From: Spiroplasma floricola 23-6
GTDB taxonomy: Bacteria; Bacillota_I; Bacilli_A; Mycoplasmatales; Mycoplasmataceae
Reading direction: 5' to 3'
Assembly: GCF_002813555.1 (NCBI RefSeq)
Contig: NZ_CP025057.1
Coordinates: 1,104,001-1,168,000, forward strand
Length of the DNA stretch: 64,000 bases
The notes under the pieces were generated by a model. The model did not search any database, had not been told where the DNA came from, and was given only the letters and a program-made list of their open reading frames with translations. Each line of letters starts with the position of its first letter. Position 1 is the first letter of the stretch. The translations under genes and the position numbers were made by a program. Of this stretch, positions 1 to 64,000 are shown piece by piece.

Positions 1-703
1 TAACCATGTCTTTTCATTGTTTCATTCTTATACCATGATCATTTACCATTCATGCTGCAACAAGTGGTCCAATTAAAAATAATAAAAATAATTCAATACT
101 TTTTTGAACAATTGCCATACATAACATTATTAAAGTATAAAGTAAAAACGCAACTGCTAATATTTCTACAACTATATTATAATTTTTAATATTTCCAGGA
201 ACCGAGTAATCACTAGGAATGTTTCCAAAATCGCCTTTCCAATCAGGGTCACCCATTTTATATAACAAATCTGCTAAATTTGCATTTTTTAAACCAAAAG
301 CTAATTGAAAAGCTTTTTGTAAAAATTCGATTAAAAAAGTTAATCCATAAAAGCCAATTGGTATAAAAAATACAAAAACTATTGCAAGTCCAGTTGATTT
401 TAAAGATTTTACAATTCTGGTTTTTCAGTCCAAATCTTCATTAAAAGTATAAGTCATGTACTGAATTGTAAAAATTAAAACAGCTACAAAACCACCAATA
501 ATACAAAATGCTCAAAAGCTTTGTGGTATATTTTCAATTCTAAAGTCTTTTTGACCATTAAAAAGTACATCATAAATAATTCCAGTTGTTAAATACTCAA
601 ATACTCCTTGAACTACAGAAATTAACTGTAAAGGACCTTGAATAAAAACAAATCAAATAACTTTAAGAATTACTTCTCAAATAGCTTCTCCTATAAATCC
701 CAT
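1..703 (-). CDS. VirB6/TrbL-like conjugation membrane protein (Mbov_0396-like), 3' end outside window
   Basis: Polytopic membrane protein of at least 234 residues with no stop before the window edge. Several hydrophobic segments are visible (around residues 10-30, 60-80, 100-130 and 175-215), and the stretch near the edge reads GPLVAAWMVNDHGIRMKQW. The hydrophobic core followed by a short polar 'NDxGxRMxxW' motif is what I know from the VirB6/TrbL-like transmembrane proteins of mycoplasma ICEs (Mbov_0396 family), which form the inner-membrane channel of the type IV secretion system. Several Trp are UGA. It lies 18 nt downstream of the pilin-like gene, the order found in mycoplasma ICEs. The start follows the SD AGGAGTTAAAG. 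The family assignment rests on motif and context, not alignment. Confidence 0.72.
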
Positions 704-721
704 ATCTTTAACTCCTATCTT

Positions 722-1030
722 TTAATTTTTTAAAAATATTGCAGAAAATACTCCTGCTGCAATAGTTGCAGAAAATACAAGTGCAGCCCCAATTGAAGCT
801 CAAATTATGTCTCTAATTGCAGCACTTCTCCCTTCAACATCTCCATCGCTTGATGCTTTAGCAATTCTAAAACCTATTTTTACTAAAACAAATACTAAAA
901 ATAAACTGATTAAACTACAAACTGCTGTAACTGCAGCAAGTCCATAACCTCAAATATAATCTGTAATAGGCTTAAAATCTGGTACATCTGCAAGAAATAC
1001 TATATTTAATTTTGCAATAAAATTTTTCAT
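722..1030 (-). CDS. Pilin-like conjugal transfer protein (Mbov_0395-like)
   Basis: 102 residues with two hydrophobic segments (about 30-52 and 75-98) separated by a short basic/acidic loop containing RIAKASSDGDVEGRSAA. This is the VirB2/pilin-like layout of the Mbov_0395 family in mycoplasma ICEs, small two-helix membrane proteins thought to be the pilus subunit. It directly precedes the VirB6-like gene, as expected. The start ATG at 1030 follows AGGAAGGAAG. One UGA is read as Trp in the first hydrophobic stretch and another after RDII. No separate signal peptide is evident. Confidence rests on size, topology and neighbour. Confidence 0.68.
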
Positions 1031-1050
1031 ATGTTTTCTTCCTTCCTAAA

Positions 1051-1311
1051 TTACATTTCATATTCAATTTCATCTTTATTTAATTCTGATAATAATTCTC
1101 TTTCGATTACATCTTCAATTGCTAGTTCTAAACTTGAATAATCTTTAAGCAAAGTTCCAGAATTATTTTTAGAATTAAGCACTTCTAAATCATCTATTTC
1201 GTTTTCATTTAAATTTTGATTATTTATTAATTCATCTCTTATATGTTCAGCTATTTTTTCAATAACTTCATGATGTGTTAAACTATTTAAAATTAATTCT
1301 TTTAATTCCAT
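1051..1311 (-). CDS. Small acidic hypothetical protein
   Basis: 86 residues, very acidic, predicted largely helical, with no membrane segment and no motif I recognise. It is the first gene of the leftward operon containing the pilin-like and VirB6-like genes: a palindromic operator lies 17 nt upstream and an SD (AAGGAAAAA) precedes the ATG. The position suggests a transfer-associated accessory or regulatory protein, but the sequence itself gives no function. Confidence 0.6.
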   Translation of the reverse strand: MELKELILNSLTHHEVIEKIAEHIRDELINNQNLNENEIDDLEVLNSKNNSGTLLKDYSSLELAIEDVIERELLSELNKDEIEYEM

Positions 1312-1327
1312 GTTTTTTTCCTTCCTA

Positions 1328-1343
1328 TTTTCCCTGGGGAAAA
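1328..1343. promoter_or_regulatory. 16-bp palindrome, candidate operator, copy 1
   Basis: TTTTCCCTGGGGAAAA. One of seven copies in the element; arms TTTTCCC/GGGAAAA around a variable 2-bp centre. It lies between an AT-rich -10-like stretch (minus strand TATTAAAT) and the SD of the 1311 gene, where a repressor would overlap the transcription start. Confidence 0.6.
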
Positions 1344-1366
1344 TTTAATAATGATAAATAAAAAAA

Positions 1367-1440
1367 ACTAGCAGCTGCTAGTTTTCAAAATATTAATTTA
1401 AACAAAAAAATAGAGTCCTAGCGTTGCCAGTGCTCTATTT
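1367..1440 (-). terminator. Double-hairpin terminator module, copy 1
   Basis: Palindrome ACTAGCAGCTGCTAGT (1367-1382) plus a second hairpin (1408-1440) with 8-bp arms AAATAGAG/CTCTATTT. On the minus strand both stems are followed by U-runs of about seven, so both look like intrinsic terminators closing the preceding (1467-1829) gene. This copy has changes in the inner stem (GCGTTGCCAG instead of GCGCTGCTAG). Confidence 0.75.
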
Positions 1441-1466
1441 ACCTTAATTTAAGTATAACATAAATT

Positions 1467-1829
1467 TTAAAATTCAAAGTCAATTTCATTATCTTTTAAA
1501 ACTTTTTGAAGTGTATTTATTTTTTTTTCTTGTTCTTTGAACTTGTTTTCTTGTTCTTTGAACTTGTTTTCCTGTTCTAATAAAATTTCATTTATTTTTT
1601 CTTCTCAAATTTTATTATTTTTTTCAATTTCTACACTACATTTTGACATATCTAGTTTAAACTCCTTAATACAATTTCCAATATCTTTATTATACTTAAT
1701 TTTTTGTTTATTTGTTAAATTTAGATCATTCAAAAATTGTTTAACTTCTTTAGGAGAATTACCATCATAAGAAATACCAACAATAATTTCATTATCTTTA
1801 TTTTCAACTGTAATAATAATTCTTTTCAT
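1467..1829 (-). CDS. Coiled-coil hypothetical protein with tandem repeat
   Basis: 120 residues; one UGA read as Trp joins two parts. The C-terminal half is coiled coil, containing a duplicated heptad unit KFKEQEN that corresponds to a tandem 21-bp DNA repeat near 1529-1571. The N-terminal 40 residues (MKRIIITVENKDNE...) look like a small beta-rich domain. The start at 1829 is set by a strong SD (AAAGGAGAAC) identical in context to that of the gene starting at 2587, so the two 5' ends are duplicates. Function unknown; nothing suggests an enzyme. Confidence 0.62.
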
Positions 1830-1865
1830 TTTGTTCTCCTTTCTTAGAAAATGAGTAAATAAAAA

Positions 1866-1922
1866 ACTAGCAGCTGCTAGTAAACAAAAAAATAGAGTCC
1901 TAGCGCTGCTAGTGCTCTATTT
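1866..1922 (-). terminator. Double-hairpin terminator module, copy 2
   Basis: ACTAGCAGCTGCTAGT at 1866-1881 and an AAATAGAG/CTCTATTT hairpin at 1890-1922, with the usual spacer between them shortened. It terminates the 1949-2587 gene in the minus direction. No TTTTCCC palindrome accompanies this copy. Confidence 0.75.
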
Positions 1923-1948
1923 ACCTTAATTAAAGTATAACATAGATT

Positions 1949-2587
1949 TTAAAATGACGGCTCTTGGTTTTTATCATTTAAATTTCTAATTTCTAATTTA
2001 AGAATTTTAATTTCCTTATTTTTATCTTCTAATTCTTTTTTTAAGGAAATATTATCTTTATTTAATTCTATATAATTAGCTTTTAATTCTTTTAACATCA
2101 ATTTATCTTTTACTCTTTGTTCTTCTATTGCTTTTAAATAATCTATTTCTTTATCTAAAACTTCTCTATTAAACTTTGATTTTTCAGTAAAATCATTAAT
2201 ATTTTTTAATTGAGAAATAATAATTGAATCATTATTTTCTAGATTCTTTTCAATTTTATTAATAATTTCTTGATGATCTCGAATTAAAGAGGTATTTTTA
2301 TTCTCTCCAATTTGATTTTTAATATCTAAAGTATCACTTTTAATTTCATCTGTATTCTTTACTTTTGGTCTTTTCACACTTACTCCAATTATTACACCAA
2401 TTAAAGTTATTATAGCTGTTACTATGGCTCCACAAAAACCTCATAATTCTCCTGACATATGTTCGTCTCCCTTCGTTGTTATTACTCTATATATTAGAAT
2501 TATAACACTTACTATAAAGGGAATAAAAAATCATGTGTACATCCAAATATTAAGAAATTTATCAACATTAAATTTATATTTTTTCAT
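1949..2587 (-). CDS. Two-helix membrane protein with coiled-coil tail
   Basis: 212 residues. Two membrane helices (about residues 15-35 and 52-75), then a long charged coiled coil (residues 90-212) rich in K, E, N and D. An internal ATG at 2458 is in frame, but the ATG at 2587 has the much stronger SD (AAAGGAGAAC) and adds a clear first helix. Two UGA-Trp codons lie in the N-terminal part. The layout resembles phage or plasmid anchored coiled-coil proteins, but I recognise no family. Its 5' region is nearly identical to that of the 1829 gene. Confidence 0.62.
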
Positions 2588-2623
2588 TTTGTTCTCCTTT
2601 CTTAGAAAATGAGTAAATAAAAA

Positions 2624-2680
2624 ACTAGCAGTTACTAGTAAACAAAAAAATAGAGTCCTAGCCCTGCTAGTGCTCTATTT
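2624..2680 (-). terminator. Double-hairpin terminator module, copy 3
   Basis: Palindrome ACTAGCAGTTACTAGT (2624-2639, with two changes from the common form) and the AAATAGAG/CTCTATTT hairpin (2648-2680). It closes the 2743-2943 gene on the minus strand. Confidence 0.72.
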
Positions 2681-2742
2681 ACCTTATAAATATAATAACA
2701 TTATTTATTTACTTTAATAAAAAAATTTAGCCATTTAAATAT

Positions 2743-2943
2743 CTATTTATCAAACTCTTTTTCCAATTTATCTAAAGTTTCATTTATATTACTCATAAAA
2801 TCACTAATTTCTTTATCAGATCAATTTGCACTATATTTTTTAAACTTTTCTAAATCATCTTTATTTGCTAAATTTAGTCTTCCTTCCTCACTTTCTACAT
2901 AAATGCAAACTTTTAAACCATCTAATTTTTCAAATCTCTCCAT
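2743..2943 (-). CDS. Small hypothetical protein
   Basis: 66 residues (starts MERFEKLDGL, ends KEFDK), acidic, mostly helical, soluble; one UGA-Trp. The start ATG follows AAAGGAGGGAAAT, a near-perfect SD, which supports it as a real gene despite its size. It lies downstream of the 290-residue coiled-coil gene (gap 64 nt), probably in the same transcript. No recognisable family. Confidence 0.55.
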
Positions 2944-3007
2944 TATATTTCCCTCCTTTTTAAACTTTATTTTTAATAAACTTAATTAAATTTTAACATA
3001 ACGTAAT

Positions 3008-3880
3008 TTACTCAAATTCTTTTTCTTTAATATTCTTATTGTTTTTATCTTTATAAATATCATTCATTTCTTTTATTTCTTTTAATTTATTTTTTAATTT
3101 TTTAATATATTCATTTTTATCTTCTCTTTCTAATTTATATAAATTTAATTGCTTTTTATATACATCAACTTCTATTTTTAATTTTTCTTTCTCATCTGAA
3201 ACTTCAAAATAAAGTTTTTGTAAATTTTTATCTTTATTATCTAAAAAACTTTTACTATTTAATAAATTAATTTTTTCAATTGTTTCTTTTGCTTTTTTAG
3301 TAAAAAAAATTAATTGTTTTGAAATTGATAATATATCATTATTTAACTTTTTTTGAGTTTCTTCCATTAAATTATTTCTCAATATTACTTTTTTAATATT
3401 AAAATGTTTATCTTTATTACTTTTACTAAATTGTTTCTCTCTTTCTCATAATTTTTGTTCATTTAAAGTTAATTTATAAATTTTTTTATTCTTAATTATT
3501 TTTATAAATAAAGATTTTTCTTTACATTCAAATAAATATTTATTTGATATTTTTTTAATCTTATTTATGTCTTTAATAGCAATAGTTCCTACTTTTTCTC
3601 TTAATCTTTTTTTATGAAGAATATAAATATCATCAATTAATAAATTATGAGTATTAACTAAAACACCATTTTTATAAAGTTTATTAATACTTTTAATTTT
3701 TACAGATTTTGTTTTTATATACTTATTACTCAAAATGCCAACAATAAATCAATTATTGTCAATATTGTCAATTTTAATTACTTTTCTAATTTTTAAATCA
3801 CCTTGTTTATAATTACCTTTTTCATCATTTTTTATATGAAAATCATCTGGAAATATTGATTTCATGTTATAAATATTCAT
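3008..3880 (-). CDS. Hypothetical protein with C-terminal coiled coil
   Basis: 290 residues spanning two UGA codons read as Trp. Residues 1-155 are a mixed, very Lys/Ile-rich globular part; residues 165-290 are a long coiled coil. No signal peptide or membrane helix. The start at 3880 follows AAGGGAACTAAAAT. It sits behind terminator module copy 4, so it probably heads a transcript that includes the 66-residue gene. No family recognised; the coiled coil suggests a structural or scaffold role. Confidence 0.6.
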
Positions 3881-3920
3881 ATTTTAGTTCCCTTCCATTT
3901 TTAAAATGTAATAATAAAAA

Positions 3921-3994
3921 ACTAGCAGCTGCTAGTTATCAAAATATTAATTTAAACAAAAAAATAGAGTCCTAGCGCTGCTAGTGCTCTATTT
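3921..3994 (-). terminator. Double-hairpin terminator module, copy 4
   Basis: ACTAGCAGCTGCTAGT (3921-3936) and the 3962-3994 hairpin with arms AAATAGAG/CTCTATTT and inner stem CTAGC/GCTAG. The full-length spacer between the hairpins matches copies 1, 5, 6 and 7. No TTTTCCC palindrome is present; the sequence between the module and the 3880 start differs. Confidence 0.75.
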
Positions 3995-4028
3995 ACCTTA
4001 ATTTAAGTATAACATTAAAATTAAAAAA

Positions 4029-4048
4029 AGAAGTAATAAAATACTTCT
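4029..4048 (-). terminator. Terminator of lipoprotein gene 1
   Basis: Stem AGAAGTA/TACTTCT with a 6-nt loop, followed on the minus strand by a U-rich tail; 89 nt past the stop of the 4137-4841 gene. A matching hairpin follows lipoprotein gene 2. Confidence 0.6.
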
Positions 4049-4136
4049 ACTCGTTTATATTTCAATAAACTAATCTGTAAACCAACTTGTACTATCAGTA
4101 CTACTTGCACTTTTATAATATCATTAATTTTTAATA

Positions 4137-4841
4137 TTAGTTTATTTTATTTAGCTGTTCATCAATTTTATTTGCAAATTTAGTATATTTATTTATTTTT
4201 GAAGACATTATTGGATTTTTTAAGTATTCTCAAGCTTCTTTTTCTTTTTCATATTTATTTGGTTCAAATTTAGGATCTTGAGTTAAATAATTTCATCACT
4301 CAGTTTGAATTTTTGTAAATTTTTTAATATTTATATATAAATTTGAAGTTTTTCTAGATAATTCTAAAAGTTTTATTTTATCATTAACAACTAAAATATT
4401 ATTTAATAAATTATCTTCTTTATCGTAATCAATATCAATTTTATTTTCATATAAATATAAATAAAAATCAGTTTCTTGATAAATAACAAGATATCATGAA
4501 TATAAAACTTCTAAAGTTAATCTCAATTTTTTATAAGATTGTTTAGCTTCTCCAGATGAATTTTTTTCTCATTGACTAAACTCTTCAACTCCTTTTTTTG
4601 TTTTATCTCTTTCTTTTGAGTACAAACTGCTAATATAATTTCAATCTTGTTTTGTTTTTGCAATAACATCTAATTTTTCCTTTGGAGTTTTTAGTATATT
4701 TACAATATTGTATGGATTTTTATCATCTTTTTTATCAATACCAGGTAAACTTCCTGATAAAACCCATCCACAACTTGCAATATTTGAACTAGTACTAACT
4801 ATTAAACTACTTGCTCCTAAAAACAATAATAACTTTTTCAT
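4137..4841 (-). CDS. Lipoprotein, duplicated copy 1
   Basis: 234 residues with a signal peptide starting MKKLLLFLGASSLIV and a lipobox ending in IASC, so the mature protein is expected to be lipid-anchored on the outer membrane surface. The remainder is Lys/Glu/Asn-rich, largely helical, with Trp encoded by UGA. It is closely related to the protein at 5857-6564: the first 66 residues differ at only a few positions, then similarity falls, especially in the C-terminal third. The upstream neighbour (4857-5594) is separated by 15 nt and carries the promoter region. No enzymatic family recognised; surface exposure is the inference. Confidence 0.8.
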
Positions 4842-4856
4842 TTTTCTTTTTCCTTT

Positions 4857-5594
4857 CTAATTTAAGAATTCTAATAAATTTTGAAACGAATTTAAAGTAA
4901 CACCATAAATTCCTTTTTCTGATGCTTCAAAATTAATATAATCTGCTAATAATAAAAATTTATTATACATTCCATTATTTTTATCTAAATTTTGTTTACT
5001 TAATTTAAAAAATTCTACTCAATTAAAATTCATTTTTTTATTTTCTTTTGAATCAAAAAATTGAAGGTCAAGTTTATAAAAATACTTATTTTTTATAGAA
5101 AACCTATACTCATATTTATTATTAGTTAACATTTTAAAAATAAATCAACCTTTGCTAGTTTCAATAATAAGATCTCAAATCAAGAAATTATTGTTATCTT
5201 CACCAAAATAAAATTTATTACTCTCTTCTGAAGACTGAAATATTATTTTAGCATCAGTAAGTTTTTTACTAATCATATTAAATACTTCATTTATTCATTT
5301 TCTTTTCTTTTTATTCATTTGTTTATTTTCTTTATTTTTTTGTTTTAAATTTAAATCTAAATTTTCTTTTTTTAAAAATTTTTTTAGTCTACTATACTCA
5401 GCAAAGTCAATTATTACTTGTAAAAGAATATATTTAGTTTTTTCATTACATATTACTCTAAAAGATATAACTTTTAATTTATTATTATCACCTTGTCATT
5501 TAAAAGGTTCTAAAGTTTTATAATCTTTATTGCTTATTAATTCAAGAGCATAAAACTGCTCTCCATATAAATTTGTTAATTCTTTAATTGTCAT
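4857..5594 (-). CDS. Hypothetical protein paired with lipoprotein
   Basis: 245 residues, soluble, Lys/Asn-rich, with five or so UGA-Trp codons and no signal peptide. A central basic linker (near residues 80-100) separates two alpha/beta-looking halves. It is transcribed with the downstream lipoprotein (15-nt gap), and its own start is preceded by AGAAGGAATAAAA, the palindrome and a terminator module. A decayed partial copy sits in the same relative place in front of lipoprotein 2 (about 6600-6706), so the pair was duplicated as a unit. Function unknown. Confidence 0.6.
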
Positions 5595-5612
5595 TTTTAT
5601 TCCTTCTTTCTA

Positions 5613-5628
5613 TTTTCCCCAGGGAAAA
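5613..5628. promoter_or_regulatory. 16-bp palindrome, candidate operator, copy 2
   Basis: TTTTCCCCAGGGAAAA, the reverse complement of the 1328 form; 18 nt upstream of the start at 5594 and adjacent to the AT-rich -10-like stretch TATTAAAT on the minus strand. Confidence 0.6.
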
Positions 5629-5650
5629 TTTAATAATGATAAATAAAAAA

Positions 5651-5724
5651 ACTAGCAGCTACTAGCAAACAAAATATTAATTTAAACAAAAAAATAGAGT
5701 CCTAGCGCTGCTAGTGCTCTATTT
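5651..5724 (-). terminator. Double-hairpin terminator module, copy 5
   Basis: First palindrome slightly altered (ACTAGCAGCTACTAGC, 5651-5666); second hairpin 5692-5724 intact. It terminates the transcript of lipoprotein 2 after the additional small hairpin at 5757-5776. Confidence 0.75.
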
Positions 5725-5756
5725 ACCTTAAATTAAGTATAACATTAAAAATAAAA

Positions 5757-5776
5757 AGAAGTAATAAAATACTTCT
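5757..5776 (-). terminator. Terminator of lipoprotein gene 2
   Basis: Same AGAAGTA/TACTTCT stem as at 4029-4048; part of the duplicated unit. Confidence 0.55.
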
Positions 5777-5856
5777 CTATTTGTTTATATTTCAATAAAC
5801 TAATCTGTAAATCTATTTATACTACTTTCACTTTTATAATATCATTAATTTTGATA

Positions 5857-6564
5857 TTAATTAATATTATTTACACGTTCCTCAATTTTTTTGTCAAATT
5901 TTTCATATTTATCTCTTTTTGGTCACATGATTTTATATTTTAAATACTCTCATGATTCTTTTTCTTTTTCATATTTATTTGGCTCAAATTTAGGATCTCT
6001 ACTTAAATAATTATCTCATCAATTTTCTTGAGCAATACAAAAGTCTCAAACGTCATGGTATAAAAGTAAAGTTTTTTTTGAAATTTTTAGAAGTGTTATT
6101 TTATCATTAACAACTAAAATATTATTTAATAAATTATCTTCTTTATCGTAATCAATATCAATTTTATTTTCATATAAATATAAATAAAAATCAGCTTCTT
6201 CAGAAATAACACGATATCATGAATATAAAACTTCTAAAGTTATTCTTTCTTTTTCATAATTTTTTTTAACTTCTCCTGATGAATTTTCTTCTAATTGTTT
6301 CAACTCTTCAACTTTTACTTTTGTTTTATCTCTTTCTTTTGAGTACAAACTGCTAATATAATTTCAATCTTGTTTTGTTTTTGCAATAACATCTAATTTT
6401 TCCTTTGGAGTTTTTAGTATATTTACAATATTGTATGGATTTTTATCATCTTTTTTATCAATACCAGGTAAACTTCCTGATAAATCTTGTCCACAACTTG
6501 TAATATTTGAACTAGCACTAACTATTAAACTACTTGCTCCTAAAAACGATAATAATTTTTTCAT
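5857..6564 (-). CDS. Lipoprotein, duplicated copy 2
   Basis: 235 residues; signal peptide MKKLLSFLGASSLIV with lipobox ending ITSC. Paralogue of 4137-4841: N-terminal and central parts near-identical, C-terminal part divergent, which points to tandem duplication followed by divergence of the exposed tail. Unlike copy 1, its upstream partner gene is only a remnant, and no promoter module lies directly in front, so transcription probably reads through from 7319 or starts from an unmarked promoter near 6570-6700. Function unknown. Confidence 0.8.
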
Positions 6565-6599
6565 AATTAATTCCTTTCTTTTTTTCTTTTATATTTTAA

Positions 6600-6706
6600 T
6601 TTTAATCTAAGTTTTCTTTTTTTAAAAATTTTTTTAGTCAAGAACATAAAACTGCTCTCCATATAAATCTGTTAATTCTTTAATTATTATTTTTCTTCCT
6701 TCTTTC
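6600..6706 (-). pseudogene. Remnant of duplicated 245-residue gene
   Basis: About 107 bp matching two separate parts of the 4857-5594 gene, its 5' end (sequence near 5548-5594) and an internal stretch near 5349-5394, with roughly 150 bp between them deleted. The start codon position reads TTATTAT where the intact gene has GTCAT, so the ATG is lost. It shows that the ancestral unit was partner gene plus lipoprotein. Confidence 0.75.
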
Positions 6707-6707
6707 T

Positions 6708-7319
6708 TTATTTAGTTTTTTTGCTTAATTTTAAGCTATGTTTTTTTAATTTATTATCAATATCTTTATTTATTTTTTCAATTGTTTTATTTAAATCTTC
6801 TTCTAATTCTTTTTGCAAGACAAAACTTTCCTTACCAATTGAAGCAAAATCTTTAATTATTTCAGTTTTTTGTAAATATGCAAATTCTGAATCTAAATTA
6901 TTTTTTTGTTTTCTAACTCATGGAGCATCACTTAATTGCTGTTTGTGAGGTTCTGTAAAGGCGTTATCTTTTATAATTCCTGATTCAAATAATTGACTTA
7001 ATAAATAGTTACTTTTCAATTCATCTATTTTTAAAAATTTTATTAAATTTAAAGTTATTAGATCTTGTCTTGCAAAAACTCTTTTCAAAATAAGATTTAT
7101 ATTTTTTTCTAATAAATTTTGAATTACATCTTCTAAATAATCTATCTTATTACTTAATAAATCTTGATTTATTGAATTTATAAGTAAATTCTCTAATGTT
7201 TTATTTTTACTAATATCTAATTCACTTGAATTATATTTGCCTTCTCACTCTGAAAAAATATCTAAATTTTTTTTATTAGTGATTCTGATATTAACTTGTT
7301 TTTGTTTATGATTTGACAT
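6708..7319 (-). CDS. Hypothetical protein coupled to TraE
   Basis: 203 residues, charged, helical, soluble; two UGA-Trp codons. Its start ATG lies inside the 3' end of the TraE gene (14-nt overlap), with the SD GAGGTGAG in TraE coding sequence, so it is translationally coupled to it. The C-terminal 50 residues form a likely coiled coil ending in a basic tail. Position suggests a conjugation accessory protein; I recognise no family. Confidence 0.62.
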
Positions 7320-9996
7320 TTAAACTCACCTCGTTATTAAAAGCTCTAAATTGTTCTGGAGTTACTTTTACAGAAATTGTGTGTCTATCAAATCCTGTTA
7401 CCATTAATAACCCTTCACCTTGTTTTGCATATGCTATAAAATTAAGTTCTTCTTCACTTAAACCATCACCATAATTACTATAGAGTTGTGCAATATCTTG
7501 AATATTTTTTGATAATAAATTCATTAAAACTGAATATTGTACGTTGTTTAACATAGCCATAGTTTTTTTTCTAACATCTTCACTTCCTAAAAAATCATCT
7601 GGATTTTGAGTAATTAAAGTCATTGATCCTTTTCTTTTTCTAATTCTTTTAACCATTTGAAAAATAAAATTTAAAGCTATTGGTTTGTCTTTATCTACTA
7701 GTAAATGTGCTTCATCTATTAAAACAAAGCTTTCTTTTTTTGCATTAATAAAATTTGTATTTACTTCATTTCCAATAAATGCAGTAATCAAATAAAGTTG
7801 AGCTTGAATAATATTTTGTTGTCCTTTTTCAAATAAAGTATTTATATCAAAAACTATAAATGGATTATCATTTTTAATTAAAGTTGAATAACCATTATAT
7901 AAAGTAGCATATTGACCATAATTTTCAAATTCTGATTTTAATAAAGATAATAATTTCTCTTGAACATCACTATTTTCTTTAACAACTTTAGTTTTATTAA
8001 TAAATTTAATTAAATCACTCATTGTAGGATATTGTTCACTTTTTAAATTAACTATATCTTCAAAATCCCCTAATCAAGTTTCATATAGTTCTGCACAATT
8101 AGAGCTAAAACCTCTAATTATGTCTTTATTTAAATCACTAAATAATATTTCAAATCAACCAGTTAAAAATGCAACATGATTAGAAATAATTGTTTTATTA
8201 CTTGGTTTTATTTCATCATCTAAAGTAGTAAAAATTTGTAATGGATTAATTCTTCCTGAAGTTGCATTTCCTACATCAACTCAATTTCCACTATGATAAT
8301 TGCAAAGTGATCTATATTCTCTTTCAGGATCAACAACAATAACTTTTCTTCCAACTGAAGCATGATAATTTAATAGTAATTTTGCTAATGTTGTTTTTCC
8401 ACTTCCAGTTGTTCCCATAATAACCATATTATGATTTTTTCTATCTCCTGTTAACTTAAATTGATCTAAAATAACTGGATCACCTAACATATTTTCTCCA
8501 ATTCTAAATCCATTAGAATCATTTAATTCACTTGTCAAATATGGAAAACCTTCGGCTAATGTTATTGAAGGAACTTCTCTTGAAAAAGCTAAACTTAATG
8601 GATCTGTTGGTTTTAACATTATAGAAGATAATCCTTCAAATTGTCTATAAGCTAAGTGATCCAAGATAAATCCTGATTCTTTAAAAGAATCACTAAGGCT
8701 TTTAAATTTGTTTTCTAAATCAGTTTTATTAATTCCATAATTTAATACAAATACATTCATAGATTTAATAATTTCATTTCCAAAACCTATTGAATCTGCA
8801 ACTTCATTATATATTTCTAACTCTTGTTGCATTTCTCTTGCTCCAACTAATTCTTTTTTTGATAATGTATACATGTTACTTTGTAAATTTAAAATTGTAG
8901 ATTGTAATTTTTTAACAACTTTTTGTTTATTTAAATTTCCAATATTAATAACTACACTAGAATCATTTGTCATTAAAGGTAACATTCAACAGCGTTCAGG
9001 AAATTTGGGAAAATCTCTTATTACATTAACACTATAATTGATTTCTCCAGAATTAAAAGATTCTTTTTTAAATGTACAATCATCAAATTTCATAATATCT
9101 TTTAAATTACTTTTATTTTCATCAATTAACTCTTCACTAAATTCTTCTTCACTTGGATCAAATAAATATTTAATTGTATTAATAATTTCATAACCATTTA
9201 AAGAGTTTATATTTAGTCCTGCAATTTGACCTTTTTGAATAACACTATTAACCATTTCTTTACATTGTTTAAAATCAGAACAATATAAAAATAAATAATA
9301 TTTATGTTGAAAATTATCTTCACTTAATTGTCCATTTTCTTCAAATAATTGTAAACTAGCTTTTAATTGTTTAACTCTAGAATTAATTTGTTCATTTGTT
9401 AATTTCATTTCTTTTAATTCATTTATTTTATTATTTAAATATTGTGCTCCTTTAATTTTATTAAAGTTTTTCTCTAATTTTAATAATGAACAACTAACTT
9501 CTATATTTGATCAAAATGTTTTTAAAATATTTATTTTTCTTATTTGTTCATCATAACTCATATTTAATAAGTTATATCCTTCTAATTCAACAGCACATAC
9601 AAAAAATTCTTTATTTTCAAATAATTTGTCTGTTTTAATAACTCCTAACTCACTAATATTTCCAACTAACTCTTTATAGGGAATTAATAAACTAGTAGGA
9701 TAATTTTTACTATTTATTTCATATTTTTTATTAGAAGCTTTAAATTTTAAAAATAAATAGATTAAGTAATAAATTCTCATACCACTTCTACCATTTGGCA
9801 ATAGAAATATAGTTAAAAAACCAAAAATAAATATAGTTGTAATAACTTGACCAACTCATCCTATTACTGTTAAAGGTAAAGAAATTGCTAATGCAATTAA
9901 AATAAAAACTACACAACAAATAAAATCGATAAGAGTAATATTTCCTTTTATTTTTAATTTCTGACTACCTAATTTTTTGGGAATTATAGCACTCAT
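7306..9996 (-). CDS. traE: TraE/VirB4 conjugation ATPase
   Basis: 896 residues. N-terminal residues 20-75 carry two hydrophobic helices (a VirB3-like membrane part fused to VirB4, as in many Gram-positive and mollicute TraE proteins). Walker A GTTGSGKTT is at about 525-533 in MVIMGTTGSGKTTLAKLLL, and Walker B SFVLIDEAHLL at about 754-764, followed by ITQNPDDFLG, the VirB4 'Q' region. VirB4 proteins power substrate transfer through the type IV secretion channel at the membrane. Several UGA codons are Trp. It is first of an operon behind operator 10013 and a terminator module, with the SD AAAGGAAAAA. Length and motif order are normal for the family, so the gene looks intact. Confidence 0.93.
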
Positions 9997-10012
9997 ACTT
10001 TTTTCCTTTCTA

Positions 10013-10028
10013 TTTTCCCCAGGGAAAA
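10013..10028. promoter_or_regulatory. 16-bp palindrome, candidate operator, copy 3
   Basis: TTTTCCCCAGGGAAAA, 16 nt upstream of the TraE start. Same placement relative to the -10-like stretch as copies 1, 2 and 4. Confidence 0.62.
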
Positions 10029-10050
10029 TTTAATAATGATAAATAAAAAA

Positions 10051-10125
10051 ACTAGCAACTGCTAGTTACTAAAATATTAATTTAAACAAAAAAAATAGAG
10101 TCCTAGCGCTGCTAGTGCTCTATTT
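10051..10125 (-). terminator. Double-hairpin terminator module, copy 6
   Basis: ACTAGCAACTGCTAGT at 10051-10066 (one change) and the long hairpin at 10093-10125. It separates the TraG operon from the TraE operon. Confidence 0.75.
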
Positions 10126-10156
10126 ACCTTAATTTAAGTATAACATTAAAATTATT

Positions 10157-10702
10157 TTAATTTTTTCTAAATTTTTTTAAATTTGAAGATAAATAAACTT
10201 TTTCATTATCTAAATTAATAAATAATATTTTATCAAAAAAATATTTTTTTTCATCTAAACTTAATTTTAAAAAAGCAACATTTTCTTCTTCTGTAGAATT
10301 TTCAAAACCAATAGCTTTATAGATATTAAAATCTTCAAAAACATTAAATTTTATATCCATATTTTTCTTAATCGCTCATAATAAATTTTTTTTAACCCTA
10401 AAATATATTTTAATAAAAATAATATTAATTGCTTCAATTTCAATATGATTATTTGTTGTTACTGCTTTATTACAAAATACTTGAAATTTTTTAAAAAAAC
10501 CATAAATATATACACTATAAGGGCCATAAATATTTACATTAAACTTATCATTTAAATATTCATTTTCTTTTATTAAAAATTTTAACACTCTATTATTGAA
10601 ATTTCTTTTATGTTTAAAAAACGGAATAAAAATATAAGAAATTATTACAATTAAAATAGAAATAGTCAATGAAATTGCTGATATTAGTACTTCTGAATTC
10701 AT
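10157..10702 (-). CDS. Membrane-anchored hypothetical protein downstream of TraG
   Basis: 181 residues. One N-terminal membrane helix (about 5-28, SLTISILIVIISYIFIPFF), then a basic soluble domain. A UGA inside the gene (after KKNLL) is read as Trp and joins what would otherwise be two ORFs. The ATG at 10702 is preferred because of SD AGAGGTAATAAT; a longer in-frame start at 10738 lacks an SD. Last gene of the relaxase-TraG operon, 47 nt after TraG. No family recognised. Confidence 0.6.
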
Positions 10703-10749
10703 ATTATTACCTCTAAAAATATAATACCAAAAAAACATCTTTAAAGGTG

Positions 10750-13212
10750 TTAAATTTGTTTTAATAAAGACTTTAATTCTTTTTGAAGTCTTTTTATTTC
10801 TTCTTTTTCATTACTTGATAATAAATCTTCTGATTTAGATTGTAAAATATATAAATCATTTCTAATATTTCTTTCTCTAGTTTTTAACTCTAATAATTTA
10901 TCAATATCTTGATCAGTAGTTTCTTTTAAAATTGAGAAAATATCTTCTCTAGCACTAGTTCCATCTTTTTCCAAAGCCTCATTTAAATTTACATTATCAG
11001 TTAATAAATCATCTTCATTAATTTTAGGTTTTATATCTAACTTAAATAAATTAATAAAGTAATCTTTTTCAAAGTTAATTGATTTATTTAAAGATATATC
11101 TTTATCTTGAATTTCAATCCCAAAAATCTCTTTAATTTTATAAAAATATTCATACGTTACAATATTTGGATTTGCTTCTTGATAAATTACAATAGCATAT
11201 TTATTATTTTCTTTTTTGTTTGGTGGAAATATCAATTTAATATCACTAGGTTCAATTAAAGGTTTTTTTTGTAAATGATATGAAAAGTTCTTTTTACCAG
11301 TTTTATTATCTATATTTGGAGTACTGTTAGATACTTCTACAGTTGTATCTCCACACATTTTTGAAATTTGTTCATGAGTTTTTGTAGAAGCTGATTTTAA
11401 ATAAACTGTTAGTAAACAGTTAGCCATTATTGTACTTGCAGTATCTGCTCCATATTTTGAATTTAACTGTTCAAAAGATTGCAAAACTAAATTAAAAAAC
11501 ATTCTTCTTCCCCTAGAAACTGTTAATATTGTTGCAAAGTTAACAATAGCTGGAAAATTACCAAATTCATCAAGATAAAATATTACATCCCTTTCTAATT
11601 GTTCTTTTCCAAATTTAATCAAATTCTGTCCTGCTTTAAATACATTAGCTTGATAAAGTTGACTTATAAATAGACTTGCTAATGGATGTTTTTGTTCTTT
11701 ATCATCAGGAACTATCATAAAAATAGCTTTTGGTTTTTCACTAGTTACAAATTCAAATAAATTTATATTATTTTTACATAATAGACTTCTTAATTCATTT
11801 CCTTCAAATAATTGTAAACTAGTAGAGATAATTGAAAAAAAGTTACCAATTGATTGACTTGAACTTGTTAAAACTTTATTTGCTGCAATTACAGATTGAT
11901 TAGATTCTCTTCCTTCACTTCATTTTTTAAAGAATTTTTGAATTTTATCTTTATCTGATAAATGAGTTGTAACAGTAACAATATTAAACTGATTTTCTGC
12001 AATTGAGTCAATATCTTCTTCAATCATTTCCATCATAGAGAAAATAAATCCTTTAAATAAACCTTGAGCACCATCATATCATTGTTTATTCTTATCATCT
12101 GCTCCAGGATTTAATAAAATTGCAGATAGATTATTAACTTCTTCATATGCGAGATTCTTTAATTTATTTGTTTCTCCTGAAATAAGTTCCTTTGCTAACT
12201 GTTCATCATTTGTTCAATAATCATCAATTTGATATATTAAAACTTCTTTTCAAATTAAAGCTAATTCATATTTTTCTGTATTTGGTTCAACATCATTGTT
12301 AACAGTATTATTTTTTAAAATTTCTTCTTTACAAATAGAACAGTTTTTTGCTTTATGATTTCTACATTTTATTTTTTTAATATAACTTTCAAATCCAAAT
12401 TTTGAATGAAAAGTATTTTGTACTACATGTTCTTTTACATAGTTAATTGCAGAAATTAAAAATTTATAAGCATTAGATAATGGATTTCAACTTTGTGAAT
12501 ACATTGGATCTCTTAAATTTAAAACAAGTATTTCATATCCTTGCTCTTCTAAAATTGAACCCAAATTTGCATGTAGTTCCCCTTTTGGATCTGAAAATAC
12601 CATACAAGGTTTTTTCTCAAATTCTAATTGACAATTAACAAAAGCAGATACATAAATAATTCTTTCAGTTTTTCCACTTCCTGTAGAACCAATTGTTATT
12701 GAGTGAACTGCTTTTTTAACAGGTATTCCTCAAATTTCAAGATTTTTTTTCTTATAATCAATTTGTGTTCTTGTAATGTAACTCGCTTCAGTAAAATTTT
12801 TATTATATACCTTTTCAAATTTAGTTAATTGTAGATTTCTAACTCTAATTTTATTACTTATTGGATTTTCATATTCATTTATATCTCAGGTTGCTTTACC
12901 AAAAGCTTTTTCTTTAGCTTCTTTTACTAAACTTTTAGACTTAACTTTTCCTTTAATATGAGCAAACAAGATAATAAATATTGTATGAATTAAACTTAAA
13001 AAAGTAACTAAATAAATAATTAAATTCTTTTCATTTTGAAAGTTAAAGTATTTAAATTTCTCTATTGTAATAATAAAATTAAATTCTGTTTTAAATAAAA
13101 CTACTAAAAATAATAGAAATAAAGTTAAAAATAAAATTGAAAAAATAGAAATTATAAATAAGGCAATTAAAATGAATTTTCTATATCGATTTAATCATTT
13201 ATTTTTTTGCAT
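10750..13212 (-). CDS. traG: TraG/VirD4 type IV coupling protein
   Basis: 820 residues. Two N-terminal membrane helices (about 12-35 and 60-85), Walker A GSTGSGKTE at about 174-182, the coupling-protein signature SDPKGEL after it, and a Walker B region VIFYLDEFGNFP near 540-551. This is the hexameric ATPase that brings the relaxase-DNA complex to the secretion channel. The C-terminal 150 residues are a charged linker/coiled coil, longer than the minimal VirD4 core. UGA-Trp occurs repeatedly, showing adaptation to the mollicute code. The start overlaps the small membrane gene by 14 nt. Complete and probably functional. Confidence 0.93.
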
Positions 13213-13450
13213 AAACTAAAATATAGGTAATTGTTGTAAAAATTAAAAATAAAGTTAAAAAAGTTAATCACAATATTAATGCATTTCTTTTTAATTTTTT
13301 TTGCTTTATTTTAAATTCATTATCAATTACTTGCTCCTTATTAATTTTTTTTAATTTAATTATTAAGCGAATATATTTATAAAAATAATAAATATAAAAT
13401 ACAAAAAATAGTGCATATATACATGACATTATTTTAATAATCAATTCCAT
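13199..13450 (-). CDS. Small two-helix membrane protein between relaxase and TraG
   Basis: 83 residues: helix at about 5-27, a basic cytoplasmic loop (KLKKINKEQ...KQKKLKRN), helix at about 59-78. It overlaps the relaxase 3' end (start at 13450, relaxase stop at 13434) and the TraG start, and has the SD AGAAGGAATTAT, so the three genes are translated together. One UGA-Trp. The position suggests a membrane adaptor for the coupling protein; that is inference. Confidence 0.7.
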
Positions 13451-15035
13451 TATAATTCCTTCTTTCTTTAATTAATTTATTTTTTTCTTTTGCTTCATTT
13501 TTTATAATATTCATAGCAGATTGTCTTGCTTTTCTTTTTTCTTTTTGAATCATTTGAAATAAGTTTTTTGGCATATATAAAAGAGAAGAAAAGTATTTTT
13601 TATTGTTACTTATTCCATTAGGATTAAATAAATTACTTCCTACATAACTTCTCTTAGATTTATATTTTTCTTTTTTTCAATTTCAAATAATTTTTTTTAA
13701 TACTTTATTTCCAAAAGCTGGTAAAATACCTTGAAAATAACCTTGAGCATTTAATGACTTTATATGTTCATTTCTATACTTCAGTTTTTTATACTTAATT
13801 TTTTCAATTGGATCTTCTAAATTTCAATCTTTTTCATCTTTTAATAAGTCTTGTGTAGTTAAAATAAAACTTTTTTCTTCTATTTTTAAATCAACATTTT
13901 CTAATTCATAACTAGAATAAATTTGACAAAACTCTTCTGCTTTTTTATTATTTTCTTCAACAAAAATGTCATATTCTTTTTTTAAGTTAACATCACTTTT
14001 AATAAAATCTAAGGTAATTTCATCTAACTTTTTTCGATCTAAATCACTTATAAATTTAGAACCATAAGTAATTTTTTTTAATGGAATATCTTTAAAACTT
14101 CCAAAATTTAACTTTAATTTTTGTTGTAATTGATTAGAAAATAACTCAATTTTATCAATTAAATTTACTTTACTTTTATTAATATCTACATAAATTTGTT
14201 TTGCATCTTTTCATGATGTATTTACATTATTAGAAAATTGCTCTCATGATATTTCAAATCTTTCTCTTAAATTACGTTGAGTTTCTAAAAATCTAGAATT
14301 ATCTTTTTGTTGATTTCTAATATTCATATCTAATCCAGCTCTAAATTCAATTTTTGAATAAAGTTTACCATTTTGTTTTCAAACTCTTTTTCTTTTTGGT
14401 TTTCCATATTTATTTAAAACTTTATTTTTATTATTATCTAAAACATACTCATAACTGGTAGGTTCTTTTTCAAAGAAACCTAAATGAATATGATTATTAT
14501 CTGTATTTGTATGCATTGAAAAAAATCAATTTACTTTTTCATAATCCATTCCATTATCACTAAAAAAGTTTTTTAATTCAGTATTTAAAGCTTTCTGAAC
14601 TTTTTCGGGAGTATAAAGATTATTTTCTTTAATAAAATCATCAGAAAAAGAAACAATAGTATCTCAAAAAACTTGGTTATCATCTAAGTTCTTCATATCT
14701 TTTCTTAATTCTTTAACTTCTTCTATACTCATTAGTCCATTTTTTGAATAAATTCCAGTACTTTTAAAGTTTTTATTTATTTCTTCAAGCATTTTATTAT
14801 ATTTAACTTTTTCCTCTCTTGATCCAGTTCTTAAAGTATTTAATAGTTTTACTTGTTCATCATCTATATTTAGATTAAAAACAGCATCAGGTCTAGAAAT
14901 ATAATTTAAATAATCACCAGATTTATAATAATTATCTCTAGATTTTTTACTTTTATTTCTTACTTCTTTTGTTACTGGATCAATTGGTTGATTAAAGTTT
15001 AAAGTTTTAAAAATAACTCCAGGAGCTTTTTTCAT
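13434..15035 (-). CDS. mob: Relaxase, MOBP/MobP2-like
   Basis: 533 residues. The three-histidine metal site is visible as HTNTDNNHIHLG at about 174-185, the HxxxxNxHxH motif III of relaxases; near the N-terminus YLNYISRPDAVF (about 43-54) resembles the motif I region with candidate nicking tyrosines. Relaxases nick oriT and stay bound to the 5' end during conjugation. The C-terminal half is basic with coiled-coil character and has no primase or helicase motif that I can see. Start at 15035 after GAAAGGAAAATAT. First gene of the operon with the small membrane protein and TraG. Assignment to MobP2 rather than another MOBP branch is tentative. Confidence 0.82.
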
Positions 15036-15050
15036 ATATTTTCCTTTCTA

Positions 15051-15066
15051 TTTTCCCCAGGGAAAA
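15051..15066. promoter_or_regulatory. 16-bp palindrome, candidate operator, copy 4
   Basis: TTTTCCCCAGGGAAAA, 15 nt upstream of the relaxase start and next to the -10-like stretch. Confidence 0.62.
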
Positions 15067-15088
15067 TTTAATAATGATAAATAAAAAA

Positions 15089-15161
15089 ACTAGCAGCTGC
15101 TAGTTTTTAAAGTATTAATTTAAACAAAAAATAGAGTCCTAGCGCTGCTAGTGCTCTATCT
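15089..15161 (-). terminator. Double-hairpin terminator module, copy 7
   Basis: ACTAGCAGCTGCTAGT at 15089-15104; long hairpin 15129-15161. Here no gene lies immediately upstream on the minus strand: about 140 bp separate it from the terminator of the restriction-modification gene. The module therefore seems to belong to the promoter/leader of the downstream operon and not to the preceding gene. Confidence 0.75.
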
Positions 15162-15301
15162 ACCTTATAAATATAATAACACATATTAAATTTAATATTA
15201 TTATATAATTTACTGTTATTTAATCTTAAAAAATGCTTTCATTTTATTGATATTTGTTTCTCCTTTGACATTTGGCAAGTACCAATAAGTTAAGTATAAA
15301 A
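15162..15301. other. Intergenic region next to relaxase, possible oriT
   Basis: About 140 bp without a gene, beside the relaxase operon. It holds a short interrupted repeat TTGG-CAAGTA-CCAA near 15271-15284. The region beside a relaxase gene is the usual place for oriT, but I see no family nic consensus that I can name. Confidence 0.3.
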
Positions 15302-15327
15302 AAACCTCTTTATTTTTAAAGAGGTTT
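15302..15327 (-). terminator. Terminator of the restriction-modification gene
   Basis: Perfect AAACCTCTTTA/TAAAGAGGTTT stem followed by T7 on the minus strand, 17 nt after the stop at 15344. Confidence 0.85.
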
Positions 15328-15343
15328 GGTTTTTTAGAAGAAT

Positions 15344-17032
15344 TTATTTTGCTATTGAGTCTAAGTATTTTTCAAATCTAAATAAATTAAACATGTTTTC
15401 AATTCTATCAAGAGCATTTATAACAATATCTCTATTTTTTCTTAAACCAGGTCCATCAGCAACATAAATAAATTGATATTTTTTAAAATCTTTAAATTTA
15501 TCTTCTAGTCTAATAAATCTTGGTAATTCACTATTCATTTTAGAGCCTGAATCATTGAAAAAATTGCATTCTAAACAATATGTTATATCTTTTATTTTAA
15601 ATACAAAATCGAATCTTTTGTCTTCTTTCAGCATAGCTTCTCCAAGAATTTTATTTTGACTAACTTCTTTTTCAAAAGATATATCTTTTGAAATTAACAA
15701 TTCTTTTATAAAGTCACTCATAAATTTTCCAGATTTATTTTTTTTATCGTGTGAAGATAATCCAACTTTTAATCCAAATAAATATGTTTTTATATCTTTA
15801 TATTCCGAATTAACAAACAGATTATTAATTAATCCTGATTCATCCATAAAATTAAAAATATCATCTTTATCATTTAAATTAAATTGATTTTCAGTATTCT
15901 TATTATCTATATAAGTAAAAGGTTCTTTTTTATTTTTAATATTATTATTTGCTAGTAATATAGGAATTAATTTTAAACATTCTCTTCTATTTTTGAATAT
16001 ATCATTAAAATTTAATCTAAACTCTTTAATATCTTGTGAAAACAAAATATTTAAATCGTTTATCAAAATTTTATTTTCACTTAGAAAATCTTTAATTTTA
16101 TCTCATGAAACATATTTTTTTAAGATATATGATGTAGATTTTAATTCTTTAAAAAACAATGTTTGATTTAATTTATACTCTTGTTCTTTACTCAAAATAT
16201 AGTTAGTTATTATAGTTTCAAAAGTGGAATTTTGTCTATTATCAGAATCTGAATTAATAAATCTATTTACAGGAATCCTATAAATATTAAAGTTTTTATA
16301 AAGTTCATTAATTAATTCGGTATTATGATTTGTCAAAATTCATTTAACTCCTTTTTTATCGACATTAATTAAAAAATTATTTAATCTAATTTGACCTTCT
16401 TTACCAAAAGAATTGGATGTGTACGAATCAAATCCTTTGTTATCAAAATCATATGGAGGATCCAAAAAAATAAAATCATCTTTCTTAGCTTTATTTAAAA
16501 TTTCTTCAAAATCATCATTTAATATCTCTATATTATTTTTATTTAAAAACTTAGAAATATTTAATAAATTTTTTGAATCAAATATTGTTGATTCTTTTAT
16601 AATTTCCTTATTATTGAAGGGAGTATTAAATTTATTATTTTTATTAACCCTATAAAGTCCATTAAAACAAGTTTTATTTAAGTAAATAAACCTTGCTGCA
16701 ATTTGGATTTCAGATAATTTATTTGGATCTTTATCTCTCAATTTATAATAATAATCTTTTCCGTTTTTATTATGCTCTTTCACATATTTACTTAATAAAT
16801 TCATTAATTCAGAACTATTGGATTTTATAACTTTTCAAGTAGTTATTAATTCAAAATTAACATCAGATAAAACAGCTTTTTGTGGCAGTAAATCTAAGAA
16901 TACTGCACCACCACCTAAAAATGGCTCAAAATAATTATTTATTTTTTCTGGTAAAAATATATTTAAAATTTCTAATAATTGTCTTTTTCCGCCAACTCAT
17001 TTTACAAAAGGCGCTATTTTTTCTTTATTCAT
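15344..17032 (-). CDS. Fused DpnII-type methyltransferase and restriction endonuclease (GATC)
   Basis: 562 residues in one frame. Residues 1-275 are a D12-class N6-adenine methyltransferase: FVKWVGGKR (9-17), FEPFLGGGAVF (SAM site, about 35-45), LDPPYDF (catalytic DPPY, about 190), ILTNHN and the TFETIITNY end, as in Dam/M.DpnII. Residues from about 300 to the end match the DpnII/MboI endonuclease type: LIPILLA, then a PD-(D/E)xK-like core KRFDFVF...CLECNFFNDSGSK (about 475-500). In known systems these are separate genes of about 280 residues each; here no stop or obvious SD/ATG separates them. GATC specificity is inferred from both halves. SD AAGGAAATC before 17032. Confidence 0.85.
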
Positions 17033-17113
17033 TAATTTTGATTTCCTTATCTATAAAATATATTTTGACTTAATAATTTTACCATTTCTATATAATTATT
17101 ATGATTTTTTGGT

Positions 17114-17666
17114 TTATTTTTTTCTTCTGTCAACACCTTTAAACTCATAAAAATCAAATAAATTCATCCTACTAGATATTCTATTTTGCAAATGAATTTC
17201 AATTGTACCTAAATTTTGTAAAATATTTTTAAATTCTTTCGGACTATAATTTGTTATAATTATTGTTTTTTTATCATTTTCTAACCTAGTATCGATTATT
17301 TCATAAAATATATTAATGTTATATTCGGTTGATTTTTTTAGATAAAAAATCATTAATAACTATAATATCTGAATTAAAGTATTTCTTAATTTTATTATCA
17401 CCATTTAATACATCATTTATTATTTCATATCATTTATAATACATGCCTCTTCCACTAATTAATTCTTATGAAAAATAGGTTTTACCAACACCTATATTTC
17501 CGAATATATATAAATTATTATTCAATAATTCTGACTCTTTTAATCTTATTGATAATGATCTAAACTCTGTATCTCATTGAGTTTTTAGATCTAATTTATC
17601 ATAATCTTATTTTTCTTTTTTAAATTTATTTAAAATGTCATAAAAATCATTTTGGATTTTAGTCAT
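17114..17666 (-). pseudogene. Broken DnaC/IstB-like helicase-loader ATPase
   Basis: A P-loop (NIGVGKTYF) and the C-terminal part ending FYEFKGVDRR, with ITNYSPKEF (sensor region), identify a DnaC-type AAA+ ATPase of about 180 residues. Two in-frame TAA codons (after KKEK near the start and right after the Walker A) and a frameshift in a T-run near 17350 break it. It is related in layout to the intact DnaC-like gene at 27637-28227, which may now do the job. The start overlaps the 3' end of the next pseudogene by 8 nt, so both belonged to one operon. Confidence 0.8.
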
Positions 17667-18213
17667 TCAAATATTCTCCTAATTTCTTAAATAATATTTG
17701 AACTGGTAAAATATCTTTACAAATATAAGCTGTTTCACTTGGTGGATTTTTACAAATCATTCCTTCTTCAGATTTAAATTTAATTCTTTTATCAAAAAGT
17801 AATAATTGTTTGTCATGTAATTTTCCCCTTATTGGTTTTAAAGCAATTGAAACTAAAGGAACTAACATCGCAAATGATTTATTCAGTTCTTCTAATTTAT
17901 TAAAAACCTCCTTTCTTAAACTATATGGTGGATTTGAAATTATATAATCAAATAATAAAACATCCTAAAAAAATCAAATCCTTCTTTAATATCTCTATAA
18001 GTTAGATTATGTCCTGCATTTTTCAAAACATTTACATATTCACTATTTTTAGTATCAAAAGAGCATAATATATTTGAATTTGGTTTTAAAAATTCTAAAA
18101 TTGGTTTAACTGCATATGGTAAGATGTATCATTTATCTTTTTTATTAGAAAAATATATTTTATTTATCCTCTTTAATTTTTAACTTTCTTTTTTGTAAAG
18201 TATCTTTACACAT
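17659..18213 (-). pseudogene. Frameshifted phage-type NPPY adenine methyltransferase
   Basis: The first part (KWYILPYAVKPILEF...ILCSFD, which resembles a SAM-binding region) and the second part (FDYIISNPPYSLRKEV, catalytic NPPY) lie in different frames; the break falls in a T7 run near 17965. A 17-codon start ORF (MCKDTLQKRK) at 18213 also ends just before the main frame. This fits the small phage/plasmid-associated adenine methyltransferase type of about 170 residues. Probably inactive; with one corrected base in each place it would read through. Confidence 0.7.
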
Positions 18214-18291
18214 TAAAAACTTATATTTAACTATTGTATTAATTAAAAGTATATATAAGACTTCAAAAATCTCATTTTCTTAAAAATTTAC

Positions 18292-18585
18292 TTACTTTCA
18301 TCATTTTATTTCATAATTTTCTTTTCAAAATTGAATACACTTTTGTAATAATTCATTTTCAATATAGTAACTTTTGCCTATACCATTTAAAGTTGTATTT
18401 TCTTTAATAAAGGCTGGTGGTCTATAAAATGGTATTCCCCCTGCTCACTTATTTCATGTTTTTAGATATTTTGATTCTACATATCAAACCTTAAATTGAT
18501 TATTAAATGTTGCTTTATTCATAAATTCTATAATTCTGGCATATCAATTAGCTTTAATATGCACTTTATTTATTTTTCTTTCCAT
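18292..18585 (-). CDS. Trp-rich hypothetical protein
   Basis: 97 residues with eight UGA-Trp codons, including a final WWK; only the mollicute code gives an open frame. Features include WYARIIEFM and GGIPFYRPPAF. Soluble and basic, with no membrane helix. Upstream SD is weak (AAAAGAAAATGG). It lies between topA and the decayed methyltransferase and looks intact. I recognise no family. Confidence 0.5.
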
Positions 18586-18621
18586 TTTCTTTTACCTTTT
18601 CACTAAAATTATAAAATAAAA

Positions 18622-18641
18622 ACTGCAATCTTTATTGCAGT
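18622..18641 (-). terminator. Terminator downstream of topoisomerase gene
   Basis: Stem ACTGCAAT/ATTGCAGT with 4-nt loop and a U-rich tail on the minus strand (TTTTTATTTT), 43 nt beyond the topoisomerase stop. Confidence 0.75.
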
Positions 18642-18684
18642 AATTTTAATATTATTTAGTTTTAAAAATAAGTAATAAAAATGC

Positions 18685-20631
18685 TTAAAATACTGCATTT
18701 TTACAACTTGGGTAGTCTGAACAACCTATAAATTTCTTAGTTTTTTTGGTTTTTTTATCAGTATAACTTCTTTCGATCATGTAACCATTTTTACAAATTT
18801 CACATAATTTATTATTTGAATAATCTGGTTTATTAAACTTAATAAAATCACAGTTTGGATAATTTGAACAACCTTTAAATTTTGTTCCTTTTTTACTTAC
18901 TCTCTCTAGAATATAGCCTATTTGACATTTTGAGCACTTTAATCCATCAAAATTGTAATTAGTAGATAAATTATCTAATTTTAAATAAAAATCCTTTAAA
19001 TATTGTTTATGATTAACTATTTTATTATTAGCTATTAAATCTAAGTCTTTTTCCATGTTTTTAGTAAAATCTAAATTTATAATACTTTTAAAATTTTCTT
19101 CTAAAAAGTTATTAACTTTTAAACCTAATTCATTAACTATCATTGATTCAGATTTAGTTTTTTCTAATTCAACATAACCTCTTAAAACATTTACTTCTAT
19201 TGCTGTTTTATAAGTACTAGGTCGACCAATTTCTAATTTTTGTAACTGTTCAATTAAACTAATTTCATTTAGTTTGCTTGGAGCTTTATCATAATCTTCA
19301 ATAATTTCTAAATTACTTACATTTAATTTGCTATCTTTAAAGTAATTAAATTCAATATTTTTAGCTAATTCCAAACTTTTATCAATTTCATAATAACCTT
19401 TATTAATAAACTGCTTTAAATTTGTATAAAAAATACTTCCATTATTTTCTAAGAAAACTTCTTTTTTAATACCACTTGGCTTTTGATAAATTGAATTAAT
19501 TGTATTTTGCCAAATTAATCAATACAATTCTTTTTCTTTATTACTTAATTGCTCACTACAATAATTGTCAATGTCTTCAACAAGTCATTCAAAATGAGTT
19601 GGTGTAATTGCTGGATGTCCTTCTTGATCTGTTTCTTTAGTTTGAGTTTTAATAAGTTTGCCCAATTTATCTTGTCCAAAATGATTAATAATAAATTTAA
19701 TTAAATTCTGTTCAGTTTCATGATCTAAATTATTTGAATCAGTTCTAATATAAGTTATTAATCCTTTTTCATATAAACTTTGAGCTAATTGAGTAGTTTC
19801 TTTAGTTTTTAGCTTTAATTTTGATTTAGCTGCTTTTAATAAATCTGCTGTTGAAAATGGTTTAAAATTACTTTCTTCAAATTTAGTTTCTTTTATCTCT
19901 TTTACAATAAAACTATCATTTAAACTATTTTTTAACTCTAAAACTTTTTGCTTATCATAAATTTTATTAATTACTAACTTGTTATTTTCATTATAAATAT
20001 AATTTTTAAAAATTATATCTTTAATAACTTCATCTTGTATATAAAAGTATTGTTTTTTATCAAAAGCTTCAATTTCTTTTTGTCTATTACACAATATTTT
20101 TAACACTGCACTTTGTACTCTTCCTGCACTAGCAGCTCCAATAGTTTTTTGCAAAATTGGAGAAATTCTAAACCCAACCATTCTATCAAGCATTTGTCTT
20201 GTAATAGCAGAGTTTACATAACTTTGGTTTATTTCATTTAAGTTATTTAATTCTTTTTGAATACATTCTTTTGTAATAGCATTTAATCTCATTCTTTTAA
20301 AATTATTATTATATTTTTTTAATATTTCAAATAAATGAAAAGCAATTGCTTCACCTTCTCTATCAGGATCTGTTGCAATAATTATTTCCTTTACATTTTT
20401 AGCTTGTTCAATTAATTCATTTACAACTTGTTTTTTATCATTTGAAATTTTATAAATTGGATTCATTTGTTTTAAATCAATTCCCATATTAAAGTCATTT
20501 TCATTTGAAAGTTCTCTAACATGTCCAATTGAAGCTTTTACAATGTAATTATTACTACTATCAATTTCTTTTAAAAACTGACTTACTTTTTTAATTTTAC
20601 CTGGTGATTCTAATATAACTAGTTTAGTCAT
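18685..20631 (-). CDS. topA: DNA topoisomerase I (type IA), element-borne
   Basis: 648 residues. TOPRIM domain at the N-terminus (KLVILESPGKIKKV, then IATDPDREGEAIAFHL near 95), active-site region GLITYIRTDSNNL with the catalytic Tyr at about 290, and two C-terminal C4 zinc ribbons (CSKCQIGYI...CSNYPNC and CEICKNGYM...CSDYPSC). Type IA enzymes relax negative supercoils by cutting one strand; on conjugative elements extra copies help replication or transfer. Its place inside the mobile element suggests a second copy to a chromosomal topA. Two to three UGA-Trp codons in the middle join the frame. It looks complete. Confidence 0.9.
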
Positions 20632-20729
20632 TTAATCAACTTCTTTCTATATTTAAGTTTGATATATAATATTTATATCTAGAAAAGGATTATATAATAT
20701 CTATGTACTAAAAATATATGTAAAAACTT

Positions 20730-20915
20730 CTAAATAAGAAACAATAACATTGAAAAACAAATAAATTTTAATATATTAAATATAATTGTCATAAAAATAA
20801 ATAACTGTTTTGCATAACTTGGTTTTTTTATTTTATAATTTCAAATAAAATAAGTTGTTATACTTGTATTAATAAAAAATAAAATAATTATTATAATGGA
20901 TAAATAAATTGGCAT
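20730..20915 (-). CDS. Small two-helix membrane protein
   Basis: 61 residues: hydrophobic helix from residue 2 to 24, short basic loop (NYKIKKPSYAKQ), second helix to the C-terminus. One UGA-Trp in the first helix. SD AGAAAGAAGTAG. Too short to assign; it resembles in layout the 83-residue protein at 13199-13450 but not in sequence. Confidence 0.5.
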
Positions 20916-20972
20916 ATTTTCTACTTCTTTCTATATAAATTAGATAATATTGAAAAATTTTTAACAAGTTGA

Positions 20973-21610
20973 CTACTTTAAATATAAATTATTATAAAAT
21001 GGAGCAAATTTAAAATCTGATTTACACTTTGAAGAACAAACAGCTCTTTTTATTTTTATTCCTTCATAAAAATCTTTATTATATAATAATGGTACTTTTA
21101 TATTTTTTTTACCCTTAGATATCTTTGTTTTACACATAAAACAATATTTTAATTTAATATATTCAGTTTTCCCACTTCCAGTTAGTCCCATAACTAATTC
21201 AATATTTAAATTATTTTTTTATATATATCACTTCTTTTTTTATCCCTATTAAAACTTTCTCTTTCAGGATTAGAAAATAAAAATACTATTCCATTTCTTT
21301 GAAAATTTTGAATTTCTTTTTGGTTAAATATTTTTATTTTTTTATTTGATTTACCAAAATAACAAATTTTTGAACCTTCTTTCTTTTCATAATCACCTAA
21401 AATACTTTTTGCTAGTGCTATAATAGAAATTTCATTTTCATTATTTACTTTTAGATTACTAATTTTTAATTCTAGTTGTTCAATACTTATATTTTCTTCA
21501 AAATTATCAATTATTAGCTTTTTAGCTGATTCTATTCAAAATTTATCTGTTGTTTTTTCTTTAGTTTCTAAGTCTAATTTTTTAATTAAAGTTTCTAAGT
21601 TTAGTTTCAT
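20973..21610 (-). CDS. Hypothetical protein interrupted by a frameshift in an A7 run
   Basis: Two frames: 21206-21610 (134 residues, starting MKLNLETLIKKLDL) and 20973-21208, open with an internal ATG at 21191. They join perfectly as about 212 residues if the A7 run at about 21214-21220 is read as A8. The second part has CFMC and CSSKC pairs (possible zinc site) preceded by LTGSGKTEY, which looks like a P-loop but lacks any Walker B partner. The family is unknown. It could be a mutated gene, a slippage-dependent gene or a consensus error. Confidence 0.5.
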
Positions 21611-21623
21611 ATATATTCCTTCT

Positions 21624-21860
21624 CTATCTTTCTTTATTTAATTTAGCTATTTTTAGTTTTTTATTTAATACCTTTCTTTTCTTAATTTTTTCTTTTTGAA
21701 TTTTTATTAAGGTATCGTATTCTATAACTGATAAATTTGGAAATTCATACATTCAAATTGCATGACTATTTTGTAACTTAATAGCTTCTTTTCCTGCTTT
21801 TCAATATTCTAATTCTTCATACATTTGCTTTAAGGTTTTTTTTCTTGACATTCTACTCAT
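21624..21860 (-). CDS. Small basic hypothetical protein
   Basis: 78 residues, starts MSRMSRKKTLKQM, ends with a strongly basic tail (IKKRKVLNKKLKIAKLNKER). SD GGAGATAAATA directly before the ATG. Two UGA-Trp. The start overlaps the end of the 40-residue gene upstream. The basic composition is compatible with nucleic-acid binding, but there is no recognised fold. Confidence 0.55.
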
Positions 21861-21975
21861 TATTTATCTCCTTCAATAGCTTCTTATATCTTTCCTTCAC
21901 TTCTTTTAATTTTTTGATTTCATTATTTATTAACTTCACTACTTTTTTTCATCTTTCTTTATCATTTTCTATCAT
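21853..21975 (-). CDS. Very small coiled-coil protein
   Basis: 40 residues (MIENDKERWKKVV... ending KEINNE), a single amphipathic helix. SD AGAAGGAAAATT; overlaps the next gene by 8 nt (ATGAGTAG). Kept because of the SD and the tight overlap, which match the style of this gene train. Confidence 0.45.
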
Positions 21976-22007
21976 AATTTTCCTTCTTTCTTTATTTAAT
22001 TTTTTTA

Positions 22008-22418
22008 CTATCCTTTTTCTTTAATTTTTAATTCAAAACAATATTTTAAATTATTGTCTATTAAAAAATCTCTTATATTTTTTAATTTTGATTTTTCGTT
22101 TTCATAGAAAAGATAATTATTTCAATTAAAGGTTAAATCCCTTTTTTCTAAATCTCACACTTCATAATCATTGATAATAATTTCTTTTTTATCACCACAG
22201 ATTCCCATACACGACATACAGGTTCTGAAAATAATATTTTTTTGACAAATGCAATTATTAAGTTTTTTAATTTTAAATAAACCTTTACTATCAATCTTTT
22301 CTAAAATATTAATATTTTCACAAACACTTCCTTGAGAACAGTAACAATTAACACTATGAGCTCATAATTTATTTACTTCTTTTGAAGTTATTAAAATATA
22401 AGTATCTTTAATTAACAT
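22008..22418 (-). CDS. Cysteine-rich hypothetical protein
   Basis: 136 residues with about ten cysteines in clusters: CYC and C at about 26-34, CICQ near 58, and CMSCMGIC near 70-77. The spacing suggests one or two zinc (or iron-sulphur) sites. The C-terminal third is Cys-poor and basic. UGA-Trp at least three times. The start at 22418 abuts the stop of the upstream membrane gene. Not a family I can name; part of a run of Cys-pair genes extending to 23827. Confidence 0.55.
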
Positions 22419-22706
22419 CTAAAATTTTTCCTTATTTTTGATTTTTTTAAAAGCTTCAGGTTCATTAAATCAAGCTTTTCATTTATGTATTCCATATGTT
22501 AATCAATAAATTGGTATTCAAATAATTCAACCAACTGGAGCAAGAAATAAAATTGTTAAAAATATACCTACTATAGTTTTTCTCTTATTATAAATTTTTT
22601 TCTCTTTTAACTTTTCATATCAATTTAATCATTCAAGAAAAAATGCTCCAGTGATTGATAATCATATTAAAAACCCCAAAATACCAAAAAATATTCAAAT
22701 TATCAT
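22419..22706 (-). CDS. Small membrane protein, Trp-rich
   Basis: 95 residues with two hydrophobic helices (about 2-24 and 45-72) and many Trp, nearly all UGA. The C-terminal tail is basic. The start ATG lies 1 nt beyond the stop of the upstream gene; SD within that gene (GAGCAGGCAAG). Function unknown. Confidence 0.55.
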
Positions 22707-22707
22707 T

Positions 22708-23214
22708 TTATCTTGCCTGCTCTCTATTATTTTTTCTATAATCTTCATAAGTCATTCATTGCTCATTGTGTCAAATATGAGTTATGTTATATCAATATAA
22801 ACTATCTCCTTGCTTAAAATATTCTTTCAAAAAAATTCTTATAGAATTAAACATTTCTCATTTCATATTGTTTGAAGTAGAATACATCTCCAAATTATGT
22901 TGAATAAATCAAGCAATATGCAATGCATTCATAATAGTTTTTTGCAATTTAACTTTTACACTTGATTTAACCCTATAACAACCATACTTAAAAAGTATAT
23001 TTTTTTTATTTTCTTGAATTTCTTCAAAATAATCAGGTCAATCGTGAGGGCATTTTTTTTCTTTTCTTTCGTGAAATTTAACTCCATTACAAACTACTTG
23101 TAATTCAACAATACCTTCTAAATCACTATCTTTTGTAATTTCAAAAGATTTATCACCACTCAAAATATAATTTTGAAAGTATTTAGTTATTTTTTTAGTT
23201 TTCATTGTTTGCAT
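22708..23214 (-). CDS. Hypothetical protein
   Basis: 168 residues. The start at 23214 ([13 protein letters not shown]) is chosen because GAGGAG lies 8 nt upstream and because it overlaps the upstream zinc-ribbon gene by 20 nt; the longer frame to 23286 would bury more of that gene. It contains [20 protein letters not shown] and a Trp/His-rich C-terminus (WYNITHIWHNEQW). No membrane helix. Soluble protein of unknown role. Confidence 0.5.
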
Positions 23215-23425
23215 TGTAACACTCCTCACATAATCCCCATTCATCATCTTCTGTTTCCATTCAATGTGGTTCATAACAACTTTCACAGAATTCCTTTTTA
23301 CATTTTTTACATCATCAAGTTTCTACAATATCATCTGATAAAATTTCACTATTCTCTGTAATCTCATTACAATTAGGGCAATATTCTTGTATATAAGTAA
23401 ATTTCTTTTTTTCTATTGACTTCAT
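23195..23425 (-). CDS. Small double zinc-ribbon protein
   Basis: 76 residues with four Cys pairs: CPNC, CKKC, CESC and CEEC, plus WW (both UGA). The arrangement predicts two zinc sites. The very acidic remainder argues against DNA binding and for protein contact. It starts at 23425, sharing bases with the stop of the upstream gene (TAATG). Confidence 0.6.
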
Positions 23426-23712
23426 TAATTTGTTTCTCTTAAATCTGGAGGTCAAAATAATCCAGTATAATCTTTAGGCAAATTATTTTTATTTCAATCA
23501 AAAAACTTAGCTAATATTTTAAAATTACCTTTTGCTAAAAAACTAACTCATACGTCTTTACAAGAATCACATAATTTTAATTTCAAATAAATGGGACCAT
23601 TATTTTTTGTATCTTTAAACTCAAAATATATTTTCTTTTTATTTCAAATATTTTTATTACAGTTTTGACATAACTTACTATTAATTAATTTTGACTGATT
23701 TGTAATATTCAT
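23425..23712 (-). CDS. Small zinc-ribbon protein
   Basis: 95 residues with CQNC (about 15-18) and CDSC (about 50-53), a single predicted zinc ribbon, then a Trp-containing tail ending PPDLRETN. SD GAAGAGGAGATTAAATAT. Several UGA-Trp. Member of the Cys-pair gene train; unknown function. Confidence 0.58.
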
Positions 23713-23716
23713 ATAT

Positions 23717-23827
23717 TTAATCTCCTCTTCTTATATTTTTGTAACAATTATGACAGACTTTTATTAACTCATTATTTAAATAATATGAAATCAGTTCTTT
23801 ATTTTTAAATTTACATTTTTGACACAT
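23717..23827 (-). CDS. Mini zinc-ribbon protein
   Basis: 36 residues with CQKC at residues 2-5 and CHNC near 26-29, ending IRRGD: a minimal zinc ribbon. SD AGAGGATTTTAAA. Very short, but the SD, Cys pairs and tight packing support it. Confidence 0.5.
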   Translation of the reverse strand: MCQKCKFKNKELISYYLNNELIKVCHNCYKNIRRGD

Positions 23828-23849
23828 TTTAAAATCCTCTTTTTATTTA

Positions 23850-24098
23850 TTATCTTGAAAATATTTGATTTAAAGAATTTAGAAGATCATTATAATTGTA
23901 TTTATCCATTAATGTAGAAAGTATTCAATATCTGTTTCTACTTAAAGTAGTTTGATTAACTCATTTTTCTTTATCATCAACTATTTTCTTTTTTTCTCTA
24001 ATTATTTTTAAAGCTTGATGAATTTCATCATAATCATGATATTTTGAAATATTTAAAAGTCATAAGTAATGATTTTTTTCTAATAATTTATAAGCCAT
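23850..24098 (-). CDS. Small hypothetical protein after ParB
   Basis: 82 residues, helical, soluble (MAYKLLEKNHYLW ... LNQIFSR), with three UGA-Trp. Start at 24098 after AAGGTAGGTGTTTGT, 8 nt beyond the ParB stop, so likely co-transcribed. Family unknown. Confidence 0.52.
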
Positions 24099-24106
24099 AC
24101 AAACAC

Positions 24107-24859
24107 CTACCTTTTAAATAAATTTACAATCTGATTTAGCTGATCTAAATTTTTAAAATTTATAATTAATTTATTATTTTTTATACTAACTTTATATTTA
24201 TTCTCTAAAGCTAAACAAATTTCTTGTTCTTGAATATAAAAATCTTCTCCAACTTTATTTTTAACTTTTTCTTCTAAATCTTTTTTTGAAACTTTATTGC
24301 TAATAACTTCGTTAATTAAATCATTTTTTTCTTCATTAGATAAATTTTTTTGACTTGCAATAATTGAAGCTTTACTAATTTCTATAGAACCATTTTCAAT
24401 TTTTTCTTTTGCTTGTTCATCTAAATTATTAATTGCTAACATTTTATTTACTCAACTAACTGACTTTCCAAGTTGTTCACCAATATCTTCTTGAGTCATT
24501 CCAGAATCATAGAGCTCCTTAATACTTAATGAAGTTTCATATGAACTCATTTCTTCTCTTTGAATATTTTCAATAATTGATGCTTGTCTAAAATCTTTTT
24601 CAGTTGCATTTCCTACTAAAATAATACATTCAATAGTTTTTTTATTTAGTAACTTACAAGCTTCTAATCTTCTTTGTCCTGCAATAAGTTTTATCTCATT
24701 TTTATTATTTAAATTTACAATTATAGGTTGAAGTAAACCCACCTTTTTAATTGAATTTGCTAACTCCTCAATTTTTTCTTTATTAAAACTTTTTCTTGGT
24801 TGAAAAGGATTGGGAAGAATTCTTTCAAGTTCAATTTCTTTGATTTTATTTACTGCCAT
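24107..24859 (-). CDS. parB: ParB-like partition protein (PRTRC-type context)
   Basis: 250 residues. The N-terminal ParB/Srx-type CTPase domain has NPFQPRKSFN and the LIAGQRRLEAC box (residues about 17-75), followed by REEMSSYE and the helix-turn-helix MTQEDIGEQLGKSVSW (about 115-140), where the last Trp is UGA. ParB proteins load at parS and spread. No ParA gene is in the window. It is encoded 6 nt after the candidate ubiquitin-like gene and in the same direction as the E2-like and ThiF-like genes, the association that defines PRTRC cassettes. The repeated 16-bp palindrome of the element is a possible binding site. Start follows AAAGGATAAAAATAT. Confidence 0.88.
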
Positions 24860-24865
24860 ATATTT

Positions 24866-25285
24866 TTATCCTTTCTTAGGAGATTCTATTACATAGTAAA
24901 ATATGTTATCTTCTTTATCATATTTAAGCTCAGCATTTTTATATTCTCATTTATTAATAATTCCATTTGGATTAACAACTTTTTTATGAATGTAATTTTG
25001 ATCAATAACTTCATTTTCTTTAATAGATATATGTATTTGAAATTCTTCACCATCTATTCTTAAAATAGAACCTTTTGGAATATCTATAATTTCATCTACT
25101 TCTATTTCTTCAACTTTTTGTTTTTCTTTTGAAGTTTTTGCTTTATTAACTTCTTTTTCTTTATTATTACTTTCATTTTCATTAGAATTATCTGTCTTTA
25201 TTTTTTCTTTAATTTTTTTACCAGTTTTAAATTTAAAAGCTGGTCATGTTACTTTTGTTTCTTGATTTTCATTAAATATTGACAT
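24866..25285 (-). CDS. Candidate PRTRC protein C (ubiquitin-like) with N-terminal linker
   Basis: 139 residues: residues 1-70 are a charged disordered linker, and residues 72-139 form a compact beta-rich region (ILRIDGEEFQIHIS...) ending NIFYYVIESPKKG. From memory, PRTRC system protein C (Prok_Ub family) is a small beta-grasp domain ending in a Tyr/Phe-rich strand and a terminal TKG; the end of this protein has the same character and a terminal Gly. It lies between E2-like and ParB genes. This is a hypothesis from resemblance and context; it could equally be an unrelated adaptor. A palindrome (25301) lies 16 nt upstream; SD AAAGGTAAAAAAT. Confidence 0.45.
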
Positions 25286-25300
25286 ATTTTTTACCTTTAT

Positions 25301-25316
25301 TTTTCCCTGGGGAAAA
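25301..25316. promoter_or_regulatory. 16-bp palindrome, candidate operator/parS, copy 5
   Basis: TTTTCCCTGGGGAAAA in the short gap between the protein B-like gene and the protein C-like gene. No terminator module accompanies it, unlike copies 1-4. Confidence 0.6.
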
Positions 25317-25321
25317 TCTTT

Positions 25322-25981
25322 CTATCTTTTATTAAAAAGTATTTTTTCATTAATTTTTTTGTATTGTTTTAAACCTTCTAATCCTTTTAAGAAATGTACT
25401 GGTTTTGTAAACTCTTCATTTATTTCAGTTCATTCATGACTAAATTTTGTAGAGAATATATAGTTTATAAGATTATCTAATTCATTTAACTCTTTTATTT
25501 TTTTTAAAGAATTAAGATTTCCCAAACATAAATCTCCAGATTCATAAAAATGAGGTAAGCGCATTGAGAAAAATTTAGTTTTTTCATTTAATTCTCCACT
25601 AAATGCAAATAATCGAATATTTCAGTTATTGGAAATATTTAATTTATCTAATCTAACTTCTGCAATTAGTTGAGGCAAAAATATAGTTTTGTGAATATAT
25701 TTACCTTTGCTATAAGCAAAAATATCTCTTATAGAAGGTTCATAATAAAAGAAATAAAAATCAGAAGAATCATTGGATTTCATAGCAATAAGTTTTTTTG
25801 AAAAATTTATATTTCCAATTTTATCAATATTATTTTTTGTATTAATAAATAATCAATTTAAAAATTCATTAAATTTAATTCATCCAGATTGATTAATTCC
25901 ACTTTTATTTTCTAATTCTACTTTACAATAACCTTTATCATTTTTATCAAACTCCAATTTCAATTTAGAAAAGGATTTCAT
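25322..25981 (-). CDS. PRTRC protein B-like (prokaryotic E2-like) protein
   Basis: 219 residues. The pattern FFYYEPSIRDIFAY (about 77-90), FLPQLIAEV (101-109), IRLFAF (122-127) and LPHFYESGDLCLGN (142-155) follows what I know of PRTRC system protein B (Prok-E2_D): an aromatic strand, P-x-L, 'L-x-V-F-A' and a final 'P-x-x-N/F...G-x-V/L-C-x-G-N', where the Cys (here residue 152) is the proposed conjugation cysteine. By analogy it would accept a ubiquitin-like protein from the ThiF-like E1. In-frame ATGs at 25987 and 25990 are alternatives; SD AAAGGAATG. Overlaps the upstream gene by 17 nt. Confidence 0.68.
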
Positions 25982-26387
25982 AATCATCATTCCTTTCAAA
26001 AGTAATTTCTGTACAAGTTATCTCTTTTTCAGGTATAGATGAAGTTTTTGTTTCTTTTTCAACTTCTTTTTTTAGTTGAATAAAATTATAAAAACTATTT
26101 ACATTAAGTTTTAATAATTTAGGATTTTGATCAAGTATTTCTTTAATTTTAATAACTCAATTTAAATCTAATTCACCTCATCCACAAATTTGTGCTCTAA
26201 GTTTTTCATATATGTATCATGTTTTAGATATTTTTCTAATTGACTGAATAAGTTCTAACTCAGTAAAACTGTTTTCATTTTTTTTAATAAATTCATTGTA
26301 TTTACTTTTATCAATAATTTTTTTATTCTTTAAAGGGTTTGCATCTAAAAGTTTAATCTCTTTTATTTCTTTTAAATTTAGCTTCAT
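25965..26387 (-). CDS. Hypothetical protein in the ThiF/ParB cassette
   Basis: 140 residues, soluble, starts MKLNLKEIKEIKLLD. It contains a Trp-rich stretch (YEKLRAQICGWGELDLNW) and an acidic tail. Overlaps both neighbours (35 nt with the 172-residue gene, 17 nt with protein B), implying coupled translation. No JAB-type metal motif (ExnHxH...SxxD) is present, so it is not the protease component. Not recognised. Confidence 0.55.
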
Positions 26388-26871
26388 CTATAAGCTCCTT
26401 TATCAATTTACGTTTTTCTTCCAATTCTTTTAAAAATAAAATATCTTGATTTTGATTTTTATTAGTTATTGATATTATTTCAAAATATAATTCATTTTTT
26501 AAATCTAAAATTTTTATATTTTCTGAACTTTTAAAGTTTTGTAATAAATACTCTTTTTGATATTTAGGAATTTTAGTTAAATACTTTGTTGTAACAAATA
26601 ATTTATTTTTATTTTTTTCAAAAATAAAATTAGGCTCTGATAAATTTTGATTTATATTAAGTAAAATTGTTTCATATAAATCAAACTTATCATGATTAGG
26701 TATGAGCACTTTATTATAAACTGCAATATTTTTTATTAATTTATCTCTTTGTCAAGCTAACAAATAAATTTTATTTATAATATGTTTTTTCAAAAAATAG
26801 ATTCTTTCTACATTACAATCTTTAATAATTTTTAAATTACTAATAAATGTACTAATTTGGTGTTTTTCCAT
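26353..26871 (-). CDS. Hypothetical protein in the ThiF/ParB cassette
   Basis: 172 residues, one UGA-Trp, mixed alpha/beta, ending in a helical basic tail (KELIDEAKFKRNKRD). The start is inside the 3' end of the ThiF gene (20-nt overlap), the SD being within it (AAAAATGGAAA is weak). The tight packing suggests a partner of the E1/E2-like proteins. No catalytic motif visible. Confidence 0.55.
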
Positions 26872-27619
26872 TTTTAATACTTTCTTTAATTTTTTCAATT
26901 TTAGAATTAAATTCACAAAACTTAATATGATATTTCTTTTTTATATACATATCAATATTTGATAAAACTTTTAAAATTAAATTGCTTGTTTGATCATTTG
27001 TTGCAAATTGTTGAACAACTCCGTCATTTATTAACTCTTCACAACTTTCTTCTGATATTTTTAGTTCTGTTTCTTTTTCAATTTTTAAATTATAAATATT
27101 GCTTCTAAATTCATTAATTAAAATATCACCATATACATCTTCATTTGCTGAATCAATATAAATTACATCCGAAGTTTTAGAATATCCGATTCAACTAAAA
27201 TCTTTTTCTGATAATCAATCTTTAAACATATCTGTTGATTTTTCAATAAATATTCTAGTTTTATGATTATCAACACAACTTATTATTATTACTTTATTAA
27301 AAGTATTATTAAAAGTATTATTAAAAGTATTATTAAAAGATTTAATTATTTTAAATAAAGAATTCTCTTTATTTAAAAATTTATTAATAGAATAACAATT
27401 TTTAAATCTACTTATACTATTTATTTTTTTAGCTAAACTTTCAGCCTTGAAGTTATAAACATCATGAGTTTGAAAAGGTTGTCTTGTGACATTTTTATAT
27501 TCAACTTTATCTCCATCAATTAATACTAAATTATCATTATTTGATAAAAATTTTGCTAGTTTTCCAGCAAGAAGACCACCTGTGCCTCCTACTCCAATTA
27601 AAAATATTATTTTATCCAT
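26852..27619 (-). CDS. ThiF/E1-like adenylating enzyme, PRTRC type
   Basis: 255 residues. Rossmann nucleotide-binding start IFLIGVGGTGGLLAGKLA (4-21), acidic ribose site LVLIDGDKVE followed by NVTRQPF (the conserved E1 Arg), KAESLAKKIN, and SCVDNHKTR (about 112-120) in place of the usual 'CxDxxxxR'. A later ESCEE (about 187) matches the conserved 'SC' position of the PRTRC ThiF group. E1-like enzymes adenylate the C-terminus of a ubiquitin-like or sulphur-carrier protein. A 12-bp tandem repeat encodes NNTF units near residues 93-107. The SD (AGGGAAAA) is half of the palindrome at 27621. Complete gene with one UGA joining its parts. Confidence 0.85.
27295..27340. repeat. 12-bp tandem repeat inside ThiF-like gene
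   Basis: About four copies of AAAAGTATTATT, in frame, encoding NNTF repeats. It may vary in copy number without frameshifting because the unit is a multiple of three. Confidence 0.85.
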
Positions 27620-27620
27620 T

Positions 27621-27636
27621 TTTTCCCTGGGGAAAA
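27621..27636. promoter_or_regulatory. 16-bp palindrome, candidate operator, copy 6
   Basis: TTTTCCCTGGGGAAAA filling almost the whole gap between the DnaC-like stop and the ThiF start. On the minus strand its right half, AGGGAAAA, is the only SD-like sequence for ThiF, so a protein bound here would act on DNA while the same bases serve translation. Confidence 0.6.
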
Positions 27637-28227
27637 TTAAAAATCAATATATTCAAAATTTTTATTTTCAACTTCATTGGAGTATCTTTTATCAATTCCT
27701 TCAAATTCTATATTTAAATTCATTAATCCTTTTAATCTAGAAATTATTCTTGAAGAAGTTATATTATCAGATTTAGTACTATAGTTTTTTTCTAACTTAT
27801 CTAAATCATAATTTGAAGTAATTATTGTAATTAAAGTATTATCTTGTTTACTCTTTTCAAATCTTTCATTTAATAAATTGTAAATATAAGGAAGTGTAGA
27901 TTTGTGAATAAATTCACTGCCTAAATCATCTAAAATTAAAATTTGTTTTTGAGCTAAGCGACTAGGACTAGGAGCATAAATTCCTTCATAGCCATTTTCT
28001 CAAGCACTTTGATGAGATTTGATTCATTGTGAGACATTAACTAATTCAAAATTAGATCTTGAGTTTTCAACGAATTTATTAATAAAAGTGGTTTTACCAA
28101 CTCCTGGTTTACCATAGATATAAATTCCATTATTTTTAAAATTTTCTTTTTGTTTAGCTTTTTCAAATAAAGAATCAAATTTTGTATAATCTAAATCTTG
28201 ATCAACATTAAATTTAGTTTTAATCAT
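27637..28227 (-). CDS. DnaC/IstB-like AAA+ ATPase (helicase loader type)
   Basis: 196 residues with Walker A YGKPGVGKTTF (about 36-46), Walker B QILILDDLGSE (about 93-103), sensor TIITSNYD (about 138) and a C-terminal arginine region SSRIISRLKGLM, then FEGIDKR, the usual DnaC/DnaI/IstB order. Such proteins load the replicative helicase or serve transposases; here replication of the element is likely. It has UGA-Trp (VSQW). It overlaps the upstream 119-residue gene by 8 nt and is followed by the ThiF gene. Confidence 0.85.
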
Positions 28228-28579
28228 AAATTTTTTCTCCTATAAATTTTGTTACAAATTCTCTATACTCTTGAGAATTTTTATTATTTAATTCTTCAAA
28301 GAAATTAGCTAAAATTTTACCTGAAATCAGATTTACTTGCTTTTCTCCTAAAGAGTAAATTATTTCTTGATAGTAATGAATTTCCTTGGTTTTAAAATTA
28401 ACAATGTTAACTTCAATTCCAAAACGATTCTTATATTTACTAGATAAATAGTAATTTTTATAAATTCAAATTAGTCCGTTTGTATTTCAAGGGCTTTGAA
28501 TTGCAAAAGCTGTTTTATTACTATTTCAACCCTTAAATCAATGGTTCAATAACCACACTTTTTGATTTTCACTCCCCAT
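28220..28579 (-). CDS. Hypothetical protein, first gene of the right-end operon
   Basis: 119 residues, Trp-rich at the N-terminus (four UGA plus one UGG: VWLLNHWFKGW, SPWNTNGLIW). Overlaps the DnaC-like start, so the two are coupled; a protein that precedes a helicase loader could be a replication initiator or its accessory, but no such fold is visible. SD AAAGGACATCT, with the palindrome at 28595 immediately upstream. Confidence 0.58.
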
Positions 28580-28594
28580 AGATGTCCTTTCTAT

Positions 28595-28610
28595 TTTTCC
28601 CTGGGGAAAA
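28595..28610. promoter_or_regulatory. 16-bp palindrome, candidate operator, copy 7
   Basis: TTTTCCCTGGGGAAAA, 15 nt upstream of the first gene of the operon that reaches ParB. Confidence 0.62.
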
Positions 28611-28989
28611 TTTTGTTTATTTAGTTTTCAATTTTTTTATAATCAAGTGATTATAATCAAAGATTATTAATAATTTAAAATTAATTTCTAAGTTTAAAGT
28701 AATTAATTTTATTTTTAAATGGTTTTTATAAATAATTCAAGAGAATAATCAAAGATTATAATCCAATTATTTATATTTATTTTTGTCATTTAGGTACTAT
28801 AAAAAATAATTGCATTTGTTTTGTTAAGCATTTAATAGCTTTAGCAACTTTTTTAAATTTTTATATTTATAGTCATGACGTTTTTTTATTTTATTTTATT
28901 TTTTAGGTATAGAGCACAATATGTGCAAAAATGTTAAACTGCGTATTTGCAGATAGCTTAGATCACCTTTACTTTCTTAATCAAAATAA
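28611..28989. other. Gene-free control region with palindromes at the right end of the element
   Basis: About 380 bp without a gene. Near the operon are three palindromes of one type: TATAATCAAGTGATTATA (28638-28655), overlapping ATAATCAAAGATTAT (28653-28667), and the same 15-mer again at 28745-28759. Further right is GCACAATATGTGC (about 28914-28926). This could be an operator cluster, a replication origin with iterons, or the element's end; none can be decided from the sequence alone. Confidence 0.45.
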
Positions 28990-29011
28990 AAACTGCTTTT
29001 TATAGCAGTTT
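28990..29011. terminator. Bidirectional terminator
   Basis: Stem AAACTGCT/AGCAGTTT, 6-nt loop, T-rich on both sides; ends the 29034-29453 transcript on the minus strand. Confidence 0.75.
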
Positions 29012-29033
29012 TTTTATTTACTTGGGGTATTTC

Positions 29034-29453
29034 TTACCCCCTTACTTTTTCCCTCGCCCTTTTATTAGTTCCATCATATTTTACACTTATCTCAGTTGGT
29101 TTTTTTGGATTATTAATTAAATAACTCAAATTAATTGAGTTATTTTTTGGTCCTAGTTTATTAAATTCTAATATAAAATAATATTTAAACTCATTCATTT
29201 TAAAAAGTTTTTCCTTTGAAAAATTTATAATATATATTTTTTGTTCTAAACTAAAGTTAATGCTCAAGTTTTTTTTCGCGAAATCAGTTTTTTTAATAAC
29301 TGATGGCTTTTCTTTCTCTTGAGTATCGTTTTCTCCTTTTATTTCTACATTATTAGATTTAGTATAAGAATATATTAAAAAACTCAAAATAGATATTGTA
29401 AATAATAATAAAATTGATACAAAAAACAGCTTATAATTTTTTTTCTTTTTCAT
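29034..29453 (-). CDS. Membrane-anchored hypothetical protein
   Basis: 139 residues with a strong N-terminal membrane helix (MKKKKNYKLFFVSILLLF..., about 8-30), then a Lys-rich exposed part ending KRAREKVRG. No lipobox Cys, so an anchored rather than lipid-modified protein. It overlaps the preceding gene by 23 nt and has AAAGGAT as a distant SD. Family unknown; secreted-facing accessory protein is inferred. Confidence 0.58.
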   Translation of the reverse strand: MKKKKNYKLFFVSILLLFTISILSFLIYSYTKSNNVEIKGENDTQEKEKPSVIKKTDFAKKNLSINFSLEQKIYIINFSKEKLFKMNEFKYYFILEFNKLGPKNNSINLSYLINNPKKPTEISVKYDGTNKRAREKVRG

Positions 29454-30693
29454 TTATATAATTTATTATCCTTTCTTTATTTTTTCATCCTATATTGTTT
29501 AACTCCTCTATTTTATAATTAATTAAATAAGTATACTTTTTATTCACTTTATCATAAGAATAATTAATCTTGTAGATATCATTTTCAAAATTATCATAAG
29601 TATAATCAACTAAAAAATATCTTGAGTTAAGATTAATAAATCTACTATAAATAATTGAATTATTATACAATGGATTTCAAAGTATCCCTTTTGTCCCTAC
29701 TTCACTATCCTCAACTATATTTTTTGTAAATAAATATTTTGTCCTATTTAAACTAACTATTTCATAATTATCTTCTTTTTGTTTAACCTCATCTATTACT
29801 TTTTTAACATTATAATAGCTGCCAAAATTGGAATCACTTTTTAACTTTGGAGTAGAAGTTAAAAACTCTGTTCTATTTAATCCTTTTAAATAAAGTTTCA
29901 AAAAGGAAGTCATTTTATTTCCTAAAATTGATAAATCTAAATAATCTCATAAACTATATTTATTTTCCAAAGTCATAATAGGATCTATTGTATTTGAATA
30001 TCTTGAATAGGTTTTAATTTTTATATCATTTCTTAGCAACTCAAAATAATTTCTTTTATACTTAAAATTAAAATCATAATTTATATAGCTATAGGCTAAA
30101 TTAGCAATTGTAATTGTACATTGATTTTCTTCATACTTGTGTTGAGTTAAATTTCTTCTATCTATTTCAATACTTCCATAATTTGTATGTGGCTTTAATT
30201 CAAATCCTTGTACATCATAACTAGCACTATAAGAAATAAATATTTGTTGTTGATCTTCAATTAAACTTGCAGGAATATCTAATTTTATAAAATCAAAATC
30301 ATTCAATATATATTTGCCATTTCTTTTTGCAGTAATTATATAACTTGGAATTTTAAATAAGTCTTCTTTACCATTTTTAATTGGTTGAATACCATTTTTA
30401 GTTCTTATATAAAATTGAATCATTCCCATCTTAAAATAAATTTGGGCTTCATTTTGATAAGTTTTTTTAAAAAAATTATCAAAATAATCATATCCTTCTG
30501 CATTAGATAAACTTGGTCTTATAAATAATCTATAGTACTCCTTTTTGTTATAAGTAAATTTCTCATTAATAAATATAGTATCAATATTGAAACTATTCAT
30601 TTCAACAGGACTTACTTTTATAAACTCTTTATTTTGATTTTCTTGTGTAAATTTTATTTCATCTTTTAAAGATATATTTAAAATGTTTATCAC
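29431..30693 (-). CDS. Hypothetical protein, Tyr/Asn-rich
   Basis: 420 residues joined across two UGA-Trp codons. Rich in Tyr, Phe, Asn and Ile, probably beta-rich, with no membrane helix and no signal peptide. Features seen: FINEKFTYNKKEYYRLFI, QQIFISYSASYDV, GTKGILWNPLYNN. It has no match to any family I know. It forms a two-gene unit with 29034-29453 between the conjugative element and tRNA-His, so it may be element cargo or a strain-specific chromosomal gene. Confidence 0.6.
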
Positions 30694-30726
30694 CTCAATT
30701 AAACTATCGTCAATTAAAATAAAAAA

Positions 30727-30750
30727 AATCTCTTTTATTTAAAAGAGATT
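30727..30750 (-). terminator. Terminator of tRNA-His
   Basis: Stem AATCTCTTTT/AAAAGAGATT with loop ATTT and T8 following on the minus strand. Confidence 0.85.
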
Positions 30751-30765
30751 TTAGTTTCTTAAATG

Positions 30766-30840
30766 GGGCGTGTAAAGGGAATTGAACCCTCGAGTGCCGG
30801 AACCACAATCCGGAGCGTTAACCACTTCGCCATACACGCC
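30766..30840 (-). tRNA. tRNA-His (GTG)
   Basis: On the minus strand: acceptor GGCGTGT pairs with ACACGCC; anticodon stem CCGG(A) with loop TTGTGGT gives anticodon GTG (His); T-arm GGGTTCAATTCCC. Discriminator C, with no complete encoded CCA. The T-arm and acceptor end face the conjugative element, the orientation usual for element insertion at tRNA 3' ends. Confidence 0.93.
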
Positions 30841-30926
30841 ATGAAAATATTTCACTTACTTATTATACTAAAAAAATATTTTATGTGTTAAAAAAGAATA
30901 AAAAAAATACAATAAATTATTGTATT

Positions 30927-33821
30927 TTAAGAAACAGTAAAAATTTCTGGTTTTTCAAGAATTGATTTAACTTTTGCCAAGAATTGTCCTGCTTCTGCAG
31001 CATCAATAATTCTTTGATCTACTGTTAAACTCATATTCATTATTGCTTTAATAGCTAATTTTTCATTATCAACTACAACTGGCTTTTTAACAACTTTACC
31101 TACACCAACAACTGCAGCGTTTGGATAAAAAATTGTTGGAGTTGCTTGAATTGCTCCAATATTTCCATAGTTGGCAATCGTAATTGTACTTCCATCAACT
31201 TCATAATTATAAAGTTCTCCTGATCTAAGTCTTGAAGTTACTTCTTTAATATCTATTGCCACTTCTTTTATTGATAACTTTTCCACAAACTTAAGTACAG
31301 GAATAATTAATCCTTCTGTTGTTTCTGTTGCAAGACCTATATGATGATATTTTTTAATTAATACTTCATTTGTTTCAGCATCATAACTTGAGTTCAATTT
31401 TGGATATTCTTCAAGAGCAATAGAAATAGCTTTTGCTATAAATGAAATTGTAGTAAATTTAATATTATTTTGAGTTTGTTTCAACATGTGTTTTAATTTT
31501 AAAATAGCACTCATATCTATTTCAGTTGAAATAGTAAGAGGAGGTATAAAATTTTGACTTAAAATCATTGATTTAACTGCTGGATTTCTATTTTTATTTA
31601 CCTTAGTTCTTTCAACAACTTTATTTTCATCATTAGATTCAAATTGTAAATAACCTAGAGAGTTATCTGGTTTATCTTTTTCAAAATTTACATCCTGAAT
31701 ATTTTCTTTCTCTCTCTCTTTTTTATCAAATTCTCATTTTTCTTTTAAGTCTCTTTCAACTCTTTCAATTATTTCTCTTTCTAATCGAGCTCTTTCTTCT
31801 TCTTGACATTTTTTTTCTTTTAAATCTTTTGCAAATGAATTAATTTCATCTTTAATTATTGCTTTTAAATCATTTGCATTAAATTCTCTGTTAGGTTCTC
31901 TTTTTTGATTTTGATTCATATTTTGGATCATATTTTGCATTAACATATATTGCATCATTTGACCAAATGTATCTGTTCCAGCATTAAAATGTGATTGTTG
32001 ATTTAATTTTGAAGTTGCTGCATTTAATTGATTTTGTTCTTTTAAAGTTCTTTGCAAATCTTTAATTTGATCTTTTAAAAATTCCAAAGTTTCATCTGCA
32101 ACTTTTTTATCTGATACTTTCACAAGTTCATCATCTTTCTTCTCAATTTCTGTTTTAATTTCTTTTTGAATAATTTTTGGTGTTTTAACCAATATTTTTT
32201 CTTCTTCAAAATCCTGAGTAGGCTCTATTTGTTCTGTATTTTCTACAATTATATTTTCATGAGTTCTTTTAAAAGGCACTCGAATATTGCTTAAAGTTTC
32301 TTGAGTAGTTTCAATATTTTGTTTTTCTTTATATGCAGTATATAGATTTGTAGCTCTTAGTCAAGCTTCAAACTCTTCTATTCCTTTTGGTGTTTGATTA
32401 TAAGGAATATAGAGCATAGCTCCAGTAATAGGGTCTTGATGAGGTACTTCTCTTAAAAATTCTTTTGGAATACCAATTTCATTAATTTTTTTATTGAAAT
32501 CCATATTATCTTCTTGAATTCCTTTTTCAACCACTTTTCTTCTTTGATTAATAAGATTTCTCTCATCACGATTTTTTATAATATCTCATCTTCTTGAAGT
32601 ATCATAAAGATTTGAAAGTTTTGATTCAGCATAAGTTTTGGTTGGTTTATGAATAATCTCTTCCACTAATTCCTCTGGTTTCTTTTTAGGCATAATAATT
32701 CCACTATGAGGACTTAAATCATTTGCATCAATTGTATTTTCTTCATCACTTTCAATATAAGACCCATATGATATTCCAAAAAGACCATCTTGAGAAGATC
32801 CTTGTTTTATTAATGTTTTCTTTAAATTAACGTCAAAATCTCTTTGTTTCATTTTTTCAACCTCTTGTGTACTGTTGACATTATTAGCAGAGCTTTTAAG
32901 TCTTTGATTATCGAGTATAGCATTACTTTTTGTTGCTACTATATTTTGTTCAAGAACACTTGGATCTCCCCCAGCATTATTTAATTTTTCCATTCTAGCT
33001 TGAATAATATTTCTCATTATTAAAGGTCTACCTTTTTCATCAGTTTTTGACATTGCATCAATTACTTGATTTTCATTTTGAGCCTCTTTAAAATCATTTT
33101 CTTCTAAAAGTTTTTCTTTTCTAGCTTGAACTAATTGTCTAAACTTACTTACTCCTGATGAATTATTTGTCGAAAATAAATTACTACCAGCTTCTTCATT
33201 TATGTCTTCTTTAGTCATTTTAAGTAATTCTTCTCTTGTTAAATCACCTATAACTTTATTTTGAGGAGCATTTTTAATTGAGTCTTTTATATTAGCTCTC
33301 ATTTGAGCAAACTTATCTTTTGGTTGTTGATTTCCTTGACTCATGCTTTGATCTTTTTCCTCCATTTTTTGAACTTTTTGTAAAGTATCCATAATGTCAT
33401 CTCTGCCTGTTGAAAAAGGTGTGACTGCTTGATTATATCTATCATATACAACAGCTCCTGAAAATGAATCAGCTACTGTTTCAACACCTTCTAACTTAGG
33501 TTCATCTTCTTGTGTTGAAATAAAAATTTCTTCTTCATTATTCTTTTTAGAATTTGTTTTTTTAATACTTTTATTTTTAAATTTTTGTATTTCTTTTTCA
33601 CCAACAGCAATATTTGCTAAAATACTTCCATTTTTTACAGAAGTTCCTAAATTAATAGTTTTTGTAATTATACCATTATAGTTGGATTTTATATTAATTT
33701 TAGACCCATCATCTAATTCTATAAGAGCAAAGTCTTGTCCAAAATTAATTTCTTCATCAGAAAATAATCATTCTTTTAAAATTCCTTTAGATGGTAAATT
33801 TCTAACCCTCATATGAACCAT
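30927..33821 (-). CDS. Giant dihydrolipoamide acetyltransferase (E2)-like protein with altered catalytic His
   Basis: 964 residues in one frame. Residues 1-75 resemble a lipoyl/biotinyl domain (ELDDGSKINIKSNYNGII, with Lys at the modified position). Residues about 110-720 are a long charged/Gln-Asn linker and coiled coil, including a QMMQYMLMQNMIQNMNQ stretch. The last 215 residues are an E2 acyltransferase domain (FTTISFIAKAISIAL, ATETTEGLIIPV, TITIANYGNIGA). The catalytic motif reads VDQRIIDAAEAG where active E2s have DHRxxDG: the active His is Gln and the Gly is Ala. Normal E2 is 400-550 residues. No E1 or E3 gene is adjacent; pta-ackA lie upstream. It may be a scaffold comparable to E3BP/protein X. 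Confidence 0.8.
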
Positions 33822-33935
33822 AAAGCATCGCTCCTTTTTAAAATATCCACTATCTATAATTATATAAAAAATAAAGGCAAAATCCTACCTTTATTAGTTA
33901 ACATATTAATATATAAAATATTATTTTTAAAACAG

Positions 33936-35192
33936 CTAATCAACATACTTAGTTTTAAATATAATGACTCCTTTTTTTACAAGTTTCTTGTAACGTTCTG
34001 CTTCTCTAAGATTTTCTTTAACAAAAGGTCTATCCTTATAATTTAAAGAAACAATAAATCTTTTAATCTGCTCTTTATTTGCTTTTTTCAGTATTTTCTG
34101 TTGTTTTATAGCAGCTTTTTTTACTTTTTCTTCTAAAAATCTAGCTTTAAAGTATTCTTTTCTCTTTTTTATTCTTTCTTTTTTTGGTAGTGATTTAATA
34201 CTTTTTAAAAATACTTTATAAGCTGTTTTTTTATGAAGTAGAGTCATTTTATATTCATTTTTTGCAGTACTTTTTTTCAATTTAGCTTTTTGTTTACGAT
34301 AGGCATGTTCTTCACTTGTAATAAGATTTCCCTCAATATCATGTCATCTATAGAATTTTTTATTATTTCAACTTAAATATACAAATTGTAAACCAACAAC
34401 TAGAAAAGTTATAGCAAAGCAAGATATTACAAAAACAAGAAGTATAAATCATTGTGGTAATAAATTTTCACTAAAAACTGTTCCATTTGCTTCTAATTTA
34501 AATTGATGAATATTTAAAAATCAATATGGATATCACATTTGTTGACTAAAGTGTCTAGTTTGGTCAATAACTCCATTATCTGAGTTTCAGATATTTGTCC
34601 AAAACCAACTATCTGCAGGAAGAGAATAAATTTTTTTAAAAAGTTCCGGCGAATAGTAATTAAATCGAATTTCACCTCTTATCATTGCAAAAGCTAAATA
34701 TCCTGCAGGATAAGTACATGTCAAAGGAAGTGCAAATTTTGAATATCTTCTAGCAGAAAAATATTGATCTCCACAAGATAATAAAAAGTAACCTATCATA
34801 ATACTTGGTATACACAAATGTAAAACCATTGTAGAAATTCAATTTGATGGATAATATGCATCCATTTCATCACTTGATGCTAAAAGACCAAATCAGAAAA
34901 CTAACATTGTTACTGTAATATAAACTGTCATAGCTAATTCAATACCAAAAACCGGTTTTGAATTATATATTCTTTTCATAAACAAGGCAGCTACTAAATA
35001 TAGAACTACTGCATAGTTAGATTGTGTTGTAAAAAAAGAATAATATATATTTAATCTTTCAATTGCTGGTAAACCTTCAAGATTTTTTTTAGGTGAATAT
35101 ATTTGAAGTACAAAGTCTAATATTAAAAAGGAAATTAATAATATTAAAACCATGACCTTTAAAGAAAATTCAAAATCTTTATTAAGTTTCAT
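33936..35192 (-). CDS. DUF1600/Pr6Pr-like polytopic membrane protein
   Basis: 418 residues spanning several UGA-Trp. About six or seven hydrophobic helices in the first 260 residues, with YYSFFTTQSNYAVVLYL near residue 50, a pattern I associate with the mollicute DUF1600 (Pr6Pr/FAR-17a-like) membrane family. The C-terminal 150 residues are very basic and helical (KKSTAKNEYK..., KKERIKKRKEYF), probably cytoplasmic. A -10-like TATAAT is visible upstream (minus strand, about 35226), while the SD is weak (GAGAG). Role unknown. Confidence 0.68.
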
Positions 35193-35277
35193 TTACTCTC
35201 ACCCGACTTCTCAATATAAAAATTATATCTAATTAAAAACAAAAAACCAAACCTGAAATTTGATTTTTAGAAATATT

Positions 35278-36468
35278 TTATAAAAATTTTAATGTTTCTT
35301 TGCAAATCATTAATTCTTCATTTGTTCTTACTTTAAAAACAGGTATTTTTGAATCTGTTGAAGATATTTTTAAATAATCTCCATATTTTTGATCATTTAA
35401 TTTAGAATCTATTGATAATTCTAATAAACCACACTTTTGAGCAACTCTTTCTCTTATATTTGAAGCATTTTCTCCAATACCTGCTGTAAATATAATTCCA
35501 TCAATTTTGCTATTAATTTGATTTACAAATTTGACTACAAAATCAGCAACAGTCTGTGTGTAAATTTCTAAAGCAAGTTTAGCTTGTTCATTATTTTTTG
35601 AGGCTGCATCAACTACATCTCTCATATCACTGCTTATTTCACTTATACCATACAAACCTGATTCCTTATTTAACATATCTGTAATTTCAAATACATTTTT
35701 TCCTGTTTCTTTAGAAACATATTGAAGAATTGATGGATCAATATCTCCACTTCTTGTTCCCATCATTAAACCTGCTAAAGGAGTTAATCCCATTGTTGTA
35801 TTATATGATTTTCCATTTTTAATAGCACAAATACTTGCTCCATTACCTAAATGACAAACAATTAAATTTAAATCTTCTTTATTTTTGTTAAATATTTCTT
35901 GAGCTTTATATGTAATATAATCATAGCTAATCCCATGAAAACCATATTTTCTAACTTTTAAATCTTTGTATCATTTGTAAGGTACTGAGTACATATAACT
36001 AATTTCTGGCATTGTTTGATGATATGAAGTATCAAAACATCCAACAAGTTTAGCTTTTGGCAAACTTTCTTGAAATGCATTAATTGAAGTTAAAGCACCT
36101 GGATTGTGTAATGGAGCTAATCTAATATTTTCCTCTATTATTTTCTTAATTTCTTGTGTTAATTCTACTGTATTGACAATTTTGTCACCACCATGTACTA
36201 CTCTAAAACCAATACCTTTAATATCTTCTGGTTTTTCAATAATTTTTAACTCAGTAAACTTACTTAAAATTAACTGAACTGCTTGTAAATGGTCTATCAT
36301 TTGCTCTTCAAAAACATGTTTTTTTTCATTAACTTCAATGATTAATTTACCATCAACACCTATTCTTTCTGCTAATCCTTCTACTAATGATTTAGGATTT
36401 TCAGGATTTTTAATATCAAATAATTTAAACTTAATTGAGCTACTCCCCGCATTTACTACTAATATCAT
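35278..36468 (-). CDS. ackA: Acetate kinase
   Basis: 396 residues, the family length. It starts MILVVNAGSSSIKFKLFDI (the phosphate-binding N-terminus), then GFRVVHGGDK, LAPLHNPGAL, FDTSYHQTMPEISYMY and IIFTAGIGENASNIRE near 320, the signature of the ASKHA-fold acetate kinases. It makes ATP from acetyl phosphate and ADP, the last step of pyruvate-to-acetate fermentation, a main ATP source in mollicutes. Start overlaps the pta stop (TAATG). Confidence 0.97.
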
Positions 36469-37451
36469 TATTTATTTCCTCCATTAAACATTGATGTAAA
36501 AATTGTAATTATAGATGTTTGTTTTATATCTTCTAATGTAGCTCCTCTTGATAAGTCATTTACAGGTTTATTTAAACCTAAAATAAAAGGACCTGCAGCT
36601 TGATAATTACCAAGTCTTTGAGCTATTTTATAACCTATATTTCCTGAATTTAAATCTGGAAATACATAAACATTTGCATGTTCTTTAGTAATTTTTGATT
36701 CTGGATATTTTTTATCTCTAACGCTTTTGTCAAATGCTGAATCAAATTGCATTTCTCCATCAAACAATATACCTTTAGTATTTTTAGTTTTCAGTATTTC
36801 AACTGCCTCTTTAACTTTTTCAACACTAGGTCCCATTCCTGATCCTTTAGTTGAATAATTTAACATTGCAACTTGAACATCATCTTCATTTAGTTGCTTT
36901 GCAAAATTTGCTGCCATTGAAGCTATATCTGCTAATTGTTGAGAAGTTGGATCAACATTTAAAGCACAATCTGTAAATAAATATATGTTTTCATCTTTTG
37001 ACATTAGAAATACTGAAGAGGCAATTGAATACTCTGGAGATGTTTTAATAACTTGTAAAGCAGGTCTTAAAGTATCAGCTGTTGTATATTCTAAGCCACA
37101 AATCATTGCATCTGCTAAATTTAATTTCATCATCAATACACCAAAATAGGTTTTTTGTTTTAATAGCTCAACAGCAGTTGGTTTATCAAGTTTACCCTTT
37201 CTTACCTCCAAAAATACTTCAATCATTTCTTCTTTGTTATACTCTTCAAGAACAACTACTTCAATTTTTTCATTTAAATTGCTAGGTACTTCTTTTCTTG
37301 AATTAAATAATAATATTGGTTTTGCTAAATTTTGCTCCACTAAAAATTGAGCATTTTCTTGAATTTTTAGTTGATTTCCCTCTGGAAATACTATTTTTTG
37401 TTTCTTTTCAACTAATTTTATTTTATTTTCGATTTCTTTTATTGTTCACAT
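36468..37451 (-). CDS. pta: Phosphate acetyltransferase
   Basis: 327 residues. Starting MW (UGA) TIKEIENK, with KIVFPEGNQ at the N-terminus; LADAMICGLEYTTADTLRPALQVI near 115-138, GSGMGPSVEKV, KITKEHANVYVFPDLNSGNIGYKI and NDLSRGATLEDI near the C-terminus are classic Pta features. It converts acetyl-CoA and phosphate to acetyl phosphate, feeding AckA directly downstream (1-nt overlap). The ATG at 37451 adds 37 residues to the first non-UGA frame and is needed for the normal N-terminus. Confidence 0.97.
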
Positions 37452-37454
37452 ATT

Positions 37455-37883
37455 TTAACTCTCACTTTTGTATTTTTCTATTTCTTTTAATAAAGAAGAT
37501 GAAACTTTTCTATTTTCATTGTCTGATAAAAATAAAACTGTTTCTAATTCACTATATATACTTTTATTACCATCATGTAATTCAATTTCATAATCCAATG
37601 TTTGAGAATCTCTTATACCTCTAACTATATAATTTATTTTTCTCTCTTTTGCAAAGTTTGCAGTAAGTTGGTTTTGATTTATTTCAATTTTTACATTATC
37701 TAAATATCTTATTTTTGATTTTATTTTCTCTATTCTTTGAACTAAATCTGGATTTTTATCTTTTGAAATATTTTTTGTAACTACTAAAATTACTTCATCA
37801 AACAGTTTTGCTGCTTTTAATAAAATATTTAAATGTCCATCATGAAAGGGATCAAAACTCCCAGGATATATAGCTTTTTTCAT
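37455..37883 (-). CDS. coaD: Phosphopantetheine adenylyltransferase
   Basis: 142 residues. AIYPGSFDPFHDGHLNIL (T/HxGH nucleotidyltransferase motif, 4-21), IVRGIRDSQTLDYEIEL (about 85-101) and VSSSLLKEI at the C-terminus, the order of bacterial CoaD. It transfers AMP from ATP to 4'-phosphopantetheine, the penultimate CoA step. First gene of the coaD-pta-ackA run, 3 nt before pta; divergent from coaX, so two CoA genes share one promoter region. Confidence 0.95.
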   Translation of the reverse strand: MKKAIYPGSFDPFHDGHLNILLKAAKLFDEVILVVTKNISKDKNPDLVQRIEKIKSKIRYLDNVKIEINQNQLTANFAKERKINYIVRGIRDSQTLDYEIELHDGNKSIYSELETVLFLSDNENRKVSSSLLKEIEKYKSES

Positions 37884-37991
37884 ATTTATTCCTTTTTTAA
37901 TATCATTATAATTTTATAACCTTTTTAATGAAATTTTTTTCCTTTATTATATTTTATGTAATAAAATATTCTAAAAGAAAGAAGAAAAAAA

Positions 37992-38729
37992 ATGAAAATA
38001 CTTTTAATAGATATTGGAAATACCACAGCTGATTTTCGTCTTTGAGACAGTCAACAAAGTAAATTAACAAAAATCATAAGACCTTTAACAAAAGATACGC
38101 AATGAAGAAGAAGTAAAGCCTTAGTAAATTATTTTAAAAATAGTAATATAAGTTTTGATAAAATAGTTTATGTTTCTGTAGTTCCTGAATGAAATGATAT
38201 TTTAAGAGCTTTTGCAAGCAATATTGGAATAGACATATTGAATTTAAGAAGTGACTTGAAAATAAATAAAACTGATTTTGAAGTTGATGATATAAACAAA
38301 CTTGGTGCTGATTTTATTAGTAATTTTTATGGAGCTTTAAAATCTCACAATATTAAAAATGGAGCGATCGTTTCTATGGGCACAGCTTCTACAATTGCAA
38401 TCGTAGAAAATAAAAAATTTAAGGGAGCAATAATTTGTCCAGGGTTAAAAAACTCTCTAAACTGTTTAATTTCAAGTGCAGTTCTTTTAAAAGATAATGC
38501 TTATAGTAAATCAAATAAAAAGTATGGAACAAATACAGTTGATGCCATAAATACAGGAGCTTTTAACGCTCACTATACAATGTTAAGTTCCACTGTTAAA
38601 AATTTAGGTTATGAATTTGCTATATTCACTGGTGGTAACTCTAGCGATTTTAAAGACGAAATTATCAAAGATAATTTTATTTTGGATGAGGAGCTAATTT
38701 TTAAAGGTTTAATAGAACTTAATAAATAA
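37992..38729 (+). CDS. coaX: Type III pantothenate kinase-like protein
   Basis: 245 residues. The N-terminus ILLIDIGNTTADFRLWD is the phosphate-1 motif of CoaX; then NKLGADFISNFYGAL, IVSMGTASTIAIV, GAIICPGLKNS and AIFTGGNSSDF. The fold order fits type III PanK (first CoA step, pantothenate phosphorylation). Two key positions differ: the usual GxDR is GADF, and the usual DxGTAxT aspartate is Ser (VSMGTAST). It may be a divergent mollicute form. Plus-strand gene with SD AGAAAGAAG; UGA-Trp at four positions. Confidence 0.8.
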
Positions 38730-38761
38730 AAATAGCATTTAACTTTAGTTAAATGCTATTT
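38730..38761. terminator. Bidirectional terminator between coaX and lysophospholipase gene
   Basis: Perfect 15-bp inverted repeat beginning AAATAGCATTTAACT around a 2-nt centre; serves convergent genes and overlaps the last codons of the minus-strand gene. Confidence 0.88.
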
Positions 38762-39666
38762 AAAAAACTCAATGTATCTACAAAAATTTCTTTTTTATTA
38801 ATATCAAAAAGAATCTCATGTCTTAAATTTTCATATAATTTTAATTTAGTATTCAGTTTAGCTTTTTTAAATTTTTTATATGTTTTTTTAACACTCTTAC
38901 TATAATTTCCCACAGGATCATTTGAACCAGATACTAAAATTATTGGTAAGTCTTTTCTTATTTTTTTAATATTTTTATTATTTTGAATGTATATTAAGCC
39001 TTCAAATAAATCTTTAAACGCTGAAGTTGTGAAGATTTGACCACATAGTGGATCTTCAATAAATTTCTTAACATTATTTTCATCTATTGATAATCATTCC
39101 ATTCCTGTTGAAGATTTCTCATTGAATTTTTTATTAAATTTTTTATAACTTAAATTTCAAATGAATTTATCTATATTTTTTGACCCATATTTTTTTTGTC
39201 TACTAATAGCAATTTTTCTACCGAATTTTAAAGCTAAATTACTTTGTCAAGCAGTTCCACTAAGTATTAATCCTTGAATAGTTTCAGAAAAATCAATGGC
39301 ATAACTTCTTGCTAAAAAACTTCCCATAGAATGTCCTAACATTACTATATTTTGATTTTTATAATTTTGTTTTATATAATCATTAACTTTTTTTAAATCT
39401 TTTACTAAAATATCTCAACCATCTTTATCTGCAAAATATCCCAATTCATTATTATTTAAATCTGCTGTTTTACCATGACCTCTATGATCATTTGAAATAA
39501 CAACTCAACCATTAGCATTTAAGAATTTTGCAAATTCATCATATCTTTTTGAATGCTCACAACTACCATGAACAAGTTGTAAAATTCCCTTTACAGTTTT
39601 AACATCTTCTCAAATATAAGTATATAAATTTTTACCCTCATGTCCTTTAATTAATAGTTCTTTCAT
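38749..39666 (-). CDS. Lysophospholipase-like alpha/beta hydrolase
   Basis: 305 residues. LVHGSCEHSKRYDEF (oxyanion region), DHRGHGKT, the nucleophile elbow MLGHSMGSF (Ser near 114), acid LVSGSNDPVG and His in ENLRHEIL near 284 form a complete Ser-Asp-His set. The pattern is that of PldB/monoacylglycerol-lipase type hydrolases, which act on lysolipids or monoacylglycerols; in mollicutes they probably recycle host lipids. No signal peptide, so cytoplasmic. SD AGAGGAGTG. The substrate is not decided by sequence. Confidence 0.88.
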
Positions 39667-39707
39667 AAAAAACACTCCTCTAATATTTATTTTATTCCTA
39701 AAATAAA

Positions 39708-39734
39708 AAAACCCCTAATTATTTAAGGGAGTTT
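39708..39734 (-). terminator. Terminator of ldh
   Basis: AACCCCTAA/TTAAGGGAGTT-type stem with T-rich tail on the minus strand, just past the stop at 39737. Confidence 0.7.
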
Positions 39735-39736
39735 TA

Positions 39737-40690
39737 TTATTTTATTGCTGCTTTTGCTGTATCTAATGCTTCTCTTAATCGATCACAAGAATTTGTTAAC
39801 AATTTTTGTTCTTCTTCAGCAATATCTCATTTTACAATTTCTTCAATTCCGTTTTTTCCAAGAATACATGGCACACTTGTATAAATATCCTTGTTTCCAT
39901 ATTCACCATCTAAATAAGCTCCAACCATCATCATTTTTAGTTCATCATTTAATATTGTTTTAGCAATTTTTGCTAAACAAGCACCGATACCATAGTTAGT
40001 AACTCTTTTTTTCTCAATAATTTTATAAGCTAAATTTGTTGCCTCATCTTTAACTTCTTCTAAATCTTCTTTAGTAATTGAACCTTCTTTTATATATTCT
40101 TCAATACTTTTTCCAAATATATATCCTCTACTTCAAGCTGCAACTGAAGAATCTCCATGCTCTCCTAATAAGAAAGCTTGAACAGCTTTTGGCATTACTC
40201 CTAATTTAACTGCCAACAGTCTTCTCAATCTTGCTGAATCTAAAGTTGTTCCTGATGAAATAACTCTTTTTTTATCAAATCCTGTAACTGATTGATAAAC
40301 GTAAGTTAAAACATCAACTGGATTTGATGCAATTAATGTAATTCCTTTAAATCCTGATTTTTTAATTTGTGTTGCAATTTCTTTCATAATTTTTGCATTA
40401 TCTGCAACCATTTCTAATCTAGTTTCACCAGGTTTTTGAGGTCTTCCTGCAGTAATAACTATTAATGCTGCATCTTTACAGTCTGAATAATCTCCTGCTT
40501 TAATTGAATTAAATGAATCTGGCAATACTGCTTGTGTATCAGCAATATCCATTTCATTTCCTTCTGCTGCATCTTTGAAAACATCTATTAATACATAATC
40601 ATTTGCAATTCCTTGGTTAACAGCAGAATAAACAAAACTTGTTCCTACAGCTCCACAACCAACTAATACTACTTTTTTGTTATTTATCAT
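39737..40690 (-). CDS. ldh: L-lactate dehydrogenase
   Basis: 317 residues. NAD-binding VVLVGCGAVGTSF (7-19), AGRPQKPGETR with Gln at the specificity position (LDH rather than malate dehydrogenase), IASNPVDVLTY, and the catalytic LLGEHGDSS with His near 179. It reduces pyruvate to lactate and regenerates NAD+ in the cytoplasm. Start at 40690 is preferred over GTG at 40699 because GGAGTG lies at the right spacing. Single gene with its own terminator. Confidence 0.97.
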
Positions 40691-40774
40691 ATTTATCACT
40701 CCTACACTATTATATTAATACAAGCACAACTTATTTACACAAAAAAATACAAAAATGAAAAAAAATTGCAAAAA

Positions 40775-40793
40775 AATACCCTTTTGGGGTATT
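40775..40793 (-). terminator. Terminator of rplM-rpsI
   Basis: AATACCC/GGGTATT stem with 5-nt loop and T7 on the minus strand, 25 nt beyond the rpsI stop. Confidence 0.88.
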
Positions 40794-40817
40794 CATATGT
40801 ACATATGATATTGTAAA

Positions 40818-41222
40818 TTAACGTTTTGAGAATTGTGGTGCTCTACGTGCTCCATAAAGTCCGTATTTTTTACGTTCTTTAACACGAGCATCACGTGTTA
40901 ATAAACCATGTCCTCTTAATTCTGGTTTGTAATCTTTTGAAGCTTCCAACAATGCTCTTGCTATTCCTAAACGAGCTGCTCCAGCTTGTCCAGTAAATCC
41001 TCCACCTTTAACAGTAATTTTGATTGAAAAATCTGATTTTGTTCCAGTTGCTTCCAAAGGTTGTTCCATATCTTGCACTAAAGTAGCATATGGGAAGAAC
41101 TCTAAAGCTGGTTTCCCATTAACTATAATTCCACCTTGTCCAGGAGTTAATATAACTTGAGCAACTGAAGATTTTCTTCTTCCTGTTCCTCTATACATAA
41201 CAACGTCTTTTTTTGCTGCCAT
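40818..41222 (-). CDS. rpsI: Ribosomal protein S9
   Basis: 134 residues. [16 protein letters not shown] at the N-terminus and the invariant C-terminus [17 protein letters not shown], which reaches the P-site tRNA. Start overlaps the L13 stop (TAATG) with SD AAAGGAGATAATAA. Contains [11 protein letters not shown] as expected. Confidence 0.98.
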
Positions 41223-41677
41223 TATTTATTATCTCCTTTTTTTGATTGAATCACTAATACTTCTGGATTTTGTGCTTGATGTGGATGTTCATTACCTGCA
41301 TAAACGTGTAATGCACGGTATTGATTTCCCCCTTGAACATTTTTTGGTAACATTAATCTTACTGCTCTTTCAATAATTCTTTCAGGGAATAATTTACGTT
41401 GTGTTGCAACGTTTCTAGATTTTAATCCCCCAGGATGCATTGAGTGGTGGTAGTAGTTTTTATCATTTTCTTTTTTACCTGATAAAATTACTTTTTCTGC
41501 ATTGATTACGATTACATGATCTCCATTATTAATATGAGGTGTAAAAGTTGGTTTATTTTTTCCTCTAAGTACCATAGCAATTTGTGTAGATAATCTACCC
41601 AAAGTTGCTCCAGTAGCGTCAACTACATATCATTTTTTAGCAATATCTGCTGTTTTAATAAGTGTAGTTTGTTTCAT
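41222..41677 (-). CDS. rplM: Ribosomal protein L13
   Basis: 151 residues, starting [16 protein letters not shown] (UGA) YVVDATG, then [25 protein letters not shown] and the MLPKN motif (residues about 110-114), the L13 pattern. An early assembly protein of the 50S subunit. Heads the rplM-rpsI operon; SD GGAGAAAAAG. The leader may fold (see 41687-41720). Confidence 0.98.
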
Positions 41678-41686
41678 GTGCTTTTT

Positions 41687-41720
41687 CTCCTTACCTTCCG
41701 GGGCTTGTGAGTAAGCAAAT
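41687..41720 (-). ncRNA. Possible L13 leader in rplM 5' UTR
   Basis: On the minus strand the leader has CTTAC ... ACAAGCCCC ... GTAAG directly before the SD; the outer CTTAC/GTAAG arms can pair and enclose a conserved-looking GC-rich loop in an otherwise AT-rich region. This resembles the L13 leader (autoregulatory motif upstream of rplM in Firmicutes). I cannot verify the covariance model. Confidence 0.5.
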
Positions 41721-41771
41721 ATATTATACATTATTTCTTAATAGTGACAAACAAAAATAATAGAAAATATA

Positions 41772-41820
41772 AAAAACCTCAGGTTTAATCTTTCAAATAG
41801 AATAATAACATAAGGTTTTT
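41772..41820 (-). terminator. Probable terminator of the 41836-42885 lipoprotein gene
   Basis: Arms AAAAACCT (41772-41779) and AGGTTTTT (41813-41820) with a 33-nt loop, ending in U-rich RNA on the minus strand, 16 nt beyond the stop codon. Confidence 0.45.
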
Positions 41821-41835
41821 AATTTTAATTAAATT

Positions 41836-42885
41836 TTATTGAAAATAACTAAAAGTCAATTCAATACCATCATTGTCTTTTAAATAATGTGCTTTTTTAT
41901 CATAATCTCCATTTTGCTCTTCTGGAGATTCTGGTCTGTTATCATTTTCTTGATATGGTTTTAAAGTGAATTTCATTTTATATCTATTTTCTTGTCCTTC
42001 AATTGGCTCTGCTTTAAAATTATCTAAATCTAAGTCATTGACAAATAATCCCCAATAAGTTGGATTTGTTAAATTATCAATAATAAATTGCATTAATACA
42101 GTATACTGATCTTTTCCAGGTAAAGTTCCTAATTCTGTTTTTGGAGAATCCAAATTATTTGAAGCTTTGACCATTTCCTTTATAGTCATTGGATATGTGT
42201 CATTTTCAGGAGAAATAAATTCTTTGACATCATAATTTAACTCTAAAGATCCATAATAACCAGTAGGTTTTTCTTTAGGAATTGTATCATTTATTTTTAT
42301 GGTTGCTCCATCAAGATTTTTATTATATACAAAGTTTTTAGAATTAGTTAACTCTTCTCCAACTTTTGGAAGTTGTTTAATCATGTCCATATTATTAAAC
42401 ATTAAACCCATCATTATTGTTCTTGGTCTATGATCATAAATTGTACCTATACTAGTAACTTTAAAAACATCTTGTAAATGTAAGGAATTTGTAATTTTAA
42501 TTGAAGCAGTTATTTTATCATTACTATTTTTTTTGTTTGTAATAATAAAATCATAGTTAGCATTTCTAAATATATCAGTATTTTGTAAATCAGCTTCAAT
42601 TCCATTTTTTAAAACTTGGATATTTAAATCACTCTCTTCATATCCTGCTAATTTTAAACATTGTAAAATTTCTTTTAACAAATCATCTGTATAAAATATC
42701 TTTTGAACATCTACACTATCCAAGTTTACATTTTCAAATCCATTTTTTACTATTGGTAAAATGGGAGCTGGTCTTCAAATATTACTTCCCCCCACACTCT
42801 TACAAGAAACTACACTCATTGTTAAAGAAGGAACAAAAATAAATGCTGAAATACTTATAATTATTTTATTAAATACTTTACTCAT
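41836..42885 (-). CDS. Lipoprotein
   Basis: 349 residues with a signal peptide (MSKVFNKIIISISAFIFV) and lipobox TMSVVSC, so a membrane-surface lipoprotein. The mature part is acidic and Asn/Asp-rich, containing YYGSLELNYDVKEF and ending ELTFSYFQ; it resembles no enzyme I know. It begins 4 nt after the stop of the large permease gene, so it belongs to the same operon and may be its solute- or substrate-contacting partner. Confidence 0.78.
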
Positions 42886-42889
42886 TTTT

Positions 42890-45800
42890 TTAGCCTCCTT
42901 GTACTGCCAATAACATACTTACTCTTTTTAAAGAATTTCAACTTAAAATATTACTTATAATATATAGTAATCATGTTCCCAAAATTCCAGGTATTATATA
43001 TCATATTTGGAAACTTAATGGTAATGCTATAAGTGGTGTTAATACATTAACACTAAGAGTTATAATTCCCCAAGCTACTCCAAATCCTATAATTGAACTG
43101 ATAATAGCAACTGGAATATATATACCAATAAATAATTTACTTATATAAAATTCTTTATAACCAAGTATTTTCATAACAGCAATTATTTTTGCATTTTCAG
43201 AAATTACTAAATTAATAGTTAATAAGATAATAATGGCACTTAAAAATATTGAAACAAATACAACGAAATAAATAATCATATTTACTGTATCATTTACTCT
43301 AGAAATAACTTTTAAAGCTTCATCAGTTTTAACAGCTTTTTCAATTGAGCTATTTGAATATCCAGAATATGAAGTGGTAGCATCTGATCCACCATTTAAA
43401 CCAATCATGGAGTAATCTCCATATTTTTGATTTGTTGAAACTCCTTTTGAAATATCTGTAAAACTATTATCATAAGAACTTTTATAATTAAATAAAGGAT
43501 ATTCAGATTCAAATAATTTCATATATATTTCGTTTCCAGATTGATTTGTTCAATTTTTAAATTCACTAAACAGCTCACTATTTGAAGTATTTTTGCTTAT
43601 TAGTTCATTTAGTTTTTCTGATAATCTTTTTATTTCATTATTTGGGTTTTTAGGATTTCGTCACTCTTCCATAAAAACTCTAAATAATAGTTCTTCAGAC
43701 TCTTTATATTTAGACATTTCTTTAGCTTTTTCATTATTAATTCAAGCTTTATTATCTCCATATTGATCAACAATTCCAGATATTGTGTATTCAAAGTCTG
43801 ATTCTAAATTTTTAATAGATATATTTGAGTTTGCAATATTTTTTGACATTTCTGTTGCTCCAACTAAACTTGGGCTAGTTACATCTATTTTTGATTTATA
43901 AACTCTATTATCTCCTAAAGGATTTATAACAGAGTTTTTTCAACCATTTCCATTATCTTTAATCATTGAAGAACTATATAAGTTAGAAGCTAATGTAAAT
44001 CCATCTTCACTAGTTGAAGCTTTTAAAGATGAAGTATTTCAACTATCCATTTTTATTTCTTGTTCTTTATAATTTAAAGCACTAATTATGTGAGTTACGT
44101 TTACTCTATCTCCTGTTTTTAAATTTAATCTTTTTGCAAGAGATTGATTAATTAATATTGAATCATTGTTTTTAAATAATTCTTTTTTTAAATCGTTTCC
44201 TTTTACATCATTTAAAATTTGAGTTTTATTATCTTCTTTAATACCATAAAGTTTTAAATTCAGATTCTTAATATAACCATTTAAGTAAATTCCAATATCT
44301 TCTTTTTGTGAGTTATAAGGAATTAAATTAAATAAAGTATTAAAGTTTCCATCTTCTTTTTTAAACTCTTCTTCAAGAGTTGTTTTTATCATAGAAGGTG
44401 ATTGACTGTAAATTCCTTGTAAAAAAGCTTGTTGTAAGTTATTAAAGAAAGATGCAATTATTCAATTATAAATTGGAATCATAACTGTGATTCTGGATTG
44501 AGTTCAATTTTCATTTTCTTCTCTATAATCATAAAGAGATTTTTCCATTGGTTCATCACCTTCAATTTGTCCAGTTTTCAAAACAAAAGTTGAAGGCATA
44601 GTATAGCTACTTCCAAATATATTTTTAAAGTCGCTATTAGATATCATTGGTTTTCCATCTTTTTCAGAACCACCTGTTGCATTTAAAAGATATTTTGAAT
44701 TAACTTTCCTGAAATAATCACTTCTAGAAACTACAGAATCTATTCCAATAGTGTTTCTATATTTTAAATAAAATTGTCTTAATTTTTCTAACTCTTCAAT
44801 ATTTTCATTAGCTTTTGCATCACTTGAAATAATATTTAACAGTGATTGCTTGTTTCAATATTTATCTAAATTAAAACTTTTTAAATCAGGTCATAAATTA
44901 AAAATAACTGTTTTATAATAATTATTTTTAGTTCAAATATCTGTAATGTCTCCAAGATCTAAAGTAAGATTTTGATTTTTTAAATAATCTATATCAATTG
45001 ATTTATATGTCATATCAGTTAAAGAACCAACGTCAGTTGAAGGATTATAAATCTTTTGTGAAACATTATTATTTAAATACATATTTCATATATTCTCTGA
45101 TTCAGATACATCTAAATTATTTCCACTACTATAAGGATTATAAGTTTTATAAAAACTTGTGGGTACATTATAAAGAGGACTATTATATTCAATTTGATTG
45201 TCATAACCATCTTTTATATAAGTTTTAACTTTATTTTGATTTAATACATTTGGCATGATAGCTCCAACTGTAATTAAAGATGAAGAAACTAACATAACTG
45301 TAAATACAGATAATAGTTTTAAAATGGAACCAGATAATATAGCTCCTTTAAATCTACCATCAAATTTTCTTCCTTTAACCAATACTTTTTTTATAGTAAG
45401 TTTAAATCTATTAGTTGAACTTCTGCTTTCAAAATTTATCATTTGGAGAGGTGTAAATTTATTAAATACATAAAAATATGTAATTAATGTAATAATTTCT
45501 AAAAAGATAAACATTCCAAAAATAGTTACAAGAAATGATTCTCAAGATATTTCAAAAGATTGCATTTTTATAGAGAAAAAGTTATTAATAATTGATATAA
45601 CTGCTTCTTGCATAACCATTCCTAATAAATAACCCGCTGTTCCCCCTATTATAGAAATAAATAAGGGATACAAACCATTTGATCATATTAATTGAGCTTT
45701 TTTATAACCAAGAGAAAGTAGTACTCCTGATTGTCCAAAAGATTTTTTAATTTGATTATTTAACATTACAACCAACATGACAATACCAATAGATAAAGTT

Positions 45801-47008
45801 ATAAATATAATAATGTAGCTAAATATTTTATAACTATTTATTGTTAATTTTAATAATGTTGTTCTTCCATAAAATTTATATCTTGTATCTCCTCTTTGTA
45901 AGACTATTGGAACTGTTTTATTTAATGTATTTTCATAACCAGCATATAAATTAAGTTCCTTTGCTTTATCTAAATTTGTTAAATATTCATTTATCTTATC
46001 TGTAGAGTTTTTAATATCATTTCTATTTTTAAATTTTGCTACAAAAGTTACTTCTTTATCTGTATTAGAAGAAGCTGAAATAACTTCTTCATTTTTAATT
46101 TCACTGTTTGTATATCAAATTTTTTGATTTTGTGGATTATTAAGTTCAAAAATATTTTCTGGAAAAATACTTTGATAATAAGTATTTATAATTCCCAAAT
46201 TTGAAGGTTCAATATAAACTAAACCTTCACTTTTAGTATTTGGAAGAGGTTTTGTTTCATCTATTATTGGAGTTGAAAAATCAGCAGTTGAACCAAAACC
46301 TACAACTTGAAATCAATCTTGACTAGCATATTTTGTATTCTTTATTCAAGAATTAATATCTATATTTTTATAAAGAGATAGATTAACTGGAGTAATTTCA
46401 CTATCCTCTACACGCATAGTTGTTCCATACTCATCATCTTTTAATCTAATAACATCATCAATTTTAATATTATTTGCTGTTGCAAATTCTTCATTTAAAT
46501 AAACTCATTTTTTTGTATTAATATTTGTTGCCTGAGTATATTGCTTTCACAGTTCAATACTCATTCCCTTGCTAACAACAAATTTATCAACTTTTTGATC
46601 TGGGTTTAATGCAAAAACCTTTAAAGTTTTATTTGAAGATAAAGTAGAAATTCTAGACTCTACTCTATCAAAATCAAAAGCTAAATCTGTATTATTTAGT
46701 TTATTTTGTAAATAAGTTATTAATAAATTATCTTTAATTTCATCATTTGAGATATTTTTACTAAATAAATCTTTTTCAAAATCTTTTACATATGAAGCTT
46801 TTGATAAATCAATTACAAAGTCATGGATATTACTATTATTTTCAGAAATAAAACTATTATAGGACTTCTCAATTCTACTTGTTGAAGAGTAGGAAAGAGT
46901 AAAGACAAAGGAAGTTAAAAACACTAGAACAATAATTGTAATTAACTGTATTTTATTTCTTAATAAGTTTTTAAAAGCATTTTTAAAAAATGGTTTTTGA
47001 TTTTTCAT
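42890..47008 (-). CDS. Very large FtsX-like ABC transporter permease, no. 1
   Basis: 1372 residues. An N-terminal membrane anchor (LITIIVLVFLTSFVFTLSY), a long extracytoplasmic domain (about 50-390), a block of helices near 400-530 (with QIKKSFGQSGVLLSLGYKKA), a second extracytoplasmic domain, and C-terminal helices with SENAKIIAVMKILGYKEF: two FtsX/MacB-type permease repeats with the 'LGY' signature. Such permeases export or act on lipoproteins and peptides with an ABC ATPase, but none is encoded nearby. About twice the usual length of a MacB permease. It starts inside the preceding lipoprotein stop (TAATG). Many UGA-Trp, no frameshift seen. Confidence 0.85.
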
Positions 47009-49002
47009 TAGTTAGTTGATGTTACTTTAAAACTTTGTGATTTATATCCATTAACTTTAATTGTAATATTAGCGTTTTTTGTAGCTTTTGATGAGTTTAA
47101 TTTTATTGAATAGTTGTTCTCACCTTTATCGATAAGTTCTGCAGTTATATCTGATTTATCTGATTCTACAGTTACAATTTGACCTTCCAACATATTTATC
47201 ATGGCAAAATCAATTTGTAGTTCTTCAGTTATTTTGAATGTTTTATCTGAAATTGCTTCTGAAGGTTTTTGATTTAAAACTATAATATCATGACCTTGAT
47301 AAAAGTTTCCTTTAGTAGCTGCAGTCATATCAAAATATCCCATACCTTTACTATGTCTTTCTTCAAATTTTTTATTCTCTTCATATTTAGCAAGATTCCC
47401 TGCACCTGTACCTATTCCTGCTCAAAAACCAGGACTAATGTAACTTTGAAATGCTGCTCCATCATGTCCATATAATATATCTGATCCTGGTAAAACATCA
47501 AATTTAAAATCAAGATATTTTCCGTTATCATCTTTTGTATTAAAAATAATATTTGTAAATTCAATAAAATGACTTAAAGATATTTTACTTTTAAACTCTT
47601 GACTTAACTGATTGTAAACTTCAGTTTTAGCATTTTTTTGTCCACTTTTTGATTTATCTACTAAATTTTGAGCACTTATATTAACTTTTTTATTTTCTGG
47701 CAATGATTCATATATAGTTATTCTATCTTCTTGTACAAATTTTTGAGTAAATTCAATAACAGAATTTGCTTTAAAAATACCTTTCAGATCTGGCATTCCA
47801 TTTATCTTAAAAGTTGTTGCTGAAACTGTAGATTTGCTCATTAACTCTTTTCCTGGAGCTCCTAAATCTTTAACTAAATTATTTTTTATATATTCTAACT
47901 GTTTATTTTTAGCCCCAACTTGTTCAAAAATAATTGCTGCTAATGATATACTATCTTTTGAATTTGCTAAAACTTTATCTAGTTGATTGAAAGAACCTTT
48001 AAATAATCTTATTTCACCAAGATTTGTATTTACAAAATACTTTACTGGGTCGATATTTTGATTCAAGATAAGAGTTGTTTCTCCTTTTACATTTTGGTTT
48101 CCCTCTTTAGCAGCTATTATACATTGAGCTCCTATTCCATTATTTCCAGTTCCCTCAATAATTTCTATATTTAAGTCATTTAATAATAAATTAAGTCCAT
48201 TTATTTCATTGAAACTAGCTAATACAGATTCTTCAGTTACTTTAAATCCCTCATCTCCAATAGCAATTGAAGAATCGATTAATCCATTAGTCATATTACC
48301 TGCCATAACATTTAACACTAAATTTTCTTGTGCTAAATCAAATTCTGCTAAAGTAATTTTAATATTTACATCAACACTAGTATTGCTTGATGATTTAATT
48401 GTTAATTTTAAATCATCAACTGCTTGATTATTAGCTGTTACTTTAATTCTTTTATTTGCTGAATCAAGTTCTGCAGAAGCATAGCCTTCTTTATTAAAGA
48501 TAAATTCTGAAGGTTTTTTATCTTCAGACAATGAATCTCAGTTCACTATAGTTAAGTATTCATATTTACTTGTTTTTAAATATAAAGAAGTTTTATCCAA
48601 TTTAAACTGATCTTCTTGTTGTATTTCATTTACATTAACTGTAATTACTTCTTTATGTCCTTTTTCAGACTCTGCAGTAATCTTTACTACAGATTTTTTT
48701 GCATTAGCTAAAGGACTTATTGTTATTTGCCCCTCTAAACCAGTAGTTGCTTGAACAATACCTTCTTCACTATAAGTAAATTTTGTTGGTTTAGATCTAT
48801 TATTTAAAATCTCTCAATTAGTAATTTTAATATTTCCAGGGTTTTTTGTATCTATATCTATTTGATTTTTATCTAATTTAAAATTTGCATCTGGTAAGTT
48901 TTCATCTCCTCCAGGTGCTGTTACATTTCCACATGCAACAACTGAAAATACAGGTGCTGAACATAAAGTTGCACTTGCTAACAATATTAATAATTTCTTC
49001 AT
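47008..49002 (-). CDS. Lipoprotein with Ig-like repeats
   Basis: 664 residues. Signal peptide MKKLLILLASATLCSAPVF with lipobox SVVAC. At least two N-terminal repeats of about 85-90 residues begin FKLDK and run through a 'T[IK]xNW...P' segment to a beta-rich end, like bacterial Ig-like surface domains; the C-terminal 90 residues are a third beta-rich unit. Between them is a central domain (about 180-550) with a GQDxxA-like HDGAAFQSYISPGFW stretch. Likely outer-surface partner of permease 1, with which it shares a stop/start overlap. Confidence 0.78.
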
Positions 49003-49110
49003 TTTCCTATTTCTCCTATTTATTTTTTTTAAAATTTTTAAGTATAATAAAAAATACTATTTTTTTTATTAATAGAACATTTATAAATTTATTGTTAAAA
49101 ATTTGTAAAA

Positions 49111-49812
49111 TTAAATTAGAGCAGGTGGAGTTGTTGCCTTTTTACTCTCTTTTAAAAAAAGTGCTACTTTTTCACTAAATAGTGTATCTTTTTCGATATT
49201 TGTAGATGTTAAAAATACTTTTATCTCATCTTTTAATTCTTTTGAATAAATTTTTTGATCATAGTTTAAAATGTTCAAAAAGATTGAGTTGAAAAAAATT
49301 TGTTCGACTAAAAAATCAAATTCTTTATCATAATTTTCTACTCATTCAATTCTCATAGCAAATTTATATACAAAAAATAGGATTATTAAAGTAACCATCA
49401 ATAAAAAACTAGAAGATGCAAAAATTAAAATTCCTATGCTATATTCTAAATCATCTGTCTGCTTTGAAAAAAATTTTATTAAATAAAGAATAACAAAAGG
49501 TGCTGTTAAAATAACTAGTTTACTAACAGCTCTTAAGTGATCTTTTTTAATCATTCATTTTAAATTTTTCGTATTATTTGAGTTGATTTCTATGAAATAT
49601 AGAAATTTACTAAATTCAATAGTTGTAACTAAAAGTAAAATAAACATAAATAATATATTAATAGAAACATTAAAATGGTTAAAAATAAAATTTGCTTTCC
49701 CGCTTATAAATATATTTTCTCCAGAAATAGCAGATAAATAGAAATGCAAAATTAAAGAAAAAATAAAAACACTTGGTATAATTTTTTTGCTAATTGCTTT
49801 AACTTTTAACAT
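49111..49812 (-). CDS. Small polytopic membrane protein paired with permease 1
   Basis: 233 residues with about four hydrophobic helices (10-32, 48-75, 105-125 and 135-160) and a soluble C-terminus ending KATTPPALI. It is related in layout and in the TPP-containing end to the 54351-55064 protein, which precedes permease 2. Start at 49812 (SD GGGGATG) is preferred over the longer frame. The recurring neighbourhood suggests a subunit of the same export system; sequence gives no function. Confidence 0.65.
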
Positions 49813-49915
49813 TATTTCATCCCCATTTTTTAAATTATACAACTTATGAATTTAAATACAAGTTTTGTAAAAGCATTTTAATATTTAAAAATATTTTTAT
49901 TCATTCTAGAATAAT

Positions 49916-49940
49916 AAAAAAATCCTTTAGGGGATTTTTT
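49916..49940 (-). terminator. Terminator of permease 2 operon
   Basis: AAAAATCC/GGGATTTTT-type stem, 5-nt loop, T6 tail on the minus strand, 5 nt beyond the stop at 49945. Confidence 0.85.
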
Positions 49941-49944
49941 CATT

Positions 49945-52900
49945 TTAGTCATTTACTTTTAACGCTTCAATTGGATTAATTTTTTGTATACTCAATCAAC
50001 CTATTGCAAACGTTGTAATATATATTGATGCAATTACTAAAAACACAAGGAATGGTAATCAAATTTCAAATTGTACTGGTAATACCCATGTTGTATTTAT
50101 TGCCAAATAATTTGTAATAATTATAAATATATATCATCCTACTGCAAATCCTATAATATACATTATAATTACAGGCGCTATATATATTCCTAAAATTTGT
50201 CTTACTACATAACCATTTGAATAACCTAAGGTTTTCATTGTAGCTATAAATTGTTTATTTTCATAAATAATTAAACTTGTTGTTAAAAGTATTATTGTTG
50301 TAGAAACAATAACTGCTATTGTTATAAATAATATAATAATCATATTTACAACATCTGTTAGTTGACCTAGAATTATTCTAGTTTGCTCTTTTGGTAACAT
50401 TGTTGAAAGTGTACCAATTCCATATCCTTCATTAAAGTTTTTTGTATCTATTACATAACATTTTTGTTTTTCTTCTGTTGTTTCATATTCACTAGTTTCT
50501 TGATCACATTCAGTTTCTATCATATTGTAATTTCCATTTAAACCAATAGAGCTAAAATCAGCGATTCTTGAAGATATTGAAAATCCATCAGTTAAATCAA
50601 GCATTTCACTTGTTGGACTATATTTGTAATTAAATATTGGAAATAAATTTTCATATAATTGATTCATATTTCTTCAACTTGAACCAATTTCACTCTTATT
50701 AACTTTTTCTATAAAGTCTTTATAAGAAACTTTTTTTCTCCCATAAATTCTTCTAAACTTAAATTATCAACTTTAATTTGATCATTAAATCCTTCATATT
50801 TATAAATTGGATTTCCTTTTGGATATTCTTTTGCAAATCATTGCTCAAAGTTTTTTTCATTTATTTTGTCATATCCTAAAATTTTATTTGCATTATCATT
50901 TGAAATTCAACATTGAGGTTGTCCATAACCATTTTGAATTCCCACAATTTTAAATTGCTTATTTAGTATCTCTTGATTAATTGATAATTGACCATTTCGA
51001 TAATTTTTATATATTTCCATTGTTTCAACTGCTTTATCAGCTTTAGAACTAGCAATAGTATTAGATTGTCCTATTGATGATGCAGATACGGTTTTTCCAA
51101 CAGGAAGTGGAGAAGCAGTTGGGCTATCTGCATATAGATAGTCATTTGTATATCATCCATATGTTGATTGTGTTCTTAATTCTGAAAAATCAATAGCCTT
51201 ATCATTTTCTAAATTATGTCCATATGTAACATCATCTAATGAAATTTCTTTGTCATTTTGATATAGCATATCTCTTAAAACCTCAAGATTAACAATATCT
51301 CCTGCATTTTTATTAGTTTTTTTAGCAAAACTTTGATTAATAATTAAAGGAATTGTATCTGAATCTTCACTTAAAAATAAATTTCGTTTTAGATCTTTAT
51401 TTTTTGAGTTTTTTAAATCAATTAAAGATGAGTTTTGATTTATTCCAAATATTTTGGCATTTTCTTGTTTATTATTTACTGTTTTAAATTTAGTGTTTAA
51501 AACAGTTCCCAATTCATCTTGTTTATTATCATAAGGTATAATATTAAAACTTATATTATAATTACTATTTTCTTGGATAGCTTTTTTAATTGCTTCTTGT
51601 ACAAAATATGTTGCTCTTGTATAAGTTGTTTGTAAAACTGCCATACCCATTCTTCCATCAAGAGTTGCTCCAAATCAATAAGTTAATCCTGTATTTAATT
51701 CTTTTAATTCATTCTCTGTCATTTCATTAATCTGACTATCAGTTAAATCAAGAGGACTTATCTCTTTTTCATCTTCTTTAATTCAAACAAAATCAGCAGT
51801 TTTTTCTTCTACTGGTTTAATTTTATTTAATAAATTTTTGTCATAATAATTTTTTTTATTATTTTTTATTTCCTTATTAAATTTATTATTTATAAAGTTA
51901 TGAACGAATTTATTATCCTTCACAGATCCTTCATTATAAGTTAATGATAATCCTTGTATATATTTATTATATATTTTTAGCATTTTAAAAGTATATTCAC
52001 GAAGCTCTGTTTTACTTGGTGTTTTTGTCATGCTACTTAATTCTTTCATCAATTGTGTATAATCTGGTCATTGACCTTGCAAAGTTTGTAATGCAGTTCC
52101 AGAAGTTAGAAGTCCTGTTGCTGTTGCTTTATCTAAATTTCTTAGAAGATTTGTTGACATATTTCTTCAATTTAAATATGAAAATTCTGATCAAAAGAAA
52201 ACATTATCTGCTGCTATATCATAAGTATAATAATAAGGACTTATCTCTCCTTTTAATAGTTCTTGTACAACTTTTTCTCAATCAATACTATTATTAATAT
52301 CGTTTGATGATGGTTGATTTTCATCAACTCCATCTTTTATTGGATATGCAGTTCACCCTTTAGTAAAACCAGCAGGAGTTGTTTGAAGAATACCATTTCC
52401 TGTAATTTTTTTTCCTGCTCCTGCATCTCTTATTAAAACTTGTTCCTTATATTGACCTCAACCTGTATTTTCACTTTCAAAATTTGGATTATATGTTTTA
52501 TAAAATGATCATGGATTATTTGCAATTGGCTGAGTATATTCCACCATGTTTTCATAGTTCATTCCATTAAAAGTTGCTGTTATATTATCTTTCATAACTT
52601 TTGGAGCAATGACTGTTGTTGTTATAAGTGTTGCACTTAATAACATTGTTACACTAACACCAACTAATTTACCCAAAGAAGTAGTTAAAAGTGCAGTTCT
52701 CAATCTATAATTAAAGCTTCTTTTTGATGAAAGTTGTTTTATTTTTATTGATAATTTGTTAATTACTTTATCATCTCCACCTTTTAATAAAGTTAAAGCT
52801 GATTTTTTTATAGTTCAATAACCAATAGAGAATGTAAGAATTGTTAATAAAACTCACAATGCTAGTAGACTTGCTGCAAAAGCAACTGGGTTAAATTGAA

Positions 52901-54326
52901 ATTTAAAGAATGAAATATTGAAGTAAGTTGAAAAAACACCAACTATTTCTGATTCTATAAAAATTGATAATATATATCCTGCAAGAGAACCAATTATTGA
53001 AACTATTAAGGGTATGGCAATAAAGTTATTTACAATTTCACGTTTTTTATATCCCAATGATTTTAAACAACCTATTTGTCTGCTCTGTTGTTCCACTTGT
53101 TTTTTTGTTGTTAAAATTGTTGTAAATCCAGCAATTAGTATAATAACTATAATTAAACCATTTGCCATTACATTATAGCCAATCATAACTGAATCAAAAC
53201 TTGTAGTTCTTGTTGCAAATTTATATAAAGGATCTTTTGCATCATATATATATTTTAAATCTTTAATATTTACAGATATATATTGTTTATATTCATCTTC
53301 CATTTTACTTCTTAATTCTTCTGAAGGACTATCATTAGATTTAATAGAAAAATATACTTCTCTATCTTTTTCAGAAGCAACAACTACTTTTGCTGTTTGA
53401 ACTGTATAAGTTGACATTTTTCTTTTATATAAATTATTTTCATTTTTTTTATCAGTAAAACTATATATATCTGATTGATAACCCATTCAAATTGAATCCA
53501 TATAAATGATTGCTTCATTTTTTGTGTTAGGCATAATAGTTGTTTCATCTATTATTGGCGTTATAAAATCAGCTGAGGTCCCTATTCCTACAACTTCAAA
53601 TCATACTTGATTTTCATATCTACTATTTTTAAGTAAATCTTGAGGAGAATCTTTATATTGATTTAAGTCTTCTTTTAATTTTTTACCATCTTGTGAATTG
53701 AAGTTCGAGTTTTTTACTAAAAAATCATCTCCATATTTATCAGAATTTACTCTAATAATATCGTTTAATTTTATATCATTTGCTTTTGCAAAAGATTCAT
53801 TAATAACAACTTCTTTTACTCCTGCATTAAAATTTCTACCTCTTGATACTACTAATTTATCAACACCATTATTTGTATCTGAATTAATTTTAGATACTGT
53901 TTTAATTTTCATACTTTCGTTATTATTTTTTACTCCATTTAATAATCTTGCTTCTGTATAAGAAATATCAAGATTATATTTTAGAGCGATTTGATTTAAG
54001 ATATATTGTTGATAAAGTTCTTTATTTTGAACAATAGTTTTATCAACTTTATAATCTGATAGCTTATCTCATAAATTTTCTTCTTTTGATTCTTGACTAT
54101 TTGGATCATTAATTTGATTGTCTAAATTTACATCTAAAATATAGTCTTTCATGTTTGAAGAAACTATAAGTTTATCATAAGCACCTGCAACTCTAGTTGA
54201 AGTTGCAGATAAAACAGATGTTACTAAAGAAACAAGCATAACTAAAAGTGACAAACCTATTATTTGAGATTTGTTTTTTCAAGAAGATTTAAATGCGTTT
54301 TTTAATAAAAGTCTAATTCCTTTCAT
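49945..54326 (-). CDS. Very large FtsX-like permease, no. 2, with frameshift at A_AAA_AAG
   Basis: About 1459 residues if the two frames are joined: part 1 (50709-54326, 1205 codons) and part 2 (through 49945). N-terminal anchor LLVMLVSLVTSVLSA, two extracytoplasmic domains and two FtsX blocks (KKQVEQQSRQIGCLKSLGY near 420-440; YENKQFIATMKTLGYSNGY near the end). At about 50734 the frame reads GAA AAA AAG, after which it hits TAG; slipping back one base at A_AAA_AAG restores SYKDFIEKVNKSEIG and the rest. This is the classic -1 slippery heptamer (as in dnaX), but a simple loss of one A or a consensus error is equally possible. Paralogue of permease 1. Confidence 0.75.
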
Positions 54327-54350
54327 ATTATTTTTTTCCTCCTATTCAAT

Positions 54351-55064
54351 TTATTTTTTTAAATTAAATAATGAATTTGGTGGAGTCACTCCTCTTTTAA
54401 AAATTCTTAAACTTAAGCTCTTTTTTGAATTTATTATTTGCTGAATAAATAAATTTTTTTCAAAAACCTCTTTAAATTTAATTTTTATTTTACTAAAAAT
54501 TAAATATGGCATATTTACAAATTTTGTATCATTTTCCTCTTCAATAAAATTTTTAAATACTGCAAAAAATATTTTTTCACTTATATTTAACTTTACAACT
54601 TTTCTCAAACGGTTAAAAATTAAATTTAAAGAAATAATTATAATTGAAAAGAAAATAATAGAAACTAAAGAAAAAATTAACAAAATCTCTAAATTAATAA
54701 TTTTTTGATTATCTTTTCAAATATAATCAAATGCTTGTGCTTCTGTTGAAATAAAAATAGGTACTGAAATTATAATAAGTTTGAAAAAATCACTTAAAAA
54801 ATTACCCCTTGCTAGGAATTTAAATGTTTTTATTTCATAAAAAGTTCTTTTTAAATGAGAAATAATAATTGATGATTCAATTATTATTCACAAGCATAAA
54901 GCTGTTATTATTATTGTATTTATAATTGATGCTATTTGAATTACTTGATAAAATTTATAATTCCCTTTAGCATATGAAATTGAGATAAATAAGATACTTA
55001 AATGCATGATTACAAATAAAATATATACATTTTTAGCAATTTTTTTATTTATTGAATGCTTCAT
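54351..55064 (-). CDS. Small polytopic membrane protein paired with permease 2
   Basis: 237 residues, four hydrophobic helices (12-30, 45-68, 95-115, 130-155), then a soluble part ending KRGVTPPNSLFNLKK. Counterpart of 49111-49812, whose C-terminus also has a TPP motif. SD AGAGGTAC. It lies 24 nt before permease 2 and is probably co-transcribed. Unknown function. Confidence 0.65.
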
Positions 55065-55343
55065 TTTTGAGTACCTCTACTATTTTATATGATAACACTA
55101 TAAGGTTGAAAATCAAATCTGGTTTATAATAATATTTTCTACTAAAACTTATAAAAAATAAAAAAATGTGCTAAGCACATTTTAGTCAGTTAACTGTAAG
55201 CAAAATTTATTATATACCTTTTCCTTCTTGTTCTACTAAAACTTATGCAAAAAAGATAAACTAATAAAGATTATTTACTTCTTATTTTTTGGTATATTTA
55301 AGTTCTCTTAACTGACTTAAATATATATTACACTAAAAAATAA
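55065..55343. other. Gene-free region with inverted and direct repeats
   Basis: About 280 bp with no gene. Inverted arms AGTCAGTTAA (55184-55193) and TTAACTGACT (55308-55317) enclose about 115 bp; the block CTACTAAAACTTAT occurs twice (about 55139 and 55235). It could be a small RNA, a short remnant of a mobile element or promoter DNA of the permease operon. Confidence 0.35.
55163..55183. terminator. Palindromic terminator in the truA/permease gap
   Basis: AAAATGTGC/GCACATTTT with TAA loop, AT-rich on both sides; can act in either direction. Confidence 0.6.
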
Positions 55344-56081
55344 TTAATAGTCTATTTTTTTTAAAATAAGTCCTTCTGGATTTGCTATAAAAGGCATTTT
55401 TTCTTCTCTCATATTTAGAACATTTTCAATTTTTTTAAAGTTAATTTTATTTAAACTATAAGCAATAGAGGCACCAACAATCATTCTTATTTGATATCTT
55501 ATAAAACCTTTAGCTTTAAACGTTATTGTGAAAATATCTTTTTCTAAATTTGTTTCAATTGAATTAATCGTTCTTTTAGTCTCAATTAACTCTTTTTCTT
55601 CAATTTTTAAACCTGAGAAATTATAAAAATCATAAGTTCCTATAAATATATTTAAAGCTTCTTTCAATTTAAATAAATCAAGTTTGTTATTTGGTGAAAA
55701 ATAATATCTATTTTCAAAAACATTATTTTCCCCTAAATTGATTTTATATTCATAAGTTTTCTCTTTACAATTTCTAACTCTAAAATCTTTTGCTATTTCT
55801 TTTACATTTAAAATTTTAATGCCCAAAGGAAGACTTCTATTAAGTGCATTTAAAAACCCTTGTACATTTGGTTTAAAATTTAGTTCTACTCATGCTTTTT
55901 GATCTTGTGCATGAACTCCTGAATCAGTTTTTGAGGCTCCCACTATTCTAAATATTGAGTTTCGTGCAACTCGCGAAATTGCAGATTCTAATTCTCCTTG
56001 AATAGTTGATTGATTTTTTTGTTTAGCTCAACCACAAAAATCAGTTCCATCATATTGAATTGTAAATAAATAATAATACAT
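55344..56081 (-). CDS. truA: tRNA pseudouridine synthase A
   Basis: 245 residues. YLFTIQYDGTDFCGWAKQ at the start, the catalytic box ASKTDSGVHA (Asp near 53), DFRVRNCKEKTYEYKI, and FKAKGFIRYQIRMIVGA toward the end: the TruA pattern. Canonical 'GRTDxGVHA' is SKTDSGVHA here, retaining the catalytic Asp. It modifies uridines 38-40 in the tRNA anticodon arm. Trp codons by UGA. Last gene of the ecf operon, starting 11 nt after ecfT. Confidence 0.96.
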
Positions 56082-56092
56082 ATTAATAAATT

Positions 56093-56992
56093 TTAAGAAA
56101 ATAGAATGCTATCTATTCTAGGAATTTGTAATAGGTTTTCAAGTGAAGGAATATTAATATAACAAATTAAAGCTGAAAATACACCTATTCCTAATATAAA
56201 AATAACTATATCTAAAATTCTAAACTTAACTTGTCTATATCTTGTTCTTTTTGCATGTGGATCATATCCTCTTGAATCCATCGCATATGCTAAATCCTCA
56301 GCTTTTTGGAAAGCAGAAACTAGTAAAGGAATTATTAAAGAAGTCATTGATTTAGCTTTATCAACTAATTTACCATTTTTAAAGTCAATACCTCTTGAAG
56401 ATTGAGCTTTCATAATTCTTCCTGCTTCATCAATTAAAGTAGGAATCATTCTTAAGGCAATTGAAATAATTGTTGAAAAAATATAAACAGGTATTCCAAT
56501 TAGTTTTAATGGTCATAATAAATCTTCAATAGCTAAAGTTAATTCCAAAGGTTGTGTTGTTCCAGTCAATATTGTAGTTAATGTAATCATTAAGAATATT
56601 CTAATTGTCATATATAAAGCTGAATATAATGCTTTTTCTGAAAAACAAAATGCTTTTCATTTATAAATATAACCAAAGCTATTTGCACCTGTATTATATC
56701 CTCCATCAGCAAGATTTGAGAAGTTTTCTGGCCTTAGCATGAATATATTTATAAGTATAAGAACTATAAAAATAAATGTTATTGGAAAAAACAATTTAAA
56801 CAACATTTTAAAACTTAATTTACTTACAGCATACATTAAGAATATAAATGTAGCAATTAAAACAAATCCTGTATATCCTATAGGAAAAAATACAACAACA
56901 ATTAAAGCAATAATCATAAATAATTTTAACCTTGGGTCCATTTTATGAATCATTGAATTATACGGCATATATCTACCAAATACCATTCTCAT
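56093..56992 (-). CDS. ecfT: Energy-coupling factor transmembrane protein EcfT
   Basis: 299 residues with N-terminal GRYMPYNSMIHKMDPRLK, several membrane helices (25-110, 150-200, C-terminal), and the two coupling Ala/Ser-Arg-Gly motifs KAQSSRGID (about 200) and YAMDSRGYD (about 235). EcfT couples the EcfA ATPases to vitamin-binding S components. Two UGA-Trp join the frame. The S component gene is elsewhere. Gap of 18 nt to ecfA2. Confidence 0.95.
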
Positions 56993-57010
56993 TATTAATT
57001 TTCTCCTTTC

Positions 57011-58228
57011 CTATTTTCTTTTAGATTTAATTGCTTTTGCAAGCTCTTCTACTGTTCTAAATTCAACGTTTGTAATATCTAATCCTGCATCTTTTAATTT
57101 ATGTGCAAGTTTATATAATTTTGGTGGTTCAATTTCTATTTTTTTCAACAATTCTGAGTTTGAGAAGATTTCAAAAGGTGATCCTTTTGAGATAACTTTT
57201 CCTTTATGCATTACAATAACTTCATCAGCTATTTGCAACACATGATCCATATTATGAGTTACAATAATAATTCTTTTTCCATTTTCTTTATTTAGTCTAT
57301 AGAATAAATTCATAAAATCTTCTTCACCTTGTGGATCTAAACCTCCAGTTGGTTCATCTAAAACTAATGTATTTCCATTCATTGCAATAATTCCTGCTAT
57401 TGCCACACGACGTTTTTGTCCCCCACTTAAATCAAATGGACTTCTTTTTACATAATCTTCCGGTAAATCTACCATCCTTAATAATTCAGGAACTTTTTCA
57501 AAACTTTCTTTTTTATTTGCTCCTAAATTAATTGGACCAAATGAGATATCTTTTTCAATTGTATCTTGAAACAATTGATATTCAGGAAATTGAAATACTA
57601 AGCCAACTTCTCTTCTTAACTCTTTTACTTGTTTAATTTTTTTAGTGGAAGCAGGTATTTGGAAATTCCCAATAATTGTTCTACCTGTTTCTGTTACTAA
57701 TAAACCATTTGTTAATTGAATTAAAGTAGATTTACCACTACCTGTCATACCAATTACTGCTGTAATTTTACCTTCTTGTATTGTTAAATCAGTACCATTT
57801 AATGCCCTAAATTCAAAAGGAGAATTTTTACTATATGTATATGAAACTGAATCAAATTTAATTTCTCCATTAAAGTCTCATTTTGGTTCAGTTGCAATAT
57901 TCATTTTTCTTTTGAATTCTTTTTTATTAGCTGAGTTTTTTTCAGATATATTTTCATATCATTTTTTAACTTCATTTACTCTTTCTGGTATTAATTGTTT
58001 ATCATTTTTTATATAATCTTTAATTTCTTTTTGATATTGTTTTTGATTTTTTTGATCATTTTTTATTAAAAGAGAGATTTCTTTATGTTTTTCTTTTCGC
58101 TTTTTAGCATCTTTTTTTTGTTTTATAGAAAGTTCTTTAGTATGTTGTTTATGCTCAGCTTTAGCTTCTTTTTTATCAGCTAATAATTTTGCCTTTTTCT
58201 CTGGTGACATTTTTCTTATTTTTGACAT
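57011..58228 (-). CDS. ecfA2: Energy-coupling factor ATPase EcfA2 with N-terminal extension
   Basis: 405 residues. Residues 1-125 are a highly charged Lys/Glu coiled coil ([14 protein letters not shown]...), then [19 protein letters not shown] (A-loop Tyr), Walker [10 protein letters not shown] (about 160), [10 protein letters not shown] (Q-loop), [14 protein letters not shown] signature, [10 protein letters not shown] and the switch His in VTHNM. The ATPase domain is complete; the extension is unusual in length. Overlaps the ecfA1 stop by 13 nt. One UGA-Trp joins extension and core, so the fusion is genuine in code 4. Confidence 0.94.
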
Positions 58229-59415
58229 ATATTTTTCACCAACTCTTCCAAATTTGCACTTCCTGAGATTTTCATTCCTTCATTTTGAAGTGCTTCTTCA
58301 ATTTGGGCAACAAAAGGAATATCTAAATGAATAGATCTTAAAAATTCTTTTTCACTTAGTATTTCTTTTGGTGATCCAAATTTTACTAATTCCCCTTTAT
58401 TCATAACCATAACTTTATCTGCATTTAAAATTTCATCCATATCATGAGTTATTGAAAAAATTGTTTTTTCTCTTGTATTTTTTAATTCCACCATGATTTC
58501 TTTAACTTCACTTTTTCCTTTTGGATCAAGCATACTTGTTGCTTCATCAAAGATTAAAATGTCAGGAGATAATGCTAAAGCTGATGCAATAGCAACTCTT
58601 TGTTTTTGTCCCCCACTTAACATTAAAGGCTCATGATCAAGATAGTCTTGCATTCTAACTTTTTTAGCCGCATTCATTATAATATGAGGCATTTTTGATG
58701 GTTCAATTCTTCTATTTTCTAAACCAAATGCAATATCATCTCTAACTGTAGAACCAATAAATTGATTATCCGGATTTTGAAAAACAATTCCTAAGAATTT
58801 ACGAATCATATTTATATTATTTCTCGTAACTTTATTTCCATAAACTTCTATTGATCCATTTGTTGGTTGTAAAACTCCTATTATTATTTTTGATAAAGTT
58901 GATTTACCACTACCATTATGACCTATAATTGCTACATAATCTCCGTGTTTAATTTCAACACTAACACCATTCACAGCAAATGGATGTCCTTCTCTATATC
59001 TGAATTTAATATTATTTAATTTAAGAGCAATATCTGATAGTTGAGCAAGTTGTCCCCCATGTCCTCTATCTTTTATTGCAACTTTTGATTCTTTATATAT
59101 AAAAACAGCAAGTTTATAGTCCTCAAATAATTTTCAATACTCTTTTGAATTTTTGCTTACAGTTTTTAATTTGGCTTTTGATTCTTTTACATTTTCTAAA
59201 AAGAAACTATTGTCAGTTATTTCTTTATATTCTTTTTTTATTGTTTTGTATTCATTTTCTGCATTTTTTACAAAATCAATATCTACCTCTCGCTTAGAGA
59301 ATTTGCTTCTTGCGATAATCATTTTTTGACTTGCACGAACTAATTTATCATTATATTCATTCAATTTAAGTCTAAAATCATTCAATTTTTCAGTTGCATT
59401 TAAATTTGTTGACAT
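58216..59415 (-). CDS. ecfA1: Energy-coupling factor ATPase EcfA1 with N-terminal extension
   Basis: 399 residues. Residues 1-120 form a charged coiled-coil extension ([15 protein letters not shown]..., with [11 protein letters not shown] and [17 protein letters not shown]), then [17 protein letters not shown], Walker [10 protein letters not shown] (about 170), [32 protein letters not shown] and the ITHDM switch. Forms the EcfA1-EcfA2 heterodimer with the gene below. Start ATG at 59415 after AGAGGTAATG; first gene of the operon. The extension is comparable in charge and length to that of EcfA2. Confidence 0.94.
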
Positions 59416-59502
59416 AGCATTACCTCTCATACATTAATCATTATATCAAATATAAATATTTAAAAGTACTTAATTATAAAAAATATAAATAAGTCTAATA
59501 AA

Positions 59503-59528
59503 AAATAGCTAATTATTTAGCTATTTTT
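59503..59528 (-). terminator. Terminator at the 3' end of the 59513-60022 gene
   Basis: AAAAATAGCTAA/TTTAGCTATTTTT stem spanning the stop codon; T-rich tail on the minus strand. Confidence 0.7.
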
Positions 59529-60022
59529 CTAATTAAATTATAATACAAAGCATATGAAACTATATCAGTTTTAGTTTTTTTGTATATTAATTCAAATTGA
59601 TTTTCTTGAAAATTAAACTTTATATGTCCAACTTTTCCAAAAACTTTTGCTCCCTCAAAATAAGCTTTCTTAAGTTGTGAAGTTTGATATTTTTTTCAAG
59701 TTCCATTTATTTCTAACTTAATCTCATTTTTTATTCGTAAAACCTTAAATGATTTAAGTATTTCACCATTACATACAAATCCAAAATCAGTTAAATCAAT
59801 TAGTGTATTATTATAGCCAATATAAGAGTTTAATAAATTATTGTTTCTATAAGAGAAAATAAGTCCTAATATTGCAGTTAATATTGATCCTATTAAAGCA
59901 CAAATAACTATTATAACTTGATTTGAATAATTAGAATCTAGTTTTACTTGAGTTAATAAAATCATTGATCCTATTAAAGTAAAAATAAATATTAATTCAT
60001 AAACTATTACAGTTTTTCCCAT
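59513..60022 (-). CDS. Small two-helix membrane protein
   Basis: 169 residues: helices at about 5-25 and 35-58, then a soluble C-terminal domain with LIDLTDFGFVCNGE, FKVLRIKNEIKLEI and FEGAKVFGKVGHIKF. It may be a membrane-anchored sensor or PH-like domain by composition, but no family is certain. Several UGA-Trp and a start after a clear ATG; ends in the hairpin at 59503-59528. Confidence 0.58.
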
Positions 60023-60047
60023 ATTATAGCTTGTTATAAAAGTTAAG

Positions 60048-60239
60048 TTATAAAAGAAAAAAAATAATAATAGTTAAAATTATAGCAATGATTTTAAATC
60101 TTGAGAAAATTTCATTTATATAAGAACTTGCCATAGGAAGCAAAATAATCAATGGAATTAATATAAGTAATTGAATTCATATTGCAGATCTATATTTTGC
60201 AAATATATTATCAATTCTTCTCTTTTTTTTACTTTTCAC
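60048..60239 (-). CDS. Small membrane protein, GTG start
   Basis: 63 residues (MKSKKKRRIDNIF with GTG start), basic N-terminus and two hydrophobic stretches to the C-terminus (IIFFLL). It starts 2 nt beyond the stop of the TauE-like gene and is closed upstream by an in-frame TAA. No clear SD; could be coupled to the preceding gene. Moderate certainty that it is expressed. Confidence 0.42.
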
Positions 60240-60241
60240 TG

Positions 60242-61940
60242 TTATTTATATACACTTTTTAGATTATTAAATTTAATTTCTTGATTTTTTCTTATTGCTT
60301 TTACAGAATCTAGAAACATTGTTACTGATGAATAAAATATAACAATAATAACAATTCACAATAAGATTTTTTTAAATTCAACTTCACTTAATCCAAGACC
60401 ATATTTAATTCCCATAAATAGAACTAAAAAAGAGATGAAATTTCCTAAAATTCCTCCTATCATTAATGATACAGAGAGTTTTGGAACATAATTCTTATCT
60501 TTTACAAATTTAAATGTTGATACTGGCATTAGAAAGGCACATGCACCCATCATAATTGGATATGCAGCTCCCCCATCCATTCCTAGCAAACTGATAACAG
60601 CAAGAGCTGGAGCATATAGACCAACTCCAAAGCTCATAAGAGCACCTAAAATTAAGAAAGCAAAAGTGGCTATATAAAATTTCAGATCGCTTAAAGAAAA
60701 TCCTGTAACACCTTCACCACTATTAATTAAAGCAACACTTGGGTGACTTAATAACATAAGCAAAGCACTTATGAATAAAACTACTGCCATTGCTGTTTTA
60801 ATAAATAATTTATTTACCTTATTGGCAACAGCAGCTCCTATATAACTTCCAATTACAGCAGCTATGATTAAAACAATAAGAGTTAAAATATCTACTTTAA
60901 TAACAGATATCATAATTAAAGCTTGCAAAATTATAGGTAAAACATAACCAGCATTTAAAGTTCCAGGTATTTTTTTATCATCTTCAATTAATCCTATTGT
61001 ATTTGAAATTGATATGGTTGGAGCAAATGCCCCTACTCCAAATAATCCTAACAGACCTACAAATAGTGAACTAAAGAAACCCTTATTCATAGGATATTTT
61101 CTTTCTTTTGCAAGACTAGTTTTTGCATTAATAACAATAAAACAGGTTGTTATCAATCCCAAAACAACTAAAAGCATTGAAATAATAAATGCTGGTAGTG
61201 CTTCTTTATTAAAAGTGGAGTAATTTTGGTCTGTATTTGGTAAATAAACTGCATAATTTAGTGCTAGGGTTGTTGCCATTACAAGTGGAACTATAATTAG
61301 TGGAATAACAATAAATAAAGTTTTACTTATTGAACTTTTAGATGATAAGTATTTATTTTTTGCTTCTAAAAGCTCTTTATTATATTTTTTAAAAATTTCT
61401 TCTAATTTAAGCTCAAAATTTCTTTTTTGTTTTATTAAAGCACCTTTAGTGGATAAGTTTTCAGTTGATTTAATAAATTCTTTTAATAATTTTCTTTTTT
61501 TATATCAAAACTCTTCTTTAACTTTTTTTAAGTTTTGTTTGCTAGTTTTTGATAAGATTTCTTTTCTATTTTTAGATAGTTTTTTTAATTCTCCTCTCTC
61601 TTATTTTTAAAAGGTTTAAATAATCTTGACTATCTTTTTCAGAATGTTTAATTGCCTTAATTTGCTTTATAGTTAAGGTATTTTCATATTTAAGTTTTTT
61701 TACTTCTTCTTTATATTTTGATAAAACTTCTAAATAAGTAATCTTATTTTTTAATCTAATTTCTTTTAATTCCTTACTTTTTTTTAACTTTGAAAACTCA
61801 GTTAACATTTTATCTGATTCTATAAGTTCATTATTAAGTTTTGTTGATAAAATAGCAATTTCAGTTTTAGTTCTTTCAGCTTGTTCAACTTTTTTAGCAA
61901 TCTGATCATCTAAATCATAAATTTGTTTTTCAATTTTCAT
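60242..61940 (-). CDS. TauE/SafE-like permease with N-terminal coiled coil, frameshifted at an A7 run
   Basis: Two frames meet near 61575: 61572-61940 (122 residues, charged coiled coil) and a downstream frame running to 60242 that encodes another coiled-coil stretch, then about eight membrane helices. The membrane part has GLFGVGAFAPTISISNTIG and GALMSFGVGLYAPALAVISLLGMDGGAAYPIMMG, the duplicated 'G-x-G...P' halves of TauE/SafE (TSUP) permeases for sulphur-type anions. The first ATG in the permease frame is at 61279, with no SD; reading A6 instead of A7 at about 61578-61584 joins both frames smoothly. Possibly mutated, slippage-dependent or a consensus error. Confidence 0.72.
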
Positions 61941-61974
61941 TTTAATTTCTTCCTTTATACTCTTATATCTTTTT

Positions 61975-62781
61975 TTATTTTTTTGAAGTTGCTTTTTTAT
62001 CAGCAGCTTTAAGACATTTTTTTATGATGTTCTCAAATCCATCATTATCTAAAACTTTTTGTCCTTCAATTGTTGATCCATTTGGTACACAGATTTGATT
62101 CACCATTGTTCTTAGATCAATTCCAGAATTAGCACAATTTTTAATGCTTCCAATTACAGCAGTTTCTACAATTCTATAAGCTTGTTCTTTTTCAAATCCC
62201 TTTTCGATTGCATAGTCTGTGATTGCTTTAAAAAAAGAAATCACATAAGATGGTAAACACCCTGAAATTGCAGTAAGTGTACCAAATTTAACTTCTTCAA
62301 TAATTTCAACTATTCCACAATTTTGAAACATTTCCACAACAAAATCTATTTTTTCTTTTGATGCATCTTTATGTGCAATAGCTGTAACTGATTCTCTTAT
62401 TGACGCGTTCATATTTGGCATCATTCTTATAATTGTTAAATCTTTTTGATTTTTAAAGTTAGATTCTAATCGTTCTATATCAACAGCATTTGCCATAGAT
62501 ACAATAGTTCTTCATTTTAAGTTTAATTTATCTAATTGAGAACATAAAGAATCAATAGCATCTGGTCTTGTTCCAATTACAATAACATCAATTCCTTCTG
62601 ATTCAATTTCCTCAAGTGAATTAATAGCTGTTAATTTATCTAATGAGTTAACAATTTTATCTTGTAAATCCTTAAAAGCATCATATCCATATATTTTTGC
62701 TTTAAAATTATTATTTGCAAGAATTCCTTTTACTAGTGAAGAACCCATATGTCCTAATCCAATAAACAAAATTTTTTTCAT
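61975..62781 (-). CDS. proC: Pyrroline-5-carboxylate reductase-like protein
   Basis: 268 residues. N-terminal NADP fold ILFIGLGHMGSSLVKGI, VIVIGTRPDAI, RIMPNMNAS-type MMPNMNASIRESVTAIA (about 115-130) and a helical dimerisation domain with KQAYRIVETAVIGSI, the P5CR order. The usual GSGPAY motif reads GCLPSY, so the substrate or activity may be altered. UGA-Trp joins both parts. SD is unusually GGGGGTATTT, which precedes ATG 62781; longer frames lack an SD. Confidence 0.85.
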
Positions 62782-62850
62782 AAATACCCCCAAATATTAT
62801 AAACCTTTCATTAGAAACTTTTTTAATCAAAGCAAATTAAAAAAAAAAAA

Positions 62851-62872
62851 AAAAACACCAAATAGTGTTTTT
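62851..62872 (-). terminator. Terminator of rplQ
   Basis: AAAAACAC/GTGTTTTT stem directly followed, on the minus strand, by a T run of about 14 nt; 22 nt beyond the rplQ stop. Confidence 0.85.
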
Positions 62873-62893
62873 AATTATGCTAAGAGTTTTTAA

Positions 62894-63253
62894 TTAAACT
62901 AACTCTATGATACACATTGGTGCATTATCACCACGACGGTTATCCAATTTAAGAATTCTTGTATAACCACCTTCTCTTGTTTTAAATCTTTTTGCGATTG
63001 TTGTAAACAATTTTTGTAATGCAGTTTCTTTTTCTGAAGCATCAACATGTCTTAATCAAGCAGCTGCTTGTCTACGAGCATGTAAATCTCCTCTTTTACC
63101 AAGTGTAACCATTTTGTCAAAGTGTTGTCTTAATTCTTTAGCTCTTGTTTCAGTGATTTCTAATCTTTCTGAAATAATTAGCTCAGTAGTTAAGTTTCTC
63201 ATTAATGCAACTCTTCAAGCAGTATTTTTACCTCTTTTTTGAATGTATGACAT
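62894..63253 (-). CDS. rplQ: Ribosomal protein L17
   Basis: 119 residues: [75 protein letters not shown] and ending IELV, a complete L17. Downstream of rpoA as in almost all bacteria; SD GAAGAGGTG. UGA-Trp present. Confidence 0.98.
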
Positions 63254-63269
63254 ATAACTACACCTCTTC

Positions 63270-64000
63270 CTAATCTTGTTTAAAAGTTAGTCCTAATTGA
63301 ACCACTTTATCTTTTATTTCTTTTAATGATTTTCTACCCAAGTTTCTGATTTCTTGAATATCATCTTCTGTACGTGATACTAAATCACGCAATGAGTTGA
63401 TGTTTGCTCTTTTTAAACAGTTTAAACTTCTTTGTGTAAAGTCTAGATCTTCAATTAAGCGATCTAATTCTTTTTCATCTTCTTCGTTTGTTGCACCAAT
63501 AACATTTAAATCATTAATTTCGTCATTTAAATTAACAAAGAATTGTAAGTGTTCTACTAAGATTTTTGCAGCTGTTGCTACTGCATCACTTGCTGTAACT
63601 GTTCCATCAGTTTCAACTTCTAAAATTAACTTTTCTAAATCTACTGATTTACCAATTTTTGTTGCATCTACATTATAAGAAACTCTAACAATTGGAGAAT
63701 AATTTGAATCAATTGTAATTGCATCTACAACTAATTTTTCTTTTTTATTTTCTTTAAATGATCTATAACCTCTTGAGTTTTTTGCAAATAAAGTTAAATC
63801 TAAAACTCCTCCATCTGCTATTGTACAAATATGTAGTTTTGGATTTATAATTTCAACTCCTGTAGGGACAATAATATCTCCTGCAGTGATTGCTCCTACT
63901 CTTGTTGAATTAACTTTTAATTCAACAACTTCATCATCTTCAAATATTTTTGTATCAATTTTTAAAGCTAATTTTTTTAAATTTAATATAATTCTACTTA
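63270..64000 (-). CDS. rpoA: RNA polymerase alpha subunit, 3' part
   Basis: 243 codons plus the stop; the 5' end lies beyond the window. Visible are the assembly domain (VGAITAGDIIVPTGVEIINP, LTLFAKNSRGYRSF, SPIVRVSYNVDATKIG, TDGTVTASDAVATAAKIL) and the C-terminal helix-hairpin-helix domain (RSLNCLKRANINSLRDL, EDDIQEIRNLGRKSL) ending LGLTFKQD. The C-terminal domain contacts UP elements and activators. Overlaps no other gene; rplQ follows 17 nt later. Confidence 0.97.
   Translation of the reverse strand, partial: SRIILNLKKLALKIDTKIFEDDEVVELKVNSTRVGAITAGDIIVPTGVEIINPKLHICTIADGGVLDLTLFAKNSRGYRSFKENKKEKLVVDAITIDSNYSPIVRVSYNVDATKIGKSVDLEKLILEVETDGTVTASDAVATAAKILVEHLQFFVNLNDEINDLNVIGATNEEDEKELDRLIEDLDFTQRSLNCLKRANINSLRDLVSRTEDDIQEIRNLGRKSLKEIKDKVVQLGLTFKQD

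Follow-up and report, generated by a model that had tools for sequence, protein, structure and literature searches.

Does a conjugative element of a wall-less bacterium carry a ubiquitin-like conjugation cassette, and is that cassette a PRTRC system? Genes of the PRTRC type for ubiquitin-like proteins (Ubl) were first recognized in sequence data two decades ago. An assigned function for them was not found in the open-access literature, judged by title, and no literature joining spiroplasma, ThiF and ubiquitin was found. The PRTRC system corresponds to operon type 6d of Iyer et al. 2006 (PMC1779556). We analyzed a window of 64,000 nucleotides from Spiroplasma floricola 23-6, and we favor, at roughly two chances in three, the reading that an integrative conjugative element in it carries a compact cassette for Ubl conjugation, which is regulated together with the element.

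The features of the window are shown in Table 1. The named ORFs are tightly packed on the minus strand and intact under genetic code 4 (TGA = Trp), whereas translation with table 11 fragments them. Both the co-directional cluster and the UGA-Trp adaptation described in an earlier, sequence-only reading of this DNA were thus recovered. Homology common to other copies of the element stops near position 29,060.

Table 1. Features of the window (positions are those of the 64,000-nucleotide stretch)
Feature	Position	Strand	Evidence or remark
VirB4 ATPase, mycoplasma-ICE type	7306-9996	-	NF045975 866 bits, cut-off 590
Palindrome	10013-10028	.	upstream of VirB4
VirD4/TraG-type coupling protein	10750-13212	-	part of the conjugative element
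MobL/MobP2-type relaxase	13434-15035	-	PF18555 E=3e-16
Palindrome	15051-15066	.	upstream of MobL/MobP2-type relaxase
Type I topoisomerase (TopA), element-borne	18685-20631	-	syntenic in relatives
82-aa ORF downstream of ParB	23850-24098	-	conserved; absent from the sequence-only reading
ParB/Spo0J/Noc-type DNA-binding protein	24107-24859	-	Noc 139 bits
Candidate Ubl, 139 aa	24866-25285	-	phage-only Ubl HMM, hhalign, modelled phage homologue
Palindrome	25301-25316	.	16 nt upstream of Ubl ATG
E2-like enzyme, Prok-E2_D / PRTRC protein B kin	25322-25981	-	candidate catalytic Cys152, downstream His182
Y, 140 aa, directly before E2	25965-26387	-	conserved in same-genus copies
X, about 172 aa, between E1 and E2	26353-26871	-	conserved in same-genus copies
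E1/ThiF-family activating enzyme	26852-27619	-	PF00899, GVGGTG nucleotide site, CVDN..R, candidate catalytic Cys193
Palindrome	27621-27636	.	2 nt upstream of E1 ATG
DnaC/DnaI-like AAA+ helicase loader, 196 aa	27637-28227	-	PHROG, DnaI matches
119-aa ORF, first gene of unit	28220-28579	-	conserved; absent from the sequence-only reading
Palindrome	28595-28610	.	upstream of 119-aa ORF

The E1 carries the motifs IGVGGTGG and CVDNHKTR and matched the Pfam ThiF family (PF00899, E=3e-14), in agreement with the ThiF/E1-like enzyme predicted earlier from the nucleotide site and VDNHKTR. C193 and the nucleotide-site residues were invariant among seven aligned E1s, PRTRC included. The assignment of the gene to the E1/ThiF family is firmly supported by these comparisons, and it is the sole ThiF-family gene of the 1.28-Mb genome. 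Comparison with PRTRC_ThiF (TIGR03736) revealed kinship (E=1.6e-10), yet the score of 40.7 bits did not reach the cut-off of 144.75. The best NCBIfam match, by a narrow margin and over the N-terminal half only, was ThiS adenylyltransferase (E=2.8e-11). This match would suit a ThiF/MoeB-like sulphur-carrier system, in which the E1 activates a small protein for thiocarboxylation and sulphur passes to a cofactor or nucleotide without any conjugation. Such a role is quite unlikely, since the E1 of the cassettes comes with an E2-like gene whose Cys is invariant, and the profile libraries detected no sulphurtransferase domain in any cassette gene. The enzyme also stands apart from its cellular relatives: in a quick tree, a group of 22 cassette rows, two rows from the window's genus and one more had an SH-aLRT of 96, and cellular ThiF-type homologues of unassigned individual function, encoded at ordinary loci in other Bacilli, formed a separate group (support 98). 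The clustering with MoeB/ThiF sulphur enzymes that the earlier reading named as a refutation was not what this tree gave; the window E1 grouped with cassette E1s.

The E2 gene encodes a protein that starts at ATG 25981 and has the motif GDLC152LGN. Its match to Prok-E2_D (Pfam) had E=1e-4 and 22.4 bits, below the cut-off of 25, and the protein B model (TIGR03737) gave only E=0.13 when compared directly. Profile comparisons with hhalign were stronger, with 97% and E=1e-10 against phage E2s and E=3.4e-5 against PRTRC protein B. The candidate catalytic Cys was present in all 34 aligned E2s, and a downstream His in 25 of the 34. An E2-like enzyme is firmly supported by this alignment evidence, and the proposal of a protein B-like E2 built on the GDLCLGN cysteine held.

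The third component is a probable Ubl. The 139-aa protein has a K/E-rich N-terminal tail, then a core of residues about 60-139 that ends in ...ESPKKG, and it has the KG terminus in common with the Ubl domains of phage cassettes. With an HMM built from phage Ubls only, it was the top ORF of the window (E=0.007). An hhalign comparison gave P=7e-4, and none of 150 shuffles scored as high. A Pfam search with the window protein gave no match, and the AlphaFold model of its core was unreliable (pLDDT 47) and was set aside. A phage homologue has a predicted β-grasp-like fold (pLDDT 86). In a Foldseek search with that model no match scored below E=0.26, and some of the matches were protein G/L-like folds; in a second structural comparison the best matches were ubiquitin, with the C-termini in register and a modest Z of 4.6. 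We infer a Ubl fold for the window protein by homology to this modelled relative. The phage Ubl profile matched PRTRC protein C (P=0.001), whereas direct profile comparison of the window Ubl set with protein C was not significant. The earlier suggestion that the SPKKG protein is the Ubl substrate is thus favored by its end and by the phage-only HMM, but not by its own model or by Pfam. A weak Ubl match in genome G319 was rejected: it lay in a low-complexity stretch of a 674-aa protein that is unrelated and, by inspection, a PTS transporter, and the cassette is absent there.

By sequence, the closest relatives of the window cassette are compact cassettes without JAB found in phages and prophages of Firmicutes, with the order Ubl-E1-X-E2 (loci L023-L025, L038-L043, L079-L092, L095, L098 and L099). 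A prophage of Anaerorhabdus furcosa is one carrier. No name for this arrangement was present in the libraries searched. A JAMM motif was absent near these cassettes except in L091, the sole one with a fused JAB. As we defined the compact cassette in this analysis, it has an E1 of this clade and, in one cluster without JAB, an E2 and a tailed Ubl ending in KG; the window cassette has all of these. The absence of a JAB protease noted earlier extends to the whole genome, with no JAMM motif near the cassette and no Prok-JAB anywhere in it.

The label 'PRTRC-like' stands for kinship, through PRTRC_ThiF and protein B, but not for membership, given the lack of JAB, no detectable F, scores far short of the curated cut-offs and a ParB closer to Noc/Spo0J. 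A PRTRC system proper that had recently lost A, E and F in mollicutes would leave the related E1 and E2 and the ParB. This is very improbable: in the quick tree the E1 goes with the JAB-less phage cassettes, away from canonical PRTRC, and the ParB is of the Noc type. Nor is the cassette simply a PRTRC system reduced in a wall-less bacterium: the same grouping shows that cassettes lacking JAB also occur far from mollicutes.

The ParB found earlier in the cluster was recovered (ParB_N, E=6e-23); the 250-aa protein scored 139 bits with Noc, 126 with ParB_part and 81 with PRTRC_parB (a model of 555 positions, cut-off 279). The DnaC-like ATPase was likewise confirmed as a helicase loader (PHROG, E=1e-18; DnaI, E=5e-14). 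X and Y, previously described as two unknown proteins, are real ORFs: profile comparison with phage X gave no significant match, and there was no profile similarity to PRTRC protein F, F and E being divergent families. Their combined size is about that of the single phage X. An 'EV[IL][LF]' C-terminal motif of the phage X proteins was discarded, being the E2 Shine-Dalgarno (GAGGTG...ATG) translated in frame. The 119-aa ORF had no convincing family match in the profile libraries; it is 64-94% identical in relatives, and the 82-aa ORF 59-91%.

The cassette sits close to the right end of an integrative conjugative element with VirB4, VirD4, MobL relaxase and TopA, in line with the conjugative carrier proposed earlier. 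A search for the left end and the att sites did not place them. PLSDB had no plasmid record matching the E1 protein, and a DNA search gave just a short ParB match. A 16-bp palindrome, TTTTCCC(CA/TG)GGGAAAA, occurs at nine sites in the genome, all inside one 37-kb stretch, and a reversed control gave 0. The palindromes are putative control sites common to the cassette and the transfer genes. Because this element-specific palindrome precedes both gene sets, the cassette appears tied to the control of conjugation.

A mobile carrier would also suit a defence module of the CBASS, Bil or 6A type, directed against phages or other elements and carried as cargo. PADLOC E1-E2 models match the E1 (E=1e-10) and the 6A-MBL Cap2-3 model does so weakly. 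Against this, PADLOC gave no match in E2, Ubl, X or Y, and the signature partners (CD-NTase, MBL, JAB) and an effector were not found among the cassette genes. The putative control sites are common to the transfer genes, and the phage relatives adjoin replication and recombination genes: a clamp is directly upstream in 9 of 19, with RusA, a helicase loader or RecT elsewhere. Defence is thus unlikely.

Copies in related genomes bear on whether the cassette functions at all. The copies in G315, G318 and G322 have stops or truncation, as a decaying relic would, and the cassette is dispensable to judge by them. The window copy is intact, however, that of G321 is mostly so, and the palindromes are retained. 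Between the copies of two genomes, dN/dS was 0.10 for the 119-aa ORF, 0.12 for E2, 0.16 for the DnaC-like loader and 0.19 for E1, values that indicate purifying selection. We give hardly any credence to a relic without present function.

For a working conjugation cassette, the E1 would adenylate the Ubl at its terminal Gly and then load it onto Cys193; the Ubl would be handed to Cys152 of the E2, which would attach it to a lysine side chain on a partner protein. No maturation should be needed because the gene already specifies a Ubl with an exposed terminal Gly, and with no JAB for trimming or removal the modification would probably be irreversible and non-degradative. The genomic company of compact cassettes points to proteins of replication or partition as targets, and the target is perhaps, as a tentative proposal, such a protein of the element or host (the DnaC-like loader, ParB or clamp). 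The target is the least certain part of this scheme, and the replication context in phages may reflect no more than early-gene clustering. More doubtful is the wider idea that mobile elements use one-way, JAB-less tagging of replication machinery (sliding clamp, helicase loader, ParB) as a prokaryotic parallel to PCNA ubiquitylation and SUMOylation, by which Firmicutes phages and the mollicute element would control their own replication or transfer. This locus would be the simplest source of any Ubl adduct, because the genome of about 1.3 Mb contains neither a second ThiF-family gene nor a Prok-JAB; such a single source makes for a clean target search.

Compared with known systems, the cassette resembles PRTRC in its ThiF E1, its E2 Cys with downstream His, its small C-terminal-Gly protein and the nearby ParB, and differs in having no JAB (protein A) or detectable F, another gene order and another ParB class. 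The compact form narrows the PRTRC-type problem to Ubl, E1, E2 and X, with JAB not always present. Bub and CBASS pathways include a JAB-family peptidase. The Bil pathway also has one (PMC11354881), unlike the window cassette; Bil, Bub and CBASS Cap2/Cap3 have the E1-E2 logic in common with it, the E1 profile weakly matching Cap2 and BubCD structures, and their operon content differs. The versions on large Bacillus, Cytobacillus and Thermoanaerobacterium plasmids and in jumbo phages (L027-L030) also have E1 and E2. Thermoanaerobacterium pMU3262 (L027) is like the window cassette in its KKG-ending Ubl and lack of a JAMM match, whereas the Bacillus, Cytobacillus and jumbo-phage versions have a JAMM-motif protein. 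From the compact phage cassettes it differs in its conjugative carrier, in a Ubl placed between E2 and ParB and not ahead of E1, and in an X that is split in two and not alignable with phage X. It has in common with them the E1 clade, an E2 with Cys and downstream His, a charged-tailed Ubl ending in KG, the lack of JAB, adjoining replication genes and unassigned protein of about 300 aa separating E1 from E2.

With TGA read as Trp, nine tightly packed ORFs are found on the minus strand, listed in gene order in the table; the same ORFs are broken when read with table 11. The gene set proposed by the sequence-only reading, which had described a PRTRC-like cassette of E1, E2 and ubiquitin-like (Ubl) genes, is recovered here as intact ORFs. 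Among them, family libraries identify only the loader, the E1, the E2 (under the Pfam cut-off) and ParB. The E1 and the E2 are each present as a single copy in the 1.28-Mb genome.

Cluster ORFs in gene order and other features, in window coordinates
Feature	Coordinates	Strand	Size	Remark
Nine-ORF cluster	23,850-28,579	minus		
119-aa ORF		minus	119 aa	first ORF
DnaC-like loader		minus		second ORF; named by library match
ThiF-family E1		minus		third ORF; named by library match
X		minus	~172 aa	fourth ORF, after E1
Y		minus	140 aa	fifth ORF, after X
E2 candidate		minus	219 aa	sixth ORF; library match below Pfam cut-off
Candidate Ubl		minus	139 aa	seventh ORF; ends KKG
ParB		minus		eighth ORF; named by library match
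82-aa ORF		minus	82 aa	last ORF, after ParB
Palindromes	1328-1343, 5613-5628, 10013-10028, 15051-15066, 25301-25316, 27621-27636, 28595-28610		16 bp	
Leaders	about 1300-1475, 1795-1960, 2553-2705, 3870-4030, 5580-5760, 9985-10160, 15030-15200	minus	150 bp	
Dam/DpnII fusion	15344-17032	minus		one ORF
PDH-E2-like protein	30927-33821		964 aa	oversized

The catalytic Cys was present in 34 of 34 E2 sequences and a downstream His, which Iyer et al. 2006 (PMC1779556) reported for E2s of type 6d, in 25 of the 34. An E2 profile of the window's genus, built from four sequences, matched the E2 profile of phages (97%, E=1e-10) and PRTRC protein B (E=3.4e-5) and gave no match to five unrelated families; a wide profile that included the window reached 99.4% with protein B (E=4e-21). 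These results bear out the protein B-like E2 of the sequence-only reading; in the library the E2 matches Prok-E2_D with a score under the Pfam cut-off. E2s of this type are rare: 395 Bacilli genomes gave 5 clear cases, each accompanied by the cassette E1.

Starting from the E1, relatives were traced first to prophage-like loci in other Bacilli and from there to 41 loci in genomes and 44 in viruses; about 25 of these have the order Ubl, E1, X, E2. In these phage-type cassettes X has about 270-305 aa, or is represented by two ORFs of ~180 and 115 aa. In a quick tree of 91 E1s, made by maximum likelihood, the window joined the compact cassettes, the JAB-less loci of Firmicutes phages and prophages (support 96), and canonical PRTRC fell into another supported group. 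The window E1 was also separated (98) from the ThiF-family homologues that other Bacilli have at ordinary loci, which speaks against a place among the MoeB/ThiF sulphur enzymes.

KG closes the Ubl domains of phage-type cassettes, and in nearly all cases the protein stops there as well (those of loci L091 and L100 run on). With an HMM built only from phage Ubls, the 139-aa protein scored best among the window's ORFs with E=0.007 (its relative in genome G203 had 0.0006), a ranking that is weak taken alone because a chance ORF follows at 0.012. Profile-profile comparison with the phage Ubl gave P=7e-4, collinear as far as the KKG end. When the columns were shuffled 150 times with the KKG left in place, no shuffle equalled this score. 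The core of the window protein was modelled poorly (pLDDT 47), and a phage homologue was modelled well (pLDDT 86; strand-strand-helix-strand-strand). Foldseek found nothing better than E=0.26 for the phage model; in a second structure aligner nearly all of the top rows were ubiquitin or Ubl domains, with Z up to 4.6, modest by the aligner's own note, and residues 14-79 superposed on ubiquitin 1-76. The 139-aa protein proposed as the substrate is thus a probable but unproven Ubl: its KKG end, the profile match and the fold of its phage homologue support it, and the model of its own core is unreliable.

A conjugative element carries the cassette in this mollicute and appears to control it. The cassette's strand encodes a mycoplasma-ICE-type VirB4 (866 bits against a cut-off of 590), a VirD4/TraG coupling protein and a MobL relaxase, together with a pilin-like protein and topoisomerase I. 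The same strand of the element encodes a Dam-type adenine methyltransferase fused to a DpnII endonuclease. Strong matches to the cassette E1 within the family were restricted to the window's genus (its own genome, G203, G315, G318, G321 and G322); a seventh, in G244, was weak. The right end of the element lies at ~29,060, because DNA homology with most copies stops at 29,041-29,063. From the 119-aa ORF through ParB, gene order is identical in G203 and G321. Cassette copies are decayed in G322, G315 and G318; the G203 E2 carries a stop and has lost the last part of the protein, and the G321 Ubl has a frame break upstream. Between the window and G321, dN/dS was 0.19 for E1, 0.12 for E2, 0.16 for the loader and 0.10 for the 119-aa ORF. 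The window also encodes a PDH-E2-like protein whose N terminus looks lipoyl-like by inspection, whose middle is charged and very long, and whose C terminus is that of a 2-oxoacid dehydrogenase acyltransferase.

A 16-bp palindrome, TTTTCCC(CA/TG)GGGAAAA, occurs seven times in the window (0.02 expected), each time 2-19 nt 5' of a start codon; the genes so preceded are the 119-aa ORF, E1, Ubl, the relaxase, VirB4 and two others. All nine copies in the genome lie within the 37-kb stretch of the element (1,095,724-1,132,610), and the reversed-sequence control occurred nowhere in the genome. The palindromes ahead of the 119-aa ORF, E1 and Ubl are seen again among relatives. This confinement to the element, ahead of cassette and transfer genes, makes the cassette appear to be part of the element's own regulon, with the palindromes as putative control sites that may act as operators or as mRNA hairpins. 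Copies of a 150-bp leader (core AGCACTAGCAGCGCTAGGACT), seven in all and each with two terminator-like hairpins, stand ahead of element genes. Leaders that work by attenuation or antitermination would be expected to have this layout; the seven copies showed no compensatory changes.

In 9 of 19 cassettes the gene immediately upstream of the phage Ubl is sliding-clamp-like (PHROG 947 among those scanned, except in L091), and other phage cassettes have a RusA resolvase, a helicase loader or RecT in this position. In the window, the DnaC-like loader precedes E1 and ParB follows Ubl. Because such genes adjoin the cassettes, a replication or partition protein is suggested, not shown, as the target; early genes of phages tend to cluster in any case. 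Two plasmids, one of Pseudoalteromonas (L124:1-732) and one of Chroococcidiopsis (L130:9210-10556), likewise have DNA polymerase III beta (clamp) genes close to ThiF loci of the PRTRC type.

Most of the canonical PRTRC loci that were tested have the JAMM motif, as do the Bacillus-type and jumbo-phage versions; it was absent from every compact cassette tested except L091. In this phage locus one protein (L091:7130-7990; no Pfam match) has a Ubl domain fused directly before a JAMM-motif stretch (TKG|SS...HSHH...S..D), a fusion which suggests that a JAB may be needed in L091 to free the Gly of the Ubl. Prok-JAB had no match anywhere in the window's genome, in agreement with the sequence-only reading.

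The cassette, compact and without a JAB, is related to PRTRC/type 6d but lies outside PRTRC, and its anatomy predicts that it would work like a Ubl-conjugation cascade. Of the PRTRC-like label, kinship holds by the protein B match and shared E1 residues, and membership fails on the position of the E1 and the lack of Prok-JAB. The E1 residues in question, Cys193 and those of the nucleotide site, are invariant in the aligned E1s from the window through canonical PRTRC.
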